Below are positions 1-64,000 of a stretch of 64,000 nucleotides of DNA, piece after piece. The translations under genes and the position numbers were made by a program. Each line of letters starts with the position of its first letter. Within the stretch, counting starts at the first letter, position 1. The stretch is from Caldisphaera lagunensis DSM 15908 (lineage in GTDB: Archaea; Thermoproteota; Thermoprotei_A; Sulfolobales; Acidilobaceae): positions 62,001 through 126,000 of the forward strand of contig NC_019791.1 in the NCBI RefSeq assembly GCF_000317795.1. Reading direction: 5' to 3'. The notes beneath the pieces were generated by a model. That model saw nothing but the letters and a program-made list of their open reading frames with translations. It was not told where the DNA came from and ran no database searches.

Positions 1-2379
1 GAAGTTTCTGTGACTACAATGCAGCCTGGTTCTACTTATCCATGGTATAATTATAATACATCATTTGAAGTAGTTTCATATATAACTTTCCAGAACGGAA
101 CTTCAGTAACAACAGGCAGCTTCAACGCTTATATTTATACAGTTAATGGATTATTAGAAAAGGTTCCATTAACATATAATGGACAATATTGGGTTGCAAA
201 TGTTACTATTGAGCCAGGTAACCCACCTAATACATGGACTATAGTGGTAAATGGTACGTCAAATGATTTAAGTGGGTTAGGAGCAACAGATATAGATGTT
301 GGTGTAGGATTGGCAATAATTTCTCCATTCACTGCAATGCTTTATCCATTTGGTCCGCCCTTATTCCCAAATACTCCATATCCTATTGAAGTATATGCTA
401 CATTACCTAATGGTATGCCTGATACTAATTTAACATTAAACGCTTATTTAATAAAGAATGGTGTCACTTATTATAGCACAGAGTTAGTAAATGAAGGAGA
501 TGGAACTTATGTCGGAAATATCTTTTTACCTTATCCAGATCCACAAGGTGTTTATACATTGCTTGTTAATTCATCTTTAGGTAGCGTTTATACATATGAA
601 TATTTTGGAGAAGCGATTTATGAAAGCTTTGTTATAACTCCGGTAAATGATGGTTTACCAAGCACTTCACCAGGAGAAACTGTAACATTAGCTGCCCTTG
701 TATTTAATCCAATTGGTTTGGGAATGTATACAAGTAATGTTTTTGCTAATATATATAATTTATCTGGCTATTTAGTTGCTCAAATCCCCTTAACTCCAAC
801 TGCTTCTGGATTACAAGTTGGATCTTACACAATACCAGCTAATTTATCTCCAGGTTTCTATAATGTTGTGTTCGTTTCAAGTGAAAATACATCAATAAGT
901 CCATTATTTGGTTATGCAAATCAATCTTTCTTGGTTGCTCCATCAGGTCTGCAAACAACAATAAATGCTGTAAGCATTGCTTATGAAGGGCAATCTATAG
1001 ATATATATGCAAATATAACATACCCTAATGGGACAGAGGTTAAATTTGGAACATTTACAGCAACTCTAATACCTGATCAATATTATTCGTCATTATTAAC
1101 ATACAGTTTTACTGTAGGAATACCCTTGCAGTACAATTCAACACTAAATGAATGGGTTGGAATATTATCATTACCTTCATTGAGCAACCCAGGTATATTT
1201 ACAGGTTTAAGTTCACTCGAATTATCAGGACCTTGGTCTCTAACCATTTCTGGAGAATCAGCATTTGGCCACGATATAGTATCAACTCCATATAATATTT
1301 ATTTGGAACCTTATACCTATGTAGGATCTATGTTATTAACGGAAAATAATTTAACATCATTGCCAATGGGAACGCAATTTGGAAACTCTATAACTGGAAT
1401 TTATTCATCAGAATTAATCATAGAAAATGCTTCTGTTACTATTGAAAATAGTTTAATTAACAATTTAACAATAATTAATTCAAAGGTCAAAGTAATAAAT
1501 TCAAAGGTCGAGACAATTTCATCAAAGAATTCGAAATTAGTATTGATTGATGATGATATAGGCCCAGGATCTATTGGGGTTACTTTGACTAATAGCAATG
1601 CAAACATAATCAACAGCTTGTTTGAAAACTTGCAATACGCATTTTATCAAGAAAATAGTACAGTGTATTTAAGCGGATTTAATGAATACAATGTTACAAG
1701 CTTATCTAAATTACCAAAGCCATCAATTGTAAGCACATATCCTGAAAACATTACAACTCCTATAAGCAATGTAATCGTGAACGTAACAGGTGTTAATATC
1801 GTTCCCACAGAGGTATTATTAAATGGGATCCCAGTTAACTTTTCTTATAAAAATATTAGTGGCTTATTAGAAATTATGATACCATTCAATTCTACAGAGT
1901 TACCCGATGGTACATACACAATAACAGTTGTGTTGAACAATGGATTACTTTATAATGTGAGCAGCAAGATATACAATAATTATCATCTGCTTTCACAAAA
2001 TTCGCTGATTCAATATCTAAAGAATATGACTTCTTCCGAATTATCATCTCTTTCATCAACCATGACAAAAGAGTACAGTAATTTGTCATCAGAATTCTCT
2101 TCATTAAAGATTTCTTTATCAAACGTTAACTCCACATTAGAATCGCAAGTATCATCATTAAATAACAGATTAAATAATGTAGCGTCTTCATTAAATACAA
2201 CAATAGCATCTCAAGTAAGCTATTTAGAAAGAACAATATCATCAATCAATTCAACAGCAACTTCAGCTAGCAAGACGGGCTCAACATCTTATGTTATTGG
2301 CACATCTGGAGTTGCAGTAGGAATTGTGGGTATACTATTAGGTGGAATAGCTTTAGCTATGAGGAGGGTGGTAAAATGA
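1..2379 (+). CDS. Cell-surface protein with coiled-coil stalk and C-terminal membrane anchor (5' partial)
   Basis: The frame is open to the first base, so the N-terminus (and any signal peptide or enzymatic domain) lies outside the window. What is visible is about 790 residues rich in Asn-X-Ser/Thr glycosylation sequons. The first ~430 residues look like repeated beta-sandwich domains. Residues ~455-560 have short Ile/Asn/Ser-rich repeats suggesting a small beta-helix. Residues ~660-755 are a Ser/Leu-rich heptad region likely to be coiled coil, followed by one membrane segment (~763-785) and a basic end. This architecture resembles the C-terminal part of crenarchaeal S-layer stalk proteins (SlaB-like) or of anchored subtilases; the sequence alone cannot decide. 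The stop overlaps the start of the next gene (ATGA), so the two are probably cotranscribed. Confidence 0.75.
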   Translation, partial: EVSVTTMQPGSTYPWYNYNTSFEVVSYITFQNGTSVTTGSFNAYIYTVNGLLEKVPLTYNGQYWVANVTIEPGNPPNTWTIVVNGTSNDLSGLGATDIDVGVGLAIISPFTAMLYPFGPPLFPNTPYPIEVYATLPNGMPDTNLTLNAYLIKNGVTYYSTELVNEGDGTYVGNIFLPYPDPQGVYTLLVNSSLGSVYTYEYFGEAIYESFVITPVNDGLPSTSPGETVTLAALVFNPIGLGMYTSNVFANIYNLSGYLVAQIPLTPTASGLQVGSYTIPANLSPGFYNVVFVSSENTSISPLFGYANQSFLVAPSGLQTTINAVSIAYEGQSIDIYANITYPNGTEVKFGTFTATLIPDQYYSSLLTYSFTVGIPLQYNSTLNEWVGILSLPSLSNPGIFTGLSSLELSGPWSLTISGESAFGHDIVSTPYNIYLEPYTYVGSMLLTENNLTSLPMGTQFGNSITGIYSSELIIENASVTIENSLINNLTIINSKVKVINSKVETISSKNSKLVLIDDDIGPGSIGVTLTNSNANIINSLFENLQYAFYQENSTVYLSGFNEYNVTSLSKLPKPSIVSTYPENITTPISNVIVNVTGVNIVPTEVLLNGIPVNFSYKNISGLLEIMIPFNSTELPDGTYTITVVLNNGLLYNVSSKIYNNYHLLSQNSLIQYLKNMTSSELSSLSSTMTKEYSNLSSEFSSLKISLSNVNSTLESQVSSLNNRLNNVASSLNTTIASQVSYLERTISSINSTATSASKTGSTSYVIGTSGVAVGIVGILLGGIALAMRRVVK

Positions 2380-4262
2380 AAAAATTGACTTTGGGCGCAA
2401 TGGTAATTTCTATTGTAATTTTAGTAACTTTAATGCCTCTAACTTTTGCTATATAAAACAATACATATCTTAATAATAAAACCCCTAGAATGATCACAAA
2501 TCTAACTATATCCTCTAATTTATTTAATAAATTAGATGGTAATGATGGATATTATTCTTCTGAGGCATTCCAAATAATGCCACCGGCAAATGTAACACCA
2601 ATAAAAGTTACCATGGCAACAAACGTAAACTTTAGCAATTCTGGTATGATTCCATATACAGTGCCTGTTTATATACCGCCTGGGAATTATGATTTAATTT
2701 TATTAAATATTTCTATAAAAGAATTAGGTGGAACACAATATGACAGAGCCCTTTATGTTTATGCTAATAGCACCCCAATTTTTTGGGGTTCAACACAAGA
2801 AATTTTGAACTCGACTGCAGAAGCAGATTTGACATTATTTGAAAACCTATTAAAAGGGCCAGTGGAGTTTCAAATAGTATTACCAAATTACATAGTACCT
2901 AAAATAGGGGTAACAGGTTATTATCTATTAAATGCGACATTATATCTATATCCAGGCAAATCATTAAGTGATTTACCAAATTATTTCATACCTTTATTCG
3001 TAAACAAATTGGGTTATTCTTACGTAACATTAAACCCACAAAACGACCTTGCTATGCAAAGCCTTAATTTACCTAATGGGACGCAAAAAGCAATGCTTTT
3101 ATTATATGAAGAAGGGGGCTATAATGATGAATTTTGGTACACCAATGAACCTGCTATAAGGAATATTGAAGTTTATTATAATGATATGCTTGCTGGTGTA
3201 TTAAATCCATTTCAAACATTGTATACTGGAGGAATAGATTCATCCTATTGGAGACCAGTTACGTCCATAAATACTTTATCATTCCACACGCCCTATTATA
3301 TAGACTTAACTCCACTCTTAGCTATGGGAAATCAAGCATCAATAGCTGTATCTGTAAGTAATTTAAATGAAGCAGAGCAGTTAACTGGGTCACCATTCTT
3401 TGGCTGGGATATTGCTGGGGTATTAATGTTATGGGTAAATACATCCAATCCTATGATTTCAGGTCAATTAATAAATGCAAAAAGTAAATTAATGGATACT
3501 TCGCCTTTCTTTATACCTGGCTATACTGGAATCTATTATCAAGAAGCATCAAGCTATTATATCAATTATACATCAATACTAAAATTCAAGTATGGAACAG
3601 AGTATGCCTCAGATGTCCAATATGGAAAGACATCTGCTCTACAAACATTAACCAGCTTTACGCAATACGCATATTTAGATGAAATGTTTGCTGAGAGATC
3701 TTATGAATCAGGATTCTATAACTCTTCATTAAGTATATCAGGAAATTACCCGGTATCAATGTTTTTTGACTTTTTTGAAACACCAATAACTAATCCAAAT
3801 GTAATTCCATATAATGTTTCATTCTTACAAAACGGTACTTTAAGCTTGAACCCATCTTATTCATTAAGTCTTATAACAGGAAATTATAATTTAAGCGAAT
3901 CATTGAATTATAACCTAAAAGCAATTGGTGGATTAGGAGGAATTATGGAAGTAATAAATCAATATGGAGGAGCAGTTTTAATTGGACTAACAAATAACAA
4001 TGCAATAACAACCAAATCATTAACAGCAACGTATTTAGTAAATGGTATAGGATTTGTTGAAAACTTCTTTGAAGAAGGAGTTCAAAACAGTACAACAAAC
4101 CTAGCAGGCTACCTTGTTAAATATTTATTAAGCTATACTCCAATTAACTTTACTAATGTTTCTAAAACTATGAATACTTTAACTTCTACCTCTAATCTAA
4201 AAATTAGTACAGCTATGAAATATATTTCAAAAAATTTCCTATTAATTAAAAAATCAATATAG
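2376..4262 (+). CDS. PNGase A-like secreted protein, interrupted by an in-frame TAA after the signal peptide
   Basis: An ATG at 2376, overlapping the upstream stop and preceded by GAGGAGG, opens a typical signal peptide (MKKLTLGAMV..., hydrophobic core, ending near Ala-Ile). The frame then meets TAA at 2454-2456. It continues in the same frame for 600 codons without another stop, and the first later ATG is at 2490. The mature part resembles the peptide-N4-asparagine amidase A family (PNGase A) by its overall beta-rich, Tyr/Asn-rich look; this is a family-level impression only. Translation from 2490 would give a protein with no export signal, although the sequence is clearly extracellular in composition. 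The gene is therefore either a recent pseudogene, a sequencing error (TAA for a Tyr codon), or read through. Confidence 0.6.
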
Positions 4263-4288
4263 GTTTAGCTTATAATTTTTATTTCATC

Positions 4289-4299
4289 TTTTTTTTTTT
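4289..4299 (+). terminator. Oligo-T terminator
   Basis: A run of 11 T residues lies 27 bases past the stop of the PNGase A-like gene. Oligo-T runs act as intrinsic terminators in archaea. No strong hairpin precedes it. Confidence 0.6.
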
Positions 4300-4349
4300 G
4301 AATAAAAAATAATATTAAATATTAATAAAAAATTAATTTAATTTTAAGT

Positions 4350-4760
4350 TTATATGTATAATACTACGTTTGATTTAGCTGCTTCGTTTAAAAATGTTGA
4401 GACACCTGAGATATTATCAACTAATGGGTCAAAATCTTCTTTTTTCAGTTTTAACATGTCAGCAACTAATGAGCAGGCATCTATTCTAACCTTACCTGAT
4501 GACTTTGCATCTTTAAGCATTCCATACCAAGTTACTTTCTTTTCCATCATATAATTTGCTGCAGTTTGTTTATATTCTTCATAGTCTTTGCCGATTTTAT
4601 CATATTTTTCAGGCATTCCTTTCTTAAAAGCTACTTGAGCAAAGCTTAGGAAAACATAGACTTCCATATTTTCTGCAACAGCTCCTGAAACGATAACTGC
4701 CAATGATAAAAGTTTTTCCAACGTGGGGGATATCATAAATATAGATACTTTCTCTGTCAT
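4350..4760 (-). CDS. DsrE/DsrF-like family protein
   Basis: 136 residues, a usual length for the small DsrE/F/H-like sulfur-relay and peroxiredoxin-like family. The N-terminal beta strand (KVSIFMISP) is followed by a helix and a second strand (MEVYVFLSF), as in this Rossmann-like fold. Cys96 in the context DACSLVADM matches the single conserved Cys that carries sulfane sulfur in family members. The start ATG at 4760 has a GGGGAGA ribosome-binding site. It lies alone between convergent and same-strand genes, so its partner is not shown by context. The substrate is unknown. Confidence 0.75.
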   Translation of the reverse strand: MTEKVSIFMISPTLEKLLSLAVIVSGAVAENMEVYVFLSFAQVAFKKGMPEKYDKIGKDYEEYKQTAANYMMEKKVTWYGMLKDAKSSGKVRIDACSLVADMLKLKKEDFDPLVDNISGVSTFLNEAAKSNVVLYI

Positions 4761-4855
4761 TTTCTCTCCCCAATATTCTATATATTGAGAAGTTTATATA
4801 ATTTTATATTTTCTCTATATGGAATCTTTGATTTTGAATATTTATAAGCTAAATT

Positions 4856-6103
4856 TTATAAGTATTTCTTAATTCTTTTTATAATAGAAGCGAATATCAT
4901 TAAAATAACTACAAAGATAGCTAAATACAAAAGACTTTGAATTTCTGATGGAAAGCTGTAAGAACTTGAACTTTTATTAATTTGAGTTAAATTAAACATA
5001 TAGGTTAAAATGGGTTTGTTGTCAACAACTAAAATCGCTTTTATAAGATAATATCCATGAGATAGTGTAATATTAGATTCATTACCTCTAAAGTTTTCTA
5101 TATGGTTATTTTTAATAGTTACATTCCATAACGTTTGTGGAATGAAAATTAATATATAATTGTTAGAATTGTTTATTATTTTAATTCCTGGAATCCAAAG
5201 TGAAGTTTGATTTAACATACCTTGAGTTTGATATATAACATCATTATTATAATGCTCGTTAATTCCATCTAATTGGTTTACGCTTTCTAAAGTAACGCTA
5301 CCAGCATAATAGTTTGGGCTATCTTGGAAAGCTGATGGAATAAAATACCATGAATTGTTATAAAGATAAAATAATTGCATTGTTGAATTCCATTTATAAA
5401 CAAAAAGCTGCGATCCTCTAGAAAAACCGCATATAACAAATTGTAAAACAAATGGATAATATAAGCTATTAACAGTTTCAGGCGCAAAACCTCCCATATT
5501 CCCTATTAAAAATCGAGGATTCCTTGATTTAATATTTACAGTAATATTATCTAGCAATATTTTGTTTGTTTTATATGTTGAGTTTTCGAAAATGAAATAA
5601 ACTAAAAATCTTGGATATGTTGAGTTGCCTATAATATAATCGTAAATCTTTATTGAAAACGGAGTTATTGATGTAAATGTTATTGGAAATTCATATGCAT
5701 AATAGTTATTATAAATGGAACCTTTTCCGTTAATAAGGGAAATAGATGAATTTGAAGTTGTTACGTTCCACACATTATCAAGAAAATTTATTTTATATGT
5801 GTTATTTTCCTTGATAACTCTAGAAATTGATTGAACCCATAATGTAGTATTTAATGAAATATTAACATTTGCATTTAATTGTAAGCTATAGCCATTTATA
5901 AAATTAGGATTTGCAGAATAGAATGATCCATTATAAAAATTGAATATACCTAGCAAGCCATTTGTTGAATAGCCATACTGAAATGTGCCATTATTTGTAA
6001 TAATAGTCCCATTATCGTTAATTCCAACACTCGTAGATTTTGCTATATTTAAAGTTAAAAATGAAAACATAATTATTATGAATATTATTAAATATTTTTT
6101 CAT
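4856..6103 (-). CDS. Thermopsin-like (peptidase A5 family) surface protein
   Basis: 415 residues with an N-terminal signal peptide (residues 1-~22), a heavily Asn-glycosylatable extracellular body and a C-terminal membrane segment (~389-409) followed by a basic tail. The pattern 'LWVQ... INFLDNVWNVT' around residues 85-115 and the later Gly-rich 'GNMGGFAPET' and 'YAGSVTLESV' stretches resemble thermopsin, the acid protease family of thermoacidophilic archaea. The active-site residues of that family are not firmly known, so activity cannot be judged. It would act outside the cell, held by the C-terminal anchor. A TATA-like AT-rich stretch lies upstream. Confidence 0.6.
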   Translation of the reverse strand: MKKYLIIFIIIMFSFLTLNIAKSTSVGINDNGTIITNNGTFQYGYSTNGLLGIFNFYNGSFYSANPNFINGYSLQLNANVNISLNTTLWVQSISRVIKENNTYKINFLDNVWNVTTSNSSISLINGKGSIYNNYYAYEFPITFTSITPFSIKIYDYIIGNSTYPRFLVYFIFENSTYKTNKILLDNITVNIKSRNPRFLIGNMGGFAPETVNSLYYPFVLQFVICGFSRGSQLFVYKWNSTMQLFYLYNNSWYFIPSAFQDSPNYYAGSVTLESVNQLDGINEHYNNDVIYQTQGMLNQTSLWIPGIKIINNSNNYILIFIPQTLWNVTIKNNHIENFRGNESNITLSHGYYLIKAILVVDNKPILTYMFNLTQINKSSSSYSFPSEIQSLLYLAIFVVILMIFASIIKRIKKYL

Positions 6104-6298
6104 TTTTTCCCCATAATATTAACTGTATTGAATTCTTATATTTTTTCAAGAAAACAAATAATGAATTGGAAATTTAAATAAATTTTTATCTTTATTAATA
6201 TTAATCGAATATAATAAATTTAACATTATAAATAAATTTATTAATAATGGAAAAAGTATTACATTACCAATATAAAAAACTTATAACATTTTAATGTA

Positions 6299-7522
6299 TT
6301 ATAATGAGCCATTTATAACATTTCCTCTATAGACTATTTTTTTAATTCTATTATATCCCCAATAATATCCTAATTGATTTATATTTTCTAAATCCCATAT
6401 TAGCAAATTAGCATCATAACCTTCTCTTATTGTTCCTTTATTTTCAAGCCTTAAGCTATATGCAGAATTAATTGTGGAAAATGCAAGCGCTTCAATAGGT
6501 GTAAAATTAAGATAATAAATAGCTAAATCAATTGCAGTTTGCATCGATATCATTGGACTATTTGCACTAAAATCGCTTCCCAATGCAAATAATGCTTTTC
6601 CCTTTATTGGCTTTATTCTTGGTTTATTATCACTAAGCATGCTAATTGTGCTAGCAGGCAATAATCCAATTACTGTATTTGTTTTTGAAATTTCTTCTAA
6701 ATTTTCTTCTGGACAATTTTCCAAGTGATCTATTGAATCTATTAAGAACTCGTTGATTAATTTAGAACATCCAATATATTTTAATTGATCTGCATGCAAT
6801 CTCAACCTAAAGCCATATTTTATAGATTGGTTGAAAATTTTTCTAGTTTGCTGCATATTAAATACATTTTCATCGCAAAACACATCAACATACTTAGCTA
6901 AATTCAATCTTGAAACTTCAGGAATGATCTTATTTATAAAATAATCAATGTATTCTTCTTCATTGAATTCCTTAGGAATTACATGAGCTAGAAGTGTTGG
7001 AACTATATCATATTTATCTTTAAGGTTATTAATTACCTTTAGCATCTTAATTTCATTCTCAAGATCTAAACCATAACCTGATTTTATTTCTATTGTTGTT
7101 GTACCATTTGATAATGAATTCATTAAAACCTTATCGAGCCTATTCTTTAAGGATTCAAAAGATGCATCTCTTGTAGATTTAACAGTTTTATAAATACCTC
7201 CACCTTCTTTTAAAATTTGAGCATAACTAATTCCTAACAATTTTTTATATAATTCATCTTCTCTACTTCCAGCGAATAATGCATGTGTGTGCATATCTAT
7301 TAATCCGCTTGTTACTAAATTTCCTTCTGCATTTATGATATTCTGACTCTCATATTTTGTTTTTATATACTCTGAATTTCCAATTTCTAAAATTTTTCCA
7401 TCTTTTATTGCAATCCCATAATCATGTAAAATCTTTGTATTTCCATCATTAATTTTTCTAACAGGCTCAGTAAAATAAACTAATTCACCTATATTATAAA
7501 TTATTAGATCAGCCTTAACCAT
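6299..7522 (-). CDS. hutI: Imidazolonepropionase
   Basis: 407 residues, full family length. It hydrolyses 4-imidazolone-5-propionate to N-formimidoyl-glutamate, the third step of histidine degradation. Metal ligands are visible in DMHTH (residues 76-80), in the later His of RLHADQLKYIG, and in the GSDFSANSP Asp motif. The start ATG at 7522 lies inside a 205-bp repeat that also contains a copy of the 3' end of hutG. In the ancestral arrangement hutI directly overlapped the end of hutG by 8 bases; the vapBC insertion now separates them by about 1.5 kb. Whether hutI still receives hutG transcription is uncertain. Confidence 0.93.
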   Translation of the reverse strand: MVKADLIIYNIGELVYFTEPVRKINDGNTKILHDYGIAIKDGKILEIGNSEYIKTKYESQNIINAEGNLVTSGLIDMHTHALFAGSREDELYKKLLGISYAQILKEGGGIYKTVKSTRDASFESLKNRLDKVLMNSLSNGTTTIEIKSGYGLDLENEIKMLKVINNLKDKYDIVPTLLAHVIPKEFNEEEYIDYFINKIIPEVSRLNLAKYVDVFCDENVFNMQQTRKIFNQSIKYGFRLRLHADQLKYIGCSKLINEFLIDSIDHLENCPEENLEEISKTNTVIGLLPASTISMLSDNKPRIKPIKGKALFALGSDFSANSPMISMQTAIDLAIYYLNFTPIEALAFSTINSAYSLRLENKGTIREGYDANLLIWDLENINQLGYYWGYNRIKKIVYRGNVINGSL

Positions 7523-7685
7523 TTTTGTTCCCCAAATAGCTATTTATTGAATACAAGAGTAATTTAGCTGCTAATCTGCTAGTATTATTATTAATATCAT
7601 ATGGTGGAGAAACTTCAGTTGTATCAATACCTAAAATTTTAGAATTCCTTGTTATTTCATTTTATTTCATTTATTATTTTAATAG
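7471..7685. repeat. 205-bp direct repeat, left copy (hutI 5' end plus hutG 3' end)
   Basis: Bases 7471-7685 match 8965-9169 at a constant offset of 1494. I saw no mismatch by eye over 205 aligned bases. The only difference is an extra 10-base unit (TTTATTTCAT duplicated in tandem) in this copy near 7661-7670. The repeat spans the first 17 codons of hutI and the last ~56 codons of hutG. Confidence 0.95.
7515..7685 (-). pseudogene. hutG 3' fragment, duplicated
   Basis: This is the copy of the last ~56 codons and stop of hutG carried by the left repeat. It contains the 10-base tandem insertion, which shifts the frame, and has no start. It is a by-product of the duplication that accompanied the vapBC insertion. 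Confidence 0.85.
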
Positions 7686-7835
7686 ATGAGTTAAAAATCC
7701 TTTAGTAAAAAGGGTAATTTCTAAACAATGTTATCAAGAAAATCAATTACAAAAATCTCAAGTATTAAATATTTATATTGAATAAATTATGTTATAAAGC
7801 AAAAATCGGCATAAGTTATTAAAACTTGTATTCTC

Positions 7836-8240
7836 TTATATCCACTTCCTTTCTATTTCGTTCACTTTGCTTAGCTCCTTATCCTCACTAACAATTAGAG
7901 TAATTCCGTTGCTTAGCATGACCCCTAGATGAAGGGCATCCGAAGGCTTAATGTTATATTTTACCATTAAATTTGCTGCCTTAACGTAATCTTCTTCGCC
8001 CAGTTCAAGAATAGTCAGATATGGTAAGATCTCTGATTCTATGAAATCTATAGTGAGGTCATAAGGTACGTTGTACTTTCTCTTAGAAACGTAAATAAGC
8101 TCGTCAAGGACAAGAACGTCTGTGTAGCACTTGTAATTGGTCAAGATGTCGAAATATAAGTTCTCATAAGGAACCCTATTGTTTGGCTCAGAGAGAGCGT
8201 TGAGATAAACAAGGAGGGGGGTATCTATGAAAACCTTCAC
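7836..8240 (-). CDS. vapC: PIN-domain ribonuclease toxin, VapC family
   Basis: 134 residues, usual PIN-domain length. The acidic residues that bind metal are in place: Asp6 (KVFIDTPLL), a Glu near residue 47 (LDELIY), Asp near 99 (PSDALH) and Asp near 117 (SEDKE). VapC toxins cleave RNA, often tRNA or rRNA, and are held inactive by the partner antitoxin. The start is a GTG whose last bases form the TGA stop of the antitoxin gene (4-base overlap), so translation is coupled. Confidence 0.9.
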   Translation of the reverse strand: MKVFIDTPLLVYLNALSEPNNRVPYENLYFDILTNYKCYTDVLVLDELIYVSKRKYNVPYDLTIDFIESEILPYLTILELGEEDYVKAANLMVKYNIKPSDALHLGVMLSNGITLIVSEDKELSKVNEIERKWI

Positions 8241-8506
8241 TCCTCAAATTCCTCCTCAAGTGATATCCCTTCCATATCACCTGGCCTTGGTTCTTTGTGG
8301 TCAGGCACTTCGGCAAGCTTTTCTATATGCCTTCTCATTGCCTCCTTCAGAGTATTTTTATCAACAGGTTTTTTGGCGGGCTTAATCACTATTCCATCAT
8401 TGATCTCAACTATAACTTCATCTCCTTCATCTATGCCTACTGCCTCGCGGACTGCTTTAGGCAATATTATATAACCCTTTCTCCCAATCCTTAGCTTAAG
8501 AGTCAA
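8237..8506 (-). CDS. vapB: AbrB/SpoVT-type antitoxin of VapC
   Basis: A swapped-hairpin AbrB domain (IGRKGYIILPKAVREAVGI, then EGDEVIVEI) at the N-terminus is followed by an acidic tail that would wrap the toxin. The frame is open from TTG 8542, but I choose TTG 8506 (89 residues). It has GGTGA seven bases upstream (8514-8518), and the TATA box at 8551-8558 would start transcription near 8528, inside the longer frame. The protein probably also represses its own promoter, as VapB proteins commonly do. Confidence 0.85.
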   Translation of the reverse strand: MTLKLRIGRKGYIILPKAVREAVGIDEGDEVIVEINDGIVIKPAKKPVDKNTLKEAMRRHIEKLAEVPDHKEPRPGDMEGISLEEEFEE

Positions 8507-8550
8507 ACTAGGTTCACCCTCAGTATAACTTAGTTGTACCAATTCTTATA

Positions 8551-8558
8551 TATTTATA
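8551..8558 (-). promoter_or_regulatory. TATA box of vapBC
   Basis: TATAAATA on the minus strand, about 45 bases upstream of the preferred vapB start. It predicts transcription from about 8528 and supports the shorter antitoxin. Confidence 0.5.
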
Positions 8559-8608
8559 CTAGAAAAATCATCCTAAAATGTATTATTTATTTTGTTCATT
8601 CAATCCTC

Positions 8609-8645
8609 TTCAATCTTGCTGAGCTCTCTATAGCTCAGAATTGAA
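8609..8645. repeat. Imperfect inverted repeat in the insert
   Basis: A 7-bp inner stem (CTGAGCT at 8619-8625 with AGCTCAG at 8632-8638) and a 6-bp outer stem (TTCAAT at 8609-8614 with ATTGAA at 8640-8645) lie in the 420-base gene-free stretch between vapB and the right repeat. Apart from this hairpin I see no gene or known site in 8559-8964. Confidence 0.5.
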
Positions 8646-8964
8646 TTGATTTCTTTACTTATTATAAAAAAGATGATTCCCGATTATTCTAATTAAATCG
8701 CTATTAGGATAATAAAGAAGCTCTAAAAGATTCTTGTATAGAAAATCATGTTTTTAATCTTTTAAAAAATAACATATTAGCTTTTAATCTCTTATCTCAT
8801 TAATAACTCATGTTTATATTTTCTTTGCAAATTCATCAAAATATTAAGAGATATTCCAAAATATCAATCAAAGTATATCATAGAAACAAGATTTCTATAA
8901 GAATTGGGAAATAAAGGTGGCTAGATTAAATAAGAGTGTTTAAACATATCCAGAAGTAGCTCTC

Positions 8965-9016
8965 TAAAATAAACTAATTCACCTATATTATAAATTATTA
9001 GATCAGCCTTAACCAT
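8965..9016 (-). pseudogene. hutI 5' fragment (17 codons)
   Basis: Begins with the hutI ATG at 9016, overlapping the hutG stop by 8 bases, and encodes MVKADLIIYNIGELVYF before running into insert DNA. It shows that hutG and hutI were once an overlapping gene pair. Confidence 0.85.
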
Positions 9017-9169
9017 TTTTGTTCCCCAAATAGCTATTTATTGAATACAAGAGTAATTTAGCTGCTAATCTGCTAGTATTATTATTAATATCATATGGTG
9101 GAGAAACTTCAGTTGTATCAATACCTAAAATTTTAGAATTCCTTGTTATTTCATTTATTATTTTAATAG
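8965..9169. repeat. 205-bp direct repeat, right copy (hutI 5' end plus hutG 3' end)
   Basis: Matches 7471-7685 apart from a 10-base tandem insertion in the left copy. This copy forms the functional 3' end of hutG. Confidence 0.95.
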
Positions 9170-9923
9170 TCTCATGTGGGTACATACCTAATGCTGTTGG
9201 GCTATTAACTCCTGGAGCAAATGATTGATCTAAGTGATCCATATCAATGCTTATGTAAATTCCATCAGTATTTTCTTTAACTTTATTTATTTCATAAAAT
9301 ACATCTTTAAGATCATCAATTATTTGATCTCTATAAAATACTTTTATTCCATATTTTTTAGCGATTTCTTTCATATAGCTGGGATTAGAATAATTTGATA
9401 TTCCTATTTCAATAACATTAAATTTTTCTTTATTATCTTTTAATAATTCATTTAACCATGATCCACTTGTTAATCCTTCCTTTACCTCCCTTAAATCATA
9501 ATGTGCATCAAATATAATTAATCCTATTTTATTATAAAATTTTGATAGGCTTAATAATATACTTTTTGTTATCGAATGATCACCACCTAAAAATATAACT
9601 GGATTTTTTTCCTTAATTTTTTTGAAAACATCATCGCAAACACTAATAATTCTTCTCGAAGTTTCATTTAAATCTCCTGGAGAAATCCTTACGTTACCTA
9701 AATCGTTAAATCCGAATTTAATTTCATTTAATTCATAGACATCAGTTCTTAGACTATATAATTCATTTCTAATAGATTGCGGAGCAAACCTTGCTCCAGG
9801 CTTTCCTGCTGTTGACCAATCCCATGGAATTCCTATTAAAGGAATAGACTTTTCAAAATCTTTGATTTTTTTATCTTTTTCATCTCTAATAAAGCTATTA
9901 CTTGGTTCTTCGAGGTAATTCAT
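9009..9923 (-). CDS. hutG: Formimidoylglutamase-like ureohydrolase
   Basis: 304 residues of the arginase/agmatinase fold. Mn-binding motifs are present in order: GGDHS (113-117), DAHYD (139-143) and SIDMDHLD (225-232). The sequence could equally be an agmatinase or arginase. The original overlap with hutI and the divergent hutU-hutH genes make N-formimidoyl-glutamate the likely substrate, giving glutamate and formamide as the last step of histidine degradation. The start ATG at 9923 has GGTGA upstream (ATTGGTGAAAATATG) with an AT-rich TATA-like TATAAATA about 25 bases before it. Confidence 0.85.
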   Translation of the reverse strand: MNYLEEPSNSFIRDEKDKKIKDFEKSIPLIGIPWDWSTAGKPGARFAPQSIRNELYSLRTDVYELNEIKFGFNDLGNVRISPGDLNETSRRIISVCDDVFKKIKEKNPVIFLGGDHSITKSILLSLSKFYNKIGLIIFDAHYDLREVKEGLTSGSWLNELLKDNKEKFNVIEIGISNYSNPSYMKEIAKKYGIKVFYRDQIIDDLKDVFYEINKVKENTDGIYISIDMDHLDQSFAPGVNSPTALGMYPHETIKIINEITRNSKILGIDTTEVSPPYDINNNTSRLAAKLLLYSINSYLGNKNG

Positions 9924-10141
9924 ATTTTCACCAATAATTTTATTTATATTTAGATTAAAATGTTTTTATAATATAAAGAAAATTTGATTAATTATAATAT
10001 AAAAATTAAAAGAAGGAAACCAACCTTTTGGAAGAAAGTTATAATTATAAATCATTTTTATATAGTTAATGAATTTAATATTTTTGATTTAAAAAGAAAT
10101 ACGTTTATTTTTAGAAATGAGTAGATAAATTGGTGCTTGAT
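9924..10141. promoter_or_regulatory. Divergent promoter region of hutG and hutU
   Basis: 218 bases separate the two divergent hut operons. Leftward, TATAAATA lies just upstream of the hutG ribosome-binding site. Rightward, TTTAAAAA at 10088-10095 is a plausible TATA box for hutU. No clear operator palindrome was found; a shared regulator of both operons would be expected to bind here. Confidence 0.45.
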
Positions 10142-11872
10142 ATGGTTAGCAGTGAAACATTAAAGAAATATGAAAATAGACCTATTTTGAAATTGATACA
10201 GGAGGGATATTATAATCCTGAAGAGAGACTTAAGGTTAGGCATATTGAAGGATGGGAAATACATACAAAAATAGGTTGGCAAACAGAAGGAATTTTAAGA
10301 ATGCTATTCCATGTGTTAGATCCTGATGTAGCAAAGGACCCTGAACATTTAATTGTTTATGGAGGAACAGGTAAAGCGGCTAGGGATTGGAATTCTTTTG
10401 AATTAATTTCAGATTCGTTAATGGAATTAAAAGAAGATGAAACCTTAGTTGTACAAAGCGGTAAGCCTGTTGCAATTTTCAAGACAAGTAAATATGCACC
10501 AAGAGTATTAATTAGCAATGCGATGCTAGTCCCAAAGTGGGCTGATTTCAATTATTTCAAGGAGTTAGAAGAAAGAGGATTAACTATGTTTGGTCAAATG
10601 ACTGCAGGTTCATGGAATTATATAGGTTCACAAGGTATAATTCAAGGAACCTATGAAACAATTGCAGCAGCTGCAAAGCTTTATTTTAATGGTTCATTAG
10701 AAGGCAAAATTGTTTTAAGTTCAGGCCTTGGAGAAATGGGAGGAGCCCAACCATTAGCTATTACAATGAATGGGGGTATAGGAATAATAGTTGAAGTAGA
10801 TAAAAAAATGATAGATAGGAGATTAAGATTTAAGTATTTAGATACGTGGACTGATAGCATAGATAAGGCATTAGATTTAGCGTTAACATATAAACAAAAG
10901 AAACAGCCAATTAGCATTGGATTACTAGGCAATGCAGCTGAAATATATCCAGAATTATTAAGGAGAGGCTTTATACCAGATATTGTTACCGATCAGACTC
11001 CTGCACATGATCCTCTAATTTATATACCTGAAGGATTAAGCTTAGAAGAAGCTGATAAGCTAAGACAAAACAATCCGCAAAAATACATTGAATTATCAAT
11101 GAAAAGCATGAAGAAAACTGTGGAAACAATGGTAGAATTTCAGAGGAGAGGGGCAATAGCATTTGATTATGGAAACAATATAAGAAGGATGGCATATGAT
11201 GCAGGTTTTAAGGATGCATTCCAAATTCCTGGATATGTGCCATTATTTATAAGACCATTATTTGAAGAGGGTAGAGGACCATTTAGATACACAAGCTTAA
11301 CAGGTAATCCCAAAGACATTTATAGACTTGATGATGAATTATTAGCAATGTTTAGTGAAAATAAATTCTTAGTAAATTGGATTGAAAAGGCACATAAATA
11401 CATACAATTCCAAGGTTTGCCTGCTAGAGTGATTTACTTAGGTTACGGTGAAAGAGATAAGTTTGGAAAATTAATGAATGAACTCGTTAGAATAGGAGAA
11501 ATTGGACCTATGTGGATAGGAAGAGACCATCATGATACAGGAGCTGTTGCAAGTCCTTATAGAGAAACTGAAGCGATGAAAGATGGTAGTGATGCAATTG
11601 GAGATTGGCCAATATTAAATGCATTATTAAATGCATCAGCAGGGGCAACATGGGTCGCATTTCATCATGGTGGAGGAGTTGGTATAGGATATTCAATACA
11701 TGCAGGTTTTGGGTTGGTTTTAGATGGGAGCCAAGAAAGTTATGAAAGGGCTGAAAGGGTATTAACTGTAGATCCAGGCATAGGAGTTGTTAGGCATGCT
11801 GATGCAGGATATGAGAGAGCAAGAGAAACGTTGTGCAAAAAAGGTATAAAGTCCCCCTCAATTAAATGCTAA
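10142..11872 (+). CDS. hutU: Urocanate hydratase
   Basis: 576 residues from ATG 10142, slightly longer than typical bacterial enzymes (~550). It hydrates urocanate to imidazolonepropionate using tightly bound NAD+. Conserved stretches include [42 protein letters not shown] and the C-terminal [16 protein letters not shown] and [11 protein letters not shown] motifs. The frame extends to TTG 10130, but GGTG at 10132-10135 is six bases before ATG 10142, which I prefer. It is the first gene of a rightward run with hutH and a lysA-like gene. Confidence 0.96.
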
Positions 11873-11882
11873 GGTGTTAATA

Positions 11883-13283
11883 TTGTTATGCAAAAACGAA
11901 ATAAGCCTTGATGATTTTTTCAAAATTCTATTTTCTAATGAAAAAATATCTATTTGCGAAGAAAGATTAAACAAAATTAAGAGATCTAGAGAAGTCTATG
12001 AAACTGAGGGGAAAAAAGGTAAAGTATATGGATATTCAACAAGTTTGGGAGCTTTATTAAATAAAGAAAATGCTTATACAGAAGAGAGAGAAAAAATTAT
12101 ATTGAAAGAACATGATACAGGTATAGGAAAAAATGTGCCTTATTTGTTAGTTAAGGCGGCAATGCTTGTTAGGCTAATACAGCTAAGTAATGGTAATTCG
12201 CCTATAAGACAAGAAGTAGTGAATAGATTAATAGATGCAATCAATTATGATATTATACCAACTGTATCAATATTAGGAAGTGTTGGGGCTAGCGGTGATT
12301 TAGCCCCTTTAGCTAGGATATTTAGATGTATAATTTATGGAGAAGGAAGCGCCTATTATAAAGGGAAAGTAGTTAATTGCGTTGATGCTCTTAAAGAAAA
12401 AGGACTTAATGTTATGAATTTAATTCCTGGAGAGGCCTTGGCTTTAATCAATAGTAATGCCTTTAGCACTGCGTTTAGCATTATCAATGCTTATATAACT
12501 GAAAGACTTGCTTATGCATCATTAGATATTGCAAAAAAATCCTTAAAGATAACTGGCTGTAATAATGAGCATTTTTCAGATGCAGTTTATGAAACAAAGA
12601 AACAAATGGGAGTAAAAAAGGTTATTGATATGTTAAATAATTCATGTGAAGAAACTCCCAGGTTACAAGATCCATATAGTATTAGATGTCTGCCTCAAAT
12701 ATATGGAGCTCTATTTGATACACTAGAATTCAGTAAAAGCATTTTGAAGAACGAGATGAATTCATCATCAGATAATCCAATTATCTATGAAAATAAAGTT
12801 TATCATGCTTGTCAATTTCATGCGATATATTCAGCATTAATATCAGATTTTTTGAAAATAGCAATTATTCCGGTAATGAATTCTATAGAAAGGAGAATAT
12901 CGCAAATCTTAGATGGAAAGATAAATAGAGTAAACGACTTTTTACTTAAGGAAAATAGTGTTGTAGGTGCAATGATAATGCAATACACTTCTGCTGCGTT
13001 AAATGCGTATTCAAGAGGATCAAGCATATCAATGTCATCTCATTCCGTGCCAACAAGTGGTACTCAAGAAGACATTGTATCTATGGCTCCAAATTCCTCC
13101 ATTGAGTTATTAAAAATGAACAGTTTATTTCTAAAAATCATAGCTGTAGAATTAGCTTTATATAAATATTACAATTCCAAGGATTTACCAGATCCCAGAA
13201 TACTCTTAGAGGAATCATTTAGTGAAATCATTAACAATTATAATTTAAAAAATTTTTCAGAATTTTTGAATTATTTCTTTTAA
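11883..13283 (+). CDS. hutH: Histidine ammonia-lyase
   Basis: About 466 residues, somewhat shorter than bacterial HutH (~500-510). It eliminates ammonia from histidine to give urocanate. The Ala-Ser-Gly triad that cyclises into the MIO prosthetic group is present in GSVGASGDLAPL, and the catalytic Tyr loop in YGYSTSLGAL. SSSDNPI and SGTQEDIVSM are further family motifs. The open frame begins at GTG 11874, directly after hutU, but that GTG is part of the ribosome-binding site GGTG (11873-11876). TTG 11883 is correctly spaced and is preferred. Confidence 0.95.
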   Translation: MLCKNEISLDDFFKILFSNEKISICEERLNKIKRSREVYETEGKKGKVYGYSTSLGALLNKENAYTEEREKIILKEHDTGIGKNVPYLLVKAAMLVRLIQLSNGNSPIRQEVVNRLIDAINYDIIPTVSILGSVGASGDLAPLARIFRCIIYGEGSAYYKGKVVNCVDALKEKGLNVMNLIPGEALALINSNAFSTAFSIINAYITERLAYASLDIAKKSLKITGCNNEHFSDAVYETKKQMGVKKVIDMLNNSCEETPRLQDPYSIRCLPQIYGALFDTLEFSKSILKNEMNSSSDNPIIYENKVYHACQFHAIYSALISDFLKIAIIPVMNSIERRISQILDGKINRVNDFLLKENSVVGAMIMQYTSAALNAYSRGSSISMSSHSVPTSGTQEDIVSMAPNSSIELLKMNSLFLKIIAVELALYKYYNSKDLPDPRILLEESFSEIINNYNLKNFSEFLNYFF

Positions 13284-13337
13284 TTGGGTTATAATAAAAA
13301 TTTAATCTTAAACGATTTTTTTATAACAGGGATCACT

Positions 13338-14540
13338 TTGAGTATTGATAAAAATTTAATAATGGATTTAGTGAAAAAATTTGGAACTCCACTTTATATA
13401 ACAGATGTGGACATAGTAAAACAGAACTATGAAAATGTTTATAAATCATTTAAAGAAAATTTTGGTAAGAATTTCAAAATTTATTATGCAATGAAAGCAA
13501 ACTTTAATCCATTTATTTTGGAAACGCTAAAAGAATTAGGCTCTGGGGTAGATGCTGCATCTCCATATGAATTTTTGCTTGCTAAAAAAGTTGGCTTTAG
13601 AGATAAAGAAATTTCTTTTGCCCCTCCAAACGCATCAAGAGAAGAAATAGCTCTTGCTAGCGAAAATGGTATAGGCACATTGATATTTGATTCATTAGAT
13701 ATGATAAATACGGCAAAGGGGATTCATTTTGATAACTATGGTATTAGAATTAATCCAGGTATAGAGGCAGGTTTTAATGAAAAGGTAATGACTGGTAAGG
13801 CATACTCAAAATTTGGAATTGATATATCTCATATAAGGGATGCAATAGATAAGGCAAATGAAATAAAAATTGAAATAAATGGGTTTCATGCTCATATAGG
13901 TTCTAATATATTGGACTATGAACCATATAAATTGCTTATGGAAAGATTTAAAGAATTGTCTAAATTTCTAATGAAAAAGAATTTTATAGATATGGGTGGA
14001 GGTTTTGGGTATGATTATTATAATGGAAAACATTATGATATCAGTAAAATTTCAAAAGCCATTTCAGAAAATTTTCCAATGGAATTTAATGAATTAAGGT
14101 TAGAACCTGGTAGATATTTAGTTGTAAATGCAACAGTTTTGTTATCAAAAATAAATGGGGTTAAAGAAATGGGAAATAAAAAATACATACAAATAGATGC
14201 TGGTATGAATTCATTAATTAGACCAGCTTTATATAATGCATATCATCGCGTTGAATTAATAAATGGAGATAGTAATGATGAAAAAGAAGTATTTGATGTA
14301 GTTGGCCCCATTTGTGAATCAGACGATTACATAGCATTAAATGTTAGACTTAAGAGACCTAAGATAGGAGACTATTTAATAATACATGATGTAGGTGCTT
14401 ATGGGGTCTCAATGGCTTCAAATTACAATTTGAGACCAATACCTGCTGAGGTTATATTGAAAAATGGCAAAATTATTGGAATAAAAGAAAGAGATGACTT
14501 GGATAGTATAATAAATAAATATAAGATTTATAATTTATAA
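13338..14540 (+). CDS. lysA: Diaminopimelate decarboxylase-like PLP enzyme (fold-type III)
   Basis: About 400 residues. The PLP lysine is in YYAMKAN (Lys71 counted from the longest frame). Further motifs are the His of HAHIGSN, the phosphate-binding GGGFGYDY, EPGRY, and the dimer-completing Cys motif GPICESDD, which fits diaminopimelate decarboxylases. The frame is open from TTG 13284 right after hutH, but the family N-terminus (KFGTPLYITD) lies close to TTG 13338 or ATG 13362; the start is uncertain. Its place behind hutH is odd for a lysine-biosynthesis gene, and no other diaminopimelate-pathway gene is in the window. A related decarboxylase for another amino acid is possible. Confidence 0.75.
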   Translation: MSIDKNLIMDLVKKFGTPLYITDVDIVKQNYENVYKSFKENFGKNFKIYYAMKANFNPFILETLKELGSGVDAASPYEFLLAKKVGFRDKEISFAPPNASREEIALASENGIGTLIFDSLDMINTAKGIHFDNYGIRINPGIEAGFNEKVMTGKAYSKFGIDISHIRDAIDKANEIKIEINGFHAHIGSNILDYEPYKLLMERFKELSKFLMKKNFIDMGGGFGYDYYNGKHYDISKISKAISENFPMEFNELRLEPGRYLVVNATVLLSKINGVKEMGNKKYIQIDAGMNSLIRPALYNAYHRVELINGDSNDEKEVFDVVGPICESDDYIALNVRLKRPKIGDYLIIHDVGAYGVSMASNYNLRPIPAEVILKNGKIIGIKERDDLDSIINKYKIYNL

Positions 14541-14703
14541 CTTAGGAAAAATATGGAATAGCCTTTTTAAAGATTTTACCAAAACAATCTCATAGCTAGC
14601 ATATAAATTATCGAGTGTAATGCATTTTAATATATTGAAATAATTATCATAAAAATTAAGAGATCTTTTTTATTATAATGAAAAGAGCTAGAACATAGGG
14701 ATT

Positions 14704-14733
14704 AGAGGTTTCAAGCAGGGATATCAAACCTCT
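14704..14733. repeat. Inverted repeat AGAGGTTT/AAACCTCT
   Basis: Perfect 8-bp arms (14704-14711 and 14726-14733) around a 14-base loop. It is followed 20 bases later by a second hairpin. The GC-containing arms stand out in AT-rich DNA. Confidence 0.55.
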
Positions 14734-14753
14734 GTAAACAATTTCTTCTTACC

Positions 14754-14770
14754 CCCTATTTCATATAGGG
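14754..14770. repeat. Inverted repeat CCCTAT/ATAGGG
   Basis: Perfect 6-bp arms around a 5-base loop. Together with the preceding hairpin it could be an RNA structure, a terminator for one of the convergent genes, or the end of a decayed insertion sequence. Confidence 0.5.
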
Positions 14771-14939
14771 CATAATATAACGTTCTATTGATAGGATTTT
14801 TGCTTTTGATGATGAGAAGTCTAGGTTGATCTAGTAATCAGGAAATCCTATTTCGCTAAGTGATATTTTATCAGAAAGGGTAAAGAAGTACATTTTAAAT
14901 AATGAAAATAAAAATTAAAATAATTGTATATTTTTTAAT

Positions 14940-16475
14940 TTAATATTCATATTTCTTTCCAGCTTCATATCCCCAGTAATAGAACATCAAGGAAACTATG
15001 ATAAATAGTATATTATCATATGGGAATGGTATTTTGTTTAAATTGCTGCTTCCGAAATATGAAATTATCATTGTTGAAATTAAATATAATGGTAGCCAAC
15101 CTCCGGCAATGAAATCTCCCCTTTTAATTCCTACACTTTTATGATAATAAATGATGAACAGCAAACCTATGAGAACAGATATTCCAGCAATAAATACTGC
15201 ACTCCACCCTGACCAATAAATTAATAGACCTCCTATAACAAAAGCTATTGGAGAAAGTACCTTGAATGCAGGTATTCTGAATGGTCTATTCTCATTAGGA
15301 TACCTAGATCTAAATACAGCAACACTAATAGCTAAGGGTGCATATGAGAAAATGAAGGCATCTATCAGGACTGTAAATATTGTTTCAAAAGATGGTAAAA
15401 GAAGTAAATAAATTATTGATAATACAAATATTAATATGTTAGATATGTATGGTACACCTTCTTTATTTAATTTTGAAAAGATCTTAGGGAAGTATCTATC
15501 GTAAACTGATAAAGAATAGCCAACCCTAGATGCACCCCCGAAATAAATTAATGCATCTGTATATGAGGCAATAATTGTTCCTGCAATCATTAAAAATATA
15601 AATATAAGAAGCAAATTTGATGGAATCCTAACTGATGTTAAAGCAGTTATATAAGGATAAGGCAGGCTTATTAATGAAGACCATTGAGAGGGATTACTTA
15701 TTACTTTATCAGTAACCCCGAGAAATGCAATACTTTCTACCAAATAAATTATCATTGTTATTATTAAAGATGCTATAACAGCTTTAGGTATGAACTTCCC
15801 TGGATCTTTTACCTCTTCTGAATAATTTACTGGCTGTTTAAAACCTGCATATGCTAAAATTGTAGATGTTACCGCAGTAAAGAAACCAATAGCCCCCAGA
15901 TTAACAGGCATAAAACCTCCTAAAGACGGTGAGTTGAAGTTTTTAGCATTAAAGAATGCAAATAAAGCTAAAACAGGTATCATAACCATAATTATTTTTA
16001 AAACTGTTAAATAATTGTTTATATTTCCTATTAAACCAACATGTTTGTTGTTTATTAAATAAGTTATTAAGGCTATTACCGCGCTTACTATTATACCTAA
16101 AATCGTTAAAAAACCTGATTTATACAATGATGGGAAATAATATGCTAAATATTCAACGAAGGCTATTATAGAACTGGGGGTAACTAATGCATACCCTAAA
16201 AATGCTGACCACCCGTTTATTGATCCTGCTATTGGTCCATTGCTCTTAGCAGGATAGTAAGCGATGCCTCCAGCTCTTGGCCACATCGTTCCTAATTCTA
16301 TAACAACTAATGCAACTGGTACAATTAATAAAAAAGCAACAATCCAAGATAGTATTCCCGCAGGGCCGTCATAACCTAAAACATAAACAGGGATAAATGC
16401 AACTGCATCTCCAATAATGGCTCCTAAAGTCAAGAATAATACATGCCAAAATCCCAACTCCTTCCTAAAGCCCAT
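14940..16475 (-). CDS. APC-family amino-acid permease
   Basis: 511 residues, very hydrophobic, with 12 or more predicted membrane segments. The start (LGFWHVLFLTLGAIIGDAVAF) matches the APC-family first helix with its unwound GAIIG segment, and PGKFIPKAVIAS follows the cytoplasmic loop typical of these transporters. It probably imports an amino acid by cation symport. Histidine is an attractive guess because it converges with the hut genes, but substrate cannot be read from sequence. The ATG at 16475 has GGTGGT three bases upstream. Confidence 0.85.
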   Translation of the reverse strand: MGFRKELGFWHVLFLTLGAIIGDAVAFIPVYVLGYDGPAGILSWIVAFLLIVPVALVVIELGTMWPRAGGIAYYPAKSNGPIAGSINGWSAFLGYALVTPSSIIAFVEYLAYYFPSLYKSGFLTILGIIVSAVIALITYLINNKHVGLIGNINNYLTVLKIIMVMIPVLALFAFFNAKNFNSPSLGGFMPVNLGAIGFFTAVTSTILAYAGFKQPVNYSEEVKDPGKFIPKAVIASLIITMIIYLVESIAFLGVTDKVISNPSQWSSLISLPYPYITALTSVRIPSNLLLIFIFLMIAGTIIASYTDALIYFGGASRVGYSLSVYDRYFPKIFSKLNKEGVPYISNILIFVLSIIYLLLLPSFETIFTVLIDAFIFSYAPLAISVAVFRSRYPNENRPFRIPAFKVLSPIAFVIGGLLIYWSGWSAVFIAGISVLIGLLFIIYYHKSVGIKRGDFIAGGWLPLYLISTMIISYFGSSNLNKIPFPYDNILFIIVSLMFYYWGYEAGKKYEY

Positions 16476-17009
16476 GTGACCACCAAAAATACATATACTT
16501 ACAGGTTTATAAATTTTATTTTGTAATATTTATTTATAAAAAGAAATTATTAAATTCTCATATTTTTAGAATAATCAATAGAAATTTTATTAAGCAAATA
16601 GTCATTAAGTTTTATGGCATTTTTTATTATATATTCTTACTAATTTAAATACTTATATTGATTCTTTTGTCCTTCGTTACAACTTATTAAAAATTACAAT
16701 TTAATTTTAAGATATCAATCATGATTAAATTATTTGTATTATGATTAATGAATCTGTTTTTATTGTTATTAAAAATTTTAATAATAAAACTTGATATTTT
16801 TAATCTTATTAAAACTTTTTAAATATATTTAAATGGATTAACTAAAACATATATTGCGTTTATCAACCTATATCAACTATTAAAAAGCTTAGATCACTGA
16901 TAAGTTCTAATAGTTTCTCAACAAAAGAAACCCTTATCTTTGTAGAGGAGGTTAGTTAATCATAAGTTAATTTAGTAAAAATATATAAAAAATTTATATT
17001 AAACATATA
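16476..17009. other. Gene-free AT-rich region
   Basis: About 530 bases of very AT-rich sequence. I see no frame, tRNA-like fold or clear repeat. It should contain the permease promoter next to 16475. Confidence 0.5.
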
Positions 17010-17363
17010 TTAAATTTGATAATTTTCTATGTATTCCTTTAATGCAACCGCATTATTGTAATTTTTTTCCTTAGTTGAATATAAAAATGTTACATTTTTG
17101 TTATTCTTTATTATTTCTAATAATTTATTTACAATATCTTTTTTATTATTGAGTTCTTGATAATATCTATTTTTAAATTCTTCCCATTTGTTTGGATCAT
17201 GATGAAACCATTTCCTTAGCTCATTACTGGGTGCAATTTCTTTAAGCCAAAGATCAATCTTTTTTTCTTCTTTTTTAATACCTCTAGGCCATAATCTTTC
17301 AACCAATATTCTGAGACCATCCTCTTCATCAACTTTATCATAAACTCTCTTAAGCTTTATCAT
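17010..17363 (-). CDS. DUF488 (YeaO-like) family protein
   Basis: 117 residues, full length for the family. The hallmarks are RVYD near the N-terminus, [34 protein letters not shown] and a final [14 protein letters not shown] segment. The function of the family is not established; the conserved Arg/Trp/His residues suggest a small enzyme or nucleic-acid-associated role. It is a single-gene unit with an ATG at 17363. Confidence 0.85.
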
Positions 17364-17600
17364 AATAATCCCAATTAAAAAATGTATCGTATAATTAATA
17401 AATTTTGTTACATAAATTCTTTTATTAATTTAATACGAAAGTCATTTAATAAAAATAATGTGGAAGTTGTATAAGCAATTAAAATCAAACAAAACCTATT
17501 TGTAATGAAATCCCTACTTAGGCTTCCTTTAGAAACGTGAAAAATCAAAGACAATTATGTAATCTTGGTTTTTAAATATAAATAAAATTTCTTATAAAAT

Positions 17601-17609
17601 TTTTAAATA
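17601..17609 (+). promoter_or_regulatory. TATA box of the MscS-like gene
   Basis: TTTTAAATA about 30 bases upstream of the GGTGA ribosome-binding site (17630-17634) of the MscS-like gene. Confidence 0.45.
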
Positions 17610-17638
17610 CAAATATTTATAATAAATATGGTGAAAAT

Positions 17639-18271
17639 ATGGTGAGCTCTACATCTACGAGTACAAATACTAAAGGCAGAACAGTAGGAGCAGGAAGAGC
17701 GATAGCGTTAACGATAGTTTACATAGTCATTTATGTTATAGTAAGTGCAATAACTAAGTATATAATAGAATCCTTACTACCATCATTTCACATATTCGCT
17801 GTGAAATATGAAGTATATGTACAAATACTACTAGCGTTGGCATTTGGATATCTAATCGTTAACGGATTTTCCTCAATATTCTATTATTCACTACTGTCGA
17901 AATATGGTCATCCAACAGCCGCCGCAATAAGAAACGTTGTAAGAATTATTGGAATTGGGGCATTAGCAGCTAGTATAGCAGGGGCTGTAGCTGGTGGCGC
18001 TGCAGGTGTTGCTTTAGGAGGATTTATTGGCATAGTAATAGGCTTTGCAACGCAACAGGTTCTAGGCCAAGCAGTTTCAGGTCTTTTCCTACTAATAGCT
18101 AGGCCTTTTAAAATAAATGACAATGTTAATATCGTTGGCGAAGATGGTATTGTGGAGGATGTCGCTACACTATTTACTACGGTAGTTAAAGCTGATGGTA
18201 CAAAAGTCTTAGTACCTAATAACTTGATAATAGGAAATAAAATTTATCTAAAGCAGCAACAAAAGAGTTGA
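17639..18271 (+). CDS. Small mechanosensitive channel, MscS family
   Basis: 210 residues with about four hydrophobic segments. The third, Gly/Ala-rich helix (residues ~105-140, with repeated AxxxG steps) is the pore-lining helix of MscS. It runs into the family's conserved link GFATQQVLGQAVSGLFLLIA and the beta domain (RPFKINDNV...EDGIVEDV...VPNNLI). The protein stops right after the beta domain and lacks the C-terminal cage of E. coli MscS. It would release solutes during osmotic down-shock. The first 20 residues are Ser/Thr-rich and cytoplasmic or external. Confidence 0.9.
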   Translation: MVSSTSTSTNTKGRTVGAGRAIALTIVYIVIYVIVSAITKYIIESLLPSFHIFAVKYEVYVQILLALAFGYLIVNGFSSIFYYSLLSKYGHPTAAAIRNVVRIIGIGALAASIAGAVAGGAAGVALGGFIGIVIGFATQQVLGQAVSGLFLLIARPFKINDNVNIVGEDGIVEDVATLFTTVVKADGTKVLVPNNLIIGNKIYLKQQQKS

Positions 18272-18300
18272 TAGATCGATTCATTAAATGTTAATGGATC

Positions 18301-18308
18301 TTTTTTTT
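18301..18308 (+). terminator. Oligo-T terminator after the MscS-like gene
   Basis: Eight T residues 30 bases past the stop, preceded by a weak stem (CATT/AATG around 18281-18296). Confidence 0.5.
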
Positions 18309-18810
18309 AAAAACTTTATATGATACAAAATTTATACTTAAATAGGCTTTCAATAGAAGTAAAATATAATTATGTAAAAATGAAGTCTCATTGTCTTAGA
18401 TTTTATCCTAATAACCAAAGCTGATAACTCTTGGTATTTGACAAGAAGTTATATTGTTAAGATTGGCAAGTCGAGACAAATATGGATTGATATGTCTTTC
18501 TAAGAAATAAAGTACCGTTGGGTTAAATATGGTCATGGTTTTCTTTGTTGCATTGAATTGAATCTATAAACTGTGATAGCTAAGTGCACCCTTAGTAAAA
18601 GGATTAGCTTTTACTATAATGATACCTGTTAATCTCTCTATTTTCAAGCGTGTAACTAAAGAAGTGATTTCATGTATAAGCCTAGGAAAGATTCTTGAGA
18701 TAAGGAAATTCTAAATTTATCTAGATTTTTTCATTGAAACAAAGCCAAAGAATTCCTATAATCAATACATTGATGGATTAAGATGAATTCCTTAAAGCAT
18801 GCTTCTATAT
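18309..18810. other. Gene-free region, possibly decayed coding sequence
   Basis: About 500 bases between convergent genes. The plus strand shows short stretches of coding-like codons broken by many stops, for example around 18590-18700. I cannot assign them to a family; they may be a worn insertion-sequence remnant or chance. Confidence 0.35.
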
Positions 18811-19113
18811 CTAGGTAAGTTCTTGGAATATTCTATGAAATGGTCTACCTTCTAAAATTGATGCCCCATACCCAGTTGTATCTCTAAATTCATTGCTAGA
18901 AACGAATTTTCTAAATGAATCTAAACTTTCCCACTCCGAATATATTAAATATTCTCTAGGTTCATCGACTCTTTTATATAATTTTGCATCAATGAACCCT
19001 ATCCTCATTTCTTTTAATTTTTTAACCATTTCAAAAAATATGCTTTCAAATTCTTTTTCATGATCTTCTTTAACTTTGTAATATAAACCTACGTTTACCG
19101 TTCTTTTAATCAT
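18811..19113 (-). CDS. ABM-domain (dimeric alpha-beta barrel) protein
   Basis: 100 residues with the ferredoxin-like pattern of the antibiotic-biosynthesis-monooxygenase superfamily: a first strand (VNVGLYYKVKEDH), a helix (EKEFESIFFEMVKKL), REYLIYSEWESLDSFRKFVSS in the middle, and a final helix. The 'W-x-S-x-x-x-F' stretch matches this group, which includes cofactor-free oxygenases and IsdG-type heme-degrading enzymes; the axial His of IsdG cannot be assigned by eye. In the reconstructed ancestral order it followed the small Cys-rich gene and the heme-oxygenase-like gene now at 26.9-28.1 kb. Confidence 0.75.
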   Translation of the reverse strand: MIKRTVNVGLYYKVKEDHEKEFESIFFEMVKKLKEMRIGFIDAKLYKRVDEPREYLIYSEWESLDSFRKFVSSNEFRDTTGYGASILEGRPFHRIFQELT

Positions 19114-19195
19114 TGCCCTTCCCAGAGAATCTTAAAATTGCAAAAATATATATTTTTACATTAAATCAAATTATTGATTATCAAATTAAGCATTT

Positions 19196-19217
19196 TTGTT
19201 AACTCCCCGGTTAACAA
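19196..19217. repeat. Palindrome TTGTTAAC-N6-GTTAACAA (left copy)
   Basis: Perfect 8-bp arms around TCCCCG. The same element sits at 26874-26895, and a variant (spacer CGGGGG) in aroA at 46047-46068. It lies 12 bases past the stop of the gene fragment, so it could act as a terminator hairpin or a protein-binding or recombination site. Confidence 0.75.
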
Positions 19218-19228
19218 TGATAATGTTT

Positions 19229-19500
19229 TTAATCAATTTCTTTAAATTCAGTTATATCTCCATCATCTGATAACTTAATATAAAACTTATGAGAATTTTC
19301 CCCATTTTTTACCTCAATATTTCTACCTCTATAAAAATTTCCTCTTAACTCAATGTAGTCTATTTTATTTAAATTAAACCTCTTTTTCGCCTCATTTATT
19401 ATGTTTATAAATGCCTTTGCACAATTATTACAACAGAAAAATAATTTTTCTCCTTCAACTGTTTCATAATAGTCTCCCCATGTACCTCCACATAATGCAC
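19229..19500 (-). pseudogene. Truncated copy of the Cys-rich (TRASH-like) gene
   Basis: Carries the same codons as 26907-27178 but lacks the first 49 bases of the gene, including the start and the first CxxC cysteines. It is a product of the 305-bp duplication and is probably not translated. Confidence 0.85.
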
Positions 19501-19617
19501 TTAGGTAGAGAATTTTTAGAGAAAAGGCTTTGTTATAAGGTTGTTATAAAGCTATAATAAACTAAACAAATAAAAAATTTATAAATTTCAGACCTGCTAA
19601 CTGAAATAGGAACAAAA

Positions 19618-20823
19618 ATGAATAGCAATTCTTTAATTTTAAGTGGCATAAAAGTTTTAGATTTCACAAGAGCAATGTCAGGTCCTTTTGCAACAATGGT
19701 ATTAGGAGATTTGGGTGCCGATATTATTAAGGTTGAACCACCTGAAGGTGATGAATCTAGGTCTTGGAAGCCACCGGATATTAATGGATTATCAAGCTAT
19801 TTTATAAGTATAAACAGAAACAAAAGAAGCATTGTAGTAGATCTCAAAAATGAAAAAGGGAAAGAGATTATACATAAAATAGCCAAAAAAGTTGATGTAG
19901 TTATCGAAAACTTTAAGCCTGGAACTGCGAACAAATTAGGTATTGATTATAAAACAATTAGCTCAATTAATCCATCAATTATTTATGTAAGCTTATCAGC
20001 TTATGGACAAACTGGTCCTTGGAAGGATAAACCAGGATATGATCTAACCGTCATGGCTACTAGTGGACTCTTAAGTCTTAATGGAGAAAAAGATAGGCCA
20101 CCTGTTAAATATGGTGTACCTATAGTTGATATCACATCAGGATTATATGCTGTCATTTCAATACTTTCAGCTCTTTATTATAGAGAGAAAACTGGAATTG
20201 GACAATATATAGACTTATCGATGTATGATGCGCAATTGCAAATATTATCCCACCAGGCACTTAGTTACTTAACAACAGGAAAGAATCCTGAAAGGTTGGG
20301 ATCAGCTCATCCTAACATAGCACCTTATCAAGTATTCAAGGCAAAAGATGGCTATGTTGTGATTGCAGTAGGTAATGATAATCAATGGAAAAGGATGTGC
20401 GAAGTATTAAATATGAATTATCTTCTAAATGATCCAAGATTTAAAACAAATCCTGATAGAGTTAGAAATAGAGATGCGCTAGTTTTAGAGATGGAAAAGG
20501 TATTAGAAAACATTAGCGTTAAGGAAATTATTGATAAACTAGAATCAGTTGGAGTACCAGTAGCGCCTGTTAATTCGGTTGCAGAGGCACTTAATAATGA
20601 ACAAACTAAGTCTAGAGAAATGGTTGTGGAGGTAGAACATAAAAAGATAGGAAAAATAAAGGTACCAGGTACACCATTTAAGTTTACTATTACTCCAGGA
20701 AAAATAAGATACCCCCCGCCATTGCTTGGAGAAAATACAACTGAAATATTAAAAGAATTCGGATTTTCTGATGGAGAAATAAATGATCTACTCAAAAATA
20801 AAGTAATATATGAAAATAAGTGA
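19618..20823 (+). CDS. Class III CoA-transferase (CaiB/BaiF family)
   Basis: 401 residues, full length. The family opening (GIKVLDFTRAMSGPFATMVL followed by GADIIKVEPP) is intact. The catalytic Asp lies in KDKPGYDLT, and the GTGIGQ-type loop appears as KTGIGQYIDLSMYDAQ. The enzyme moves CoA from an acyl-CoA to a free carboxylic acid; the acid is unknown. The next gene, an amidase, starts at or just after its stop. A hydratase and a transporter follow on the other strand, suggesting catabolism of an imported carboxylate or amide. The start ATG lies about 120 bases after the left 305-bp repeat, at the edge of the inserted block. Confidence 0.9.
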   Translation: MNSNSLILSGIKVLDFTRAMSGPFATMVLGDLGADIIKVEPPEGDESRSWKPPDINGLSSYFISINRNKRSIVVDLKNEKGKEIIHKIAKKVDVVIENFKPGTANKLGIDYKTISSINPSIIYVSLSAYGQTGPWKDKPGYDLTVMATSGLLSLNGEKDRPPVKYGVPIVDITSGLYAVISILSALYYREKTGIGQYIDLSMYDAQLQILSHQALSYLTTGKNPERLGSAHPNIAPYQVFKAKDGYVVIAVGNDNQWKRMCEVLNMNYLLNDPRFKTNPDRVRNRDALVLEMEKVLENISVKEIIDKLESVGVPVAPVNSVAEALNNEQTKSREMVVEVEHKKIGKIKVPGTPFKFTITPGKIRYPPPLLGENTTEILKEFGFSDGEINDLLKNKVIYENK

Positions 20824-20830
20824 TTCCAAT

Positions 20831-22012
20831 ATGGAAGAAATCAGCGTTAATGAGGCGTTAGAAAAGTCATATAAATTTTCAGATTATAATGCAGTTGTGA
20901 CAATAAATGAAGATGCTGAAAAGGAAAAGGATAAGAAACCAATATTAATAAAGGACATAATATATACAAAAGGGATTAAAACAACAATGGGTTCGAAGGT
21001 ATTTTTTAATTATATACCAAGGGAAGACGCTAGGGTTATTACTTTATTAAAAAGAAATGGATATACAATAGTTGGAAAAACAAATACTCATGAATTTGCA
21101 TCAGGAGTAACAAATACATCATCAGTTTTTGGGCCATCAAGAAATCCAATAAATAAAGAACTTATAACAGGAGGAAGCAGTGGAGGAAGTGCTGCAGCAG
21201 TAAAATTAAAGATCACAGATGTCGCTTTGGGTACGGATACTGCTGGATCAATAAGGATTCCTGCATCTTTATGCGGTGTTATAGGTTTTAGACCAACACA
21301 TGGATTGATAAGCGTTAAAGGTGTTTTCCCATTAGCACCCACATTTGATGACGTTGGAATAATGTCAAATAATGTTGAAAAATTGAAAGAAGTATTTTAT
21401 ATATTAAGTGAAAAGAAAATTAAGAAATATGACATAAATAATTTAAAAAAAGTTAAATTTGCTTTACCTGAAGGTTTTTATTCTGCAAATGAATCAATAG
21501 AAAATAAATTCAAAGATTTTATATCAAATTTAGAATATGAAATTATTGATATTAATAATTTAAAGAGTGCAATAAACGCTTTTGTTACAATAAGATATTC
21601 AGAAGCATCATGGATACACGAAAAAATGAGAGATAAATTTGATCAATATTTCCCTGATGTGAGAAGGTTGATTGAAAAGGGATTTAATTATTATGCATTT
21701 GAATACCTTAACTCGTTAAAAACTGCAAAAATTGTAAGAAGAAGGCTATTAATGATATTAAAAAAATATGACTTCATAATATTGCCAACTACTCCCATTA
21801 TTGCTCCAAAAATAGAAGATGTTATTGGTAAAGAAGATGGTGAAATAAGAAGCATATTAACAAGTAATACATGGTTATCATCTTTAGTAGGATTCCCTTC
21901 AATATCATTACCTCTACTTAATATTAATGGATATCCTGCTGGAGTTCAATTAATTGGGAAACCATATGAAGACGATAAATTGCTAGAAGTATCAAAATTA
22001 TTGCAAAAATAA
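20831..22012 (+). CDS. Amidase (amidase-signature family)
   Basis: About 393 residues, shorter than most GatA-like amidases (450-490). The Ser-cisSer-Lys triad is present: Lys in ILIKDIIY, cis-Ser and linker in TGGSSGGSAAAV, and nucleophile Ser in GTDTAGSIRIPASLCG. It hydrolyses an amide to acid and ammonia. It lacks gatB/gatC neighbours, so a tRNA-amidotransferase role is unlikely. The frame reaches back to ATG 20810 inside the CoA-transferase gene, but ATG 20831 has AGTGAT before it. An amidase feeding acid to the upstream CoA-transferase is a reasonable inference. Confidence 0.85.
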   Translation: MEEISVNEALEKSYKFSDYNAVVTINEDAEKEKDKKPILIKDIIYTKGIKTTMGSKVFFNYIPREDARVITLLKRNGYTIVGKTNTHEFASGVTNTSSVFGPSRNPINKELITGGSSGGSAAAVKLKITDVALGTDTAGSIRIPASLCGVIGFRPTHGLISVKGVFPLAPTFDDVGIMSNNVEKLKEVFYILSEKKIKKYDINNLKKVKFALPEGFYSANESIENKFKDFISNLEYEIIDINNLKSAINAFVTIRYSEASWIHEKMRDKFDQYFPDVRRLIEKGFNYYAFEYLNSLKTAKIVRRRLLMILKKYDFIILPTTPIIAPKIEDVIGKEDGEIRSILTSNTWLSSLVGFPSISLPLLNINGYPAGVQLIGKPYEDDKLLEVSKLLQK

Positions 22013-22018
22013 AAAAAT

Positions 22019-22771
22019 TTATTTCTTTACGAATTCTTCAACTTTCTTTTTTACTTCTTCCCTAGGAATTATTGAAGACATTACGGAAAAGCCTAGATCT
22101 AAAAGATCATCAACCTTTTTTCTTGCCATAAGTTGCTTAATTTGTCTAACCGCTATTTTATCGTTAGAAGAAATTTTTCTTGCGACCTCTATTACTTTGG
22201 CTTTAAGAGAGTTAATATCATCTACAACTCCATTTATTAAACCATATTTAAATGCTTCTTCTGCAGTTATCATATCTCCAGTTAAGGCTAGATATGATAA
22301 AAGCTTTGAGTTCACAAATAAATGCCCAAGAGTTGAAGAATATGGAGGTATCATACCCCATTTTACTGCAGGTAACCCAATTTTTGCTGTTTTAACTGCA
22401 TATGCAATATCTGATGTATGTATTAATTCAAATCCAGCTCCTAGTGCATATCCGTTTATAGCTGCTATCACAGGTAGTTTACAATTCAAAGCCCCCCTGA
22501 TAACACCTCCCAAACCTTCATACATTAATTTCCATGCTTTGTTAATATCAGATGTCGCATCTAATACATCATTTAAATCAGTTCCTCCTGAGAAGAATTT
22601 TTCACCTGCACCAATAATTGCTATAGCAGATATATCATTTCTCTCACACTGCTTACATATTGCTTCTTTAAGTTCTTTTAAAGTATCATAATTTAAAGAA
22701 TTAGCTTTATTTTCTCTATCGATTATAATCCATGACAAAACATCTTCATCTACTGTTTTAATATACATCAT
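22019..22771 (-). CDS. Enoyl-CoA hydratase/isomerase family protein
   Basis: 250 residues, crotonase fold. The two oxyanion-hole segments are visible: KFFSGGTDLND and NGYALGAGFEL. The first catalytic Glu (GAGFEL) is present, but the position of the second (usually Glu in a GxPEixLG stretch) reads GLPAVKWGM, an Ala. The enzyme may therefore not be a classical hydratase; related crotonases with one Glu act as isomerases, hydrolases or lyases. It converges with the amidase gene with only six bases between the stops. Confidence 0.85.
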   Translation of the reverse strand: MMYIKTVDEDVLSWIIIDRENKANSLNYDTLKELKEAICKQCERNDISAIAIIGAGEKFFSGGTDLNDVLDATSDINKAWKLMYEGLGGVIRGALNCKLPVIAAINGYALGAGFELIHTSDIAYAVKTAKIGLPAVKWGMIPPYSSTLGHLFVNSKLLSYLALTGDMITAEEAFKYGLINGVVDDINSLKAKVIEVARKISSNDKIAVRQIKQLMARKKVDDLLDLGFSVMSSIIPREEVKKKVEEFVKK

Positions 22772-22838
22772 ATTTCACCTTTAAATTAAGTATGCAAAAA
22801 AGTAAAAAAACATTTATGATAAGGAATATTAATGAAAA

Positions 22839-24329
22839 TCATTTTTTGGGAAAAGCTAGGCTGAAGAGAACTATTATTATGTTTATAAACAATCCTATGA
22901 AACCTATATAAATATCATGATAAAGGGTTGTTGATATCACTTTAAAGTGATTAGCATATAGTGTTGTATAAATGGAAACAATTGTACCAATCCATATACC
23001 AGCTATAGCAAATTCTTTTCTTATGAATTTGATAAATGGATGAATAACTGCTATTGGCAAGAACTGCAATATTATTTCAGCACCTATCAGATAGAACTGA
23101 AATGCATAGGTCATAGGAATAACTTGGAGTAAAGCTAATGATAATAGAGTAAAGCCAACTGCAGACCATTTTGCTATTTGTGTTTGTCCTTTGCCAGAGA
23201 TATTGGGCTTAATCATCCTTGATAAGTCTCTTCCCACCATGTTTCCAACAGTTACGGCCATTAATGCAGCCGGAACTAAACCGCCTACAAATATGCCTAA
23301 TAATGCTATACCTGTCAACCATGAAGGAACTAAAGATACTAAGAGACCAGGTATTACATATAACCCTCTTGATGAGGCAGGGAATTGAAAAACAAAGCTA
23401 TGAACTGAAGGTATTTTATAGACAGCTATAGCCATAATATCAGCTAGAGCTAGAGGAATTGCATAAAGAATTGTTAATGAGTAACCCTTTAACAATCTTT
23501 CTTCATTTTGTGCTGCCCATGAACCTGTAACATTGTGTGGCCACAAATATGCAGAAAATACCACCCCAAGCATGCTCGTACTGAATGCTAAAGCTTGTAC
23601 ACTTGGTAATGCTACATATTTTGATGGCATTCCAGAAAATATATTATTAAATCCATGAGTATAATATAGGGTTGCTACTATAACCGTTAATAACCCTAGC
23701 CATACTAAAATATCTTTAAATACAGCTCCTAAAGAAACTCCTCTAACTCCGCTTGTAAATGAAAATGCTGCTATTACAACGAATGCAATAAATAAAATCA
23801 AAACACTATATTCCTTAAATGCTGCAGATACTGGTGAGATACCGAAGGATTCTAAGAACATTGTTCCTAATATGGCATATAGACCATCTACTTGTAATGC
23901 TATATAGAATAGAGTTGCAAATATACCTAAAACTACGACAGAGAGTGATAGCAAAATACTGTTAAATTCCCCTCTTGCATAATCAGCTATTGTTATATAT
24001 CCTTTATTCTTAGATAAACGCCAAAGTCTGGGCATGAATACGCTTGCCCATGTAAATACCATTGCCTGATATGCTACCCCAAAAAACCCATATGCTCCCA
24101 ATGCAAATACAGCTGATGGTATTGCTAATATAGAATATGCAGTAAACCAGTCTGCACCCTGAAGGAAGAATTGAAATGCGGTCCCTAATCTTCTTCCCCC
24201 AAGCCCCCATTCATGAAGTTGGGTCAAATCTGCCCTTCTAAATCTGCTGCCTAAAAAGCCTACAATTGCAAAGGCTATAAATAAAACAATAAATGTTATA
24301 AGCATTTGAAGACCAGATGCTGTTATCAT
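22839..24329 (-). CDS. Sodium:solute symporter family (SSS) transporter
   Basis: 496 residues with about 13 membrane helices and an outside N-terminus. The family features are the Gly-rich loop after helix 1 (HEWGLGGRRLGTAFQFFLQG), AYSILAIPSA, and the central TSGVRGVSLGAVFKD. It likely imports a carboxylate or similar solute with Na+ or H+. Its start overlaps the stop of the upstream DUF3311 gene by four bases; the pair is a known two-gene arrangement in prokaryotes. It is probably the uptake system for the substrate handled by the neighbouring CoA-transferase, amidase and hydratase. Confidence 0.88.
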   Translation of the reverse strand: MITASGLQMLITFIVLFIAFAIVGFLGSRFRRADLTQLHEWGLGGRRLGTAFQFFLQGADWFTAYSILAIPSAVFALGAYGFFGVAYQAMVFTWASVFMPRLWRLSKNKGYITIADYARGEFNSILLSLSVVVLGIFATLFYIALQVDGLYAILGTMFLESFGISPVSAAFKEYSVLILFIAFVVIAAFSFTSGVRGVSLGAVFKDILVWLGLLTVIVATLYYTHGFNNIFSGMPSKYVALPSVQALAFSTSMLGVVFSAYLWPHNVTGSWAAQNEERLLKGYSLTILYAIPLALADIMAIAVYKIPSVHSFVFQFPASSRGLYVIPGLLVSLVPSWLTGIALLGIFVGGLVPAALMAVTVGNMVGRDLSRMIKPNISGKGQTQIAKWSAVGFTLLSLALLQVIPMTYAFQFYLIGAEIILQFLPIAVIHPFIKFIRKEFAIAGIWIGTIVSIYTTLYANHFKVISTTLYHDIYIGFIGLFINIIIVLFSLAFPKK

Positions 24330-24535
24330 AAAGCTTCACCCTTTATTCTTAATTTAACTATTGCATAAAGAAGAATTGATGAAATAAGATACCATATTAT
24401 TATCCACCAATAAAAGAATGGAAGCCCTGCTAATTCAGGTTTAACAAAATTATACCAAGGCCAGGCATAAACCAAAAAAATTAATAGAGTAACAAATGCC
24501 ACCAAGCCCACAATCGTACTAGATCTAGACGACAT
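24326..24535 (-). CDS. Small membrane protein, DUF3311 type
   Basis: 69 residues with two membrane segments (about 10-28 and 40-61). The Trp-Pro-Trp-Tyr and Pro-Phe-Phe-Tyr-Trp-Trp motifs match the small partner protein often encoded just before SSS transporters. It probably acts as an accessory subunit. Confidence 0.75.
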   Translation of the reverse strand: MSSRSSTIVGLVAFVTLLIFLVYAWPWYNFVKPELAGLPFFYWWIIIWYLISSILLYAIVKLRIKGEAL

Positions 24536-24762
24536 TTGTATACCCTCTTATTGTACACTACTATATGTAAAATTTTACACAAGTATTTAAATCTTATTTC
24601 AATAAAAATTGTTTGATGATTCGTCATATATATAACAAGGTAATATTTTCTAATTATAAAAGAATTAAATCTTATGATACAATAAACCTGATTATTAACA
24701 TAACCTGATCCAAACTAATTTTATCTTCTATTAATAATTAGATAATAGCTTAATCATCACAT

Positions 24763-25846
24763 CTAACCTCCTCCCCGCCCTAAAGGGTGAGGATTCCATT
24801 GAGGTCTTGGGTGTTACTCTCCTTTATGGGAGCTACTCTATTATGATCAACAAAGAAAGATAAAGGCTTTTTCACTTCTTTTACCATTTTTCCTATTGCT
24901 TTTTTCATAATGTTTATTGCACCATTCAAGTCTGAATGTAGTTTATGTCCCATCTTGCATGTTATTATTCCTTGGGGCTTTCTCTCAACTTCAACATTAT
25001 GAAAAGCACATACTCTAGAAGTATTGTATTCAATGACCTTTACAACCTTAATGCCATAATCTTGAGCTTTCAACAGTAAGGCTTTGAAAAGTTTAGAATA
25101 AGACCACATATTTGATGTGAACTTGTTACCCTTATCTTGTGCAATGTCATACGGATAACCCACGATGATTGTTAATACTCCTATCTCATACGAAGTCTTC
25201 ATTAGATGAGATGCTAAATTCCTATATAAATGAATAAGTCTTCTGTATAATTTGCTGAATAATCTATTTTCGTCATAATGAATCTCCAGCCTACCTTGTT
25301 TTCCAAACCATCTCACTTTACCAGCAAACTGAATCTCTAAATTAAAGTCCTTTAACACTAGCTTGTAATTTTCTATATCTACGATGTATCAATCTTGTCT
25401 AACTACTAGGATTAATTTTCTCTTTCCTTCTCTTTTCCAGTATCCAGGTGGTTTCGCACTATCTTTCAGGAGGGAAAAGAATGATGACCATGCTTCGTTA
25501 TTCTTTTGTATAACTGCTTGCGCGTTCGTTTTAAGTATCCTTTTATATTTTTTATAGTATTTATTCCATGTTCCTTTGAAGTCTACCTTACCAAGAATTG
25601 TTGCCTCCTCTCATAATTGATCTCATTAAATAAAGAGGAAGATGCATCTGCACACCTTCTCATTCCTTTCTTGTGAACCATTTGGTAGAAGACGAACTGA
25701 TACAGTACGTGTAATACCCACATCTAGTATTGTGAGAGTATTTCATCTCTCACTCCACATCTTAGTAGATTGACCAGACATGAATACCACAAATAAATTT
25801 TGAAAAGAAACTTAAAAAAACTTTACCCCTCCTTGAAAAGGCGAGG
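24763..25846 (-). mobile_element. Decayed IS605/IS1341-type element
   Basis: Both ends carry hairpins of the kind found at IS200/IS605 termini: around 24770-24792 (CCCT/AGGG inside CCTC/GAGG) and 25828-25846 (CCTCCTT-GAA-AAGG-C-GAGG). Between them lies a broken tnpB on the minus strand and no tnpA. The 24.77-kb hairpin at the tnpB 3' end is where the guide (omega) RNA scaffold normally ends. The exact boundaries are estimates. Confidence 0.7.
24780..25720 (-). pseudogene. tnpB: TnpB nuclease pseudogene
   Basis: The C-terminal frame (24780-25358) has the zinc-ribbon core (EYNTSRVCAFH, then ITCKMGH) and the last RuvC Asp (SDLNGAINI). Upstream, the minus strand still reads recognisable N-terminal TnpB segments in shifted frames (VRLLPNGSQER, then SSSLFNEINYERRQQF, then KTNAQAVIQKNNEAWSSFF), with at least two frameshifts and a TGA where Arg is expected near 25390. 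From the run LEIHYDENRLFSKL it also appears that the block holding the first RuvC Asp has been deleted. It cannot be an active nuclease. Confidence 0.85.
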
Positions 25847-26149
25847 TTTGTTGTTCTTTTTATCATTAAGTCGATGCTACATTAGAACCAATAGGTATTA
25901 TTTACTAGTTTATTAATCAGAAAATTCTTAAATCGGTAATAATATTAGTTATGCAGGTTTTATATAAATCTGTTTGTTGATTTGTATAAAATATTCTATA
26001 TAATTCTCATAATTGTATGGACTTATTACGAATGAAAATAAAAATTATTTATTATAAGATAAACTGGTAAATTATTTATAAAGAATTCTATATAATTAAT
26101 ATATAAATATTAATTTAAGTTTTGGAAAATTTATTAAGTTGGTGGAAAA
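25847..26149. other. Gene-free AT-rich region
   Basis: About 300 bases with no coding frame seen. It should hold the promoter of the small ORF and methyltransferase gene; TATATAAATA near 26100-26107 is a candidate TATA box. Confidence 0.4.
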
Positions 26150-26266
26150 ATGATATATCATAAAATTAATTCAGCGGAAATTAAAGAAAAACTTAACAAG
26201 GAATTATTATCTTTGACTAATAAATTTATCAATAATTTACTTTATATAAAATTTATCATTTTATGA
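26150..26266 (+). CDS. Possible 38-residue small protein upstream of the methyltransferase
   Basis: ATG 26150 has a well-placed ribosome-binding site (GGTGG at 26141-26145). It opens a 38-codon frame (MIYHKINSAEIKEKLN..., Lys/Asn/Leu-rich, probably helical) ending in TGA at 26264-26266. The stop overlaps the GAGGTGACC ribosome-binding site of the next gene, which suggests translational coupling. No family is recognised; a regulatory leader is possible. Confidence 0.4.
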   Translation: MIYHKINSAEIKEKLNKELLSLTNKFINNLLYIKFIIL

Positions 26267-26276
26267 GGTGACCGTT

Positions 26277-26828
26277 ATGTTAGGAGATCCTGAGGATAGA
26301 CATTTCTCACCATTTATATTAGATAATCCTATTAGAAAAATTATAGATAATCCAAGAAAAATTATAAAGAGGTATATTAAGGAAGGCGATTATGTTGCAG
26401 ATATTGGAGCAGGTCCAGGAGTTTATACTATAGAATTAGCTAAGTTAGTTGGAGAAAAAGGTAAGGTATATGCAAGTGATTCCGATCCCAAAATGGTTCA
26501 AGTTTTAAAGAAAAAAATAAATAAATTGAATTTAAAAAACGTTATTGTTGAATTAGCATCAGCAGATAATATAAAATTTATAGAATCTAATACGATCGAC
26601 TTTGCTTTTTCTAATGGGGTTTTATGTTGTATGGTAAATCATAAGGGGGCCATTGAAGAAATTAATAGAATATTAAAAGAGAAAGGTATTGCATTTATTT
26701 CTGTAGAGAAAATATCTAAAGGTCCAACAGCTATTCCAAAAAATGAATGGAGGGATCTTATAAATAAGTTTAATATAATAGAAGAAAGAGAAGGTTTGTT
26801 TAACAGGTATGCTATTATTTCAAAATAA
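26277..26828 (+). CDS. Class I SAM-dependent methyltransferase
   Basis: About 183 residues with the Rossmann-type SAM-binding motif I (VADIGAGPGVYTIELA), an acidic residue at the end of strand 2 (VYASDSDP), and motif post-II/IV (FAFSNGVLCCM). The length and layout match UbiE-like small-molecule methyltransferases; the substrate is unknown. The frame opens at GTG 26268, but that GTG is inside the ribosome-binding site GAGGTGACC, so ATG 26277 is the better start. It ends about 50 bases before the right 305-bp repeat and so closes the bracketed block. Confidence 0.85.
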   Translation: MLGDPEDRHFSPFILDNPIRKIIDNPRKIIKRYIKEGDYVADIGAGPGVYTIELAKLVGEKGKVYASDSDPKMVQVLKKKINKLNLKNVIVELASADNIKFIESNTIDFAFSNGVLCCMVNHKGAIEEINRILKEKGIAFISVEKISKGPTAIPKNEWRDLINKFNIIEEREGLFNRYAIISK

Positions 26829-26873
26829 ATTAAAGAGTTCTTGCTTGCATTATTTTGTCAAATTAATTTTTAA

Positions 26874-26895
26874 TTGTTAACTCCCCGGTTAACAA
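26874..26895. repeat. Palindrome TTGTTAAC-N6-GTTAACAA (right copy)
   Basis: Same element as at 19196. With its flanks (26871-26898) it matches 46044-46071 in aroA on the opposite strand at 27 of 28 bases. Confidence 0.8.
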
Positions 26896-27178
26896 TGATA
26901 ATGTTCTTAATCAATTTCTTTAAATTCAGTTATATCTCCATCATCTGATAACTTAATATAAAACTTATGAGAATTTTCCCCATTTTTTACCTCAATATTT
27001 CTACCTCTATAAAAATTTCCTCTTAACTCAATGTAGTCTATTTTGTTTAAATTAAACCTCTTTTTCGCCTCATTTATTATGTTTATAAATGCCTTTGCAC
27101 AAATATTACAACAGAAAAATAATTTTTCTCCTTCAACTGTTTCATAATAGTCTCCCCATGTACCTCCACATAATGCAC
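26874..27178. repeat. 305-bp direct repeat, right copy
   Basis: Gap-free match to 19196-19500 with three differences noted by eye. Here it forms the 3' part of the intact Cys-rich gene. Confidence 0.95.
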
Positions 27179-27227
27179 AACCTGTTTCTTTTGTACCAGC
27201 TTCTTTACCATTAACTATAACTTTCAC
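26907..27227 (-). CDS. Small Cys-rich metal-binding protein (TRASH/Ta0938-like)
   Basis: 106 residues. Two cysteine pairs near the N-terminus (CALC, then CCNIC 20-odd residues later) and a following helix ([15 protein letters not shown]) suggest a single zinc or iron site like TRASH-type metal-binding domains. It also recalls the small Thermoplasma Ta0938 family; both are impressions. The C-terminal half is predicted beta. The start is GTG 27227 with GGTGAT upstream, overlapping the end of the upstream gene by 17 bases, so the two are co-translated. A truncated copy lies at 19229-19500. Confidence 0.6.
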
Positions 27228-28134
27228 TTCTTATCACCTCAAATAATTCAGGTTCAAATTCCATGGCCCTTTGAATTCTTGCATACAAATATTTGTCTAA
27301 GGCATCCCAAGATTTTAATAATGTTACTTTTATGTTAATCTTTGTTAAATAATCCTGAGAATAATTATCAATAAGTCTTAAAGCTTCTCCAGCATGGCCT
27401 TCATCAGCTTCATAACCTTCTCTTAAAAAGTTCTTTACATGTTCATTATATTGATTTGATGATAAGATATTTGGGTTAAAATAATGTATTTTTGCCCCAT
27501 ATTTCAAATTTGTTTTATCAGCAGCTAGTTCCAAGCTATGCATTGCAGCCATTGTTTCTACCCATGGTCTTGTTTCTGCTATATTTCTCCACGTCGATAT
27601 CGCTTCTTTTGTTGAAGGCAATGGTTCATATGAAAGTATCTTCTCCCTCGAAAGTCCTAGGCTTTCACCCATTTTTATTAGTAATTCATAATGGGAAGGC
27701 TTTCCATTATATCCTATGTATTCTGTTGCTATGTTTTCTAGTTCATATCTAATCACATCTTCTTTATCTGTATTATAAATTATCTTAGATAAAACCTTAA
27801 CCCAATTTTGCAAGAAATGTCTGTGTTCAATTACATATCCTAATAGTAATCCTCTAGTAGGATTTTGCATTAATATCATAAAAAGGTGAGGATTTTTTCC
27901 ATAAAATTTTTCTATAAACCTATATCTAATCCATTCAGGAAGTGATTTTGGTTCATCAAAATAATTCCTTAACCTATTGGATAATTCTTCCTTGCTTAAT
28001 TTATTTTTGCTTACAAATCTATTTAACCACATTATGTGATCTGGATCACTCTTTTCATTTGCCATAAAATAAATATGATCAGATATTTCATCCCACGAAC
28101 GGCTTTCGATCCTACAAATTGGGCATATAGGCAT
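27211..28134 (-). CDS. Heme-oxygenase-like (TenA/PqqC/CADD-type) protein with N-terminal zinc-finger-like motif
   Basis: 307 residues. The N-terminus has CPIC (Cys4, Cys7) followed by His20 and His33, a CxxC...H...H pattern that could bind zinc. The rest is helical, with carboxylate/His pairs spaced as in heme-oxygenase-like diiron oxidases: EHRHF near 104-108, an Asn-Ile-Ala-Thr-Glu-Tyr helix near 134-139 with His148, METMAAMH-like [11 protein letters not shown] near 192-202, and DEGHAGEA near 244-251. This group includes TenA, PqqC and CADD; some members bind two metal ions and oxidise small molecules. The start ATG 28134 is preceded by a TTGGGATA-type site. The substrate is unknown. Confidence 0.7.
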
Positions 28135-28259
28135 GCTTATCCCAATAAAGCTATGGATACAAAATTTTTAAATACTAGTATTTACATTAAAAATTAAATA
28201 AAATTTTTATTAGAATAAATATAAAAGGATAAAAAATAATTAATATTATTGGGGATAAT

Positions 28260-28856
28260 ATGAATAAAAGAACAATAAAAAAATTAATTATTTTATTTTC
28301 AATATTGGCCATCCTATCTTCATGGGTTACTATTTTTACTTCTATTTCATTTAACCCATGGTTTAAGATTAATAAAAATGCATTTAGCGATCTAGGAGGT
28401 GGTTCTTATATAAATGGTCACCCACCTCCAATGTTTCCTTTTATTTATAATGTTGGTATGATTATAACAGGTTCACTAATATTCATTTTTAGCATTTTTA
28501 TAGCTTTTTATTCAAGAAACGTGATAGAGGCAATAGGCGGTTCATATTTTTCTTTATCTGGAATATTTCTCATTTTAATAGGAATTTATCATGAAGGCAC
28601 ATATCCTCATATTTTCGTTTCATTATGGTTTTTTATTTTAGCATCTATTTCCATCTTTATCCTAGGAATTTCTCTTATTAAAATTTATAGAAATAGGGGT
28701 CTATTTTTGACAATATTTCCCATATTGGCATGGATATTTTCATATTTTATTCCATTCTCCTCTACTGCTGAAACCGAACTATATGGTATCTTGGCTATAG
28801 AAATTTCTGTGTTATTGTATATATCAACATTATGGATTAAATTAATTTTAAAATAA
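28260..28856 (+). CDS. DUF998 family membrane protein
   Basis: 198 residues with about six membrane segments. The family's extracellular loop motif is visible early: NPWFKINKNAFSDLGGG. The function of DUF998 is not known. The GGGGATA before ATG 28260 is a good ribosome-binding site. It is followed 60 bases later by the peroxiredoxin gene on the same strand. Confidence 0.8.
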   Translation: MNKRTIKKLIILFSILAILSSWVTIFTSISFNPWFKINKNAFSDLGGGSYINGHPPPMFPFIYNVGMIITGSLIFIFSIFIAFYSRNVIEAIGGSYFSLSGIFLILIGIYHEGTYPHIFVSLWFFILASISIFILGISLIKIYRNRGLFLTIFPILAWIFSYFIPFSSTAETELYGILAIEISVLLYISTLWIKLILK

Positions 28857-28917
28857 AATATAAAAATATATATTTTTTCTTATTATTTTCCATAGATTAA
28901 ATAAATTGGTGATAATA

Positions 28918-29406
28918 ATGGCAGAATTGAATTTGGGAGAAAATTTTCTTGATTTCTCTCTGTATAATACAGATTTAAAAGAAGTAAAACTAAGCGATTA
29001 CATAAATCAAGGAAAGCCTGTTGTTTTATTATTTTTCCCAGGAGCTTTTACAAGTGTTTGTACAAAAGAGTTATGTACATTTAGGGATAAAATGTCATTG
29101 TTAAATAAGGCAAATGCTGTTGTATTTGGAATCAGTGTTGATAGTCCTTTCTCTTTAGCTAAATTTAAGGCTGAGAATAAATTAAACTTCGATTTGTTAA
29201 GCGATTATAATAGGGAAGTCATAAAATTATACAATGTTTATCATGAGGATTTAAGTATGATAGGATTACCTAAATTAAAGGAAGCATCAAAAAGGGCTGT
29301 ATTTATTTTCGATAAAAAAGGAAAACTTGCATATAAATGGGTTTCAGATCATCCAGGTAAAGAGCCAGATTATGATAAGGTTGTAGAAATTGTAAATAGC
29401 TTATAA
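28918..29406 (+). CDS. Peroxiredoxin (AhpC/TSA, BCP-like)
   Basis: 162 residues from ATG 28918, which has GGTGAT five bases upstream (the frame extends to TTG 28906). The peroxidatic Cys is in the motif FFPGAFTSVCTKELCTF, and a second Cys four residues later (ELC) could serve as resolving partner, as in BCP-type enzymes. It reduces peroxides in the cytoplasm using a thioredoxin-like donor. A T-rich run (29410-29429) after the stop is a likely terminator. Confidence 0.92.
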   Translation: MAELNLGENFLDFSLYNTDLKEVKLSDYINQGKPVVLLFFPGAFTSVCTKELCTFRDKMSLLNKANAVVFGISVDSPFSLAKFKAENKLNFDLLSDYNREVIKLYNVYHEDLSMIGLPKLKEASKRAVFIFDKKGKLAYKWVSDHPGKEPDYDKVVEIVNSL

Positions 29407-29409
29407 CAA

Positions 29410-29429
29410 ACTCTTTTATTTCTTTTTTA
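29410..29429 (+). terminator. T-rich terminator after the peroxiredoxin gene
   Basis: Two T tracts (T4 and T6) within 20 bases after the stop. Confidence 0.45.
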
Positions 29430-29613
29430 GATCTTGCGGGAACATAAAGTAATTAATTATAAAAATGAATTTTTTAAAAAAAAAGAAAATTTTTAAAATA
29501 ATTTTATGATGTTTATCACATAATATTTAATCATAATCATTTGATATATAAATATGTAATATTGAGTAAAGTATTTATTTCTTTGGATACAATAATATTT
29601 TAAGGTGGGATTG

Positions 29614-31107
29614 TTGTACACCTTTGAGTATATATTGAGAAGAGCATCCCAATTATTTCCTGATCAAGAAATTATAGATGTTAATGGAAGGAAAACATAT
29701 AAAGAAACATATAAAGAAACTTTGAATTTAATAACATATTTAAAGTCATTAGGAATAAAAAGAGGAGACGTTGTATCTATTATTGGCTTAAACAACATAA
29801 AATTTTTTGAGTTAATTTATGCGATAACTACAATAGGGGGTATCGCTTATCCAATAAATATTAGATTGCCCCCAGATCAATTGATATATACTTTAAATAA
29901 ATCAAGTTCTAGGTATTTCATATATGAAAATATATTTAAAGAATTAGCTGATTTGGTTAAATCAAAAATAAATATTGAGACAGTATCTTTTAATGAATTA
30001 AAGTTTAATCTTGGAGAGGGGAAACCGGTAAGCAATAAAAATGATGATGCAATAATTTTATTTACAAGCGGTACTACTGGATTACCAAAAGCTGTTCTAT
30101 ATAATCAAGAAAAAATGATAAACGGTGCATTATCTATATTAAATCAATTAACGTATTATAATGCGCCAGCCAAACTAAGCCAAAACGATGTTATGTTTCC
30201 ACAGATACCAATTTATCATATATTATCTTGGGGATCTTTAATTATAGCTCCATTGATTGGAGCTAAATTGATATATGGAGGAAAATTCGATCCCAAAATC
30301 GCAATAGAAATTATTGAGAAAGAAAATGTAACCTGGATAAGCGTTGTTCCAACAATGATGCAAATGCTTTTAGATACCGGATTAAGTAAAAGAGGACTAA
30401 AGGTTTTGATAGGTGGTAGTCCAATACCAGATGGATTAGTAAAGAAAATGAAAGACCTTGATATTCATTTTTCTGCAATCTATGGAGGAACTGATATGTT
30501 AGCTGCCTCAATAACAATAGAAACAAAACATGTAAAGAATGGTATATTAGATTATCATAAAGTCACTCATCCCGTTCCTATGGCCGAATTTTATATAGAT
30601 TCTAAATCACAAAATCAACCGGGAGAAATATGGTTTAGAGCTCCATGGATGCCTAATGGATATTACAATGACAAAGAAAAAACTATGGAATCTTTTACGC
30701 CTGATGGCTGGTTTAAAACAGGGGATATTGGATATATAGCAGAAGATGGAGGGTTAATTGTATTAGATAGGGTAAAGGATATAATAAAGAGCGGAGGAGA
30801 ATGGATACCATCAAGCGTTTTGGAAGCATCTATTTCGGAATTACCATTTATTTCTTTAGTTGCTGTCATTGCGAAAAAGGATGAAAAGTGGGGAGAAAGG
30901 CCAATAGCTGTTGTAAAATTATCTAAAGAAACTCAAAATGCAAAAGAGTTAATATATGAACATTTAAGAAAATATGTAAATGAAGGTAAATTGAGCAAAT
31001 TCTGGTTGCCAGATGATATTATTATAGTAAATGATATACCATTAACTGGAACAGGTAAAATAGATAAGAAGAATTTAAAGGAAATCCTAAAAAATTATAA
31101 TAAATGA
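29614..31107 (+). CDS. AMP-forming acyl-CoA synthetase
   Basis: About 497 residues. All adenylation motifs are present: P-loop LFTSGTTGLPKA, YGGTDM (A5 position), GWFKTGDIGYI (A7), DRVKDIIKSGGEWI (A8) and the catalytic Lys in TGTGKIDKK (A10). It activates a carboxylic acid (fatty, branched or aryl acid; not resolvable) to acyl-CoA. The frame opens at GTG 29605, which is within GGTGG; TTG 29614 has the right spacing. The acyl-CoA dehydrogenase that follows after ~55 bases probably uses its product. Confidence 0.92.
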   Translation: MYTFEYILRRASQLFPDQEIIDVNGRKTYKETYKETLNLITYLKSLGIKRGDVVSIIGLNNIKFFELIYAITTIGGIAYPINIRLPPDQLIYTLNKSSSRYFIYENIFKELADLVKSKINIETVSFNELKFNLGEGKPVSNKNDDAIILFTSGTTGLPKAVLYNQEKMINGALSILNQLTYYNAPAKLSQNDVMFPQIPIYHILSWGSLIIAPLIGAKLIYGGKFDPKIAIEIIEKENVTWISVVPTMMQMLLDTGLSKRGLKVLIGGSPIPDGLVKKMKDLDIHFSAIYGGTDMLAASITIETKHVKNGILDYHKVTHPVPMAEFYIDSKSQNQPGEIWFRAPWMPNGYYNDKEKTMESFTPDGWFKTGDIGYIAEDGGLIVLDRVKDIIKSGGEWIPSSVLEASISELPFISLVAVIAKKDEKWGERPIAVVKLSKETQNAKELIYEHLRKYVNEGKLSKFWLPDDIIIVNDIPLTGTGKIDKKNLKEILKNYNK

Positions 31108-31161
31108 TTCATTGAAAAGATAATTAAGCCAGAAATATAATAGTAAAAATGGTGTGGGAAT

Positions 31162-32799
31162 ATGCCATTAAGGGGTTTAGAAAATATATCTTATGCTTAT
31201 GGTTTAAATCATTATACTCTAGATAAACCTTTGAAGGATTTGCTTAAAATTTATACTAAATCAAGAAATGATTTTACTGAATTAGGAAAATTTGTTGGAA
31301 AAGAAGTTTATGAATCCACATATAGAGTTGACTTGGAAAGTCTGCCAAGATTAATTTATTGGGGGACAAATGGAGAAAGGGTTGATTATACATGGATTGA
31401 TCCCTATGAAAGGTTTATTGTTAATGAACTAATTATGAAATATGGTGTAAACAGATATCCATTTGATAATGGGACTTGGCATGATCATTATGCAGGCATT
31501 TATTTGATTGGTGATCCTGGATTATCATGTATATTAACAATAACAATACAAACAGCTTATGCATTAAATAAATATGCCGATGGAGAATTAAGGAATAGAT
31601 ATAAAAAATTAGTTGGTTTAGATAAAGATTTGGAATTAGGTGCTACATGGTTTACTGAAACGCAAGGAGGAAGTGATTTAGGAGCAAACACGACTGTAGC
31701 AAAAAAGATTAAAGAAAATACATATCTGCTAAATGGTTATAAGTATTTCTCAAGTGGTGCTGGTATTGCTGATGTATCTTTAGTTTCTGCAAGGCCTGAA
31801 AATGGAAAAGAAGGTGCTAAAGGATTAGCATTATATTTATTGCCAAGATATAATACCAAAGGAGAACTGAATTATTATATTAGAAGACTAAAATACAAGA
31901 GTGGGACAAATTCTGTTCCTACTGGGGAGGTTGAATTAATAAATTCTGAAGCGGAATTAGTGGGAAAAGAGAATGAAGGAATTTATTACATAATGGAGGA
32001 TTTAACAGTATCAAGGTTAGCTAATGCAATTGGTGCAATGGGAACAGCTAGGAAGGCATATTTTGAGGCTCTAGGATTTTCAAAAGATAGAAAAGCTTTT
32101 GGAAAGAAAATAATTGAGCATCCATTGATGATTAGAGATCTAATTGATATGGAAGTATCAATAGAAGGAGGCTTAGCCTTAGCTTATAAAGCAATAAATG
32201 AGTTCCAAAATTCAATAAATTCAAGACCTCCTTATACAAAGGAATATCACTACGCTAGATTTTTAACACATATTGCTAAGAATGTAACTGCAGAATTATC
32301 AGCTAAGGTAACACAATTAGCTATGGAAGCATTTGGAGGAATTGGTTTCTTAACTGAATATCCAATAGAAAGGTGGCATAGAGAGGCGTTAATTACACCT
32401 ATTTGGGAAGGGACTAGTAATATACAGGCATTAGATATGCTAGAAAGTATGGTAAAGAAAAGAGCACATGAAGTTTATTTAGAAGATCTAAAGAGCCTTG
32501 TAAATGAGACATACGATAAAGAATTTAGCAAAAAATTATATGATAAAACTAATGAGATAATGAAATGGTTTTCCTCATTATCTCCAACAGAAGCTGAATT
32601 CAATTCAAAGGATTTCTTAAGACAGCAAGGACATATATTAGCAAGTATTTTGCTAAACAGCCTAGCATATCATACAGGAGATGAAATTTATGATGTTGTT
32701 TCTAAACAATATTATAAACTGTATGTGGAAAGAAAAGAGCTTGATTTAATTAACAAATACGATGAAATAATCTCAATACATGGTTTATATGAATTATAA
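31162..32799 (+). CDS. AidB-like acyl-CoA dehydrogenase
   Basis: 545 residues, longer than ordinary acyl-CoA dehydrogenases (~380-400) and matching the AidB branch. FAD-binding motifs TWFTETQGGSDLGANTT and GYKYFSSGAG are present, with AFGGIGFLTEYPIERWHREA and PIWEGTSNIQALDML in the C-terminal domain, as in AidB. AidB itself protects DNA during alkylation stress and has weak isovaleryl-CoA dehydrogenase activity. Here the adjoining acyl-CoA synthetase suggests real acyl-CoA oxidation. The ATG at 31182-frame start (31162) has GGTGTGGG upstream. Confidence 0.85.
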   Translation: MPLRGLENISYAYGLNHYTLDKPLKDLLKIYTKSRNDFTELGKFVGKEVYESTYRVDLESLPRLIYWGTNGERVDYTWIDPYERFIVNELIMKYGVNRYPFDNGTWHDHYAGIYLIGDPGLSCILTITIQTAYALNKYADGELRNRYKKLVGLDKDLELGATWFTETQGGSDLGANTTVAKKIKENTYLLNGYKYFSSGAGIADVSLVSARPENGKEGAKGLALYLLPRYNTKGELNYYIRRLKYKSGTNSVPTGEVELINSEAELVGKENEGIYYIMEDLTVSRLANAIGAMGTARKAYFEALGFSKDRKAFGKKIIEHPLMIRDLIDMEVSIEGGLALAYKAINEFQNSINSRPPYTKEYHYARFLTHIAKNVTAELSAKVTQLAMEAFGGIGFLTEYPIERWHREALITPIWEGTSNIQALDMLESMVKKRAHEVYLEDLKSLVNETYDKEFSKKLYDKTNEIMKWFSSLSPTEAEFNSKDFLRQQGHILASILLNSLAYHTGDEIYDVVSKQYYKLYVERKELDLINKYDEIISIHGLYEL

Positions 32800-32986
32800 C
32801 TTAATTAGATAATAAATACTATGAAAAACAATAAAAACAATTTTAACTTTTATTTTATTATTTCTTAATAAGCATTATTGGGCTTGAATTATATATTATC
32901 TCATAAATTTTAAGCCTATAGATCAATTTTATTTTTATAATTATAAAGGTATTGATAGATTTTAAAATGTAAACTTGTTTAATGAA

Positions 32987-33715
32987 TCATAATAATTCTC
33001 TTATAATAAGAGGATTTTTCATTAAAGTAGTTCCAATTAAAAATCCATTAGCTCCATTGTCTTTTAATTTCAAAATATCTTCTTTACTTTTAATTCCACT
33101 TTCTGCTATTTTTATATAATCTCCCTTTATGTTTCTCAGCAACTTTATTGTATTATCTAAACTGACATTTAAGGTAAATAAGTTTCTAGAATTTATTCCC
33201 AATAGATCAAACTTAAAGCTCTTTATTTTTTCAAATTCTTCATATGTATGTATTTCAACTAATGTTTCTAGTCTATAAGATCTTGCATAGTTAATTAATT
33301 GATCTAATAGATCTTCATTTAAAATCGAAGCAATTAATAAAATTGCATCAGCCCCAATTCTAAAAGCATTATCTATTTGGTCTTTTGTTACAATAAAATC
33401 CTTCATTAATATGGGCTTGTTTGTAATCTCTGAAATAGATTCCAAAATTTCATAAGAGCCTCCAAAATATTTTTCTTCCGTTAAAACACTAAAGCCTGCA
33501 ACGTAATTTTCTAAAAAATTTATGTAATTATGATAATCTTTATCAGAAATAAATCCCGAAGGAGATTTTCTTTTATATTCAGCTATTATTGGTGTTACCC
33601 CTTTTTGTTGTAAATTTATAAGCGATTCTTTCAAAGAATTTATTTTCTTCTTCCTTTCATTTTTAACTTTTATTCTATTCTTTGAATTTTCAATTACTTC
33701 TTCTAGCCAATTCAT
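32987..33715 (-). CDS. trpC: Indole-3-glycerol phosphate synthase
   Basis: 242 residues, TIM barrel. The catalytic start [14 protein letters not shown] (residues 41-54), LMKDFIV, GINSRNL, and the phosphate-binding ends IAESGIKS and GFLIGTTLM are all intact. It converts CdRP to indole-3-glycerol phosphate. Last gene of the trp operon, sharing one base with the trpG stop. Confidence 0.96.
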
Positions 33716-34299
33716 TATTTCACCTCCAAGAAGTTCTTTATTATTTGTTTCCCATAAGCTGTTCCAATGCTTTCTGGATGGAATTGAACCCCAAATATTG
33801 GGTACTTTTCATGATGTATTGCCATTATCTCCTTATCTTCATCAGAAATCGCATCAATTATTAATGGTTTCTTAACTTCATCTATTACCAAGCTATGATA
33901 TCTTGTTCCATATATTTCTTTAGGAATTCCTTTAAATATTTGGGAATCATTGTTTATTATATTTATTTTGCTTATCTTTCCATGATAAATTTTCCTCGCA
34001 TTTCTTATTATAGAATTAAAAACATAGCCAATAATTTGGTGGCCTAAACAAACACCCAAAATTGGTATTTTATTTCCGAATTCTCTAATTATATCATCAG
34101 ATATACCAATGTCTTCCTTTATTAAAGGACTACCTGGGCCTGGGGATATAATTATTCTATCTGGATTAATTTTTTCTATGCTTTCTAATTTTATTTCATC
34201 ATTCCTTAAAACTATTGGTCTGCTCCCCAATTCTGCAACATATTGGTAAATATTATAAACAAAGCTATCATAATTATCAATAATAAGCGTTAGATCCAT
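33715..34299 (-). CDS. trpG: Anthranilate synthase, glutamine amidotransferase subunit
   Basis: 194 residues, class I glutamine amidotransferase. The nucleophile Cys84 sits in [11 protein letters not shown], and the His/Glu partners in FHPESIGT (173-180). It supplies ammonia from glutamine to TrpE. It shares one base with trpE at 34299. Confidence 0.96.
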
Positions 34300-35471
34300 T
34301 ATTTATCACCTATTGCTTCTTTTAATGCCATTAATTTGTACTCTGTTTCAAAAAATTCGTTTTCTGGTATAGAATCATAAACTATTCCAGCACCTGCTTG
34401 AATTCTCATAATCTCTTTATTTATTAGAGCAGTCCTAATGGTAATAGCAAATTCTCCTTCATTTTTATTATAATATCCAACAATACCAGCATAAGGCCCT
34501 CTTTTATATCTTTCTAAATCTTCTATCAAATTCATTGCAAAAACCTTTGGTGCCCCAGAAACTGTACCTGCAGGAAACATTGCCTTAATTATATCTTTTA
34601 ATCCCTTTCTTTTATCTAATTTGCCTACAACTTCTGAAACAATATGTTGTACGTGGCTATATTTTTCTATATAGAATGATTTTAAAACTTCAACAGATCC
34701 TGGTATTGATATTTTACCTAAATCATTTCTTGCTAAATCCAGCAGCATTAAATGTTCAGCTCTATCTTTTTCAGAATTTAATAACTCAAATTCTAATTTT
34801 TTATCCTCTTCTTCACTTTTACCTCTTGGTCTTGTTCCTGCTATAGGATATGTTTTTACATTATTGTCATATTTAAACAAGAGCTCAGGGCTTGATCCGA
34901 TTAGAATCCTATCGTGAAACTTTATGTAAAAATTATATGGTGAAGGACTTATTTTTCTTAACTTTATGTAAATTTCGATAGGATCACCATGTAATAAATA
35001 CCTATAAAACCTTGATAGTACAACTTGAAATGCATAACCTTTATGTATATAATCTAATATTTTCCTTACCCCTTGCTCATATAATTCCTTATCAAGTGAT
35101 TGATCGTAAAATTTTGTTGAAACATTTTCTGAATTAATTTCTTTCCTAAATTCATTATTAATATCATTAATGATTATTTGGTTTTCAGGTATAAAAAATT
35201 CTGCATAGGGCCATTTTTCTGCTTCTTCATTAATATCTTTTACTTTTTCCCATAATTTCACAGAATCATAAGAAATATATCCTATTGCATATTCATTTCC
35301 TCTATTAAATTCTTCTAAATTATTTAAGAAGTTTTTATCGTTTCCTATAAAATAAGATTTTTTACCATAATAGATCCTTATTTCTCTTTTATTTGAATCC
35401 TCTAAAATTGCAAAGAAATCATTTTCGTTATTAATAAATCTCATCATATTTTCTAAGCTTTTATAATTCAT
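34299..35471 (-). CDS. trpE: Anthranilate synthase, chorismate-binding subunit
   Basis: 390 residues, short for TrpE, with a reduced N-terminal regulatory half, as in archaeal forms. Chorismate-binding motifs are present: [44 protein letters not shown] and [17 protein letters not shown]. It makes anthranilate from chorismate with TrpG. Feedback by tryptophan is common in this family but cannot be judged here. It overlaps trpF by 11 bases. Confidence 0.95.
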
Positions 35472-36051
35472 TTTTTATCACCTTTAAAACAAATTCAACC
35501 TTTTCTTTACTTTTTTTACCAGTTGTCTCTTCAACTCCTCTTGATATATCAATAAATCCAGGTTCTAGTTTAACATAATCATAAATGTTGTTTATGTTAA
35601 TTCCTCCAGCAATTCCTGCTTCTTTATATTCTTCTAACATTGTTTTCAAGATATTAATGTTGGAAATTGTCTTATCAAAGGAGTCAATTAATACGAACTT
35701 TGTATATTTAATAGCCTTTTTAAGATAATTTATGTAGTCTAGCCTCGCGGGTACATATAAAATAACTTTTTTGTTTTCTATTGTTGATAGCATCTCAAGT
35801 TCCTCATCTTTTAATACTCTATGTATTTGAATGTATTCATTAGGAATTTTTTCTATTTCATCAATATTAATACTCGATTTTACTAATACTATTGGTATTT
35901 TTGATATATTAATAGCTTTTCTGATCTTTTCTAAATCAACATACCTAGGAGTATTTGGCTCATTGATCATTCCTATATAGTCAACTTTTAATTCATTGAG
36001 AAATTCAACGTCTTCTAAATATTTCACTCCACAGATCTTTAATTTAGTCAT
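35461..36051 (-). CDS. trpF: Phosphoribosylanthranilate isomerase
   Basis: 196 residues, small TIM barrel. The N-terminal KICGVKY motif with catalytic Cys7, the barrel strand VKLEPGFIDISRGVEE and AGGININNI are family features. It overlaps trpD by 8 bases. Confidence 0.94.
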   Translation of the reverse strand: MTKLKICGVKYLEDVEFLNELKVDYIGMINEPNTPRYVDLEKIRKAINISKIPIVLVKSSINIDEIEKIPNEYIQIHRVLKDEELEMLSTIENKKVILYVPARLDYINYLKKAIKYTKFVLIDSFDKTISNINILKTMLEEYKEAGIAGGININNIYDYVKLEPGFIDISRGVEETTGKKSKEKVEFVLKVIKNEL

Positions 36052-37084
36052 AGGCTCTCACCAAAATATTTTTCAATTTGTCTTGATTTCCATTAATTGA
36101 AACTAAATCAATAAGTCTTTGTGGTAATTTACTCAATAGTTCTCCAGAAACTTCATAGCCTTCATATAAGGAGTCTACTTCATTTATTAAGTATAATCCC
36201 ATAGAAGTATTTATTCTAATGAACTTTTCTGCAAATTCATCTTTTCCTATAGATGCTCTTATAGCCCTAATTGCTGATTCTTCTGGATTATTAACTGAAA
36301 CCTTATTTATGTTAAACCTTTCTATTTTAAAATCTTCTGGTGATAATTGGTATCTATCTTCTTTATCATTTTTAATCTCAATAACTGTAGTTTTTCCCAT
36401 AGGAGAAACTTCATCTAATCCTGGTTCGCCTGAAACTAATATTGCTCTCTTATACTTTAACTCCTTAACAGCATCTGCTAAAACATCTATATAATTATAG
36501 GGATAAACTCCTATTAAAATAGTATCAACATTAAAAGGATTAGATAATGGTCCTATTAAATTAAATATTGTCCTAATTCCTAGTTTCTTTCTTATTCCAG
36601 CTACATTTTTCATGCTTAAATGATATGCTTGAGCAAATAAGAAGACGAAATTTGTCTTCTCAAGCAATTCCTTAGCTTTGTTTACATCAATATTAATATT
36701 GTAACCTACTGTTTCTAAGAAATCAGCACTACCGCTTAAACTTGATGAAGCTCTATTGCCATGTTTTGCAACCTTGTATTTATTACTAATTAAAATTGAT
36801 GAAATTGTGCTTACATTTATTGTATTTAATCCATCTCCCCCAGTTCCTACAATATCAATAGCATCTCTATAATCAAAGCCTAAAGCATGCTTCCTTAATG
36901 ATCTAACAAAACCAACGATTTCATCAGAAGTTTCACCTTTCATTTTTAATGAAATTAGTATTGCTGAAGCTAATGACTCATCAATGTTTTTATCTAATAA
37001 CATATTTGCTAATTCTTCCGCTTCTTCTTGTGTTAAATTTTTTCTCTCAGCAATTAGCTTTAAGTATTCATTAGGTTTCATCAA
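36044..37084 (-). CDS. trpD: Anthranilate phosphoribosyltransferase
   Basis: 346 residues. The PRPP-binding loop VGTGGDGLNTINVST (79-93) and KHGNRASSSLSGSADFLE are intact, as is the later DEVSPMGKT. It joins anthranilate to PRPP. It overlaps trpA by 14 bases. Confidence 0.96.
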   Translation of the reverse strand: MMKPNEYLKLIAERKNLTQEEAEELANMLLDKNIDESLASAILISLKMKGETSDEIVGFVRSLRKHALGFDYRDAIDIVGTGGDGLNTINVSTISSILISNKYKVAKHGNRASSSLSGSADFLETVGYNINIDVNKAKELLEKTNFVFLFAQAYHLSMKNVAGIRKKLGIRTIFNLIGPLSNPFNVDTILIGVYPYNYIDVLADAVKELKYKRAILVSGEPGLDEVSPMGKTTVIEIKNDKEDRYQLSPEDFKIERFNINKVSVNNPEESAIRAIRASIGKDEFAEKFIRINTSMGLYLINEVDSLYEGYEVSGELLSKLPQRLIDLVSINGNQDKLKNILVRAYD

Positions 37085-37793
37085 GGATCCCCCTTAACTC
37101 TTTAACAAGGTTTAATGAAGAATCTAATCCTTCTGAATCAATTTTCTTTATAAAAGCTGTTCCAATCGCGATTCCATCAGCTCCAGCTTTAATGACGCTA
37201 TTTATATCTTCATTAGATAAACCAAAGCCAACAATTAGTTTGTTGCTAACCAAAGGTCTTACTCTTTTTACTAAAATGTCTGGAGATATTGGTATTGGAA
37301 TACCTGTTGTAGGTCTTATTCCATAATATAGGAAAAGGTCACTATATTCAGAAACTTCTTTTAAAATCTTATCTGGTACTGTTGGGGAAACAAATATTAC
37401 ATCGTTTAATTCATTTCTTTTAACGAATTCATGGTATTTTTTGTATTCCCCTATGTAATCTATTATTAAATCAGGCATTAATACTCCTGCAAAATTATAT
37501 TTCTTCATCATTTTTAAGAAATTTTCTAAATCATTTTCGTGGTCTTCCAAATATGTTAAGGCAAGTGTTGGTTTTCTTATAATATGGCTTAAATTTTTAA
37601 ATTCATTTTCTATGTTTATTTTATTAACTTTTTTATAGCTTGATTTTATTGTTGGGCCATCATATTTAGCGTTGTTTGTGGGTATACCTATTTCTAATAT
37701 GTCGCAACCCAAATTTTGGGATTTATCAATAAATTCTAGAAAAGTATCTGAATTTGGATATCCTAAAGTCATGTAGCAAACTAGGTATTTCAT
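37071..37793 (-). CDS. trpA: Tryptophan synthase alpha subunit
   Basis: 240 residues, slightly short of the bacterial ~265. The catalytic acids are in DILEIGIP (Glu34) and KYDGPTI (Asp45). GVLMPDLI, FVSPTVPD and VGFGLSN follow the barrel order. It releases indole from indole-3-glycerol phosphate and passes it to TrpB. It shares one base with trpB. Confidence 0.95.
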   Translation of the reverse strand: MKYLVCYMTLGYPNSDTFLEFIDKSQNLGCDILEIGIPTNNAKYDGPTIKSSYKKVNKINIENEFKNLSHIIRKPTLALTYLEDHENDLENFLKMMKKYNFAGVLMPDLIIDYIGEYKKYHEFVKRNELNDVIFVSPTVPDKILKEVSEYSDLFLYYGIRPTTGIPIPISPDILVKRVRPLVSNKLIVGFGLSNEDINSVIKAGADGIAIGTAFIKKIDSEGLDSSLNLVKELRGILDET

Positions 37794-39061
37794 TATATCA
37801 GCCTCTTTGACATAGAATCATAGTTTGTTAGATCCAATAGACCATGACCACTTAAATTAAATACTATTGTTTTCTTTTCATTGTTTTTCTTTAATTCTAA
37901 TGCTTTCTCAATAACTGCCCTAATTGCATGTGCAGATTCAGGTGCTGGAACGATTCCTTGGGCTTTTATGAAAAGTTTAGCAGCATCAAAAATCTCTTTT
38001 TCGTTATATTCCTTCCACTTAACTAAATTTTCCTTAATTAATATACTTAATGTTGGTGCAACACCATGATATCTTAGTCCTCCCGAATAAATTGGCGGAG
38101 GCACGTAATTATGGCCTAACGTTATCATCTTAACCAAGGGAAGTAGTCCTGCTGAATCAGCAAAATCATATTTGTATTCTCCTTTACTGAACTTTGGTAT
38201 TTCTTCACTACCAACTGCTATGTATTCTTCTCCTATTTTGTTACCAATAAATGGGTATGAAAAACCTCCAAAATTGCTTCCACCACCTACGCAACCAATT
38301 AATATGTCAGCATTTTCCCCAATCATTTCCAATTGTTTCATTGTTTCTAATCCTATAATGCTTTGATGTAATATTGCAACATCTAATACGCTTCCAACAA
38401 GATATCTTAGTTTATTTTTTAAGGCATATTCAATGGCTTCACTCATAGCAATTCCTAAAGACCCTGGATGATTTGGATTTTCTTTCAATATGTTTAATCC
38501 GTATTCAGTTAAATTTGAAGGGCTTGCATATACATTTCCTCCATAAAGATTCATCAAAATCTTTCTCATTGGCTTTTGCTCATAGCTAACCTTTACCATA
38601 AATATTGTTGATTTCATGTTAAATAAAGATGCAGAAAAAGATACCGCTGTTCCCCATTGTCCAGCACCTGTTTCAGTTACCACATGATCAATTCCTTCGT
38701 TTAAGGCAAAATAAGATTGAGCTAATGCTGTGTTTATTTTATGAGATCCTGTTGGTGTTGCACCTTCGTATTTAAAATAAATCTTTGCTGGAGTATTCAA
38801 TGCATTTTCTAATCCTTTTGCTCTAATTAATGGAGTGGGTCTCCCTATTAGAATGTATTTTTCTCTAAGTTCATCTGGAATTTTTATGTATCTTTCTATT
38901 GTAAACTGTTGTCTAAGTATTTCTTTTGGTAATATTTCATTTAACAGATCTATCCTTGAGAATTCTCCATCAGGGGGATCCCTAGGAGGAGACAAGGGTA
39001 CAGGAAGATCAGGTATAATATTATACCAAAACTCAGGAAGGGATTCCTCATTACCTACCAT
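37793..39061 (-). CDS. trpB2: Tryptophan synthase beta subunit, TrpB2 type
   Basis: 422 residues. The PLP lysine is Lys108 in [10 protein letters not shown], and the phosphate loop is [10 protein letters not shown]. The extended N-terminus ([19 protein letters not shown]) and the helical insert before GRPTPLI mark the TrpB2 subgroup rather than bacterial TrpB1. It is first in the operon, directly before trpA, as in Sulfolobus, where a TrpB2 partners TrpA. The ATG at 39061 is 13 bases from the only good ribosome-binding site (39075-39079); a four-codon frame uses the proper spacing instead (see the leader entry). Confidence 0.94.
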
Positions 39062-39069
39062 TGGCGCAC
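39055..39069 (-). CDS. Possible four-codon leader frame (Met-Arg-Gln-Trp-stop) of the trp operon
   Basis: GTG 39069 lies five bases after GGTGG (39075-39079), the ideal distance. It reads GTG-CGC-CAA-TGG-TAG, ending four bases downstream of the trpB start. The trpB ATG is embedded in the CAA-TGG codons in another frame. A Trp codon before the stop, in front of a tryptophan operon, is suggestive of regulation, but a frame this short can arise by chance. Confidence 0.3.
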
Positions 39070-39104
39070 AAAGACCACCTGAACTTTTTTAGATTAAAGA
39101 CTAA

Positions 39105-39112
39105 TATTTAAA
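39105..39112 (-). promoter_or_regulatory. TATA box of the trp operon
   Basis: TTTAAATA on the minus strand preceded by a purine-rich (AAGAAAAA) BRE-like stretch. Transcription would begin near 39082, only a few bases before the ribosome-binding site. Confidence 0.6.
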
Positions 39113-39165
39113 TTTTTCTTAATATTTTATTGTTTTAATAATATATAATAATAAATATAGTAAAA

Positions 39166-39173
39166 TTTAAATA
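39166..39173 (+). promoter_or_regulatory. TATA box of the aro operon
   Basis: TTTAAATA on the plus strand. Transcription is expected near 39195, immediately before GAGGTGGAG (39197-39205). It faces the trp promoter in a ~150-base divergent region that could hold a shared operator. Confidence 0.6.
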
Positions 39174-39208
39174 GTGGGAATATACAAAGAAATGTTGAGG
39201 TGGAGTTG

Positions 39209-39253
39209 ATGGGGTTCCAATGGGGCGAGGGCATGATGCCCAGCCAATATTAA
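39209..39253 (+). CDS. Possible 14-residue leader peptide of the aro operon
   Basis: ATG 39209 lies five bases after GGTGG (39199-39203), the best ribosome-binding site of the operon. It encodes MGFQWGEGMMPSQY then TAA. Phe, Trp and Tyr, the three end products of the pathway, each occur once. The transketolase frame has no comparably placed site: its ATG 39220 is 16 bases away and GTG 39271 has only a weak AAGG. The frame may be a regulatory leader or a coincidence. Confidence 0.35.
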   Translation: MGFQWGEGMMPSQY

Positions 39254-39987
39254 ATAAGGTTCCTTCCTTTGTGTTAAATCCTGAGAATGTATATGAAAAA
39301 ATTGTTGAGAAAAAAACTTTGGCTAATGAGTTCTTGAATGATTTCCTCAAAAAAATCAATAATTATCATGGAGACTCTTCAAGATCAGTATTAAATATAT
39401 TGATTACATTATATGATTATTGGATTCCAAAAGGTATTGGTCTAGGCATTTCAAGATCTATAATACTAAGCAAGGGACATGCATCACCTGCATTATATAC
39501 ATTGCTAGCTTTAAATAAAGAAATAGACTATGATGAACTAGATACATTCGCAACGCCAAATTCCCGTTTGCAATCTCATCCTGAAGGTGGAAAGATACCT
39601 GGTATATTGTTTTCAACGGGTTCATTAGGCCAAGGTTTGTCTATAGCAAATGGAATCGCATATGCTGCAAAATTAAACAATGAAAATAAGGAAATTGCTG
39701 TTATATTAGGAGATGGAGAATTAGATGAGGGACAAATATGGGAATCAATATCAACATCTTATTCCTTAAAAATAGACAATATTTTAGCAATAGTTGATAG
39801 GAACGGATTTCAACTATCCGGACCCACTGAAGAAATAAAAATAAAAGAATCCATTAAGAAAAAATTTGAAGCATTTGGTTGGTATACTGTAGAAGTTAAG
39901 AACGATATAAAAGAATTAATGATAGCATTAGATCTCGTTTCTGAAATAAAAGGATTGCCAAGGGCTTTAATTGTGAAAAGTGGTTAA
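39220..39987 (+). CDS. Transketolase, N-terminal (thiamine-diphosphate binding) subunit
   Basis: About 240-255 residues, half of a split transketolase. Motifs: LSKGHASPALYTLLA, GSLGQGLSIANGIA and the ThDP/Mg motif GDGELDEGQIWE. With the next gene it interconverts sugar phosphates and supplies erythrose-4-phosphate for the shikimate pathway. It heads the aro operon. Start uncertain: ATG 39220 gives 18 residues of non-family sequence, and GTG 39271 fits the family N-terminus better. Confidence 0.9.
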   Translation: MGRGHDAQPILNKVPSFVLNPENVYEKIVEKKTLANEFLNDFLKKINNYHGDSSRSVLNILITLYDYWIPKGIGLGISRSIILSKGHASPALYTLLALNKEIDYDELDTFATPNSRLQSHPEGGKIPGILFSTGSLGQGLSIANGIAYAAKLNNENKEIAVILGDGELDEGQIWESISTSYSLKIDNILAIVDRNGFQLSGPTEEIKIKESIKKKFEAFGWYTVEVKNDIKELMIALDLVSEIKGLPRALIVKSG

Positions 39988-39988
39988 A

Positions 39989-40927
39989 ATGAACTTGAAT
40001 TATAGCTATAGAGAATCATTAGGTAAAGCATTAGTCAAAATTGGGGAAAAGAAAAAGGAAGTTGTTGTAGTTGATTCTGATGTATCTAAATCAACGTATA
40101 CAAAATATTTTGCAGAAAAATTTCCCAATAGATTTGTTTCTGTTGGCATAAGCGAACAAGATTTGATAGGATTTTCAGCTGGTTTAGCCTTAGGAGGAAA
40201 AATACCTATTGCGGTTGCATTTTCAATGTTTTTAATGAGAGCATGGGAGCAAATAAGAAATACAATAGCAAGAGATAAATTAAACGTGAAAATAATTGGC
40301 ACTCATTCTGGCTTATCAGACTTTTTAGACGGATCATCACATCAAGCATTGGAAGATATATCTTTGATCAGGATTTTACCTAATTTCACTGTTGTAGCAC
40401 CTTCAGATATTGTTTCTACAGAAAAACTTGTTTATGAAATGGTTGATCATATAGGTCCTGTTTACATGAGAATTGGTAGGGATAATTCCCCCAAAATATA
40501 TGATGATCAAGAAGAATTCAAGATTGGGAAATCTAAAACATTAATTGAGGGGGATGATATTTTAATAATATCCTATGGTCCAATGGTAGAAATATCAAGA
40601 GAAGTGGTAAATTTATTAAGGAAAAAAGGATTTAGTTCATCATTAATTGATTTATATTCAATAAAGCCCTTTGATGAACAAAACGTGATAAAATTGGCTT
40701 ACAAATCTAATTTAATAGCAATTATTGAAGAGCACAATGTAAATGGAGGAGTGGGGGATATGATTTCATCATTTTTATCTTCTAGACTTCCTAGAAAAGT
40801 TGTTAAAATAGGAATAGAGGATTCGTTTGGAACCTCAGCAAGAAATTATTTGGAATTAATTGAGTTTTTTAAATTAACACCTAAAAATATTGAGGAAAGA
40901 TTGAAGGTGATTTATGATGAGTTATAA
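39989..40927 (+). CDS. Transketolase, C-terminal subunit
   Basis: About 312 residues. It contains the pyrimidine-binding domain with the activating Glu in [37 protein letters not shown]-type substrate loop (His-rich), and a C-terminal domain ([20 protein letters not shown]). It is the partner of the preceding subunit. ATG 39989 is two bases after the upstream stop; the frame also opens at GTG 39980. Confidence 0.92.
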
Positions 40928-41714
40928 ATTAGTTAGCAAAAATTATAAGGAAAAAACCTTAGTTAAAGTAGGTAATGTAATTATAGGAGATAAGCCAGTT
41001 ATAATTGCTGGTCCTTGCGCAGTAGAGAATAGAGAACAAATAATTAAGACTGCATTATTTGTAAAAGAAAATGGTGCGAAAATTTTAAGAGGGGGAGCTT
41101 TTAAACCTAGAACGTCTCCTTATAGCTTTCAAGGTTTAGGTGAAGAAGGATTAAAACTATTGAGAGAAGCTTCTGAAGAAGCAAAGATTCCCTTTGTTAC
41201 AGAAGTTATGGATGTAAATACAGTAAGACTTGTTGCAGCATATGCTGATGCCCTGCAAGTTGGAGCAAGAAATATGCAAAACTTTCCATTATTAAAAGAA
41301 TTAGGTAAAATAGATAAGCCTGTGTTTTTAAAGAGAGGTTTTGGTAATACAATAGACGAGCTGTTGCAATCGGCTGAGTATATATTAGCAGGAGGAAATG
41401 ATCAGGTAGTATTGGTAGAAAGGGGAATTAGGACTTTTGAATCCTCAACAAGATTTACTTTAGATATAGCAGCAGTACCAGTTTTAAAGAATTTAACTCA
41501 TTTACCAGTAATAGTTGATCCAAGTCATGCAGCTGGTAAAAGAATTTATGTTCCTCCATTAGCAAAAGCTGGTATAGCCGTTGGATCAGATGGCCTTATG
41601 ATTGAAGTCCATCCTGAACCTGATAAAGCATTATCGGATGGACCTCAACAACTAACATTTGAAATGTTTAAGCAATTAATGGAAGACCTTAGAAAAATTG
41701 CGGTGATTCAATGA
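40914..41714 (+). CDS. aroF: DAHP synthase (type I-beta, KDO8PS-like)
   Basis: 266 residues without the extra regulatory domain of larger enzymes. Motifs: [42 protein letters not shown] and DPSHAAGKR (metal and phosphate ligands). It condenses phosphoenolpyruvate and erythrose-4-phosphate, the first step of the shikimate pathway. It overlaps the transketolase C gene by 14 bases and aroB by 4. Confidence 0.95.
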
Positions 41715-42754
41715 TTTATAAATTAAATGATAAGGAAGTTAATATAATAGTAGGTAAAAATTTATTAAATAGTCTTAAGATAGATAATAATAAAAAATAC
41801 TTTATAATTTATCAAGATACTATAAATGATAAAATTAAATCACTTATATCAAACATTACACATTTTGAAATTTATAAAGTACCAGATAGAGAAAAGGCAA
41901 AGGATATTGAAGTTGCTCTAGATATAATAAAACAAATGGTGAGCAAAGAGTTCACAAGAAAAGATGCAATAATTTCATTTGGAGGAGGAACTGTTTCTGA
42001 TTTATCAGGTTTTGTTGCCTCAATTTTCATGAGAGGAATCGATTTAATAAATATACCAACTACTTTATTATCTATGGTAGATGCCTCAATAGGAGGTAAA
42101 AATGGCGTAAATTTTCATAATATAAAAAATGTTATAGGAACATTTTATCAACCTTCTATGATAATTATTGATACATCTCTTTTGGATTCATTACCATATG
42201 ATGAAATATTAAATGGTTTAGGTGAAGTTATAAAATATTCCATAATAATGGATAAGGATCTTTATTATTATTTATTAAATAATAAGGAAAAGATCTTAAA
42301 ATTAGATGATGAATCTATATCATATATAATAAGAAAATCAATTGATGACAAAATGAAAATTGTGATAAGGGATGAAAAAGAAACAAGTGGTTTGAGAACC
42401 GTTTTAAATTTTGGCCATACAATAGGTCATGCTATAGAATCTGGTAGCAAATTAAAAATTATGCATGGATTTGCAATTTCATATGGTATGATTTGTGAAA
42501 CCAAATTAGGAGTTGACTTAAAATTAATAAGTGATGAAATTTATGAAAATGTTGAAAATATAATAAATTTATATGATATAAAAATTAATAAAAATGAAGT
42601 TGATTTAAACAATGCGTTAAATTCATTAAAAAGTGACAAAAAGAGAACTGGAAATAAGATTATAATACCATTACCTGTTGATATTGGTAAATACCAACTT
42701 TTCCCCATAGAAATCGAAAAAATAGAGAAGGCGATAGTCAAATGTCTAAGCTAA
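41711..42754 (+). CDS. aroB: 3-dehydroquinate synthase
   Basis: 347 residues. The NAD-binding [15 protein letters not shown], the [20 protein letters not shown] stretch and the Zn ligands (Glu in NGLGEVIKY, His in [11 protein letters not shown] and KIMHGFAIS) are all visible. It overlaps aroE by 13 bases. Confidence 0.95.
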
Positions 42755-43488
42755 AATTGGGATTAGTCGGAGAAAACATAAGTAAAAGCCCATCACCTTT
42801 AATTCATAACTACATCTATAAAAATTACGATATCGACGCTTCATATAACTTATATGAAATAAAAAGGGAAGAATTTGATAAAAAAATTAATGATATAATT
42901 AATCAAAATTATGGTTTAAATATAACAATGCCATATAAAGAAAATGTAATAAAATTTCTAAGGGGATTATCAGATAAGGTAGAAAAAATTAAGGCAGTTA
43001 ATACAATAAAAGAAAATATTGGATATAATACAGATTATTTGGCTTTTAAAAACATTTTATCAAATTATGAGATTAAAAATGCCTTAGTATTAGGAGCAGG
43101 AGGGGCTGCTAGAGCAGCAATACATGCAATTATTGAATTAAATGTTGAAAATCTATACATATTTAATAGAACTCAGGAAAGGGCATTAAATATAATAAGA
43201 GAACTTAATAAAATAAGTAATATTAATGTTAAATTAATAAAAGATATAAGCAGTGTAAAATCTGATTTAATAGTAAATACAGTACCAATTGATTTAAACT
43301 TAAATACTACTAAAATTTATATTGATTTAGTTTATTTAAGGAAGCCAAAAGAAATAGCGCCAATAATTATTGATGGCTATAATTTTTTAATAGAACAAGC
43401 CTTGCTTTCAGATGAAATTTGGTTTAATATAAAATTCGATGAAGAGGTGAAAAAAGATCTCAGGAAACTCATTGGGAAGAATTTTTAA
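42742..43488 (+). CDS. aroE: Shikimate dehydrogenase
   Basis: 248 residues. The shikimate-binding Ser pair is in [11 protein letters not shown], the catalytic Lys in ITMPYKENV, the Asp in NTDYLAF, and the NADP loop in [13 protein letters not shown]. It overlaps aroC by 17 bases. Confidence 0.94.
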
Positions 43489-44602
43489 AATAACAACGTT
43501 TGGTGAAAGTCATGGTAAAGCATTAGGAGTAGTTATTGATGGCTTGCCATCTGGTTTGATTATAAGTGAAGATGATATATTCTTTGAGCTCAAATATAGA
43601 AGACCTGGAGGTATTTATACTTCAACAAGAAAAGAAGAAGATTATCCAATAATTTTAAGCGGTATATTTAATGGTAAAACTACTGGGATGCCAATTTCTA
43701 TTATTATAGAGAATAAAGATCCAAAATCAATTCATTATGAAGAAATAAAATATAAACCAAGACCTGGACATGCAGATATTACCTATATAGAAAAGTATGG
43801 ATATGAAAATTGGGATTATAGAGGAGGGGGTAGGAGTAGTGGGAGAGAGACAGTTTCTAGAGTTGCTGCTGGAGCAATTGCTAAGAAATTATTATTATTA
43901 ACAGACACAATTGTTGCAGGATATATAAAAAAGGCAGGAACTTTTAATGTAGACAATACTCCAGAGTTTAATGAGATCCTATGCTCAAGAGATAGTCCTG
44001 TTAGAACTATAAGGAATAAAGAAGGGGAACTTATGAAGTTAATTGAAACATTAAGAAAAGAAGGAGATAGTATAGGGGGTATTGTTGAAGTAGTTGTAAA
44101 AAATCCCCCAAAATCTCTTGGTGAACCAGTTTTTGATAAGTTAAAAGCTGATCTTGCTAAATCGATATTATCTATTCCTGGCGTTGTTGGATTTGAATAT
44201 GGTATTGGTTTCGATTCATATAAATTTAAAGGAAGCGAAGTTATGGATGAAATTTATTATGATGAAAAATTTAGATTAAGAAAAAACATATCAGGAGGAA
44301 TATTAGGTGGAATATCAACCGGTGAAGATATAATATTAAGGGTGGCATTTAAGCCAACTAGTTCAATTGCAAAGGAACAAAAAACAATTGATTTAAGGGA
44401 TCTTAAACCAACAAACTTATCAATAATAGGAAGGCATGATCCTTGTATTGCAATAAGAGGAGTTTCTGTAGTAGAATCAATGGTTGCAATAACATTAATT
44501 GACCATTATATGCTTTCAGGAATTATTCCAAGGAAATTGAGCAAAGAACAGGCTGATATAATTGAAAAGAGGTGGTCAGAATACAAGCAAAAATGCATAT
44601 AG
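43472..44602 (+). CDS. aroC: Chorismate synthase
   Basis: 376 residues, starting at TTG 43472. Family signatures: [46 protein letters not shown] and [12 protein letters not shown]. It needs reduced FMN and makes chorismate from EPSP. It overlaps the aroK frame by 10-31 bases depending on that start. Confidence 0.96.
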
Positions 44603-45351
44603 CATATGCAGGAGTATCTATAGTTAATGCAATTCCATGCGGCATAGGAGCAGTATTGCCAATTAACTTGAAAGCATTTGCGAAAGAAGGAAAAAGAAAC
44701 AGGAATTCGCCTTTAATCAATGCAATTGAAGATTATTTAATAAAAAATTATAAAATAAAAACAAGCTTTGAGGTATATTCTGAAATACCTGAAGGTGTTG
44801 GATTGAAAAGTAGTAGCGCTGTTTCTGTTGCAATCATTTCGTCAATAAGTCATAAACTTGGAGATGTTTATCCTCCTAAATTATCAGCTATAATAACAAA
44901 AAATTATAACTTATCTATAACTGGAGCATTTGATGATGCAGTTGCAAGTTATGAGGGAAAAATAAGCTTTACTGATAATATAAATCTTAAGATACTTAAA
45001 CTGGAAAAACCAAGTCATGACTTAAAAGTAATAATATTTATAAATGATAAAAGGCATGACCTAAACTTGAGTTTAATGAGGGAAAATTGCAAATCATTTA
45101 AAATTGCTTTTGAAAAGGCGTTTAATGGGAACATATATGAAGGAATTAAAATAAATGGTTACCTTATGTCAGAAATAAATGGATATGATAAAAAAATTTT
45201 AGATTTAATGATGGAAAAGGGGGCATTAACAGCGGGAATTTCTGGTAATGGACCAGCATATTTTTCTTTAGTTAAAGAAGGAGAAGAGGGGCCTATATTA
45301 GATTATCTAAGTAATAAAGGTAAGATTATTGTTTCTGAGGTGTTAAAATGA
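44593..45351 (+). CDS. aroK: Archaeal shikimate kinase (GHMP family)
   Basis: About 252 residues. It is not a bacterial P-loop shikimate kinase; it has the GHMP-kinase ATP loop [15 protein letters not shown], an N-terminal [15 protein letters not shown], and the C-terminal [12 protein letters not shown]. This non-orthologous enzyme is the usual archaeal solution. The frame opens at GTG 44572, which is part of GAGGTGG; ATG 44593 matches the family N-terminus. It overlaps aroA by four bases. Confidence 0.93.
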
Positions 45352-46571
45352 AGGTTATAATTTTACCTTCAAAAATAAGCGGTGAAATTGATGCTCCAAA
45401 ATCAAAAAGCATTGCAATAAGAATTCTCTTTGGATCTTTATTGAATAATATAACATTAAGAGAAGAGGTTCCTGGATCAAATGATGTAAAGGCTGCGTAT
45501 AATTCAATAATTGAAATGGGAGTATATCATGAAGGAAATAAGTTAAAGAAACCATATTCTATAAACCTAAATAAAAAATTTTTTGCTGGGGGTTCAGCAA
45601 CAGTTGCAAGAATTTTATCTTCATTAATATTAACATTAGGAGGTAATGCAATAATTGATGGAGATGAAACTTTAAGGAAAAGGCCATTTGATGGTCTTAT
45701 TAAATTAGCAAAAATAACAAATTCTGAGGTAAATGGAAATTCTTTACCCATAAAATTATCAAGCAAAGGAATTAAAGATTATATTGAAATTCCAGAATTG
45801 GAAAGTTCTCAATATATTACTGGATTAATGTATGGATTTGCATATAAAGGTTATGGTGTTATAAAGCTTAAAAGTAGGGTACCATCATTTTCTTATATCA
45901 TGTTAACCATGGATTTGTTGAATGATATTGGTTGTAAAATTAAATATGAGGATAATGAAATTGTTGTTGAAAAATGCTTGAAGAAAGATTATGAAACTTC
46001 TTTTCCTGGAGATTATTTACTTTCTTCATTTTATGCAGTTTCCTCATTGTTAACCGGGGGGTTAACAATTATCCATAACCTTTACAAAGCATCAAATTAT
46101 TTTGGAGACCATAAGATAGTTGATATCTTATCTGACATAGGAGTTAAATCAAAATTAGATAATGGAAATTGGATTATAAAAAGCGAAAACTTAGAAAATT
46201 TAAGAGTAAATGTGGATGATTCCCCAGATATGGCAATGTCATTAGCGCCTTTAGGAGTAAAGGTTGAAGTAACTTTAGATGGAATTAATAGACTTAAAAT
46301 AAAGGAAAGCGATAGGATTAAATCAATTAAAGATGTCATGGAAAAGTTTGGAAGCATTGTTTCAATAAAAGATAATACAATAAACATAAAACCAAATAAA
46401 ATAAATAAAGCTGAAATAGATTGTAATAATGATCACAGGGTTGCAATGATGGCAGCTTCAATTTCATTCTTAAGTGGTGGAATAATAAACAACGCGGAAT
46501 GCATAGGAAAAAGTGATCCTAAACATTGGGATAGATATGAAAAATTAGGGGGTAAGATAAAAGTTGAATAG
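45348..46571 (+). CDS. aroA: 3-phosphoshikimate 1-carboxyvinyltransferase (EPSP synthase)
   Basis: 407 residues. Motifs: APKSKSIAIRILF (phosphate-binding Lys/Ser), FAGGSATVARILSSLI, RKRPFDGLIK, ESDRIKSI and NDHRVAMMAA, giving the full double-domain EPSP synthase. Codons for Ser-Leu-Leu-Thr-Gly-Gly-Leu-Thr-Ile at 46044-46070 coincide with a near-perfect palindrome shared with the 305-bp repeats elsewhere in the window. Confidence 0.95.
   Translation: MKVIILPSKISGEIDAPKSKSIAIRILFGSLLNNITLREEVPGSNDVKAAYNSIIEMGVYHEGNKLKKPYSINLNKKFFAGGSATVARILSSLILTLGGNAIIDGDETLRKRPFDGLIKLAKITNSEVNGNSLPIKLSSKGIKDYIEIPELESSQYITGLMYGFAYKGYGVIKLKSRVPSFSYIMLTMDLLNDIGCKIKYEDNEIVVEKCLKKDYETSFPGDYLLSSFYAVSSLLTGGLTIIHNLYKASNYFGDHKIVDILSDIGVKSKLDNGNWIIKSENLENLRVNVDDSPDMAMSLAPLGVKVEVTLDGINRLKIKESDRIKSIKDVMEKFGSIVSIKDNTINIKPNKINKAEIDCNNDHRVAMMAASISFLSGGIINNAECIGKSDPKHWDRYEKLGGKIKVE
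46047..46068. repeat. Palindrome TTGTTAAC-N6-GTTAACAA inside aroA
   Basis: The spacer is CGGGGG. With flanks (46044-46071) it matches the reverse complement of 26871-26898 at 27 of 28 bases; the single difference is in the spacer. Confidence 0.8.
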
Positions 46572-47181
46572 GCCATTAATTGTATTATCATTACCTTATG
46601 GAAATATTGATGAATATGTTAATAAAACTGATTTAATTGAAATTAGATTAGATTATAAGAAAAATTTAAGCGTTGATGACATAGATAATTTCTTAAAATT
46701 TAAGGATAAAATAATTATAACAATAAGAGATATTAATGAAGGAGGTATTTTTCCAATTAAAGAAGAAACTAAAATAAGGATCTATAAAAAATTATATGAT
46801 TATGGTATAATTTATGATTTAGAACAAAGATTTTTGGAAAAATATGATTTGCCATATGAAAATAAGATCGTATCAGTTCATTATTTAAATAACTTACCAT
46901 CTTTTAATGAAATTCTAGAGAAATTTAAAAAATATAATGATTTGTTTACTGCAAAACTTGCTGTAAGAAATATAAAAGGATATAAATCAATTTTAATTAA
47001 ATTTTTAGAAGTAATAGAAAATGCAACAGCAATTCCTTTAGGAGCAAATTGGTATGAGAGGGTTGCATTTTCTTTGCTAGGGTCTAAGTTGCTATATGTA
47101 TATGATAAAATACAAACAGGAGAGGGTCAGCCAAAGCTAGAAGATGCCATGAATATCATGAAAAATATTTTTAAACAGTAA
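46564..47181 (+). CDS. aroD: 3-dehydroquinate dehydratase, type I
   Basis: 205 residues from TTG 46564, a little shorter than usual (~220-250). The catalytic His is in VSVHYLNNLP and the Schiff-base Lys in FTAKLAVRNIKGY; IEIRLDY at the start is also typical. It overlaps the aroA end by eight bases. Confidence 0.92.
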   Translation: MNRPLIVLSLPYGNIDEYVNKTDLIEIRLDYKKNLSVDDIDNFLKFKDKIIITIRDINEGGIFPIKEETKIRIYKKLYDYGIIYDLEQRFLEKYDLPYENKIVSVHYLNNLPSFNEILEKFKKYNDLFTAKLAVRNIKGYKSILIKFLEVIENATAIPLGANWYERVAFSLLGSKLLYVYDKIQTGEGQPKLEDAMNIMKNIFKQ

Positions 47182-47222
47182 AGATTTTAATTGGTTTTCT
47201 AATTATTCAAATGGGGAATTTA

Positions 47223-48344
47223 ATGAAATCAAAAAATTACTTGTCATATTTAATAATATTTTTGATATCATTAACAGCTCAAATTCCCCTTACTTCAATG
47301 AGATATGTTGTACCATATTTAGCACATAGTTATGGAGCTTCAATTTTTATAATTGGCCTATTAGGGACAATTTACGGCTTAATATACTTTATTTTAGCTT
47401 CAATTTTTGGTAAATTATCTGATAAGTTTGGAATAAAAAAGATGGCCTCAATAGGCATGATTTTGTACATTTTAGTAATAATTAGCTATAAATTTTATGA
47501 TAGACCTTACGAATTCCTTATAGGAAGAGCTTTTGAGGCAGTTTCAATGTCAATGGTTTGGCCTGCTGTTGAGAGTTTATCATCAAAGCTGGGTGGAAAA
47601 AGCAAAGAAGAAGCATTGCTTATGTATACCTTTGGCTGGAGTGTTGGGGCATCAATTGCTCCATATGCTGTGGCCTATTTGCTATCTTATAATTATATTT
47701 ACCCATTAATTTTTTCATCAATAATTAGCTTGATAAGTGCTTTGCTTATTATTTCATCTAAACAAGGCATTGAAATAGAAATAAATAAATATGAGGGTAA
47801 TTTTTCAATTTTATTTAACATATTTCTACCAATGTTATTATATGGATTTGATTCATCGATATTTTATAGTTTTTATAGCGTTTATGGTCCAGTCTTTGGT
47901 TTCAATAAAGAAGATACTGGATTATTAGGAACATTATATGGTATTTTGCAAACATTAGCTTTTATTTTGAGCTGGTTGTTTGCTAAAAAAATTTCATCAA
48001 ATAAATTAATAATAGGTGGGACAATAATGAGTGTTCCATTATTCATTTTATATTTTGATCATAGTTACATATTTAATTCTATATTATTCTCGATCTTAGG
48101 TTTAGGGATGGGATTCGTTTATTATGCAACCTTAATTAATATATTTAGAACCTTCCATAGAGATCTTACTTCAAAAACAGGTATTTTTGAGTCATCTATA
48201 GGAATAGGTTATGTAATAGGTCCTCTAATTGCTGGAATTCCCACAAAATTAGGATATATTTTCCCTTGGATAATCTTAGCTATCTTTTCCTTTATAATAT
48301 TAATAATAGAAGTTTATGGTTATATAGAAGGAAAAACTATATAA
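47223..48344 (+). CDS. Major facilitator superfamily transporter
   Basis: About 373 residues with 12 predicted membrane helices. The MFS loop 2-3 signature appears as GKLSDKFGIKKMASIG, and RAFEAVSMSMVWPAVES is typical of helix 4. It lies about 40 bases behind aroD on the same strand and may be cotranscribed, so an aromatic compound or shikimate-pathway metabolite is a possible substrate; this is inference. ATG 47223 is preferred to 47211 because GGGG lies between them. The 3' end overlaps the convergent phosphodiesterase gene by eight bases. Confidence 0.82.
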   Translation: MKSKNYLSYLIIFLISLTAQIPLTSMRYVVPYLAHSYGASIFIIGLLGTIYGLIYFILASIFGKLSDKFGIKKMASIGMILYILVIISYKFYDRPYEFLIGRAFEAVSMSMVWPAVESLSSKLGGKSKEEALLMYTFGWSVGASIAPYAVAYLLSYNYIYPLIFSSIISLISALLIISSKQGIEIEINKYEGNFSILFNIFLPMLLYGFDSSIFYSFYSVYGPVFGFNKEDTGLLGTLYGILQTLAFILSWLFAKKISSNKLIIGGTIMSVPLFILYFDHSYIFNSILFSILGLGMGFVYYATLINIFRTFHRDLTSKTGIFESSIGIGYVIGPLIAGIPTKLGYIFPWIILAIFSFIILIIEVYGYIEGKTI

Positions 48345-49482
48345 TAATTAATGGAACATACATCTCTTCTTTAGTTAAACCACTATGGTTTCCCTTTAAA
48401 TTTAAACCCGGATCATTTTCTCTATATGTATATAGATATTTGGTTTCATTATCCTTTGATATACCCAAATAGTCACCCATATAGTTATTCATTACTTCAT
48501 TCTCAACCTTTCCTAAAAGCTTTGAATCAATTATTTCATTTTTGTCAAAAACAAGCAAGTTGTATTTATCTTCCAGATACTTCTTTATATTATACCTTGA
48601 TCTAAACCATATAGCTCTCGAATCCCCATAAGGCGGTACTTCAAGCATATCTAGTAATTCTTTATCATTATTCCATACAACTGTTTTTTTAACTGTAATT
48701 TGCCCATGATCTGCAAATAAGACAAATGTATATTTATCTCTAAATTTATAAGCCACATTAATTAAATTTTCCAAGACATATTTTGCATCATATAATATAA
48801 AATCATGGAATTCGTTGTTATAACCATAGGAATGGCCTAAATGGTCAACTGCATCATAATACACAAATATTCCATCATATTGATTGCTAGATAAAGATTT
48901 TATCAAATTTATTATCATATCAGTTGAGTTAAAATAACCCACTAAATATGAAATATCAGGCCTATTTAAATCTCTATGGAGAGTATTTGTAAATTCTGTA
49001 TTTGATATGCTATTTTGTATAATAGTTAATATCTTTTTATTTGTTTCATGAATCCATGGTTTAACAGGGAATGCCTTAATAAATCCCATATATTGTTTTA
49101 TACTATCATTAATTGGTTCACCAACATAATTATATCTTAAAGTATTTATTATCCCTCCTAGCTTTTTATTAAACATTATATATCCTAATACTCCATGTTC
49201 CCCAGGCGTTTGTCCAGTAAATAATGTTGTTGTAACAGTGGATGTCGTTGAAGGAAAAACAGTTTTTATCTTATTAACTTCTCCTTTTATTTCAATATTT
49301 AATCTATTAAATAATTCCCATCCTAAGCCATCAATAAATATAAAAACAAGCTTATTTCCTTGAAAAGCAATAGGATTTACCATACAATTTCTTTTTACAT
49401 CAAAAAATTTTGCTAATCCGCAAGAAAGTCCATAAATTGTCATATTATTATCATAATCTGGATATTCTAAATCTAGTTCCAT
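48337..49482 (-). CDS. Type I phosphodiesterase/nucleotide pyrophosphatase family protein
   Basis: 381 residues of the alkaline phosphatase superfamily. The metal and nucleophile motifs are VFIFIDGLGWELF (Asp), FPSTTSTVTTTLFTGQTPGEHGV (nucleophile Thr), DAVDHLGHSYG and FADHGQI. It has no signal peptide, so it acts in the cytoplasm. The substrate is a phosphodiester or phosphonate that cannot be named from sequence. Confidence 0.87.
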   Translation of the reverse strand: MELDLEYPDYDNNMTIYGLSCGLAKFFDVKRNCMVNPIAFQGNKLVFIFIDGLGWELFNRLNIEIKGEVNKIKTVFPSTTSTVTTTLFTGQTPGEHGVLGYIMFNKKLGGIINTLRYNYVGEPINDSIKQYMGFIKAFPVKPWIHETNKKILTIIQNSISNTEFTNTLHRDLNRPDISYLVGYFNSTDMIINLIKSLSSNQYDGIFVYYDAVDHLGHSYGYNNEFHDFILYDAKYVLENLINVAYKFRDKYTFVLFADHGQITVKKTVVWNNDKELLDMLEVPPYGDSRAIWFRSRYNIKKYLEDKYNLLVFDKNEIIDSKLLGKVENEVMNNYMGDYLGISKDNETKYLYTYRENDPGLNLKGNHSGLTKEEMYVPLIII

Positions 49483-49572
49483 TATATCCCCAAATTAATT
49501 TAATTTATTCAGAATTTTAAATTCAAATCAATACTGTATTTGACAGTAGCATTAACATTTTATATAATAAAA

Positions 49573-49580
49573 TTTAAATA
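49573..49580 (+). promoter_or_regulatory. TATA box of the aspartokinase operon
   Basis: TTTAAATA, predicting transcription from about 49603, just before GAGGTGGGG (49608-49616). The geometry equals that of the trp and aro promoters. Confidence 0.6.
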
Positions 49581-49616
49581 CTCGTTAGTTAAACTAGTGG
49601 GAAATAAGAGGTGGGG

Positions 49617-49652
49617 ATGATGAAACGCCAAACAAAAATTATAGGCGTATAG
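49617..49652 (+). CDS. Possible 11-residue leader peptide of the aspartokinase operon
   Basis: Directly behind GAGGTGGGG, two ATG codons open MMKRQTKIIGV then TAG. Met, Lys, Thr and Ile, the products of the aspartate pathway, make up seven of the eleven residues. Lys and Ile are common in AT-rich genomes, so the bias alone is weak evidence. A T-rich stretch follows before the aspartokinase gene. Confidence 0.4.
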   Translation: MMKRQTKIIGV

Positions 49653-49656
49653 TAGT

Positions 49657-49685
49657 TCTTTTATTTGATTATGATTTAGTTTTTT
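49657..49685 (+). terminator. T-rich tract between leader frame and aspartokinase gene
   Basis: TCTTTTATTT (49657-49666) and T6 (49680-49685) lie between the leader stop and the ribosome-binding site of the aspartokinase gene. TAGTTCTTT occurs twice (49653-49661 and 49702-49710). In archaea such T runs can terminate transcription, so this could be a conditional terminator. Confidence 0.35.
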
Positions 49686-49728
49686 CGAAATTAGATAAGA
49701 TTAGTTCTTTAATTTTGAGGTGTCCCTT

Positions 49729-50820
49729 ATGAAATACGATGTTTTAAAAATTGGAGGATCTATTTTGTCAACACCTAAATCTTATATAGATGTTTCTATG
49801 TATATAAAGAAATTCGTTGAAAAAAACAAAAGATTAATTATAGTTGTTTCTGCCCTTAAAGGAATGACTGATCTTTTAATAGATTTTTATGATAATAATA
49901 ATAAAAATGCCTTAGACAAATTTATTGAAAAATATCAAGATGTGGTATTTTATTTTGACAATCAGGAACTAAAATATAAATTTAATAGTTTAATTAATGA
50001 ATTATTAAATATAGCAAAGAATGGGAGAAACCATGATTTAAAAATTAGAGACAAAATATTATCTTATGGAGAAAAAATTAGCAAGTTAATTTTATTTTAT
50101 GCACTCAAGATTAATGATTTAAATGCAACTCCTTTGAATGCTGATGATATAATAATTACAGATAATAGATATGGAGATGCATTTATTGATTTAGATAAAA
50201 CATCTAACAATTTACATTTAAACGAAGACATTTATTTAATAGAAGGATTTATAGGTAGATCATATGAAAATTACATAACTACATTGGGTAGAGGAGGTTC
50301 AGATTATACTGCATCTGTGCTATCTTATTTAATAAATGCAGACAACCTTTATTTAATAACAGACGTGCCTGGTATATATTCAAGCGATCCTAGGATAGTT
50401 AAGAATGTAAAAATAGTAAAAAGATTGAATTTTGAAGAGGCAATAGAAGCTTCAACATATAATGTAAAGGGTATTAATTATAAAACATTTTATCCTTTAA
50501 TTAATAGCAAAATTAATGTTTACATTGGTACTTTTGACAATTTTAATACTATAATAAACAGCAAACCACTATACAATGAGCATGTGAAGTTATTTGGATT
50601 AAAGCATGCAAATGAAATTAAATCAATAGGATTGATAGGTTATGGAATGAATAAAGATTTTATAATAAAAAGGATTTATAACTTATTTGATGGAAATCAT
50701 AATGACATTATGATAAATAAAAATGGAGAAAAACCCTCAATGCATATAAATGTTAAGACTGATGATTTCCATAATTTTGTTAATTTATTACATGATGAAT
50801 TGATAGGTGATAATTTATGA
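49729..50820 (+). CDS. lysC: Aspartokinase
   Basis: About 363 residues from ATG 49729 (GAGGTG at 49717-49722); the frame opens at GTG 49720. The kinase domain is intact: VLKIGGSIL, SALKGMTDLL, GFIGRSYENYITTLGRGGSDYTASVL and TDVPGIYSSDPRI. The C-terminal part after residue ~290 is only ~75 residues, room for about one ACT-like unit (IKSIGLIGYGMNKDF...MHINVKTDD) instead of the usual two, so feedback inhibition may be altered. It phosphorylates aspartate for Met, Thr, Ile (and possibly Lys) synthesis. It overlaps asd by four bases. Confidence 0.92.
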   Translation: MKYDVLKIGGSILSTPKSYIDVSMYIKKFVEKNKRLIIVVSALKGMTDLLIDFYDNNNKNALDKFIEKYQDVVFYFDNQELKYKFNSLINELLNIAKNGRNHDLKIRDKILSYGEKISKLILFYALKINDLNATPLNADDIIITDNRYGDAFIDLDKTSNNLHLNEDIYLIEGFIGRSYENYITTLGRGGSDYTASVLSYLINADNLYLITDVPGIYSSDPRIVKNVKIVKRLNFEEAIEASTYNVKGINYKTFYPLINSKINVYIGTFDNFNTIINSKPLYNEHVKLFGLKHANEIKSIGLIGYGMNKDFIIKRIYNLFDGNHNDIMINKNGEKPSMHINVKTDDFHNFVNLLHDELIGDNL

Positions 50821-51881
50821 AGTTTAATGTTGTTGTAGTTGGGTCAACTGGATTAGTGGGACAAAGGCTTGTCTCTATGCTATCAAAACATCAATGGTTT
50901 AATTTAATAGGCATTACTGCATCAAAGGATAAGGCAAATAAGAAATATAAAGATGTAGTAAAATGGAGCCTAGAAAATAAAATGCCAGAAAACGTTGAAG
51001 AAATGATAGTATACGATACAAATATTGAAAATATAAATAACTTAAAACCAGATATTGTATTTACATCACTTCCTACTGATATCTCAAAGGATTTCGATAT
51101 TCAACTAGTAAAGCAAGGTTACGTTGTTATATCTCATGCGAGCAATAATAGGATGGATAAAGATGTACCTCTTTTAAATCCTGAAGTTAATGCAGATCAC
51201 ATAAATGTCTTAAAATTACAAGCTAATAGATGGAAGGGAAGATTAATTAAGGTACCTAATTGTGCAACTTCTATTTTAACTTTGGCATTAAAACCCATTT
51301 ATGATAACTTTGGTTTGCGCCATGTTTTTGTATCAACAATGCAGGCTTTATCTGGGGCTGGAATTAATGGTGTTTCATCAATGGCCATCCTAGATAACAT
51401 TATACCTTATATTGAACATGAAGAAGAAAAAATTGAGAATGAAAGTTTAAAAATACTTGGAGAATTATCAAATGAAAGTATAAAACCAAATGAAAGTTTT
51501 TATGTATCAGCTTCAGTCCATAGAGTTAATGTACTAGAAGGACATTTAGAAAGCGTTTTCTTAAAGACTGATAATGATGTTAGTGTTGAAGAGATTAAGA
51601 AGAGTTTAATTGAATTTAAAGAAAATAAAATAAAGAATTTAAATTTGCCAACTAAACCATCTCAACCTATAATTGTTAGAAATGAAATAGATAGACCACA
51701 ACCAAGATTGGATAGAAATGAAGGAAATGGAATGAGTATAGTAGTAGGAAGAATTAGGAAGGATAATAGAAATTGGATCAAATTTAATGTTTTAGGTCAT
51801 AATACAATAAGAGGAGCAGCTGGTAATGGAGTTTTAATAGGAGAACTTGTTGCAAAAAATTACAATGATATTATTCAATAA
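50817..51881 (+). CDS. asd: Aspartate-semialdehyde dehydrogenase
   Basis: 354 residues. NADP motif VVGSTGLVGQRLV at the N-terminus, the catalytic Cys in KVPNCATSILTLAL, and SASVHRVNVLEGHLES with the catalytic His. It reduces aspartyl phosphate to the semialdehyde, the branch point for threonine and methionine. It overlaps the convergent exonuclease gene by 11 bases. Confidence 0.95.
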   Translation: MKFNVVVVGSTGLVGQRLVSMLSKHQWFNLIGITASKDKANKKYKDVVKWSLENKMPENVEEMIVYDTNIENINNLKPDIVFTSLPTDISKDFDIQLVKQGYVVISHASNNRMDKDVPLLNPEVNADHINVLKLQANRWKGRLIKVPNCATSILTLALKPIYDNFGLRHVFVSTMQALSGAGINGVSSMAILDNIIPYIEHEEEKIENESLKILGELSNESIKPNESFYVSASVHRVNVLEGHLESVFLKTDNDVSVEEIKKSLIEFKENKIKNLNLPTKPSQPIIVRNEIDRPQPRLDRNEGNGMSIVVGRIRKDNRNWIKFNVLGHNTIRGAAGNGVLIGELVAKNYNDIIQ

Positions 51882-52608
51882 TTAAATATACTGGAGCATG
51901 ATCTGAACCCATAATTTTATCCATGATATCGCAATCCTTAACCCTTTTAACAATATCACTTGAAACAACACAATAATCTATTCTCCACCCTATGTTCTTT
52001 TCTCTAGCATGGAATCTATAACTCCACCATGAATATCTATTGGGTTCTTTATGAAATATTCTAAACGCATCTATATAACCTAATTCTAAAAAGTGCGTCA
52101 TCCAATCCCTTTCCTGTTGAGTAAAGCCTGGATTGTTAACATTATCTTTTGGTCTTGCTATATCAATTTCTTTATGGGCAACATTAAAATCTCCGCAAAT
52201 GATTTTAGGTTTTTTTAGACTACTTAAGAATTTTTCCATTTGACTGTTAAAACTAAGCTTGTAATCTAATCTAGTTAAACCATGCTGAGCATTGGGAAAA
52301 TATGAATTAATAACGTAAAATTCATCAAATTCTAATGTTATATTTCTTCCTTCAGAATCGAATTCTTCATTCCCTATTCCAAATAAAACATTTTTTGGCT
52401 TTATTTTTGTCATTGTTAATGTTCCAGCATAACCTTTTCTTTTTGCTGGATATATATAAATTTCATACCCTAGATTTTGCAATTCATCTGGTATTGTATC
52501 TGTTTTTATTTCTTGAAACATTATTATATCAAAATTAAGTAATTCCTTAGGTAAGCCTTTTGATAAAACACTTCTCAAGCCGTTAACATTCCAAGTTAAA
52601 ATTTTCAT
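51871..52608 (-). CDS. xthA: Exonuclease III / AP endonuclease
   Basis: 245 residues, EEP fold. ILTWNVNGLRS at the start, the metal Glu in FQEIKTD, GDFNVAHKEID and the terminal GSDHAPV are the ExoIII signatures. It cleaves DNA at abasic sites in base-excision repair. Confidence 0.95.
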   Translation of the reverse strand: MKILTWNVNGLRSVLSKGLPKELLNFDIIMFQEIKTDTIPDELQNLGYEIYIYPAKRKGYAGTLTMTKIKPKNVLFGIGNEEFDSEGRNITLEFDEFYVINSYFPNAQHGLTRLDYKLSFNSQMEKFLSSLKKPKIICGDFNVAHKEIDIARPKDNVNNPGFTQQERDWMTHFLELGYIDAFRIFHKEPNRYSWWSYRFHAREKNIGWRIDYCVVSSDIVKRVKDCDIMDKIMGSDHAPVYLIIE

Positions 52609-52734
52609 TTAATCACCAGTTTTTAAATCAATTTTTTAATATTTAAGTTTTAGCTTAAAAAATTGATAAGAACTTTGTTGAACGTTTAACAAAAGATTTT
52701 TTCTTAAAAAAATTATGAAAAATTTGGGGGGATA

Positions 52735-54111
52735 ATGAAAAAAGAAAATAAATTGCAAAAAGATGCAGTAAGCATTATAGGAGATTTCTTTAATTCACTA
52801 GGTGGTCAAGCACCCACGTATAGTATTGCTGGTGGAACAGCACTCATATTAAGCACATCTTATGCTTCATCACCATTAGCAATGCTAATTACATTAATAG
52901 GAGTTTTAGCAATTGTTTATTCAGTATTTATATTATCGAAAAGGTATTCACATTCAGCAAGTTTTTACTATTATGTATCTAAGGTTTTGGGTACTCCTAC
53001 TGGTTATTTTAATGGCATTATATATACAATATTTTACAGTATAATAGGAGTTGGATCAGTAGCAATAGCATTTGCTTATTTAGGATATGAAGGGATATTA
53101 GCATCAACAGGAATTAAAGTGAATCCATTAGTTCTTATAGCTATACCTATAATTATCTCATTTATAATTGCATATTTCGGAATAAAGCCTAGCATTAAAT
53201 CTGAAGTTGTTATCGCTACAATTGAAATAGGTATTTTGCTATTATTTGTTGGATTTTCCTTTTTTTATAATATCCATAATTTAACTTTATACCCATTTAC
53301 GTTAAAAGGTACTTTTACCAATTCGTTAAAAGGAGAATTGGCTGCTATTTCTGGTGGATTGATTTTTGGAATAACATATTTTATGGGTTTTGAAGTATCA
53401 ACACAATTAGGAGAAGAATCAAAAGATCCAAATAAGGCTATTCCTACTAGTACTTTGTTTTCTACAATTATTATGGGATTTCTTTATATCATAGTTACCT
53501 ATGCCATTATATTAAATGTTGGTTTTAATTATAATTCTATTAGTTCATTTATTGCTCAGGCCCAAGGAGCAGGATTAAATCCTGTTTATATTTTAATGAA
53601 AAAATATTTAGGAAATCCTGGGTTAATAATATTTTCTATTTTAACAATGTTTAGCGTTTTTGGATGTTATTTAGCAACATTAAATGCAACAGCAAGAATG
53701 ATTTATGGAATGAGTAAAGAAAACCTTTTACCAAAGAAATTTGAAGAAGTAAACAAATACAAGAGTCCTAAGAATGCATTAATTATAAGCACATTACTCT
53801 CCTCAATTATTATCATATTATTTTATTTGTTGTCTTTTAATTCAGGAAGTTTAGTTGAACAAACATATAATGCTATGGAAAATGCTTATGCAATTGATTC
53901 CCTTTATTATGTAATTTCATTAGCATTTTTATCCATTTCTGCTTTTTCCCTAACCAATGTAAAAGGAAAAATAATAAGCATCATAGGTTTAGTTATTCTA
54001 GCAATTACATTTTACTATTCAATAGTAAATTTATATTATCTAATTGCTGTCGTTTTAACTGCTATATTTGTAATAATAAGCTATTTCTATATAAAAAGGT
54101 GGGTAAATTAA
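52735..54111 (+). CDS. APC-family amino-acid permease
   Basis: 458 residues, about 12 membrane helices. The N-terminus has the family's unwound first helix (QAPTYSIAGGTALIL), and ALGEE-type GFEVSTQLGEESKDPNKAIPTS follows helix 6, as in amino-acid/polyamine/organocation transporters. The substrate is unknown. GGGGGGAT precedes the ATG. The amidohydrolase gene follows 250 bases later on the same strand. Confidence 0.87.
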   Translation: MKKENKLQKDAVSIIGDFFNSLGGQAPTYSIAGGTALILSTSYASSPLAMLITLIGVLAIVYSVFILSKRYSHSASFYYYVSKVLGTPTGYFNGIIYTIFYSIIGVGSVAIAFAYLGYEGILASTGIKVNPLVLIAIPIIISFIIAYFGIKPSIKSEVVIATIEIGILLLFVGFSFFYNIHNLTLYPFTLKGTFTNSLKGELAAISGGLIFGITYFMGFEVSTQLGEESKDPNKAIPTSTLFSTIIMGFLYIIVTYAIILNVGFNYNSISSFIAQAQGAGLNPVYILMKKYLGNPGLIIFSILTMFSVFGCYLATLNATARMIYGMSKENLLPKKFEEVNKYKSPKNALIISTLLSSIIIILFYLLSFNSGSLVEQTYNAMENAYAIDSLYYVISLAFLSISAFSLTNVKGKIISIIGLVILAITFYYSIVNLYYLIAVVLTAIFVIISYFYIKRWVN

Positions 54112-54377
54112 GAAATTATATTAAATTAAGAAATTATTAAATTATAATATTGCTAAATTTTCTAGGCTTTTGGATTTTTATAGTCTTATTAGTCTTTATA
54201 ACATAATGAAAGTATTAAGAAAAAATGAGAGGAAATAATATATTAAGAAACTTAAGGCTTATTATTTTTAGAGAACATCTTGTGAATTAAAATAAAAAAT
54301 TGTTAAAATTGATTTATTGATTAATAGTAGATAAGAATATAAAGAAGTATATATCAATATCAATGGGAGGGATAAGA

Positions 54378-55640
54378 ATGGGAAAGATAGCCTTAACTAA
54401 TTGTCTGGTTTTTGATTCAACAGGTAAGCCTCCTTATAAGGGAAATATATTAATAAATAATGGAATAATAGAAGATATAGGAAAAGCAAATGAAGTTAAA
54501 TTTCCTGATGATTATGATGTAATTGATTTAAATGGAAAATTTGTAATGCCAGGATTAATAGATGCTCATATGCATTTAACAGGAAGTAGAAGTGGAAAAA
54601 TAGAAGAAGACTTGATTACCCCTATTGGTGTTTTCTTTGCAAGAGCTATAAAAGATCTTGAATCACTATTAAATGCTGGTTTTACAACAATTGTTGATGC
54701 AGGTAGCATATTAGCAATTCAATTAAAAGAAGCAGTTAATGAAAAAACAATCGTTGGACCAAGAATTGTAGGTGCTGGACCTGTTTTATCTCAAACTTTT
54801 GGTCATGGTGATACTCATTACTTCCCTGTTGAATATGTAGATTATAGGACATCAAAGAAATTAACCCCATTTATGTCATTGATTTGTGATGGAGAAGATG
54901 AGTGTAGAAAAGCTGCTAGATATGCATTTAGAGAAGGGGCTGATTTTATTAAGGTAATGGCATCAGGAGGGGTTTTATCACAAAAAGATAGGCCCGAATA
55001 TAGGCAATTTACATTAAATGAATTAAAAGCAATAGTTGATGAAGCAAATGCTGTTAACAAATGGGTCCATGCACATGCTGAGGGTAAAATTGGTATAATA
55101 AATTCTGCAAAAGCAGGAATCAAAGTTATAGCTCATGGTGATATGATGGATGAAGAAGCAGCTAATGAAGTTTTAAAAGCTGGAAGCATAGTGGTTCCTA
55201 CTTTTGCCATAGATTATGCTTTATTAGATAAAGGTAGTGAAATGGGAGTACCGGAATGGGCAATGAAGAAAATTAAAGAGTTATATGAAATTCATATTGA
55301 TAATGCGAGATTGGCATATAAAATGGGAATTAAGTTAGCAACTGGAACAGATTTTTCGGGAGGATTAGGGAAACATGGAGATAATGCAATTGAAGTAAAA
55401 TTGTTTGTTGATAAAATTGGTATGAAAAATGATGAGGCATTGATCTCTGCAACTAAAATATCATCGATAGCGGCAGGAATGGAAAAAAGTATTGGTACAT
55501 TGGAGAAGGGGAAGATAGCTGACATAATAGCAATTAATGGTAATCCATTAGATGATATTAATGTTATAACAAATAAGGATAATATATTATTAGTTATAAA
55601 AGAAGGAGAAATATACAAAAATAAATTAAAAATTTCATAA
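54378..55640 (+). CDS. Amidohydrolase (imidazolonepropionase/prolidase-like)
   Basis: About 420 residues. The metal-dependent hydrolase core is complete: DAHMH, the Lys to be carboxylated in FIKVMASGG, HAHAEG, HGDMMDE and GTDFSGG. This subgroup includes archaeal and bacterial Xaa-Pro (Xaa-Arg) dipeptidases as well as HutI-like enzymes. With hutI already present, a peptidase or cyclic-amide hydrolase is more likely. The frame opens at ATG 54363, but GGAGGG lies between that and ATG 54378. The upstream permease may supply its substrate. Confidence 0.82.
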   Translation: MGKIALTNCLVFDSTGKPPYKGNILINNGIIEDIGKANEVKFPDDYDVIDLNGKFVMPGLIDAHMHLTGSRSGKIEEDLITPIGVFFARAIKDLESLLNAGFTTIVDAGSILAIQLKEAVNEKTIVGPRIVGAGPVLSQTFGHGDTHYFPVEYVDYRTSKKLTPFMSLICDGEDECRKAARYAFREGADFIKVMASGGVLSQKDRPEYRQFTLNELKAIVDEANAVNKWVHAHAEGKIGIINSAKAGIKVIAHGDMMDEEAANEVLKAGSIVVPTFAIDYALLDKGSEMGVPEWAMKKIKELYEIHIDNARLAYKMGIKLATGTDFSGGLGKHGDNAIEVKLFVDKIGMKNDEALISATKISSIAAGMEKSIGTLEKGKIADIIAINGNPLDDINVITNKDNILLVIKEGEIYKNKLKIS

Positions 55641-55845
55641 AAATTAGAAACACAGTATTATGATAAAATAATATTAATAAATTTTTATTATTTATACTTA
55701 AAAATTATATTGGGTTTCTTTAAACAAAAATATTAATATTAAACCCTATTTAGCTTTTTATACATAAATAAAATAATTTTCTCATGAAATATATATACAA
55801 ACAAAAATAATTTTTTGTTAACTTAAAAAATCAGGGTGGGATTTA

Positions 55846-56862
55846 ATGTCAAAATATAAATATTTTTATATAGCTTTTATATGCTGCTCACTAATATTAT
55901 TGGCTATACCAATCGCTTTTTCTGCTAGTGGAACATCGAAATTTATTATAAATCAAACAACATTTAATATTACTCCTGGTAAAAGTGTAAGTGAAAAATT
56001 CCAACTCGTTTTAAGTAGTGGTACAACTTGGGGGACAGATATAGCGGTATCTCCAAGTGTATCAGGTATATCAATAACATTTAATCCTTCAAGCGGGGAC
56101 CCAACTTTTTCAGGCTCATTTACTATATCAGTATCAAATAATGCAAAACCTGGCAAATATGTTTTTAATGTTTCTGCAACTGGTGATGATCCAACAACTT
56201 CACCAACAAGTATAATAGTATATGTTTCTTCTCCTGCTATATCAACTACTACAACTACTACTACAACCTCAACATCTTCAACAACTACTACTACAACCTC
56301 AACACCAACCCCAGTTACTACAACAACAACTACATCAACAACAAAGCAAGGAAATTATTTTGTATATGTTATTGCAGTTTTGGTAATTCTAGCTATTATA
56401 ATAGGGGGAGTGTTATATTATAGCAAAAGTGCAAATTCTGTTAAGTATGCAGTTTCAAGTTTTTCAATATTGAGCATTTTAATTTCATTATACCTTATCT
56501 TTTTTGATTCAACATTAAGATCATTTGCAAGTATTCATTATTATTTATTAATAATTTATACAATTATATTAATATTAATTAATCCCTTAATTTATGGAAA
56601 AAGATTGAATATAATATATCCTATTCAAGCAATAATATCAGCCATATTTTTTATAGGTATGTTATTGGATTCTCTTTTAGGCATGCCATTAAGTTCTATT
56701 GGTGATGCAGGATCTTCTTTTAGTATGAACTATTTCTTTGGTTTTGGTGCAAATTCAGTTTCAACGTTTCCTATATCATTTTCCTTTTCGTTTTTATTGA
56801 TTCTAACATTTCTAATTCTTATTTCTAGTATTATAGGTATTTTTAAAAAGAATATAAAATAA
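55846..56862 (+). CDS. Secreted/membrane protein with Thr-rich linker
   Basis: 338 residues. Signal peptide (residues 1-~27, ending IAFSA), then one beta-sandwich domain (~30-125), a Thr/Ser repeat linker (~130-165, probably O-glycosylated), and a C-terminal half with five or more membrane helices. No family is recognised. The outer domain resembles the Ig-like modules of archaeal surface proteins. GGTGGG precedes the ATG. Confidence 0.65.
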   Translation: MSKYKYFYIAFICCSLILLAIPIAFSASGTSKFIINQTTFNITPGKSVSEKFQLVLSSGTTWGTDIAVSPSVSGISITFNPSSGDPTFSGSFTISVSNNAKPGKYVFNVSATGDDPTTSPTSIIVYVSSPAISTTTTTTTTSTSSTTTTTTSTPTPVTTTTTTSTTKQGNYFVYVIAVLVILAIIIGGVLYYSKSANSVKYAVSSFSILSILISLYLIFFDSTLRSFASIHYYLLIIYTIILILINPLIYGKRLNIIYPIQAIISAIFFIGMLLDSLLGMPLSSIGDAGSSFSMNYFFGFGANSVSTFPISFSFSFLLILTFLILISSIIGIFKKNIK

Positions 56863-56872
56863 ATCATTTTTA

Positions 56873-57250
56873 TTATGTACATTTTTTCAAATCTATTTTT
56901 TTAAATAAGTTATTTACAGCTCTATTATTTACAATTTTACCATGAGGTCTCAATCCTCCTGTAAAGCTTGATGGTATATGCAATAATTCGTGGATTATAA
57001 CCTTAATTTTATCTTCAAATGATAGTCTATCAAATTTTTCGCTTATGAATTCAATTACATAAATTGGTTCCATTCCTAAGGCAAATCTAATTGCTGATGG
57101 TACAGAGTATATTCTAGCGATAGCTTTGGTTTTAGAATTATGACTTTTTACAACATAAACATTAGACTTTTCTATATAATTCATTTCTAGGCTATCAATA
57201 ATACATTTCACAATTTTTTCTAAGTATTCATCTTTCTCATAGCGTATCAT
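56873..57250 (-). CDS. Predicted zinc metallopeptidase (COG4900-like)
   Basis: 125 residues. The zincin motif HELLHIP (HExxH) is followed by FTGGLRPHG, whose His probably is the third ligand. The N-terminal YEKDEYLEKIVKCII and AIARIYSVPS pattern matches small archaeal predicted metallopeptidases related to phage enzymes. The stop of the upstream M20 peptidase gene is four bases before its start, so they form an operon. Confidence 0.75.
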   Translation of the reverse strand: MIRYEKDEYLEKIVKCIIDSLEMNYIEKSNVYVVKSHNSKTKAIARIYSVPSAIRFALGMEPIYVIEFISEKFDRLSFEDKIKVIIHELLHIPSSFTGGLRPHGKIVNNRAVNNLFKKIDLKKCT

Positions 57251-57254
57251 TATC

Positions 57255-58514
57255 TCATCTTAGTCTATTCATCAATAATGCAAAAACTTTTGCATCATTG
57301 AACAAGTTTTCTAATACAGAGTATTCATTTGGTTGATGTGCCACATCATCTGTTGTAGACCAAACTACTGCGTCGTAATCATAAGATCTTAACATAGATG
57401 CAAATGTAATGCCTCCTATACCCCCAATTTTTGCTTCTACATTTCTTAGTTCTTTTATTGCCTTTTTTATTTCGAGAACTAATTTATTATTAGGATTTGT
57501 TGGTCTTGGAGATTGCATCTTATCAATTAATTCCAATTCTATTTGTGGATATTCTATACCTTCAATTATCTTTTTATTTTTGTCTTCAACATTTTTAATA
57601 ACGTTTTTCACTTCATTTAATACATCATCTAACTTGTATTTTGGTATAACCCTAGAGTCAAATGTTATCTCATGAAGACCGGGGATAATATTGGGAGAAG
57701 AAGCACTATTTTTAACCATTGTTGGCTCAAACGTTGAGTAAGGGGGATCAAACAATTCATCTAAATCTTTGAATCTCTCATGCAAAATATAATCAATTTG
57801 ATTAGATAATTGAATAGATATTCTATGAGAATTTAACCCCAAATGAGGTGTTGATGCATGTACCTGTTTTCCTCTTATAATTAATCTAAATTGTAATATA
57901 GATTTTTCAGCTATTTCAATAAGAGAACCATCACTATTTCCAGCATCTGGTATCAAATAATAATCATCTTTGTTAAAAATTTCAGGATGATTTTTTAAAA
58001 GATATTTCATTCCATATTCCGAGCCAGCCTCTTCATCGCTTACAAATGCTAGCTTGATTGTTATATTTGGAATTATTTTTTTAGCCATTAATGACTTTAC
58101 TGCATATAATGATGCAACTAGGGATTGTCCATTATCCTCTGATCCTCTTGCATATAATTTACCATCAACAATCTTTGGCTCAAAAGGTTTAGTTATTTTC
58201 CATGCATTTAAATCTCCAGGAGGTACAACATCTATATGAGTAATAATCCATAAGGCTTTTTTCTCATTTCCTTTATATGTAGCTATTATATTAGGCCTAA
58301 CCTTTTCCTTAGCCCTATTATCAGTAGAATAATATTTTTCTATAGTATCAAAGTTAAAATATTCTTTTAAAATTTCCAAAAGCTTATTTGCTTTATCGAT
58401 CTCTCCTTCTCCACCATAATCTGGACTAATAGCCGGAATCCTTAACAATTCAATAAAATTTTTTATTGCTTCATTTCTATAATTATCAATTTCATTAAAT
58501 ATTTCTTTTTCCAT
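57255..58514 (-). CDS. M20 family metallopeptidase (ArgE/DapE/CPG2-like)
   Basis: About 419 residues. Zinc-binding and catalytic motifs: THIDVVPPGD (His, Asp), ARGSEDNGQSL (bridging Asp), FVSDEEAGSEYG (catalytic Glu-Glu) and a dimerisation domain with KQVHASTPHLG. It removes acyl groups or C-terminal residues from peptides or N-acyl amino acids. DapE would be of interest next to the lysA-like gene, but the M20 family cannot be resolved by eye. Two starts (58526 and 58514) are possible. Confidence 0.88.
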   Translation of the reverse strand: MEKEIFNEIDNYRNEAIKNFIELLRIPAISPDYGGEGEIDKANKLLEILKEYFNFDTIEKYYSTDNRAKEKVRPNIIATYKGNEKKALWIITHIDVVPPGDLNAWKITKPFEPKIVDGKLYARGSEDNGQSLVASLYAVKSLMAKKIIPNITIKLAFVSDEEAGSEYGMKYLLKNHPEIFNKDDYYLIPDAGNSDGSLIEIAEKSILQFRLIIRGKQVHASTPHLGLNSHRISIQLSNQIDYILHERFKDLDELFDPPYSTFEPTMVKNSASSPNIIPGLHEITFDSRVIPKYKLDDVLNEVKNVIKNVEDKNKKIIEGIEYPQIELELIDKMQSPRPTNPNNKLVLEIKKAIKELRNVEAKIGGIGGITFASMLRSYDYDAVVWSTTDDVAHQPNEYSVLENLFNDAKVFALLMNRLR

Positions 58515-58644
58515 GTTACTTCCCATGATTCTAGCTGGTAAATATATATAAATACTTATGTAGTAAAAAATTAGTTAAAATTTAGAGGATGTTTTATTAA
58601 TAAAATTTTTAAGCTTTAAATTTTATTAACTAATTGTGATATAA

Positions 58645-59067
58645 ATGACTATAAAAGAAAAAGTTACTTCTGACGAAATTGATATAGAAATTGAGAGAGA
58701 GGAATTTAATGTAAAAAAGTTAACAAGAAAAGCAGAGAAACTATCATTTAAGGATATAATAACTCCTGATATGACTGATCCTCTAGCAATACCTCCATTG
58801 AGATTAGTTTCTAGCGATAATTTATCTATTGAATTTTCCAAGAGGAGATTTTCTTTACCCTTTTTCCATAGGAATATGGATTATGATGAATTAATAATAT
58901 GCTTAAAGGGTAGCGCAACTTGGCAAACAGAAACAGGAGAATTTGAATTAAAGGAAGGAGAAATGCTAATCATTCCTAGAGGAATTGCACATAGACCAGT
59001 TAATCCAAGTAATGATTATATGGCATTAGAGATAAAATCTAAAAATAAGTTAAGTTTTTCAAAGTGA
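58645..59067 (+). CDS. Cupin-domain protein, homogentisate-dioxygenase-like
   Basis: 140 residues with one cupin barrel (~70-128). The stretch FFHRNMDYDELIICLKG, then GEFELKEGEMLIIPRGIAHRP, resembles a half of homogentisate dioxygenase and related single-cupin proteins; the His of RGIAHRP and the Glu of DYDEL are candidate metal ligands. The substrate is unknown. Its 3' end overlaps the convergent ligase gene by nine bases. Confidence 0.75.
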   Translation: MTIKEKVTSDEIDIEIEREEFNVKKLTRKAEKLSFKDIITPDMTDPLAIPPLRLVSSDNLSIEFSKRRFSLPFFHRNMDYDELIICLKGSATWQTETGEFELKEGEMLIIPRGIAHRPVNPSNDYMALEIKSKNKLSFSK

Positions 59068-60555
59068 ATCAACAAAATAAATCTTTCTTATTTTTTTGTA
59101 AAAGGCAACTCTAGAATTAACATAATTTATCAATTCTTCTTCTTTAATTTTTCCCTTATATTCATCTTTTAACACTACTTTTGCAACTGGTAAATCACCT
59201 ACATCTGGATCTTTTTCACCAAAAACAAATGCATTCTTTACTGCGTAATGTTTAAGTAAAATTGTTTCCAAATCTTTTGGAAATATTGGATATGCTTTAT
59301 ATTTTAGCATTCTTTTCTTTACTCCTTTAAAGTAGAGAAAACCTTTATCATCAATCAAAACTAAATCGCCAGTTTTTAAATAACCATTATAAAATGCCTT
59401 TTTTGTTTCGTTATCATCTTCGTATCCTTTCATAACCCAGCTAGCTTTAACTAACAATTCTCCAGCCTGATTTTTTCCTAATTCTTCGCTTGGATCATCG
59501 GGAGAAACAACTTTTATTTCAACACCATATAATGGAAGACCTAAGGTATTTTTTATTTCAAAAAATTCTTTTGGTTGATAGGAAACTACCCATGTTTCTG
59601 TCATACCATAGGCCTGAACTAAAGGACTTGCAAACACCTTGTAAAACTTATCTTGAGTTTCAGGCTTTAAAGGAGCTCCAGCAGATATACCTAATTTCAA
59701 TGTGTTTTTAAAATCTTCATTACTTTTTTCTATTGCATCAATTAAAGAATCAAATACTAATGGTGCACCGGACATGAAGTTTATATTATAATATTTTATT
59801 GTTTTCATTGCTAAATTTGCATCCCACCTAGATATCATTATTGCCTTACCTTTATTATATAAAGGTGTTAGGAGGCTTACTTGAAGACCCAACACATGGG
59901 TTATGGGTGAAATTACTAATGAATTAGGAACAAAATCAAAGTTTATTGTTTTTGATAGTGCTTGAACAGCATAACTTAAACCTCTATGAGTATGATATGT
60001 TTGCATTGTTCTACCTGCAACACCAGCATAATACATTATTATTGAAATATCATCTAAGTTTAATTCTTTATTTTCATATGTTTCATTAGTTGATAAAACA
60101 TCTTTTATATAGTTTACATTTAGATTTCCTTCCTCTTTAACCTGACCATCAACAATTAAAACATTATCAATGCCTTCTTGTTTTAATGTTTCTTTTTCTC
60201 TTTCAAAAAATTGCCATGAAACAACAGCTGTTTTAATGTTTTTACCTTCAATTTCTTGTTTTAAATCTTCTGATATTGTCAAAGGATCTACTAACGCTGC
60301 AGGACTACCACTCTTCATAATTCCTATTAATCCTACAACTGAATCTATTGTATTATGACATGCAAACAATACCTGGTTGTTTTTATTAGTTGAATTGATC
60401 CAATTTGCTATTTTATTACTTGCCTCTTTTAAATAATTCCATGTTATGCAATGGTTATTTTCCATTTGAATTAATGCACATTCATTAGGTTTTTCATTTG
60501 ATATAGAATCGAGAAACGAAAAAATCGGTTTATCTAAAAAAATAATTTGAGACAT
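59059..60555 (-). CDS. Divergent, C-terminally truncated AMP-binding ligase-like protein
   Basis: 498 residues with the acyl-CoA synthetase fold (AYGMTETWV, NGYLKTGDLVLID, FKGVKKRMLKYK). Two hallmarks are damaged. The ATP P-loop, normally TSGTTGxPKG, reads YAGVAGRTMQTY. The frame ends in TGA right after FVDSL, exactly where the catalytic-Lys segment (PKTxxGKxxR) should begin; two further codons (Lys-Thr) then another stop follow. It probably cannot catalyse adenylation normally. It may be decaying, or a non-catalytic partner of the active ligase just upstream, from which it is separated by 15 bases. Confidence 0.8.
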   Translation of the reverse strand: MSQIIFLDKPIFSFLDSISNEKPNECALIQMENNHCITWNYLKEASNKIANWINSTNKNNQVLFACHNTIDSVVGLIGIMKSGSPAALVDPLTISEDLKQEIEGKNIKTAVVSWQFFEREKETLKQEGIDNVLIVDGQVKEEGNLNVNYIKDVLSTNETYENKELNLDDISIIMYYAGVAGRTMQTYHTHRGLSYAVQALSKTINFDFVPNSLVISPITHVLGLQVSLLTPLYNKGKAIMISRWDANLAMKTIKYYNINFMSGAPLVFDSLIDAIEKSNEDFKNTLKLGISAGAPLKPETQDKFYKVFASPLVQAYGMTETWVVSYQPKEFFEIKNTLGLPLYGVEIKVVSPDDPSEELGKNQAGELLVKASWVMKGYEDDNETKKAFYNGYLKTGDLVLIDDKGFLYFKGVKKRMLKYKAYPIFPKDLETILLKHYAVKNAFVFGEKDPDVGDLPVAKVVLKDEYKGKIKEEELINYVNSRVAFYKKIRKIYFVDSL

Positions 60556-60570
60556 CTAATAAACACCGCA

Positions 60571-62466
60571 TTAAGCTATCATGGATTTCTTAAATTCTTC
60601 ATATCTCCTCCTTAAATCTTCAAATGCAGCAGGATCATCAAGTGTTGAAGTATCTCCTAGTGGTTCGTTTCTAACGGCTGCCCTTAATAGTCTCCTCATA
60701 ATCTTTCCGCTCTTAGTCTTTGGTAACTTATTAACAAATATTACATAATCAATTATGAAACCAGAGTTTCTAGCATATTCTTTTAATTTATTTGATAGAT
60801 TTTCATCTGGTGTATAACCTATTCTAGGTACAACAAATATTAAAAGCTTCTCCCCCTTGTTATCAGGTGATGGCATGCTTGTTGCAGCAACCTCAGCTAC
60901 TGCCTCATGATTCCCAATCAAACTTTCAACTTCCATAGTTCCGACTCTTTCTCCTCCAGGCCTTAATACATCATCTGCTCTCCCTAAGACGAAGAGATAT
61001 CCATCAGAATCCATGTATCCATAATCTCCAAAGAACACATAACCAGGGAATCTAGAGGTATAAACTTTGCTATATCTTTCTAAGTTGGGATCATTCCACA
61101 TCTTTCCTAATGCCGGAGAATATGGCTTTAAAACGATATATCCTTTCTTTCCTGGAGGTAATGGATTACCATCATCATCTACTATAACTACCTTACTTAG
61201 TGGGAACTCAATACCGGCAGATCCTGGTTTAAATGGTATTTCTCCTATACCATAGGGAGTTGCAGCTGCTGGGGATAAATGCTCGGTAAACCAATAGGCA
61301 TCTGCAATATATACATCAGGTAATTGTTCTCTAAACCAATTGAAGAAACCAGGATTAAGTGTTTCTCCAGTATTCAATACAATCCTTAATGATGAAGTAT
61401 CTCCAGCTTTAACTGATTCTTCACCTAATGATTTTAATGTATATAATGAAGTTGTAGAGCTCCATATTAAAGAAACATTAAATCTTTCAATTATTCTAGA
61501 CCAAAGATCTGGTTTATATCCAATATATCCTTCAAAAAGAACCGATGTTATTCCTGAAACTGGGGCTGTATATAAATTAGCCATAGGCCATACAGGCCAA
61601 CCCAATGCTGATACTGTCCACCATACATCATTAGGCCTTAAATCATAAAGCCCTCTAAAGGTCCAATTTAAAGATAGAGGATACCCAATTTGAGTTTGAG
61701 TTATTCCTTTAGGCTTTCCTGTTGTACCGCTTGTATAATAAATTGTTCCTACTTCATTAGCTTCAACAGGTTCTGGGGGAACATATACTTTTCCTTTAGG
61801 CATGATATCCTCATAAACCAAATCTCTTCCTTGTTTTAATTCAAAGTTAGAAGAACCTCTGCTTACAACTAAAACTTTTTCTACTGGTAAATTGAATTTA
61901 CTTGCAACATTATCAAAATATTTCTTTATATTTATTTCTGTTCCGTTATTTATTGTGTTAGCAAATACAACAGCATACTTTGAGCCTGTATCTACAAATC
62001 TTGTTGCTATTATTTCATCTGTTAAACCAACATAATGAATAACAGCTATTGCTCCCAGTCTATGAACTGCTAAACCAAATGCAACAGCCTCTGGAGAGCT
62101 TGCCATCAGCATTGATACAGTATCTCCATGCTTTACTCCCATTTCCTTTAAAACATATGCAGCTCTATTGACCTCATAATACAAATCTTGATATGTTACC
62201 GATTTTGTATTACCTTTCTCATCTTCCCAATAAAAAATTACCTTATTTGCTTCATTTGGCAAATGCCTATCAACTGCGTTATATGCTAGATTCGATATTC
62301 CACCAACAAACCACTTTTCATATGGTGGTGTACCTTCTAGGATTTTAACCGGTTCTTTAAACCATGTAATTAAATTCATTCTATCTCTCCAAAATTTTTC
62401 TGGATTTTGTAACCCTTCTTCATTCATCTTTTTAATTTTCTTATAGGAAAACAATTCACCTTCCAT
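60571..62466 (-). CDS. Acyl-CoA synthetase of the acetyl/propionyl-CoA synthetase group
   Basis: 631 residues, full length for this group, including the N-terminal domain (NPEKFWRDRMNLITW). Motifs: YYTSGTTGKPKGITQTQ, GLPVWP-type LGWPVWPMAN, DAYWFTEHL, FGDYGYMDSDGYLFVLGRADDVLRPGGERVG split over A7-A8, and the catalytic Lys in KTKSGKIMRR. It makes acetyl-, propionyl- or 3-hydroxypropionyl-CoA; which one is not decidable. GGTGA is five bases before ATG 62466, and TTTAAATA upstream is a likely TATA box. Confidence 0.9.
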   Translation of the reverse strand: MEGELFSYKKIKKMNEEGLQNPEKFWRDRMNLITWFKEPVKILEGTPPYEKWFVGGISNLAYNAVDRHLPNEANKVIFYWEDEKGNTKSVTYQDLYYEVNRAAYVLKEMGVKHGDTVSMLMASSPEAVAFGLAVHRLGAIAVIHYVGLTDEIIATRFVDTGSKYAVVFANTINNGTEINIKKYFDNVASKFNLPVEKVLVVSRGSSNFELKQGRDLVYEDIMPKGKVYVPPEPVEANEVGTIYYTSGTTGKPKGITQTQIGYPLSLNWTFRGLYDLRPNDVWWTVSALGWPVWPMANLYTAPVSGITSVLFEGYIGYKPDLWSRIIERFNVSLIWSSTTSLYTLKSLGEESVKAGDTSSLRIVLNTGETLNPGFFNWFREQLPDVYIADAYWFTEHLSPAAATPYGIGEIPFKPGSAGIEFPLSKVVIVDDDGNPLPPGKKGYIVLKPYSPALGKMWNDPNLERYSKVYTSRFPGYVFFGDYGYMDSDGYLFVLGRADDVLRPGGERVGTMEVESLIGNHEAVAEVAATSMPSPDNKGEKLLIFVVPRIGYTPDENLSNKLKEYARNSGFIIDYVIFVNKLPKTKSGKIMRRLLRAAVRNEPLGDTSTLDDPAAFEDLRRRYEEFKKSMIA

Positions 62467-62578
62467 CTATACTCACCTGTACACATTATAGTATTTTGAT
62501 TTAGATATTTAAATTTTCCCACATAAATCCTACTATACATTTTGCTAAATGAAATTAAAAAATAAAAAAATTTATAAA

Positions 62579-64000
62579 TTATTTCATTAATTTCTTTAAT
62601 TCAGAAACTGCTCTCTTTATTTCTTCTACAGAATCTGGATTTTCAACTACAGGAGAGATGGTTGCTTTTCCTTCCTTAGCTATATCCCTTATTATCCTTC
62701 TCATTATTTTTCCGCTTCTTGTTCTAGGCAAATCTTTAACTTCAATTATTTTTTCAGGCTCAAAGGGTTTACCTAATTTTGTTGAAACCATGTTCTTAAT
62801 CTCATTAATTTCTTTATCATTTAACTTCTTCCCTGGCTTTGGTATAGCAAAACATACAATTACTTCTCCTTTAATTGGATCAGGATAGCCTATGCAAGCG
62901 CTTTCTGCCACACTATTATGAGCATTAATTATTGTTTCTAATTCTGCAGGTCCAATTCTTTTTCCTGCAACCTTTATTACATCATCAGCCCTACCTAAAA
63001 TATACCAATAACCATCTTCATCTATTAATGCATAATCTCCATGGAACCATACACCTTTAAAAGTATTCCAATATGTTTCTATATACCTTTTAGGATCTTT
63101 CCAAAGACCTCTTGTCATACTTGGTGAAGGCTTAGTTGCGACAAGATAACCAGGCTTATTTCTAACAGGATTACCATAATCATCATATACTTCAACACTC
63201 ATTCCTAAACCAGGACCCCATAACGTTGATGGCTTTAGACTTACAACAACGCTTGGCAATAGGAAACAACCCAATATTTCAGTTCCTCCACTTAAATTAA
63301 TTAATGGCCTTTGTTCTTTTCCCACATCTCTCATTACCCAAAACCAAGTATCTTCATCTATTGGCTCCCCTGTATTTCCAAATGCCCTTAAACTAGACAA
63401 ATCATGTTTTTCAATTCCTTCATTACCCAATGCTTTCAACAATCTAGCTGCAGTTGCTGCAAATCCTAAATGTGTTATTTTAAAATCTTCTATTAATTTC
63501 CATACCTTATCCTTATTCGGGTAATCCAATGCACCTTCTAAAGAAAAGTGTGAGGCTCCCAAGATTTGTGTACCAATAACTTGCCATGGTCCCATCATCC
63601 AACCAATGTCAGTTATCCACCATAAAATATCATTTTCCTTGCTAAAACCAGTTTTTATATCTAGATTAAAGTAATGTTCTTTTGCTGGCTGTAATATTGT
63701 ACCTATTTGACTTATCACTGCACCTTTAGGATTTCCTGTTGTACCGCTTGTAAACATTAATAAAGCAGGATCTTCAGCATCGGTTTCTATCGCTTCAAAT
63801 TCTGGTCTTTTACCATTAATTGCATCATCAAACCATATATCTCTATTATCATTCCATGGTATATTTGATTTTTCAAACCTTCTTGCAACTATTACCTTAA
63901 GACTAACATTAGATCTTTCAACAGCCTCATCTGCACTTTTCTTTAATTCTATTATTTTACCTTTTCTATAATAACCATCAGATGTTATGAGAACCTTTGA
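62579..64000 (-). CDS. Acyl-CoA synthetase, acetyl-CoA synthetase group (N-terminal part outside window)
   Basis: The frame is open to the window edge (473 codons visible). It includes the linker LITSDGYYRKGKIIELK and the P-loop FTSGTTGNPKGAV, then WITDIGWMMGPWQV, NLSGGTEI, FHGDYALIDEDGYWYILGRADDV and the catalytic Lys in RTRSGKIMRR. A start inside the frame at 63757 would cut off the P-loop environment and is not credible. It is a second full-type ligase beside the 60.6-kb gene, so paralogous enzymes with different acid preferences are likely. Confidence 0.9.
   Translation of the reverse strand, partial: SKVLITSDGYYRKGKIIELKKSADEAVERSNVSLKVIVARRFEKSNIPWNDNRDIWFDDAINGKRPEFEAIETDAEDPALLMFTSGTTGNPKGAVISQIGTILQPAKEHYFNLDIKTGFSKENDILWWITDIGWMMGPWQVIGTQILGASHFSLEGALDYPNKDKVWKLIEDFKITHLGFAATAARLLKALGNEGIEKHDLSSLRAFGNTGEPIDEDTWFWVMRDVGKEQRPLINLSGGTEILGCFLLPSVVVSLKPSTLWGPGLGMSVEVYDDYGNPVRNKPGYLVATKPSPSMTRGLWKDPKRYIETYWNTFKGVWFHGDYALIDEDGYWYILGRADDVIKVAGKRIGPAELETIINAHNSVAESACIGYPDPIKGEVIVCFAIPKPGKKLNDKEINEIKNMVSTKLGKPFEPEKIIEVKDLPRTRSGKIMRRIIRDIAKEGKATISPVVENPDSVEEIKRAVSELKKLMK

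Follow-up and report, generated by a model that had tools for sequence, protein, structure and literature searches.

A 305-bp direct repeat around a gained metabolic block in Caldisphaera lagunensis as the possible footprint of a single insertion at a dispersed palindrome

We propose that a single past insertion left behind the 305-bp direct repeat that brackets a metabolic gene block in Caldisphaera lagunensis DSM 15908, that the repeat is not the end of an excisable unit, and that the insertion took place by templated repair at a short palindrome. We give this reading a probability of about one half. The repeat lies in a 64-kb stretch of the genome, referred to below as the window.

Results

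The two copies of the repeat are located at 19196..19500 and 26874..27178 (both minus strand) and align without gaps, with 302 of 305 bases identical. The mismatches fall at 19228, 19367 and 19425 in the coordinates of the left copy. The first-pass annotation had measured this alignment correctly at about 99%. The pair is the longest direct repeat of the window, and no third copy was found in a search of the whole 1,546,846-bp single-contig genome, in which 16 weaker matches cover just the first 22-54 bases of the repeat, i.e. a palindrome at its left end. The left copy consists of this palindrome and the 3' part of a Ta0938-family gene, and lacks the start and the first 16-17 codons of that gene. 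The right copy is part of the intact gene (26907..27227, minus strand; PF11494, E = 1e-43). The alignment and the Pfam match thereby bear out the earlier description of a truncated left copy and an intact right one. The intact gene overlaps the gene of a TenA/haem-oxygenase-like protein with an N-terminal zinc finger (27211..28134, minus strand; PF03070, PF16293) in a pair found conserved at 11 archaeal loci. In the plasmid collection, the Ta0938 protein had no relative. The divergence between the copies is 1%, compared with approximately 18% between C. lagunensis and its nearest relative in the comparison, and the 305-bp copy is young.

What did the locus look like before the block arrived? 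We compared it with the corresponding loci of two Caldisphaera genomes, G002 (the nearest, with ~82% DNA identity; contig C58, L009/L078) and the more distant G004 (L010/L084); the genome of the window is denoted G000. The window contains, in order, ABM, the left repeat copy, CoA-transferase, amidase, hydratase, symporter, IS605 remnant, methyltransferase (MT), Ta0938, TenA, DUF998, peroxiredoxin and AMP-ligase. The order in G002 is ABM, MT, Ta0938, TenA, DUF998, peroxiredoxin, enoyl-CoA hydratase and AMP-ligase. In G004, ABM adjoins an inverted peroxiredoxin-DUF998-TenA-Ta0938 segment. The block is absent at the locus in both relatives, which agrees with the earlier proposal of a lineage-specific gain. 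The ABM-domain gene (18811..19113, minus strand; PF03992, E = 5e-15), which is the native left neighbour, has an ortholog with 80% amino acid identity in G002 directly beside MT. The G002 ortholog of MT (26268..26828, plus strand; PF13847), with 82% amino acid identity, lies between ABM and Ta0938. This order shows that MT is native and not cargo and that the insertion lies between ABM and MT. The gained DNA accordingly extends from 19501 to approximately 26026-26090 within the ABM-MT interval, with the left copy at its edge, and the two repeat copies occupy two ancestral places, the left one in the ABM-MT gap and the right one at Ta0938. Synteny with G002 points to the right copy as the native source of the repeat. 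Because of this synteny, and because two of the three differences between the copies are derived in the left copy relative to G002 (one in the right), the left copy is the secondary one.

The gained block (19501..26060, with the right boundary uncertain within 26026-26090) has no counterpart between ABM and MT in G002. It contains genes for a family III CoA-transferase (19618..20823, plus strand; PF02515, E = 8e-136), an amidase (20810..22012, plus strand; PF01425, E = 9e-80), an enoyl-CoA hydratase/isomerase (22019..22771, minus strand; PF00378, E = 4e-35) and a sodium/solute symporter (22839..24329, minus strand). The symporter has no Pfam match and is MctP-like by NCBIfam (NF046076, E = 1e-87, below the cut-off of that model). 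The last element is an IS605-type TnpB remnant (24762..25868, minus strand; PF07282/PF01385) with an internal deletion: two segments are 95% and 89% identical to a copy at G000:317.5-318.9 kb, with approximately 0.3 kb absent between them. Of the cargo originally listed, the CoA-transferase, amidase, crotonase, transporter and dead IS605 element are thus present, and only the methyltransferase has to be removed, given the gene order of G002.

The left edge of the repeat is sharply defined. The repeat begins exactly on the 22-bp palindrome TTGTTAACYCCCCRGTTAACAA, and its 99% identity opens on the first base of that palindrome. G002 carries one palindrome between ABM and MT (m1), exactly 82 bp from the ABM start, and another beside Ta0938 (m2). 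In the window, the left-edge palindrome (19196..19217, plus strand) is likewise exactly 82 bp from the ABM start, at the ancestral m1 position, and m2 (26874..26895, plus strand) lies 11 bp past the stop codon of Ta0938. The m1 and m2 sites of G002 are direct repeats ~0.83 kb apart that share 34 bp with one mismatch, a near-identity that should be sufficient for pairing. The left palindrome of the window has the core of m2 (TCCCCG); in G002, the core has the opposite orientation at m1 and m2 alike. The left-hand junction of the block therefore lies on the old palindrome m1, but with the sequence of its twin m2. At the right junction, homology to G002 is clear from ~26090 and can be extended to 26026, the right arm of m1. 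This places the right boundary 0-51 bp to the right of the m1 position (26026-26090) by a weak alignment in AT-rich DNA, whose score is equalled by 4-7% of random AT-rich sequences. The block borders are located at 19500 and ~26026-26090.

The Pfam scan of the larger block proteins revealed no integrase, no tRNA is encoded in 15000-32000, and no Rfam RNA matched at the locus. The block shares with integrase-type archaeal islands the location of gained genes between direct repeats but differs from them in lacking an integrase, a tRNA or another att-like target. An integrase-type genomic island was thus rejected. Two flanking IS copies or IS ends were not found at the block borders, and a composite IS605 transposon is likewise not supported: the only IS component is the single internal TnpB remnant and the borders have no IS ends.

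The window contains two further insertions. The first-pass annotation had noted an insertion with a long duplication at vapBC, and this holds: a PIN-domain/MazE-like pair is surrounded by a second repeat (7465-7662 and 8959-9156), so that across 7465-9156 about 200 bp of the junction between hutI and the arginase-family gene is duplicated and both neighbour genes are intact. The same junction is uninterrupted in G004. The vapBC case is a true target duplication, with a layout unlike that of the 305-bp repeat. The third insertion, of 1.4 kb (~17435-18819), is absent at this place in G002 and G004 and has no long repeat. An open reading frame in it looks like an MscS channel from its sequence. 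A sample of a further 400 kb of the genome provided no clear case of a comparable repeat-bounded block; the only finds were a 101-bp pair 29 kb apart and a short tandem-like repeat of 135 bp with its copies 129 bp apart. The vapBC layout, the repeat-free third insertion and this sample do not support the suggestion that such duplications reflect a recurring way of gaining DNA in the lineage. As a separate observation, an 85-bp piece of the 3' end of an archaeal ATPase gene is copied ~1.6 kb upstream (L117:261-345 and 1864-1948; G000:1018018-1019705); this ATPase gene lies beside DUF488 and a palindrome in G002 and at another place in G000.

The palindrome at the left edge belongs to a dispersed family. 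The 22-bp sequence TTGTTAACTCCCCGGTTAACAA occurs 30 times in the genome at three or fewer mismatches, compared with no occurrence of the pattern read backwards. Its general form is TTGTTAAC[YCCCCR]GTTAACAA, which is found in the window at 19196, 26874 and 46047, at approximately 27 further places in G000, and at L068-L103 in G002 and G004. Counted in the degenerate form, there are 23 copies in G000, 18 in G002 and 20 in G004. The remaining two genomes of the genus have none, and four other genomes of the family have one or two copies each. Among 38 testable intergenic cases, 15 lie within 10 bp of a stop codon (6.5 expected) and 21 within 25 bp (11 expected); neither count was reached in any of 1000 random placements. 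As RNA, the palindrome is predicted by folding to form an 11-bp hairpin (-12.5 kcal/mol, z -7). At several orthologous sites, the core points in opposite directions in different species. Some copies lie within coding sequence, at positions that are orthologous among G000, G002 and G004, in the genes of EPSP synthase (46047-46068), POR gamma (G000:548695) and aldehyde dehydrogenase (G000:229844). A pure 3'-end role therefore does not explain these in-gene copies.

Repetitive extragenic elements of the REP type, including the GTAG/CGTC families (PMC3733652; see also PMC12306157), resemble the Caldisphaera palindrome in being short, dispersed, hairpin-forming and close to gene 3' ends. However, the GTAG/CGTC tag is missing from the Caldisphaera palindrome, which numbers only about 20-30 copies. 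A complete RAYT/Y1 transposase was not found in the carrier genomes, which contain a fragment in G000 and none in G002 or G004. Three Y1 transposase matches occur in G001, a genome without the palindrome. A RAYT-mobilised REP was thus rejected, as was a viral signature, since viral contigs contain no exact match to the palindrome.

The palindrome was also considered as a hot spot of synteny breakpoints. The raw counts, which are not independent, suggested a link, with 19 of 88 block ends against 4.8 expected under a uniform null and 41 of 80 against 55 of 218 adjacencies. After stratification by gap length and gene orientation, the signal was gone (20 observed, 17.4 expected, p = 0.12), and the hot-spot reading of the breakpoints was rejected. 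It is unlikely that the palindrome acts in Caldisphaera as a hot spot of recombination or breakage at which DNA is repeatedly taken up or reshuffled, with the block as one such event.

Discussion

The ancestral locus, as kept in G002, read ABM, m1, MT, m2, Ta0938 and TenA. Today, ABM is joined at the m1 position to a copy of m2 and the 3' part of Ta0938; this left copy is followed by ~6.5 kb of gained DNA and then by MT and the original m2-Ta0938. We propose that a break occurred at or beside m1 and that the ABM-side end invaded the near-identical m2, ~0.83 kb away. Synthesis would then have copied 305 bp into Ta0938 before quitting the template. The metabolic block, as a captured fragment, would next have been joined to the copied end, and the other end of the block would have been joined just to the right of m1, upstream of MT. 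A flip of the core would have to be added, since G002 has the opposite core orientation at both sites. We infer the break and the copying steps from the end product.

Repair at m1 via m2 would account for a repeat that starts at the shared palindrome and ends without homology, and a single step would explain why one edge has a palindrome, why the other has no homology and where MT lies. The locus has the copied local sequence and the short homology at one junction that are expected of templated repair, as the left edge falls exactly on the shared 22-bp palindrome. On the other side, G002 homology resumes 0-51 bp to the right of m1 in the weak AT-rich alignment, and this junction may lie at the proposed broken site. 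Templated insertion by SDSA or by microhomology-mediated break-induced replication leaves scars with locally copied sequence. The Caldisphaera locus may be a scar of this template-switching kind, which it resembles in having a local copy at the junction, one boundary in short homology and the other without it, and foreign DNA captured between the two.

A two-step route would lead to the identical end product. The block may have entered, whether through repair or as a circle integrated by a single crossover, together with a ~1.1-kb duplication of MT, m2 and the 3' part of Ta0938, and the left MT may later have been lost by recombination between m1 and m2, leaving the 305 bp of the left copy. 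The direct orientation, 0.83-kb spacing and 34-bp near-identity of m1 and m2 in G002 are consistent with such a loss, and the nearby vapBC pair indicates that insertions with longer duplications occur here. However, this route calls for two events and for a 1.1-kb duplication that is not otherwise observed, and it does not predict that the right edge of the block falls within ~50 bp of the m1 position. We favour one-step repair, for which we hold about even odds, and regard the two-step route as a possible but more doubtful explanation. The layout shares with Campbell-type single-crossover integration the direct repeats of hundreds of bases that flank gained DNA. Unlike in such integration, the repeats flank no single ancestral site, and the native MT lies inside them.

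The original interpretation was that a target duplication brackets the block and that recombination between the repeats would excise it precisely. Recombination is physically plausible because the repeats are direct, long and 99% identical. However, the copies occupy two different ancestral places and do not derive from one split site, so neither a target duplication of one site nor an excisable cassette is borne out. With MT between the repeats, a junction of 19195 with 26874 would not recreate the ancestral locus. MT would be lost together with the block and ABM would come to adjoin Ta0938, an arrangement that no relative seen possesses and that G002 contradicts. We consider this interpretation very improbable.

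Similarly little weight, and if anything slightly less, falls on the reading that the block is ancestral at the locus and was lost independently in G002 and G004. Among 229 genomes of the class, the symporter has an ortholog of 85% identity in G004 and otherwise a best match of 49%, which favours that reading. However, the ortholog lies in another context beside HyuAB, in a look-alike cluster on contig C11 (L113) with the order HyuB, HyuA, symporter, hydratase, CoA-transferase and amidase, whose CoA-transferase, amidase and hydratase are just 43-51% related to those of the block. Both relatives lack the block at the locus, and the best match of the CoA-transferase lies in another family of the order (61%, compared with ~44% in its own family). 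The best identity of the amidase within the class is 49-54%. The enoyl-CoA hydratase is 69% identical to the one elsewhere in the G002 locus and 51% identical to that of the G004 cluster. A move of the block from the HyuAB locus at 598 kb was rejected because the symporter alone of the block genes has an ortholog in the G004 cluster. The block genes were found together in their present form in no genome examined, and a patchy gain is the likeliest origin of the block. An assembly artefact, of which repeats are a classic source, is scarcely credible, as no sign of one was found, the genome is one closed contig (1.55 Mb, 99.7% complete), and there are three mismatches between the copies and four distinct flanks around them.

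In the overall reading, the repeat is real and was correctly measured, but excision, single-site duplication and recurrence do not survive comparison with the G002 gene order and the other insertions. The insertion is of an ordinary kind, and its layout is instructive. Cargo genes can lie between the copies of a long, near-perfect direct repeat without forming a mobile or excisable unit, and the gene order of one relative, G002, reverses the reading of a repeat-bracketed block. In addition, the locus brings to light a dispersed palindrome at gene 3' ends that is restricted to Caldisphaera.

Follow-up and report, generated by a model that had tools for sequence, protein, structure and literature searches.

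The trpL, thrL and pheL leaders of bacteria act through terminator and antiterminator hairpins. The leaders described here resemble them in consisting of a short Shine-Dalgarno-led frame with an end-product codon, in which a starved ribosome would be the sensor, but they have no hairpin, usually carry one sensor codon behind C_CAA, and have the gene in the -1 frame. Frameshifting on pheL is described as incidental in a passage of Atkins et al. 2016 (PMC5009743). A passage of the same source deals with the ermC leader induced by telithromycin, on which ribosomes change frame and translate the spacer, and the downstream gene can start; the signal there is an antibiotic and the shift opens mRNA structure, whereas the leaders described here would respond to a missing aminoacyl-tRNA, and their new frame is mostly the gene itself. 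In hungry-codon frameshifting (Gallant and others), the P-site tRNA slips if the A-site codon is without an aminoacyl-tRNA, and the pertinent section of a 2021 review (PMC8211752) treats the -1 slip of one P-site tRNA at a hungry codon as known biochemistry that requires no extra stimulator. This process differs in having been studied chiefly as a starvation effect, and an excerpt of Atkins et al. 2016 states that "no examples are known" of trans-frame proteins with a starvation-specific function (PMC5009743). A -1 shift in a crenarchaeote is also known from fucA1 of Saccharolobus solfataricus, which differs in using an A-AAA-AAT slippery heptamer inside an enzyme gene; it is the sole archaeal programmed -1 case reported in the corresponding section of the 2021 review (PMC8211752). 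A literature search on archaeal leader attenuation, starvation or leader frameshifting, and crenarchaeal uORFs returned no such system, most subscription journals being outside its coverage. Control of archaeal amino-acid operons is described mostly as the work of DNA-binding proteins. One example is TK0271 (an excerpt of PMC6737238).

We analyzed a 64,000-nucleotide window of Caldisphaera lagunensis DSM 15908 (NC_019791.1, positions 62,001 to 126,000), whose genome is one contig of 1,546,846 bases. The window holds three leaders of one family, before aspartokinase, the trp operon (VRQW) and the aro operon (MGFQWGEGMMPSQY). We predict that the members of this family sense amino acids through programmed -1 frameshifting at a hungry codon, and we give this reading a probability of about 0.78. 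The features of the aspartokinase locus are these:

49573-49580, plus strand: TATA box TTTAAATA of the aspartokinase leader transcript (from the sequence; aligned in three species)
49608-49613, plus strand: leader Shine-Dalgarno GAGGTG, its GGTG 6 nt upstream of ATG 49620
49617-49652, plus strand: leader frame (M)MKRQTKIIGV-stop, conserved in the congeneric genomes G002 and G004; stop TAG at 49650-49652
49628-49634, plus strand: proposed shift site C_CAA_ACA, with the Gln codon in the P site and the Thr codon in the A site
49631-49732, plus strand: -1 frame, 33 open codons that begin at the Thr codon and cross the T-rich spacer; likewise open in G002 and G004
49680-49685, plus strand: T6 run, a possible terminator; coding when read in the -1 frame
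49717-49722, plus strand: aspartokinase Shine-Dalgarno (from the sequence)
49729-50820, plus strand: aspartokinase gene (NCBIfam asp_kinases, slightly below cut-off)
50817-51881, plus strand: aspartate-semialdehyde dehydrogenase gene of the same operon (NCBIfam asd_EA)

An earlier note on this DNA had described the TATA box, the Shine-Dalgarno, the frame, the T6 run and the second Shine-Dalgarno, and all are present in the sequence where it had placed them; its count of seven Met, Lys, Thr or Ile residues among eleven is also right. The leader start is ATG 49617 or the second ATG, 49620, and only the latter sits 6 nt after GGTG. The same aspartokinase occurs in two congeners at 74% and 54% identity; aspartokinase, homoserine dehydrogenase and trpE had no match in two other congeners (drafts 75% and 92% complete). 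The alignment that the earlier note had proposed finds the frame conserved in the three genomes with this aspartokinase, and the spacer that follows diverges. The leaders read MKRQTKIIGV, MKRQTKMLSV and MKHQTKMLDV. A role as sensors for all seven residues is not supported: the Ile codons change to Met-Leu, and only the Thr codon behind C-CAA is common to this leader and those of other threonine genes. Lys, Ile and Met were rejected as sensors, their codons not being conserved among the three species. Going by the aligned sequences, the residue sensed by the aspartokinase leader is Thr, and its reading of a pathway amino acid downstream of a conserved TATA box stands as the note had it. The C before CAA is retained in G004 even though Arg is replaced by His there.

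Of the 197 genomes of the order, three contain the block GTGGGANNTAAGAGGTGGNGATGATGAAACNCCAAACAAAAAT, in a single copy, and these are the three of the genus with this aspartokinase. The block is nearly constant in these species, and the 75-95 bases after it diverge. Among the intergenic stretches of the syntenic region that could be aligned three ways, the 58 columns with the highest conservation (49 of them identical in the three genomes) lie in the leader block. All codon changes within it are non-synonymous and none synonymous, as might be seen if it were a conserved RNA or DNA element (a protein site or a riboswitch) that contains a frame by chance. We consider this extremely unlikely: across genera only the Shine-Dalgarno, the start, C_CAA and the codon X behind it are common, X tracks the pathway, lengths vary, and Rfam gave no match for the leader region. 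We also rejected a C/D-box sRNA starting from ATGATGA (by eye, the block is without a CUGA D box) and a hairpin of ACGCC with GGCGT within the leader, the pairs of which are lost in the other two species.

The earlier note had proposed leader control through the T tract. The leader part of this proposal stands; termination is not needed, since the tract is open in the -1 frame, where it forms the reading frame NKNYRRIVVLLFDYDLVFSKLDKISSLILRCPL, which closes at the start codon of aspartokinase. Ribosome-mediated transcription attenuation, in which a stalled leader ribosome decides whether polymerase terminates at the T tract, would be consistent with a leader that has a cognate codon and with a T5-T6 run at a comparable position in all three species. 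According to the part of PMC8116511 that bears on it, a poly(U) stretch can terminate transcription by archaeal polymerase, an outcome that coupling may avert. Attenuation is still quite unlikely as the mechanism. We found no hairpin in the aspartokinase leader region (fold z-score -0.27), terminator and antiterminator included, and no Rfam family; in most relatives the leader overlaps the gene, which leaves no room for an attenuator; and the constant C_CAA, the constant -1 frame and the bridging -1 frames described below would go unexplained. Termination at an untranslated T run is possible as a second layer.

In the frameshifting reading, a ribosome would initiate on the leader from its strong Shine-Dalgarno. 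With ample Thr-tRNA, ACA would be read and the ribosome would end at 49652 and leave, and there would be little translation of the gene. Under a shortage of Thr-tRNA, a ribosome would wait at ACA with its A site unfilled and with peptidyl-tRNA-Gln paired to CAA in the P site. The tRNA-Gln would slip back by one base onto CCA (site 49628-49634), and two of its three pairs would survive, since CAA always has a C before it. Translation would then continue in the -1 frame, which in most relatives is the biosynthetic gene. In Caldisphaera the ribosome would read 49631-49729, meet the stop TGA at 49730-49732, which overlaps the aspartokinase ATG (ATGA), and restart there. The T run would be translated after the slip; when untranslated it may also end transcription, adding to the effect. 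Genome comparison establishes the leaders, their cognate codon, the invariant C_CAA, the -1 relation and the bridging frames, and from these we infer that the tRNA slips, that it does so under starvation and that ribosomes restart.

Shine-Dalgarno-led frames of at most 30 codons that contain NNC-CAA occur four times on the two strands of the window: the aspartokinase, aro and trp leaders and one within aroA. The latter two leaders belong to divergent operons:

39209-39253, plus strand: aro leader MGFQWGEGMMPSQY-stop, with sites C_CAA_TGG at 39217-39223 and C_CAA_TAT at 39244-39250
39220-39987, plus strand: gene for the transketolase N-terminal subunit (tktN), first gene of the aro operon (to 47181), in the -1 frame of the aro leader
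39055-39069, minus strand: trp leader (GTG)RQW-stop, with site C_CAA_TGG at 39058-39064 and Shine-Dalgarno at 39075-39080
37793-39061, minus strand: trpB2, in the -1 frame of the trp leader, heading the trp operon

The trp operon runs trpB2-A-D-F-E-G-C (to 32987), and the aro operon encodes both transketolase halves, DAHP synthase and aroB, E, C, K, A and D. GGTG lies 6 nt upstream of the start codon in all three window leaders, giving each its own ribosome-binding site. The trp leader is identical in G002 and G004, and the aro leader reads M[GE][FY]QWGEGMMPSQY across the three species; its block surfaced as a second conserved Shine-Dalgarno-led block when the control intergenic stretches were aligned. 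In genome G000 the pattern GGTGN{4,8}RTGN{0,9}CGCCAA matches only at the aspartokinase and trp leaders (2 matches; reversed control 0). The other PALP genes and hom of Caldisphaera have no such leader at their loci. The roughly 158 bases at 39062-39219 hold both promoters and most of both leaders of the divergent operons. At the start of a second trpB2 paralogue (L062, G000:C1:659796-661031), TTG TGG TAA overlaps GTG GTA AAG; this places a Trp codon and a stop in another frame, without C-CAA and at a spacing of 8 nt.

The comparison across genomes shows a family of short Shine-Dalgarno-led frames with NNC-CAA-X, in which X is a codon for the pathway product. The family is spread over nine taxonomic families of one order and also occurs in two genomes from other orders. 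These short frames are almost certainly cognate leaders. Among trpB2 loci chosen by protein homology, NNC-CAA-TGG precedes the gene in 25 of 25 examined, a set that excludes the fragments L188 and L189, weak matches and second paralogues. Protein homology in 48 genomes of the family gave 20 tktN loci, 16 of which have a Shine-Dalgarno-led leader bearing C-CAA-Tyr/Trp (examples are MQRQY, MRRQY, MEYQYR, MERQYLG, MSRQYVLI, MERQYL, VAERQYQFQW and MAGRQWRQY; L100 and L101 are outside the count, and L098 and L099 are remote paralogues without a leader). Genes for threonine synthesis (aspartokinase, hom, thrB and thrC) have C-CAA-Thr, with one Met exception, the leader MRQML ahead of a thrB-like gene in L023 (about 384). 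In other families, 10 of 27 aspartokinase loci have a C-CAA-Thr leader before hom, thrB, thrC or aspartokinase (one with Met); the other 17 have no such leader in the available DNA, and the operon head may be farther upstream. Leaders are present at 5 of 7 further aspartokinase loci of the family, three of them already in the first set.

A pattern search of the 48 genomes found 49 distinct places in frame, and 32 of them are cognate leaders (raw total 125 places against 73 in the reversed control, summed by hand; 122 rows were kept after removal of one duplicate and two overlapping rows). Its Thr leaders stand before aspartokinase (VRQTIW, VRQTI and VAARQTLE), thrB (VRQTI) and hom (MRQTRG). 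A class-wide search found trpB2-type patterns in 88 of 229 genomes, among them 27 of the 31 genomes of family f11 by our own count; the two genomes of other orders have trpB2-like leaders (L284 and L288). From the places listed we fetched 80 (60 and 20), omitting out-of-frame places and places in the family already seen. Gene names in the set of 60 were given by eye from N-terminal motifs. Judged by eye, the set of 20 contains 8 places that look real, 10 chance matches and 2 undecided; L285 and L289 are likely chance matches.

The base before the Gln codon is constant throughout the family. The residue there is R, S, P, H, F, Y or L, and the third base of its codon is always C. In the sets chosen by homology, where C was not required, the Gln codon is CAA and is preceded by C in 25 of 25 trpB2 leaders (as CGC, AGC or CCC) and in 16 of 16 tktN leaders (as CGC, TAC or TTC); the 27-locus aspartokinase scan required this C and is excluded as evidence for it. 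For comparison, 16 genes of the window have third-base C in 7.0% of their codons, and their 206 Arg codons include a single CGC. Where a leader has several aromatic sensors, every Trp and every last Tyr has a C_CAA of its own before it (L096, which reads CGCCAATACCAATTCCAATGG, L097, L287, which covers W, F and Y, and the Caldisphaera aro leaders). The exception is the aromatic third residue of the Caldisphaera aro leaders and of L088, which has no preceding C_CAA. A -1 slip of tRNA-Gln to CCA would need the C, and stalling alone would not. NNC_CAA_X does not fit the classical slippery heptamer X_XXY_YYZ, and a slip from CAA to CCA would leave a mid-codon mismatch. The Shine-Dalgarno lies 12-15 nt upstream of CAA in most leaders; in bacteria, comparable spacing is said to promote -1 frameshifting.

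Leaving aside the Caldisphaera aspartokinase leaders, all 34 leaders of this set have the structural gene in a -1 frame that is open from the sensor codon on, counting L147, where the -1 frame is a gene-length frame. Among the 60 further loci, which were fetched by pattern, 53 have the gene or a gene-length frame in -1 (about 45 of these resemble trpB2), 6 are bridged and in 1 the -1 frame is closed, so that 59 of 60 are fused or bridged; the closed case, L289, lies within another gene. An unbiased scan of the aspartokinase loci for Shine-Dalgarno-led frames 4-15 codons long, with 100 or more open codons beyond them, gave 17 frames with an open -1 frame, some of them inside genes, and 3 with an open +1 frame.

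One explanation without a frameshift is that the leader is completed and a nearby or overlapping gene start is then used. This would work in every Trp leader, where the gene ATG lies inside CAATGG. There is, though, no ATG, GTG or TTG between X and the conserved core in aspartokinase of G073, G031 and G196, nor in thrB of G154, hom of G200 or tktN of L087-L090. Termination and restart would also switch the gene the wrong way, the leader being completed only when the amino acid is plentiful, and would not lead one to expect -1 frames that stay open over as many as 130 codons; we regard it as very unlikely. Another explanation has the gene begin at an in-frame GTG or ATG upstream of the leader Gln codon, with the leader competing. 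Such codons are present 16-34 nt before X in most fused Thr and Tyr leaders, and a separate start is possible for each of these genes. They are absent from L086, L091, L096, L097, the three Caldisphaera aro leaders and 9 of 13 Trp leaders, and many of the candidates fall within the leader's own Shine-Dalgarno region. Leaders without a Shine-Dalgarno are reported as untranslated in a Sulfolobus cell-free system in an excerpt of PMC7531240, and two overlapping starts would leave the bridged genes unexplained. We give this account little chance.

In the bridged type the gene has its own start, and the -1 frame of the leader ends from -16 to +17 of that start in 15 of 15 leaders measured, a tolerance set post hoc on spacers that, where related, are not independent. 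The count leaves out L304, and 12 of the leaders are outside Caldisphaera. The offsets are +1, +8 and +17 for Caldisphaera aspartokinase; +1 (ATGA) for L018, -8 (97 codons) for L196 and +10 (73 codons) for L198 among other aspartokinases; +8 (37 codons) for L200, -16 (130 codons) for L009 and -14 (111 codons) for L011 before hom; -5 for each of L262-L264, -16 for L270 and +5 for L271 before aryl-CoA ligase-like genes; and +1 for L273 before trpD. The 15 bridging frames span 24 to 130 codons. Of the other two frames at these 15 loci, frame 0 closes 58-399 nt short of the gene start at all 15, and frame +1 closes 81-365 nt short of it at 12. In dinucleotide shuffles of the spacer, P ranged from <0.0002 to 0.51 (0.067, 0.071 and 0.015 in Caldisphaera), and by this test the open -1 frame of a few spacers is nothing out of the ordinary (0.51, 0.31 and 0.23). 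The bridging frames of L009 and L011 matched no Pfam family. Relative to the leader, the frame of the gene itself is not constant, and bridging is therefore not a relic of fusion. The upstream stop lies within a few bases of the next start in bridged cases, as in translational coupling. Two Aeropyrum-like genomes (names by eye) have trpD in the -1 frame directly (L305) and bridged over 64 codons (L304).

Judged from genome comparison, entry into the -1 frame is quite probably how the leaders act. For the aspartokinase leader of the window this is likely too, a little less so because it is of the bridged and not the fused type. It is also fairly likely that Crenarchaea use C_CAA_X as a modular frameshift code for amino-acid control, with X naming the amino acid. 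One module would be a single sensor (Trp or Thr), modules in a row an OR gate (Phe, Tyr and Trp before aro genes; L096 and L287), and two leaders in series a cascade (L262-L264, before the aryl-CoA ligase-like gene). Lack of the charged tRNA at any X would throw ribosomes into the frame of the gene, or along a bridging frame to its start. If true, this would be the first natural system to run metabolism by hungry-codon frameshifting, a whole order would use the ribosome as a sensor by the simplest means conceivable, a handful of codons, and the annotated N-termini of trp, aro and thr genes would be wrong in many Crenarchaea.

Several leaders have unusual arrangements or targets. The aro leader of L287, MEFQWGVRSRQFPEAGELPRQYRA, has C-CAA before Trp, Phe and Tyr codons successively. 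Two serial leaders, with a Trp and then a Tyr sensor, precede the AMP-binding (aryl-CoA ligase-like) gene in L262-L264, and in L264 the frame of the second leader is the -1 frame of the first. RQW leaders precede membrane-protein-like genes in the -1 frame in L147, L274 and L275; these genes possibly encode tryptophan transporters, and the two searched against Pfam (L147 and L274) had no match. Four genomes from two families (L281, L282, L283 and L291) have MHQW or MYQW leaders with C-CAA-TGG ahead of an unexpected target, a gene for a 4Fe-4S protein that lies in the -1 frame; the leader of L283 lies near the middle of the matched stretch.
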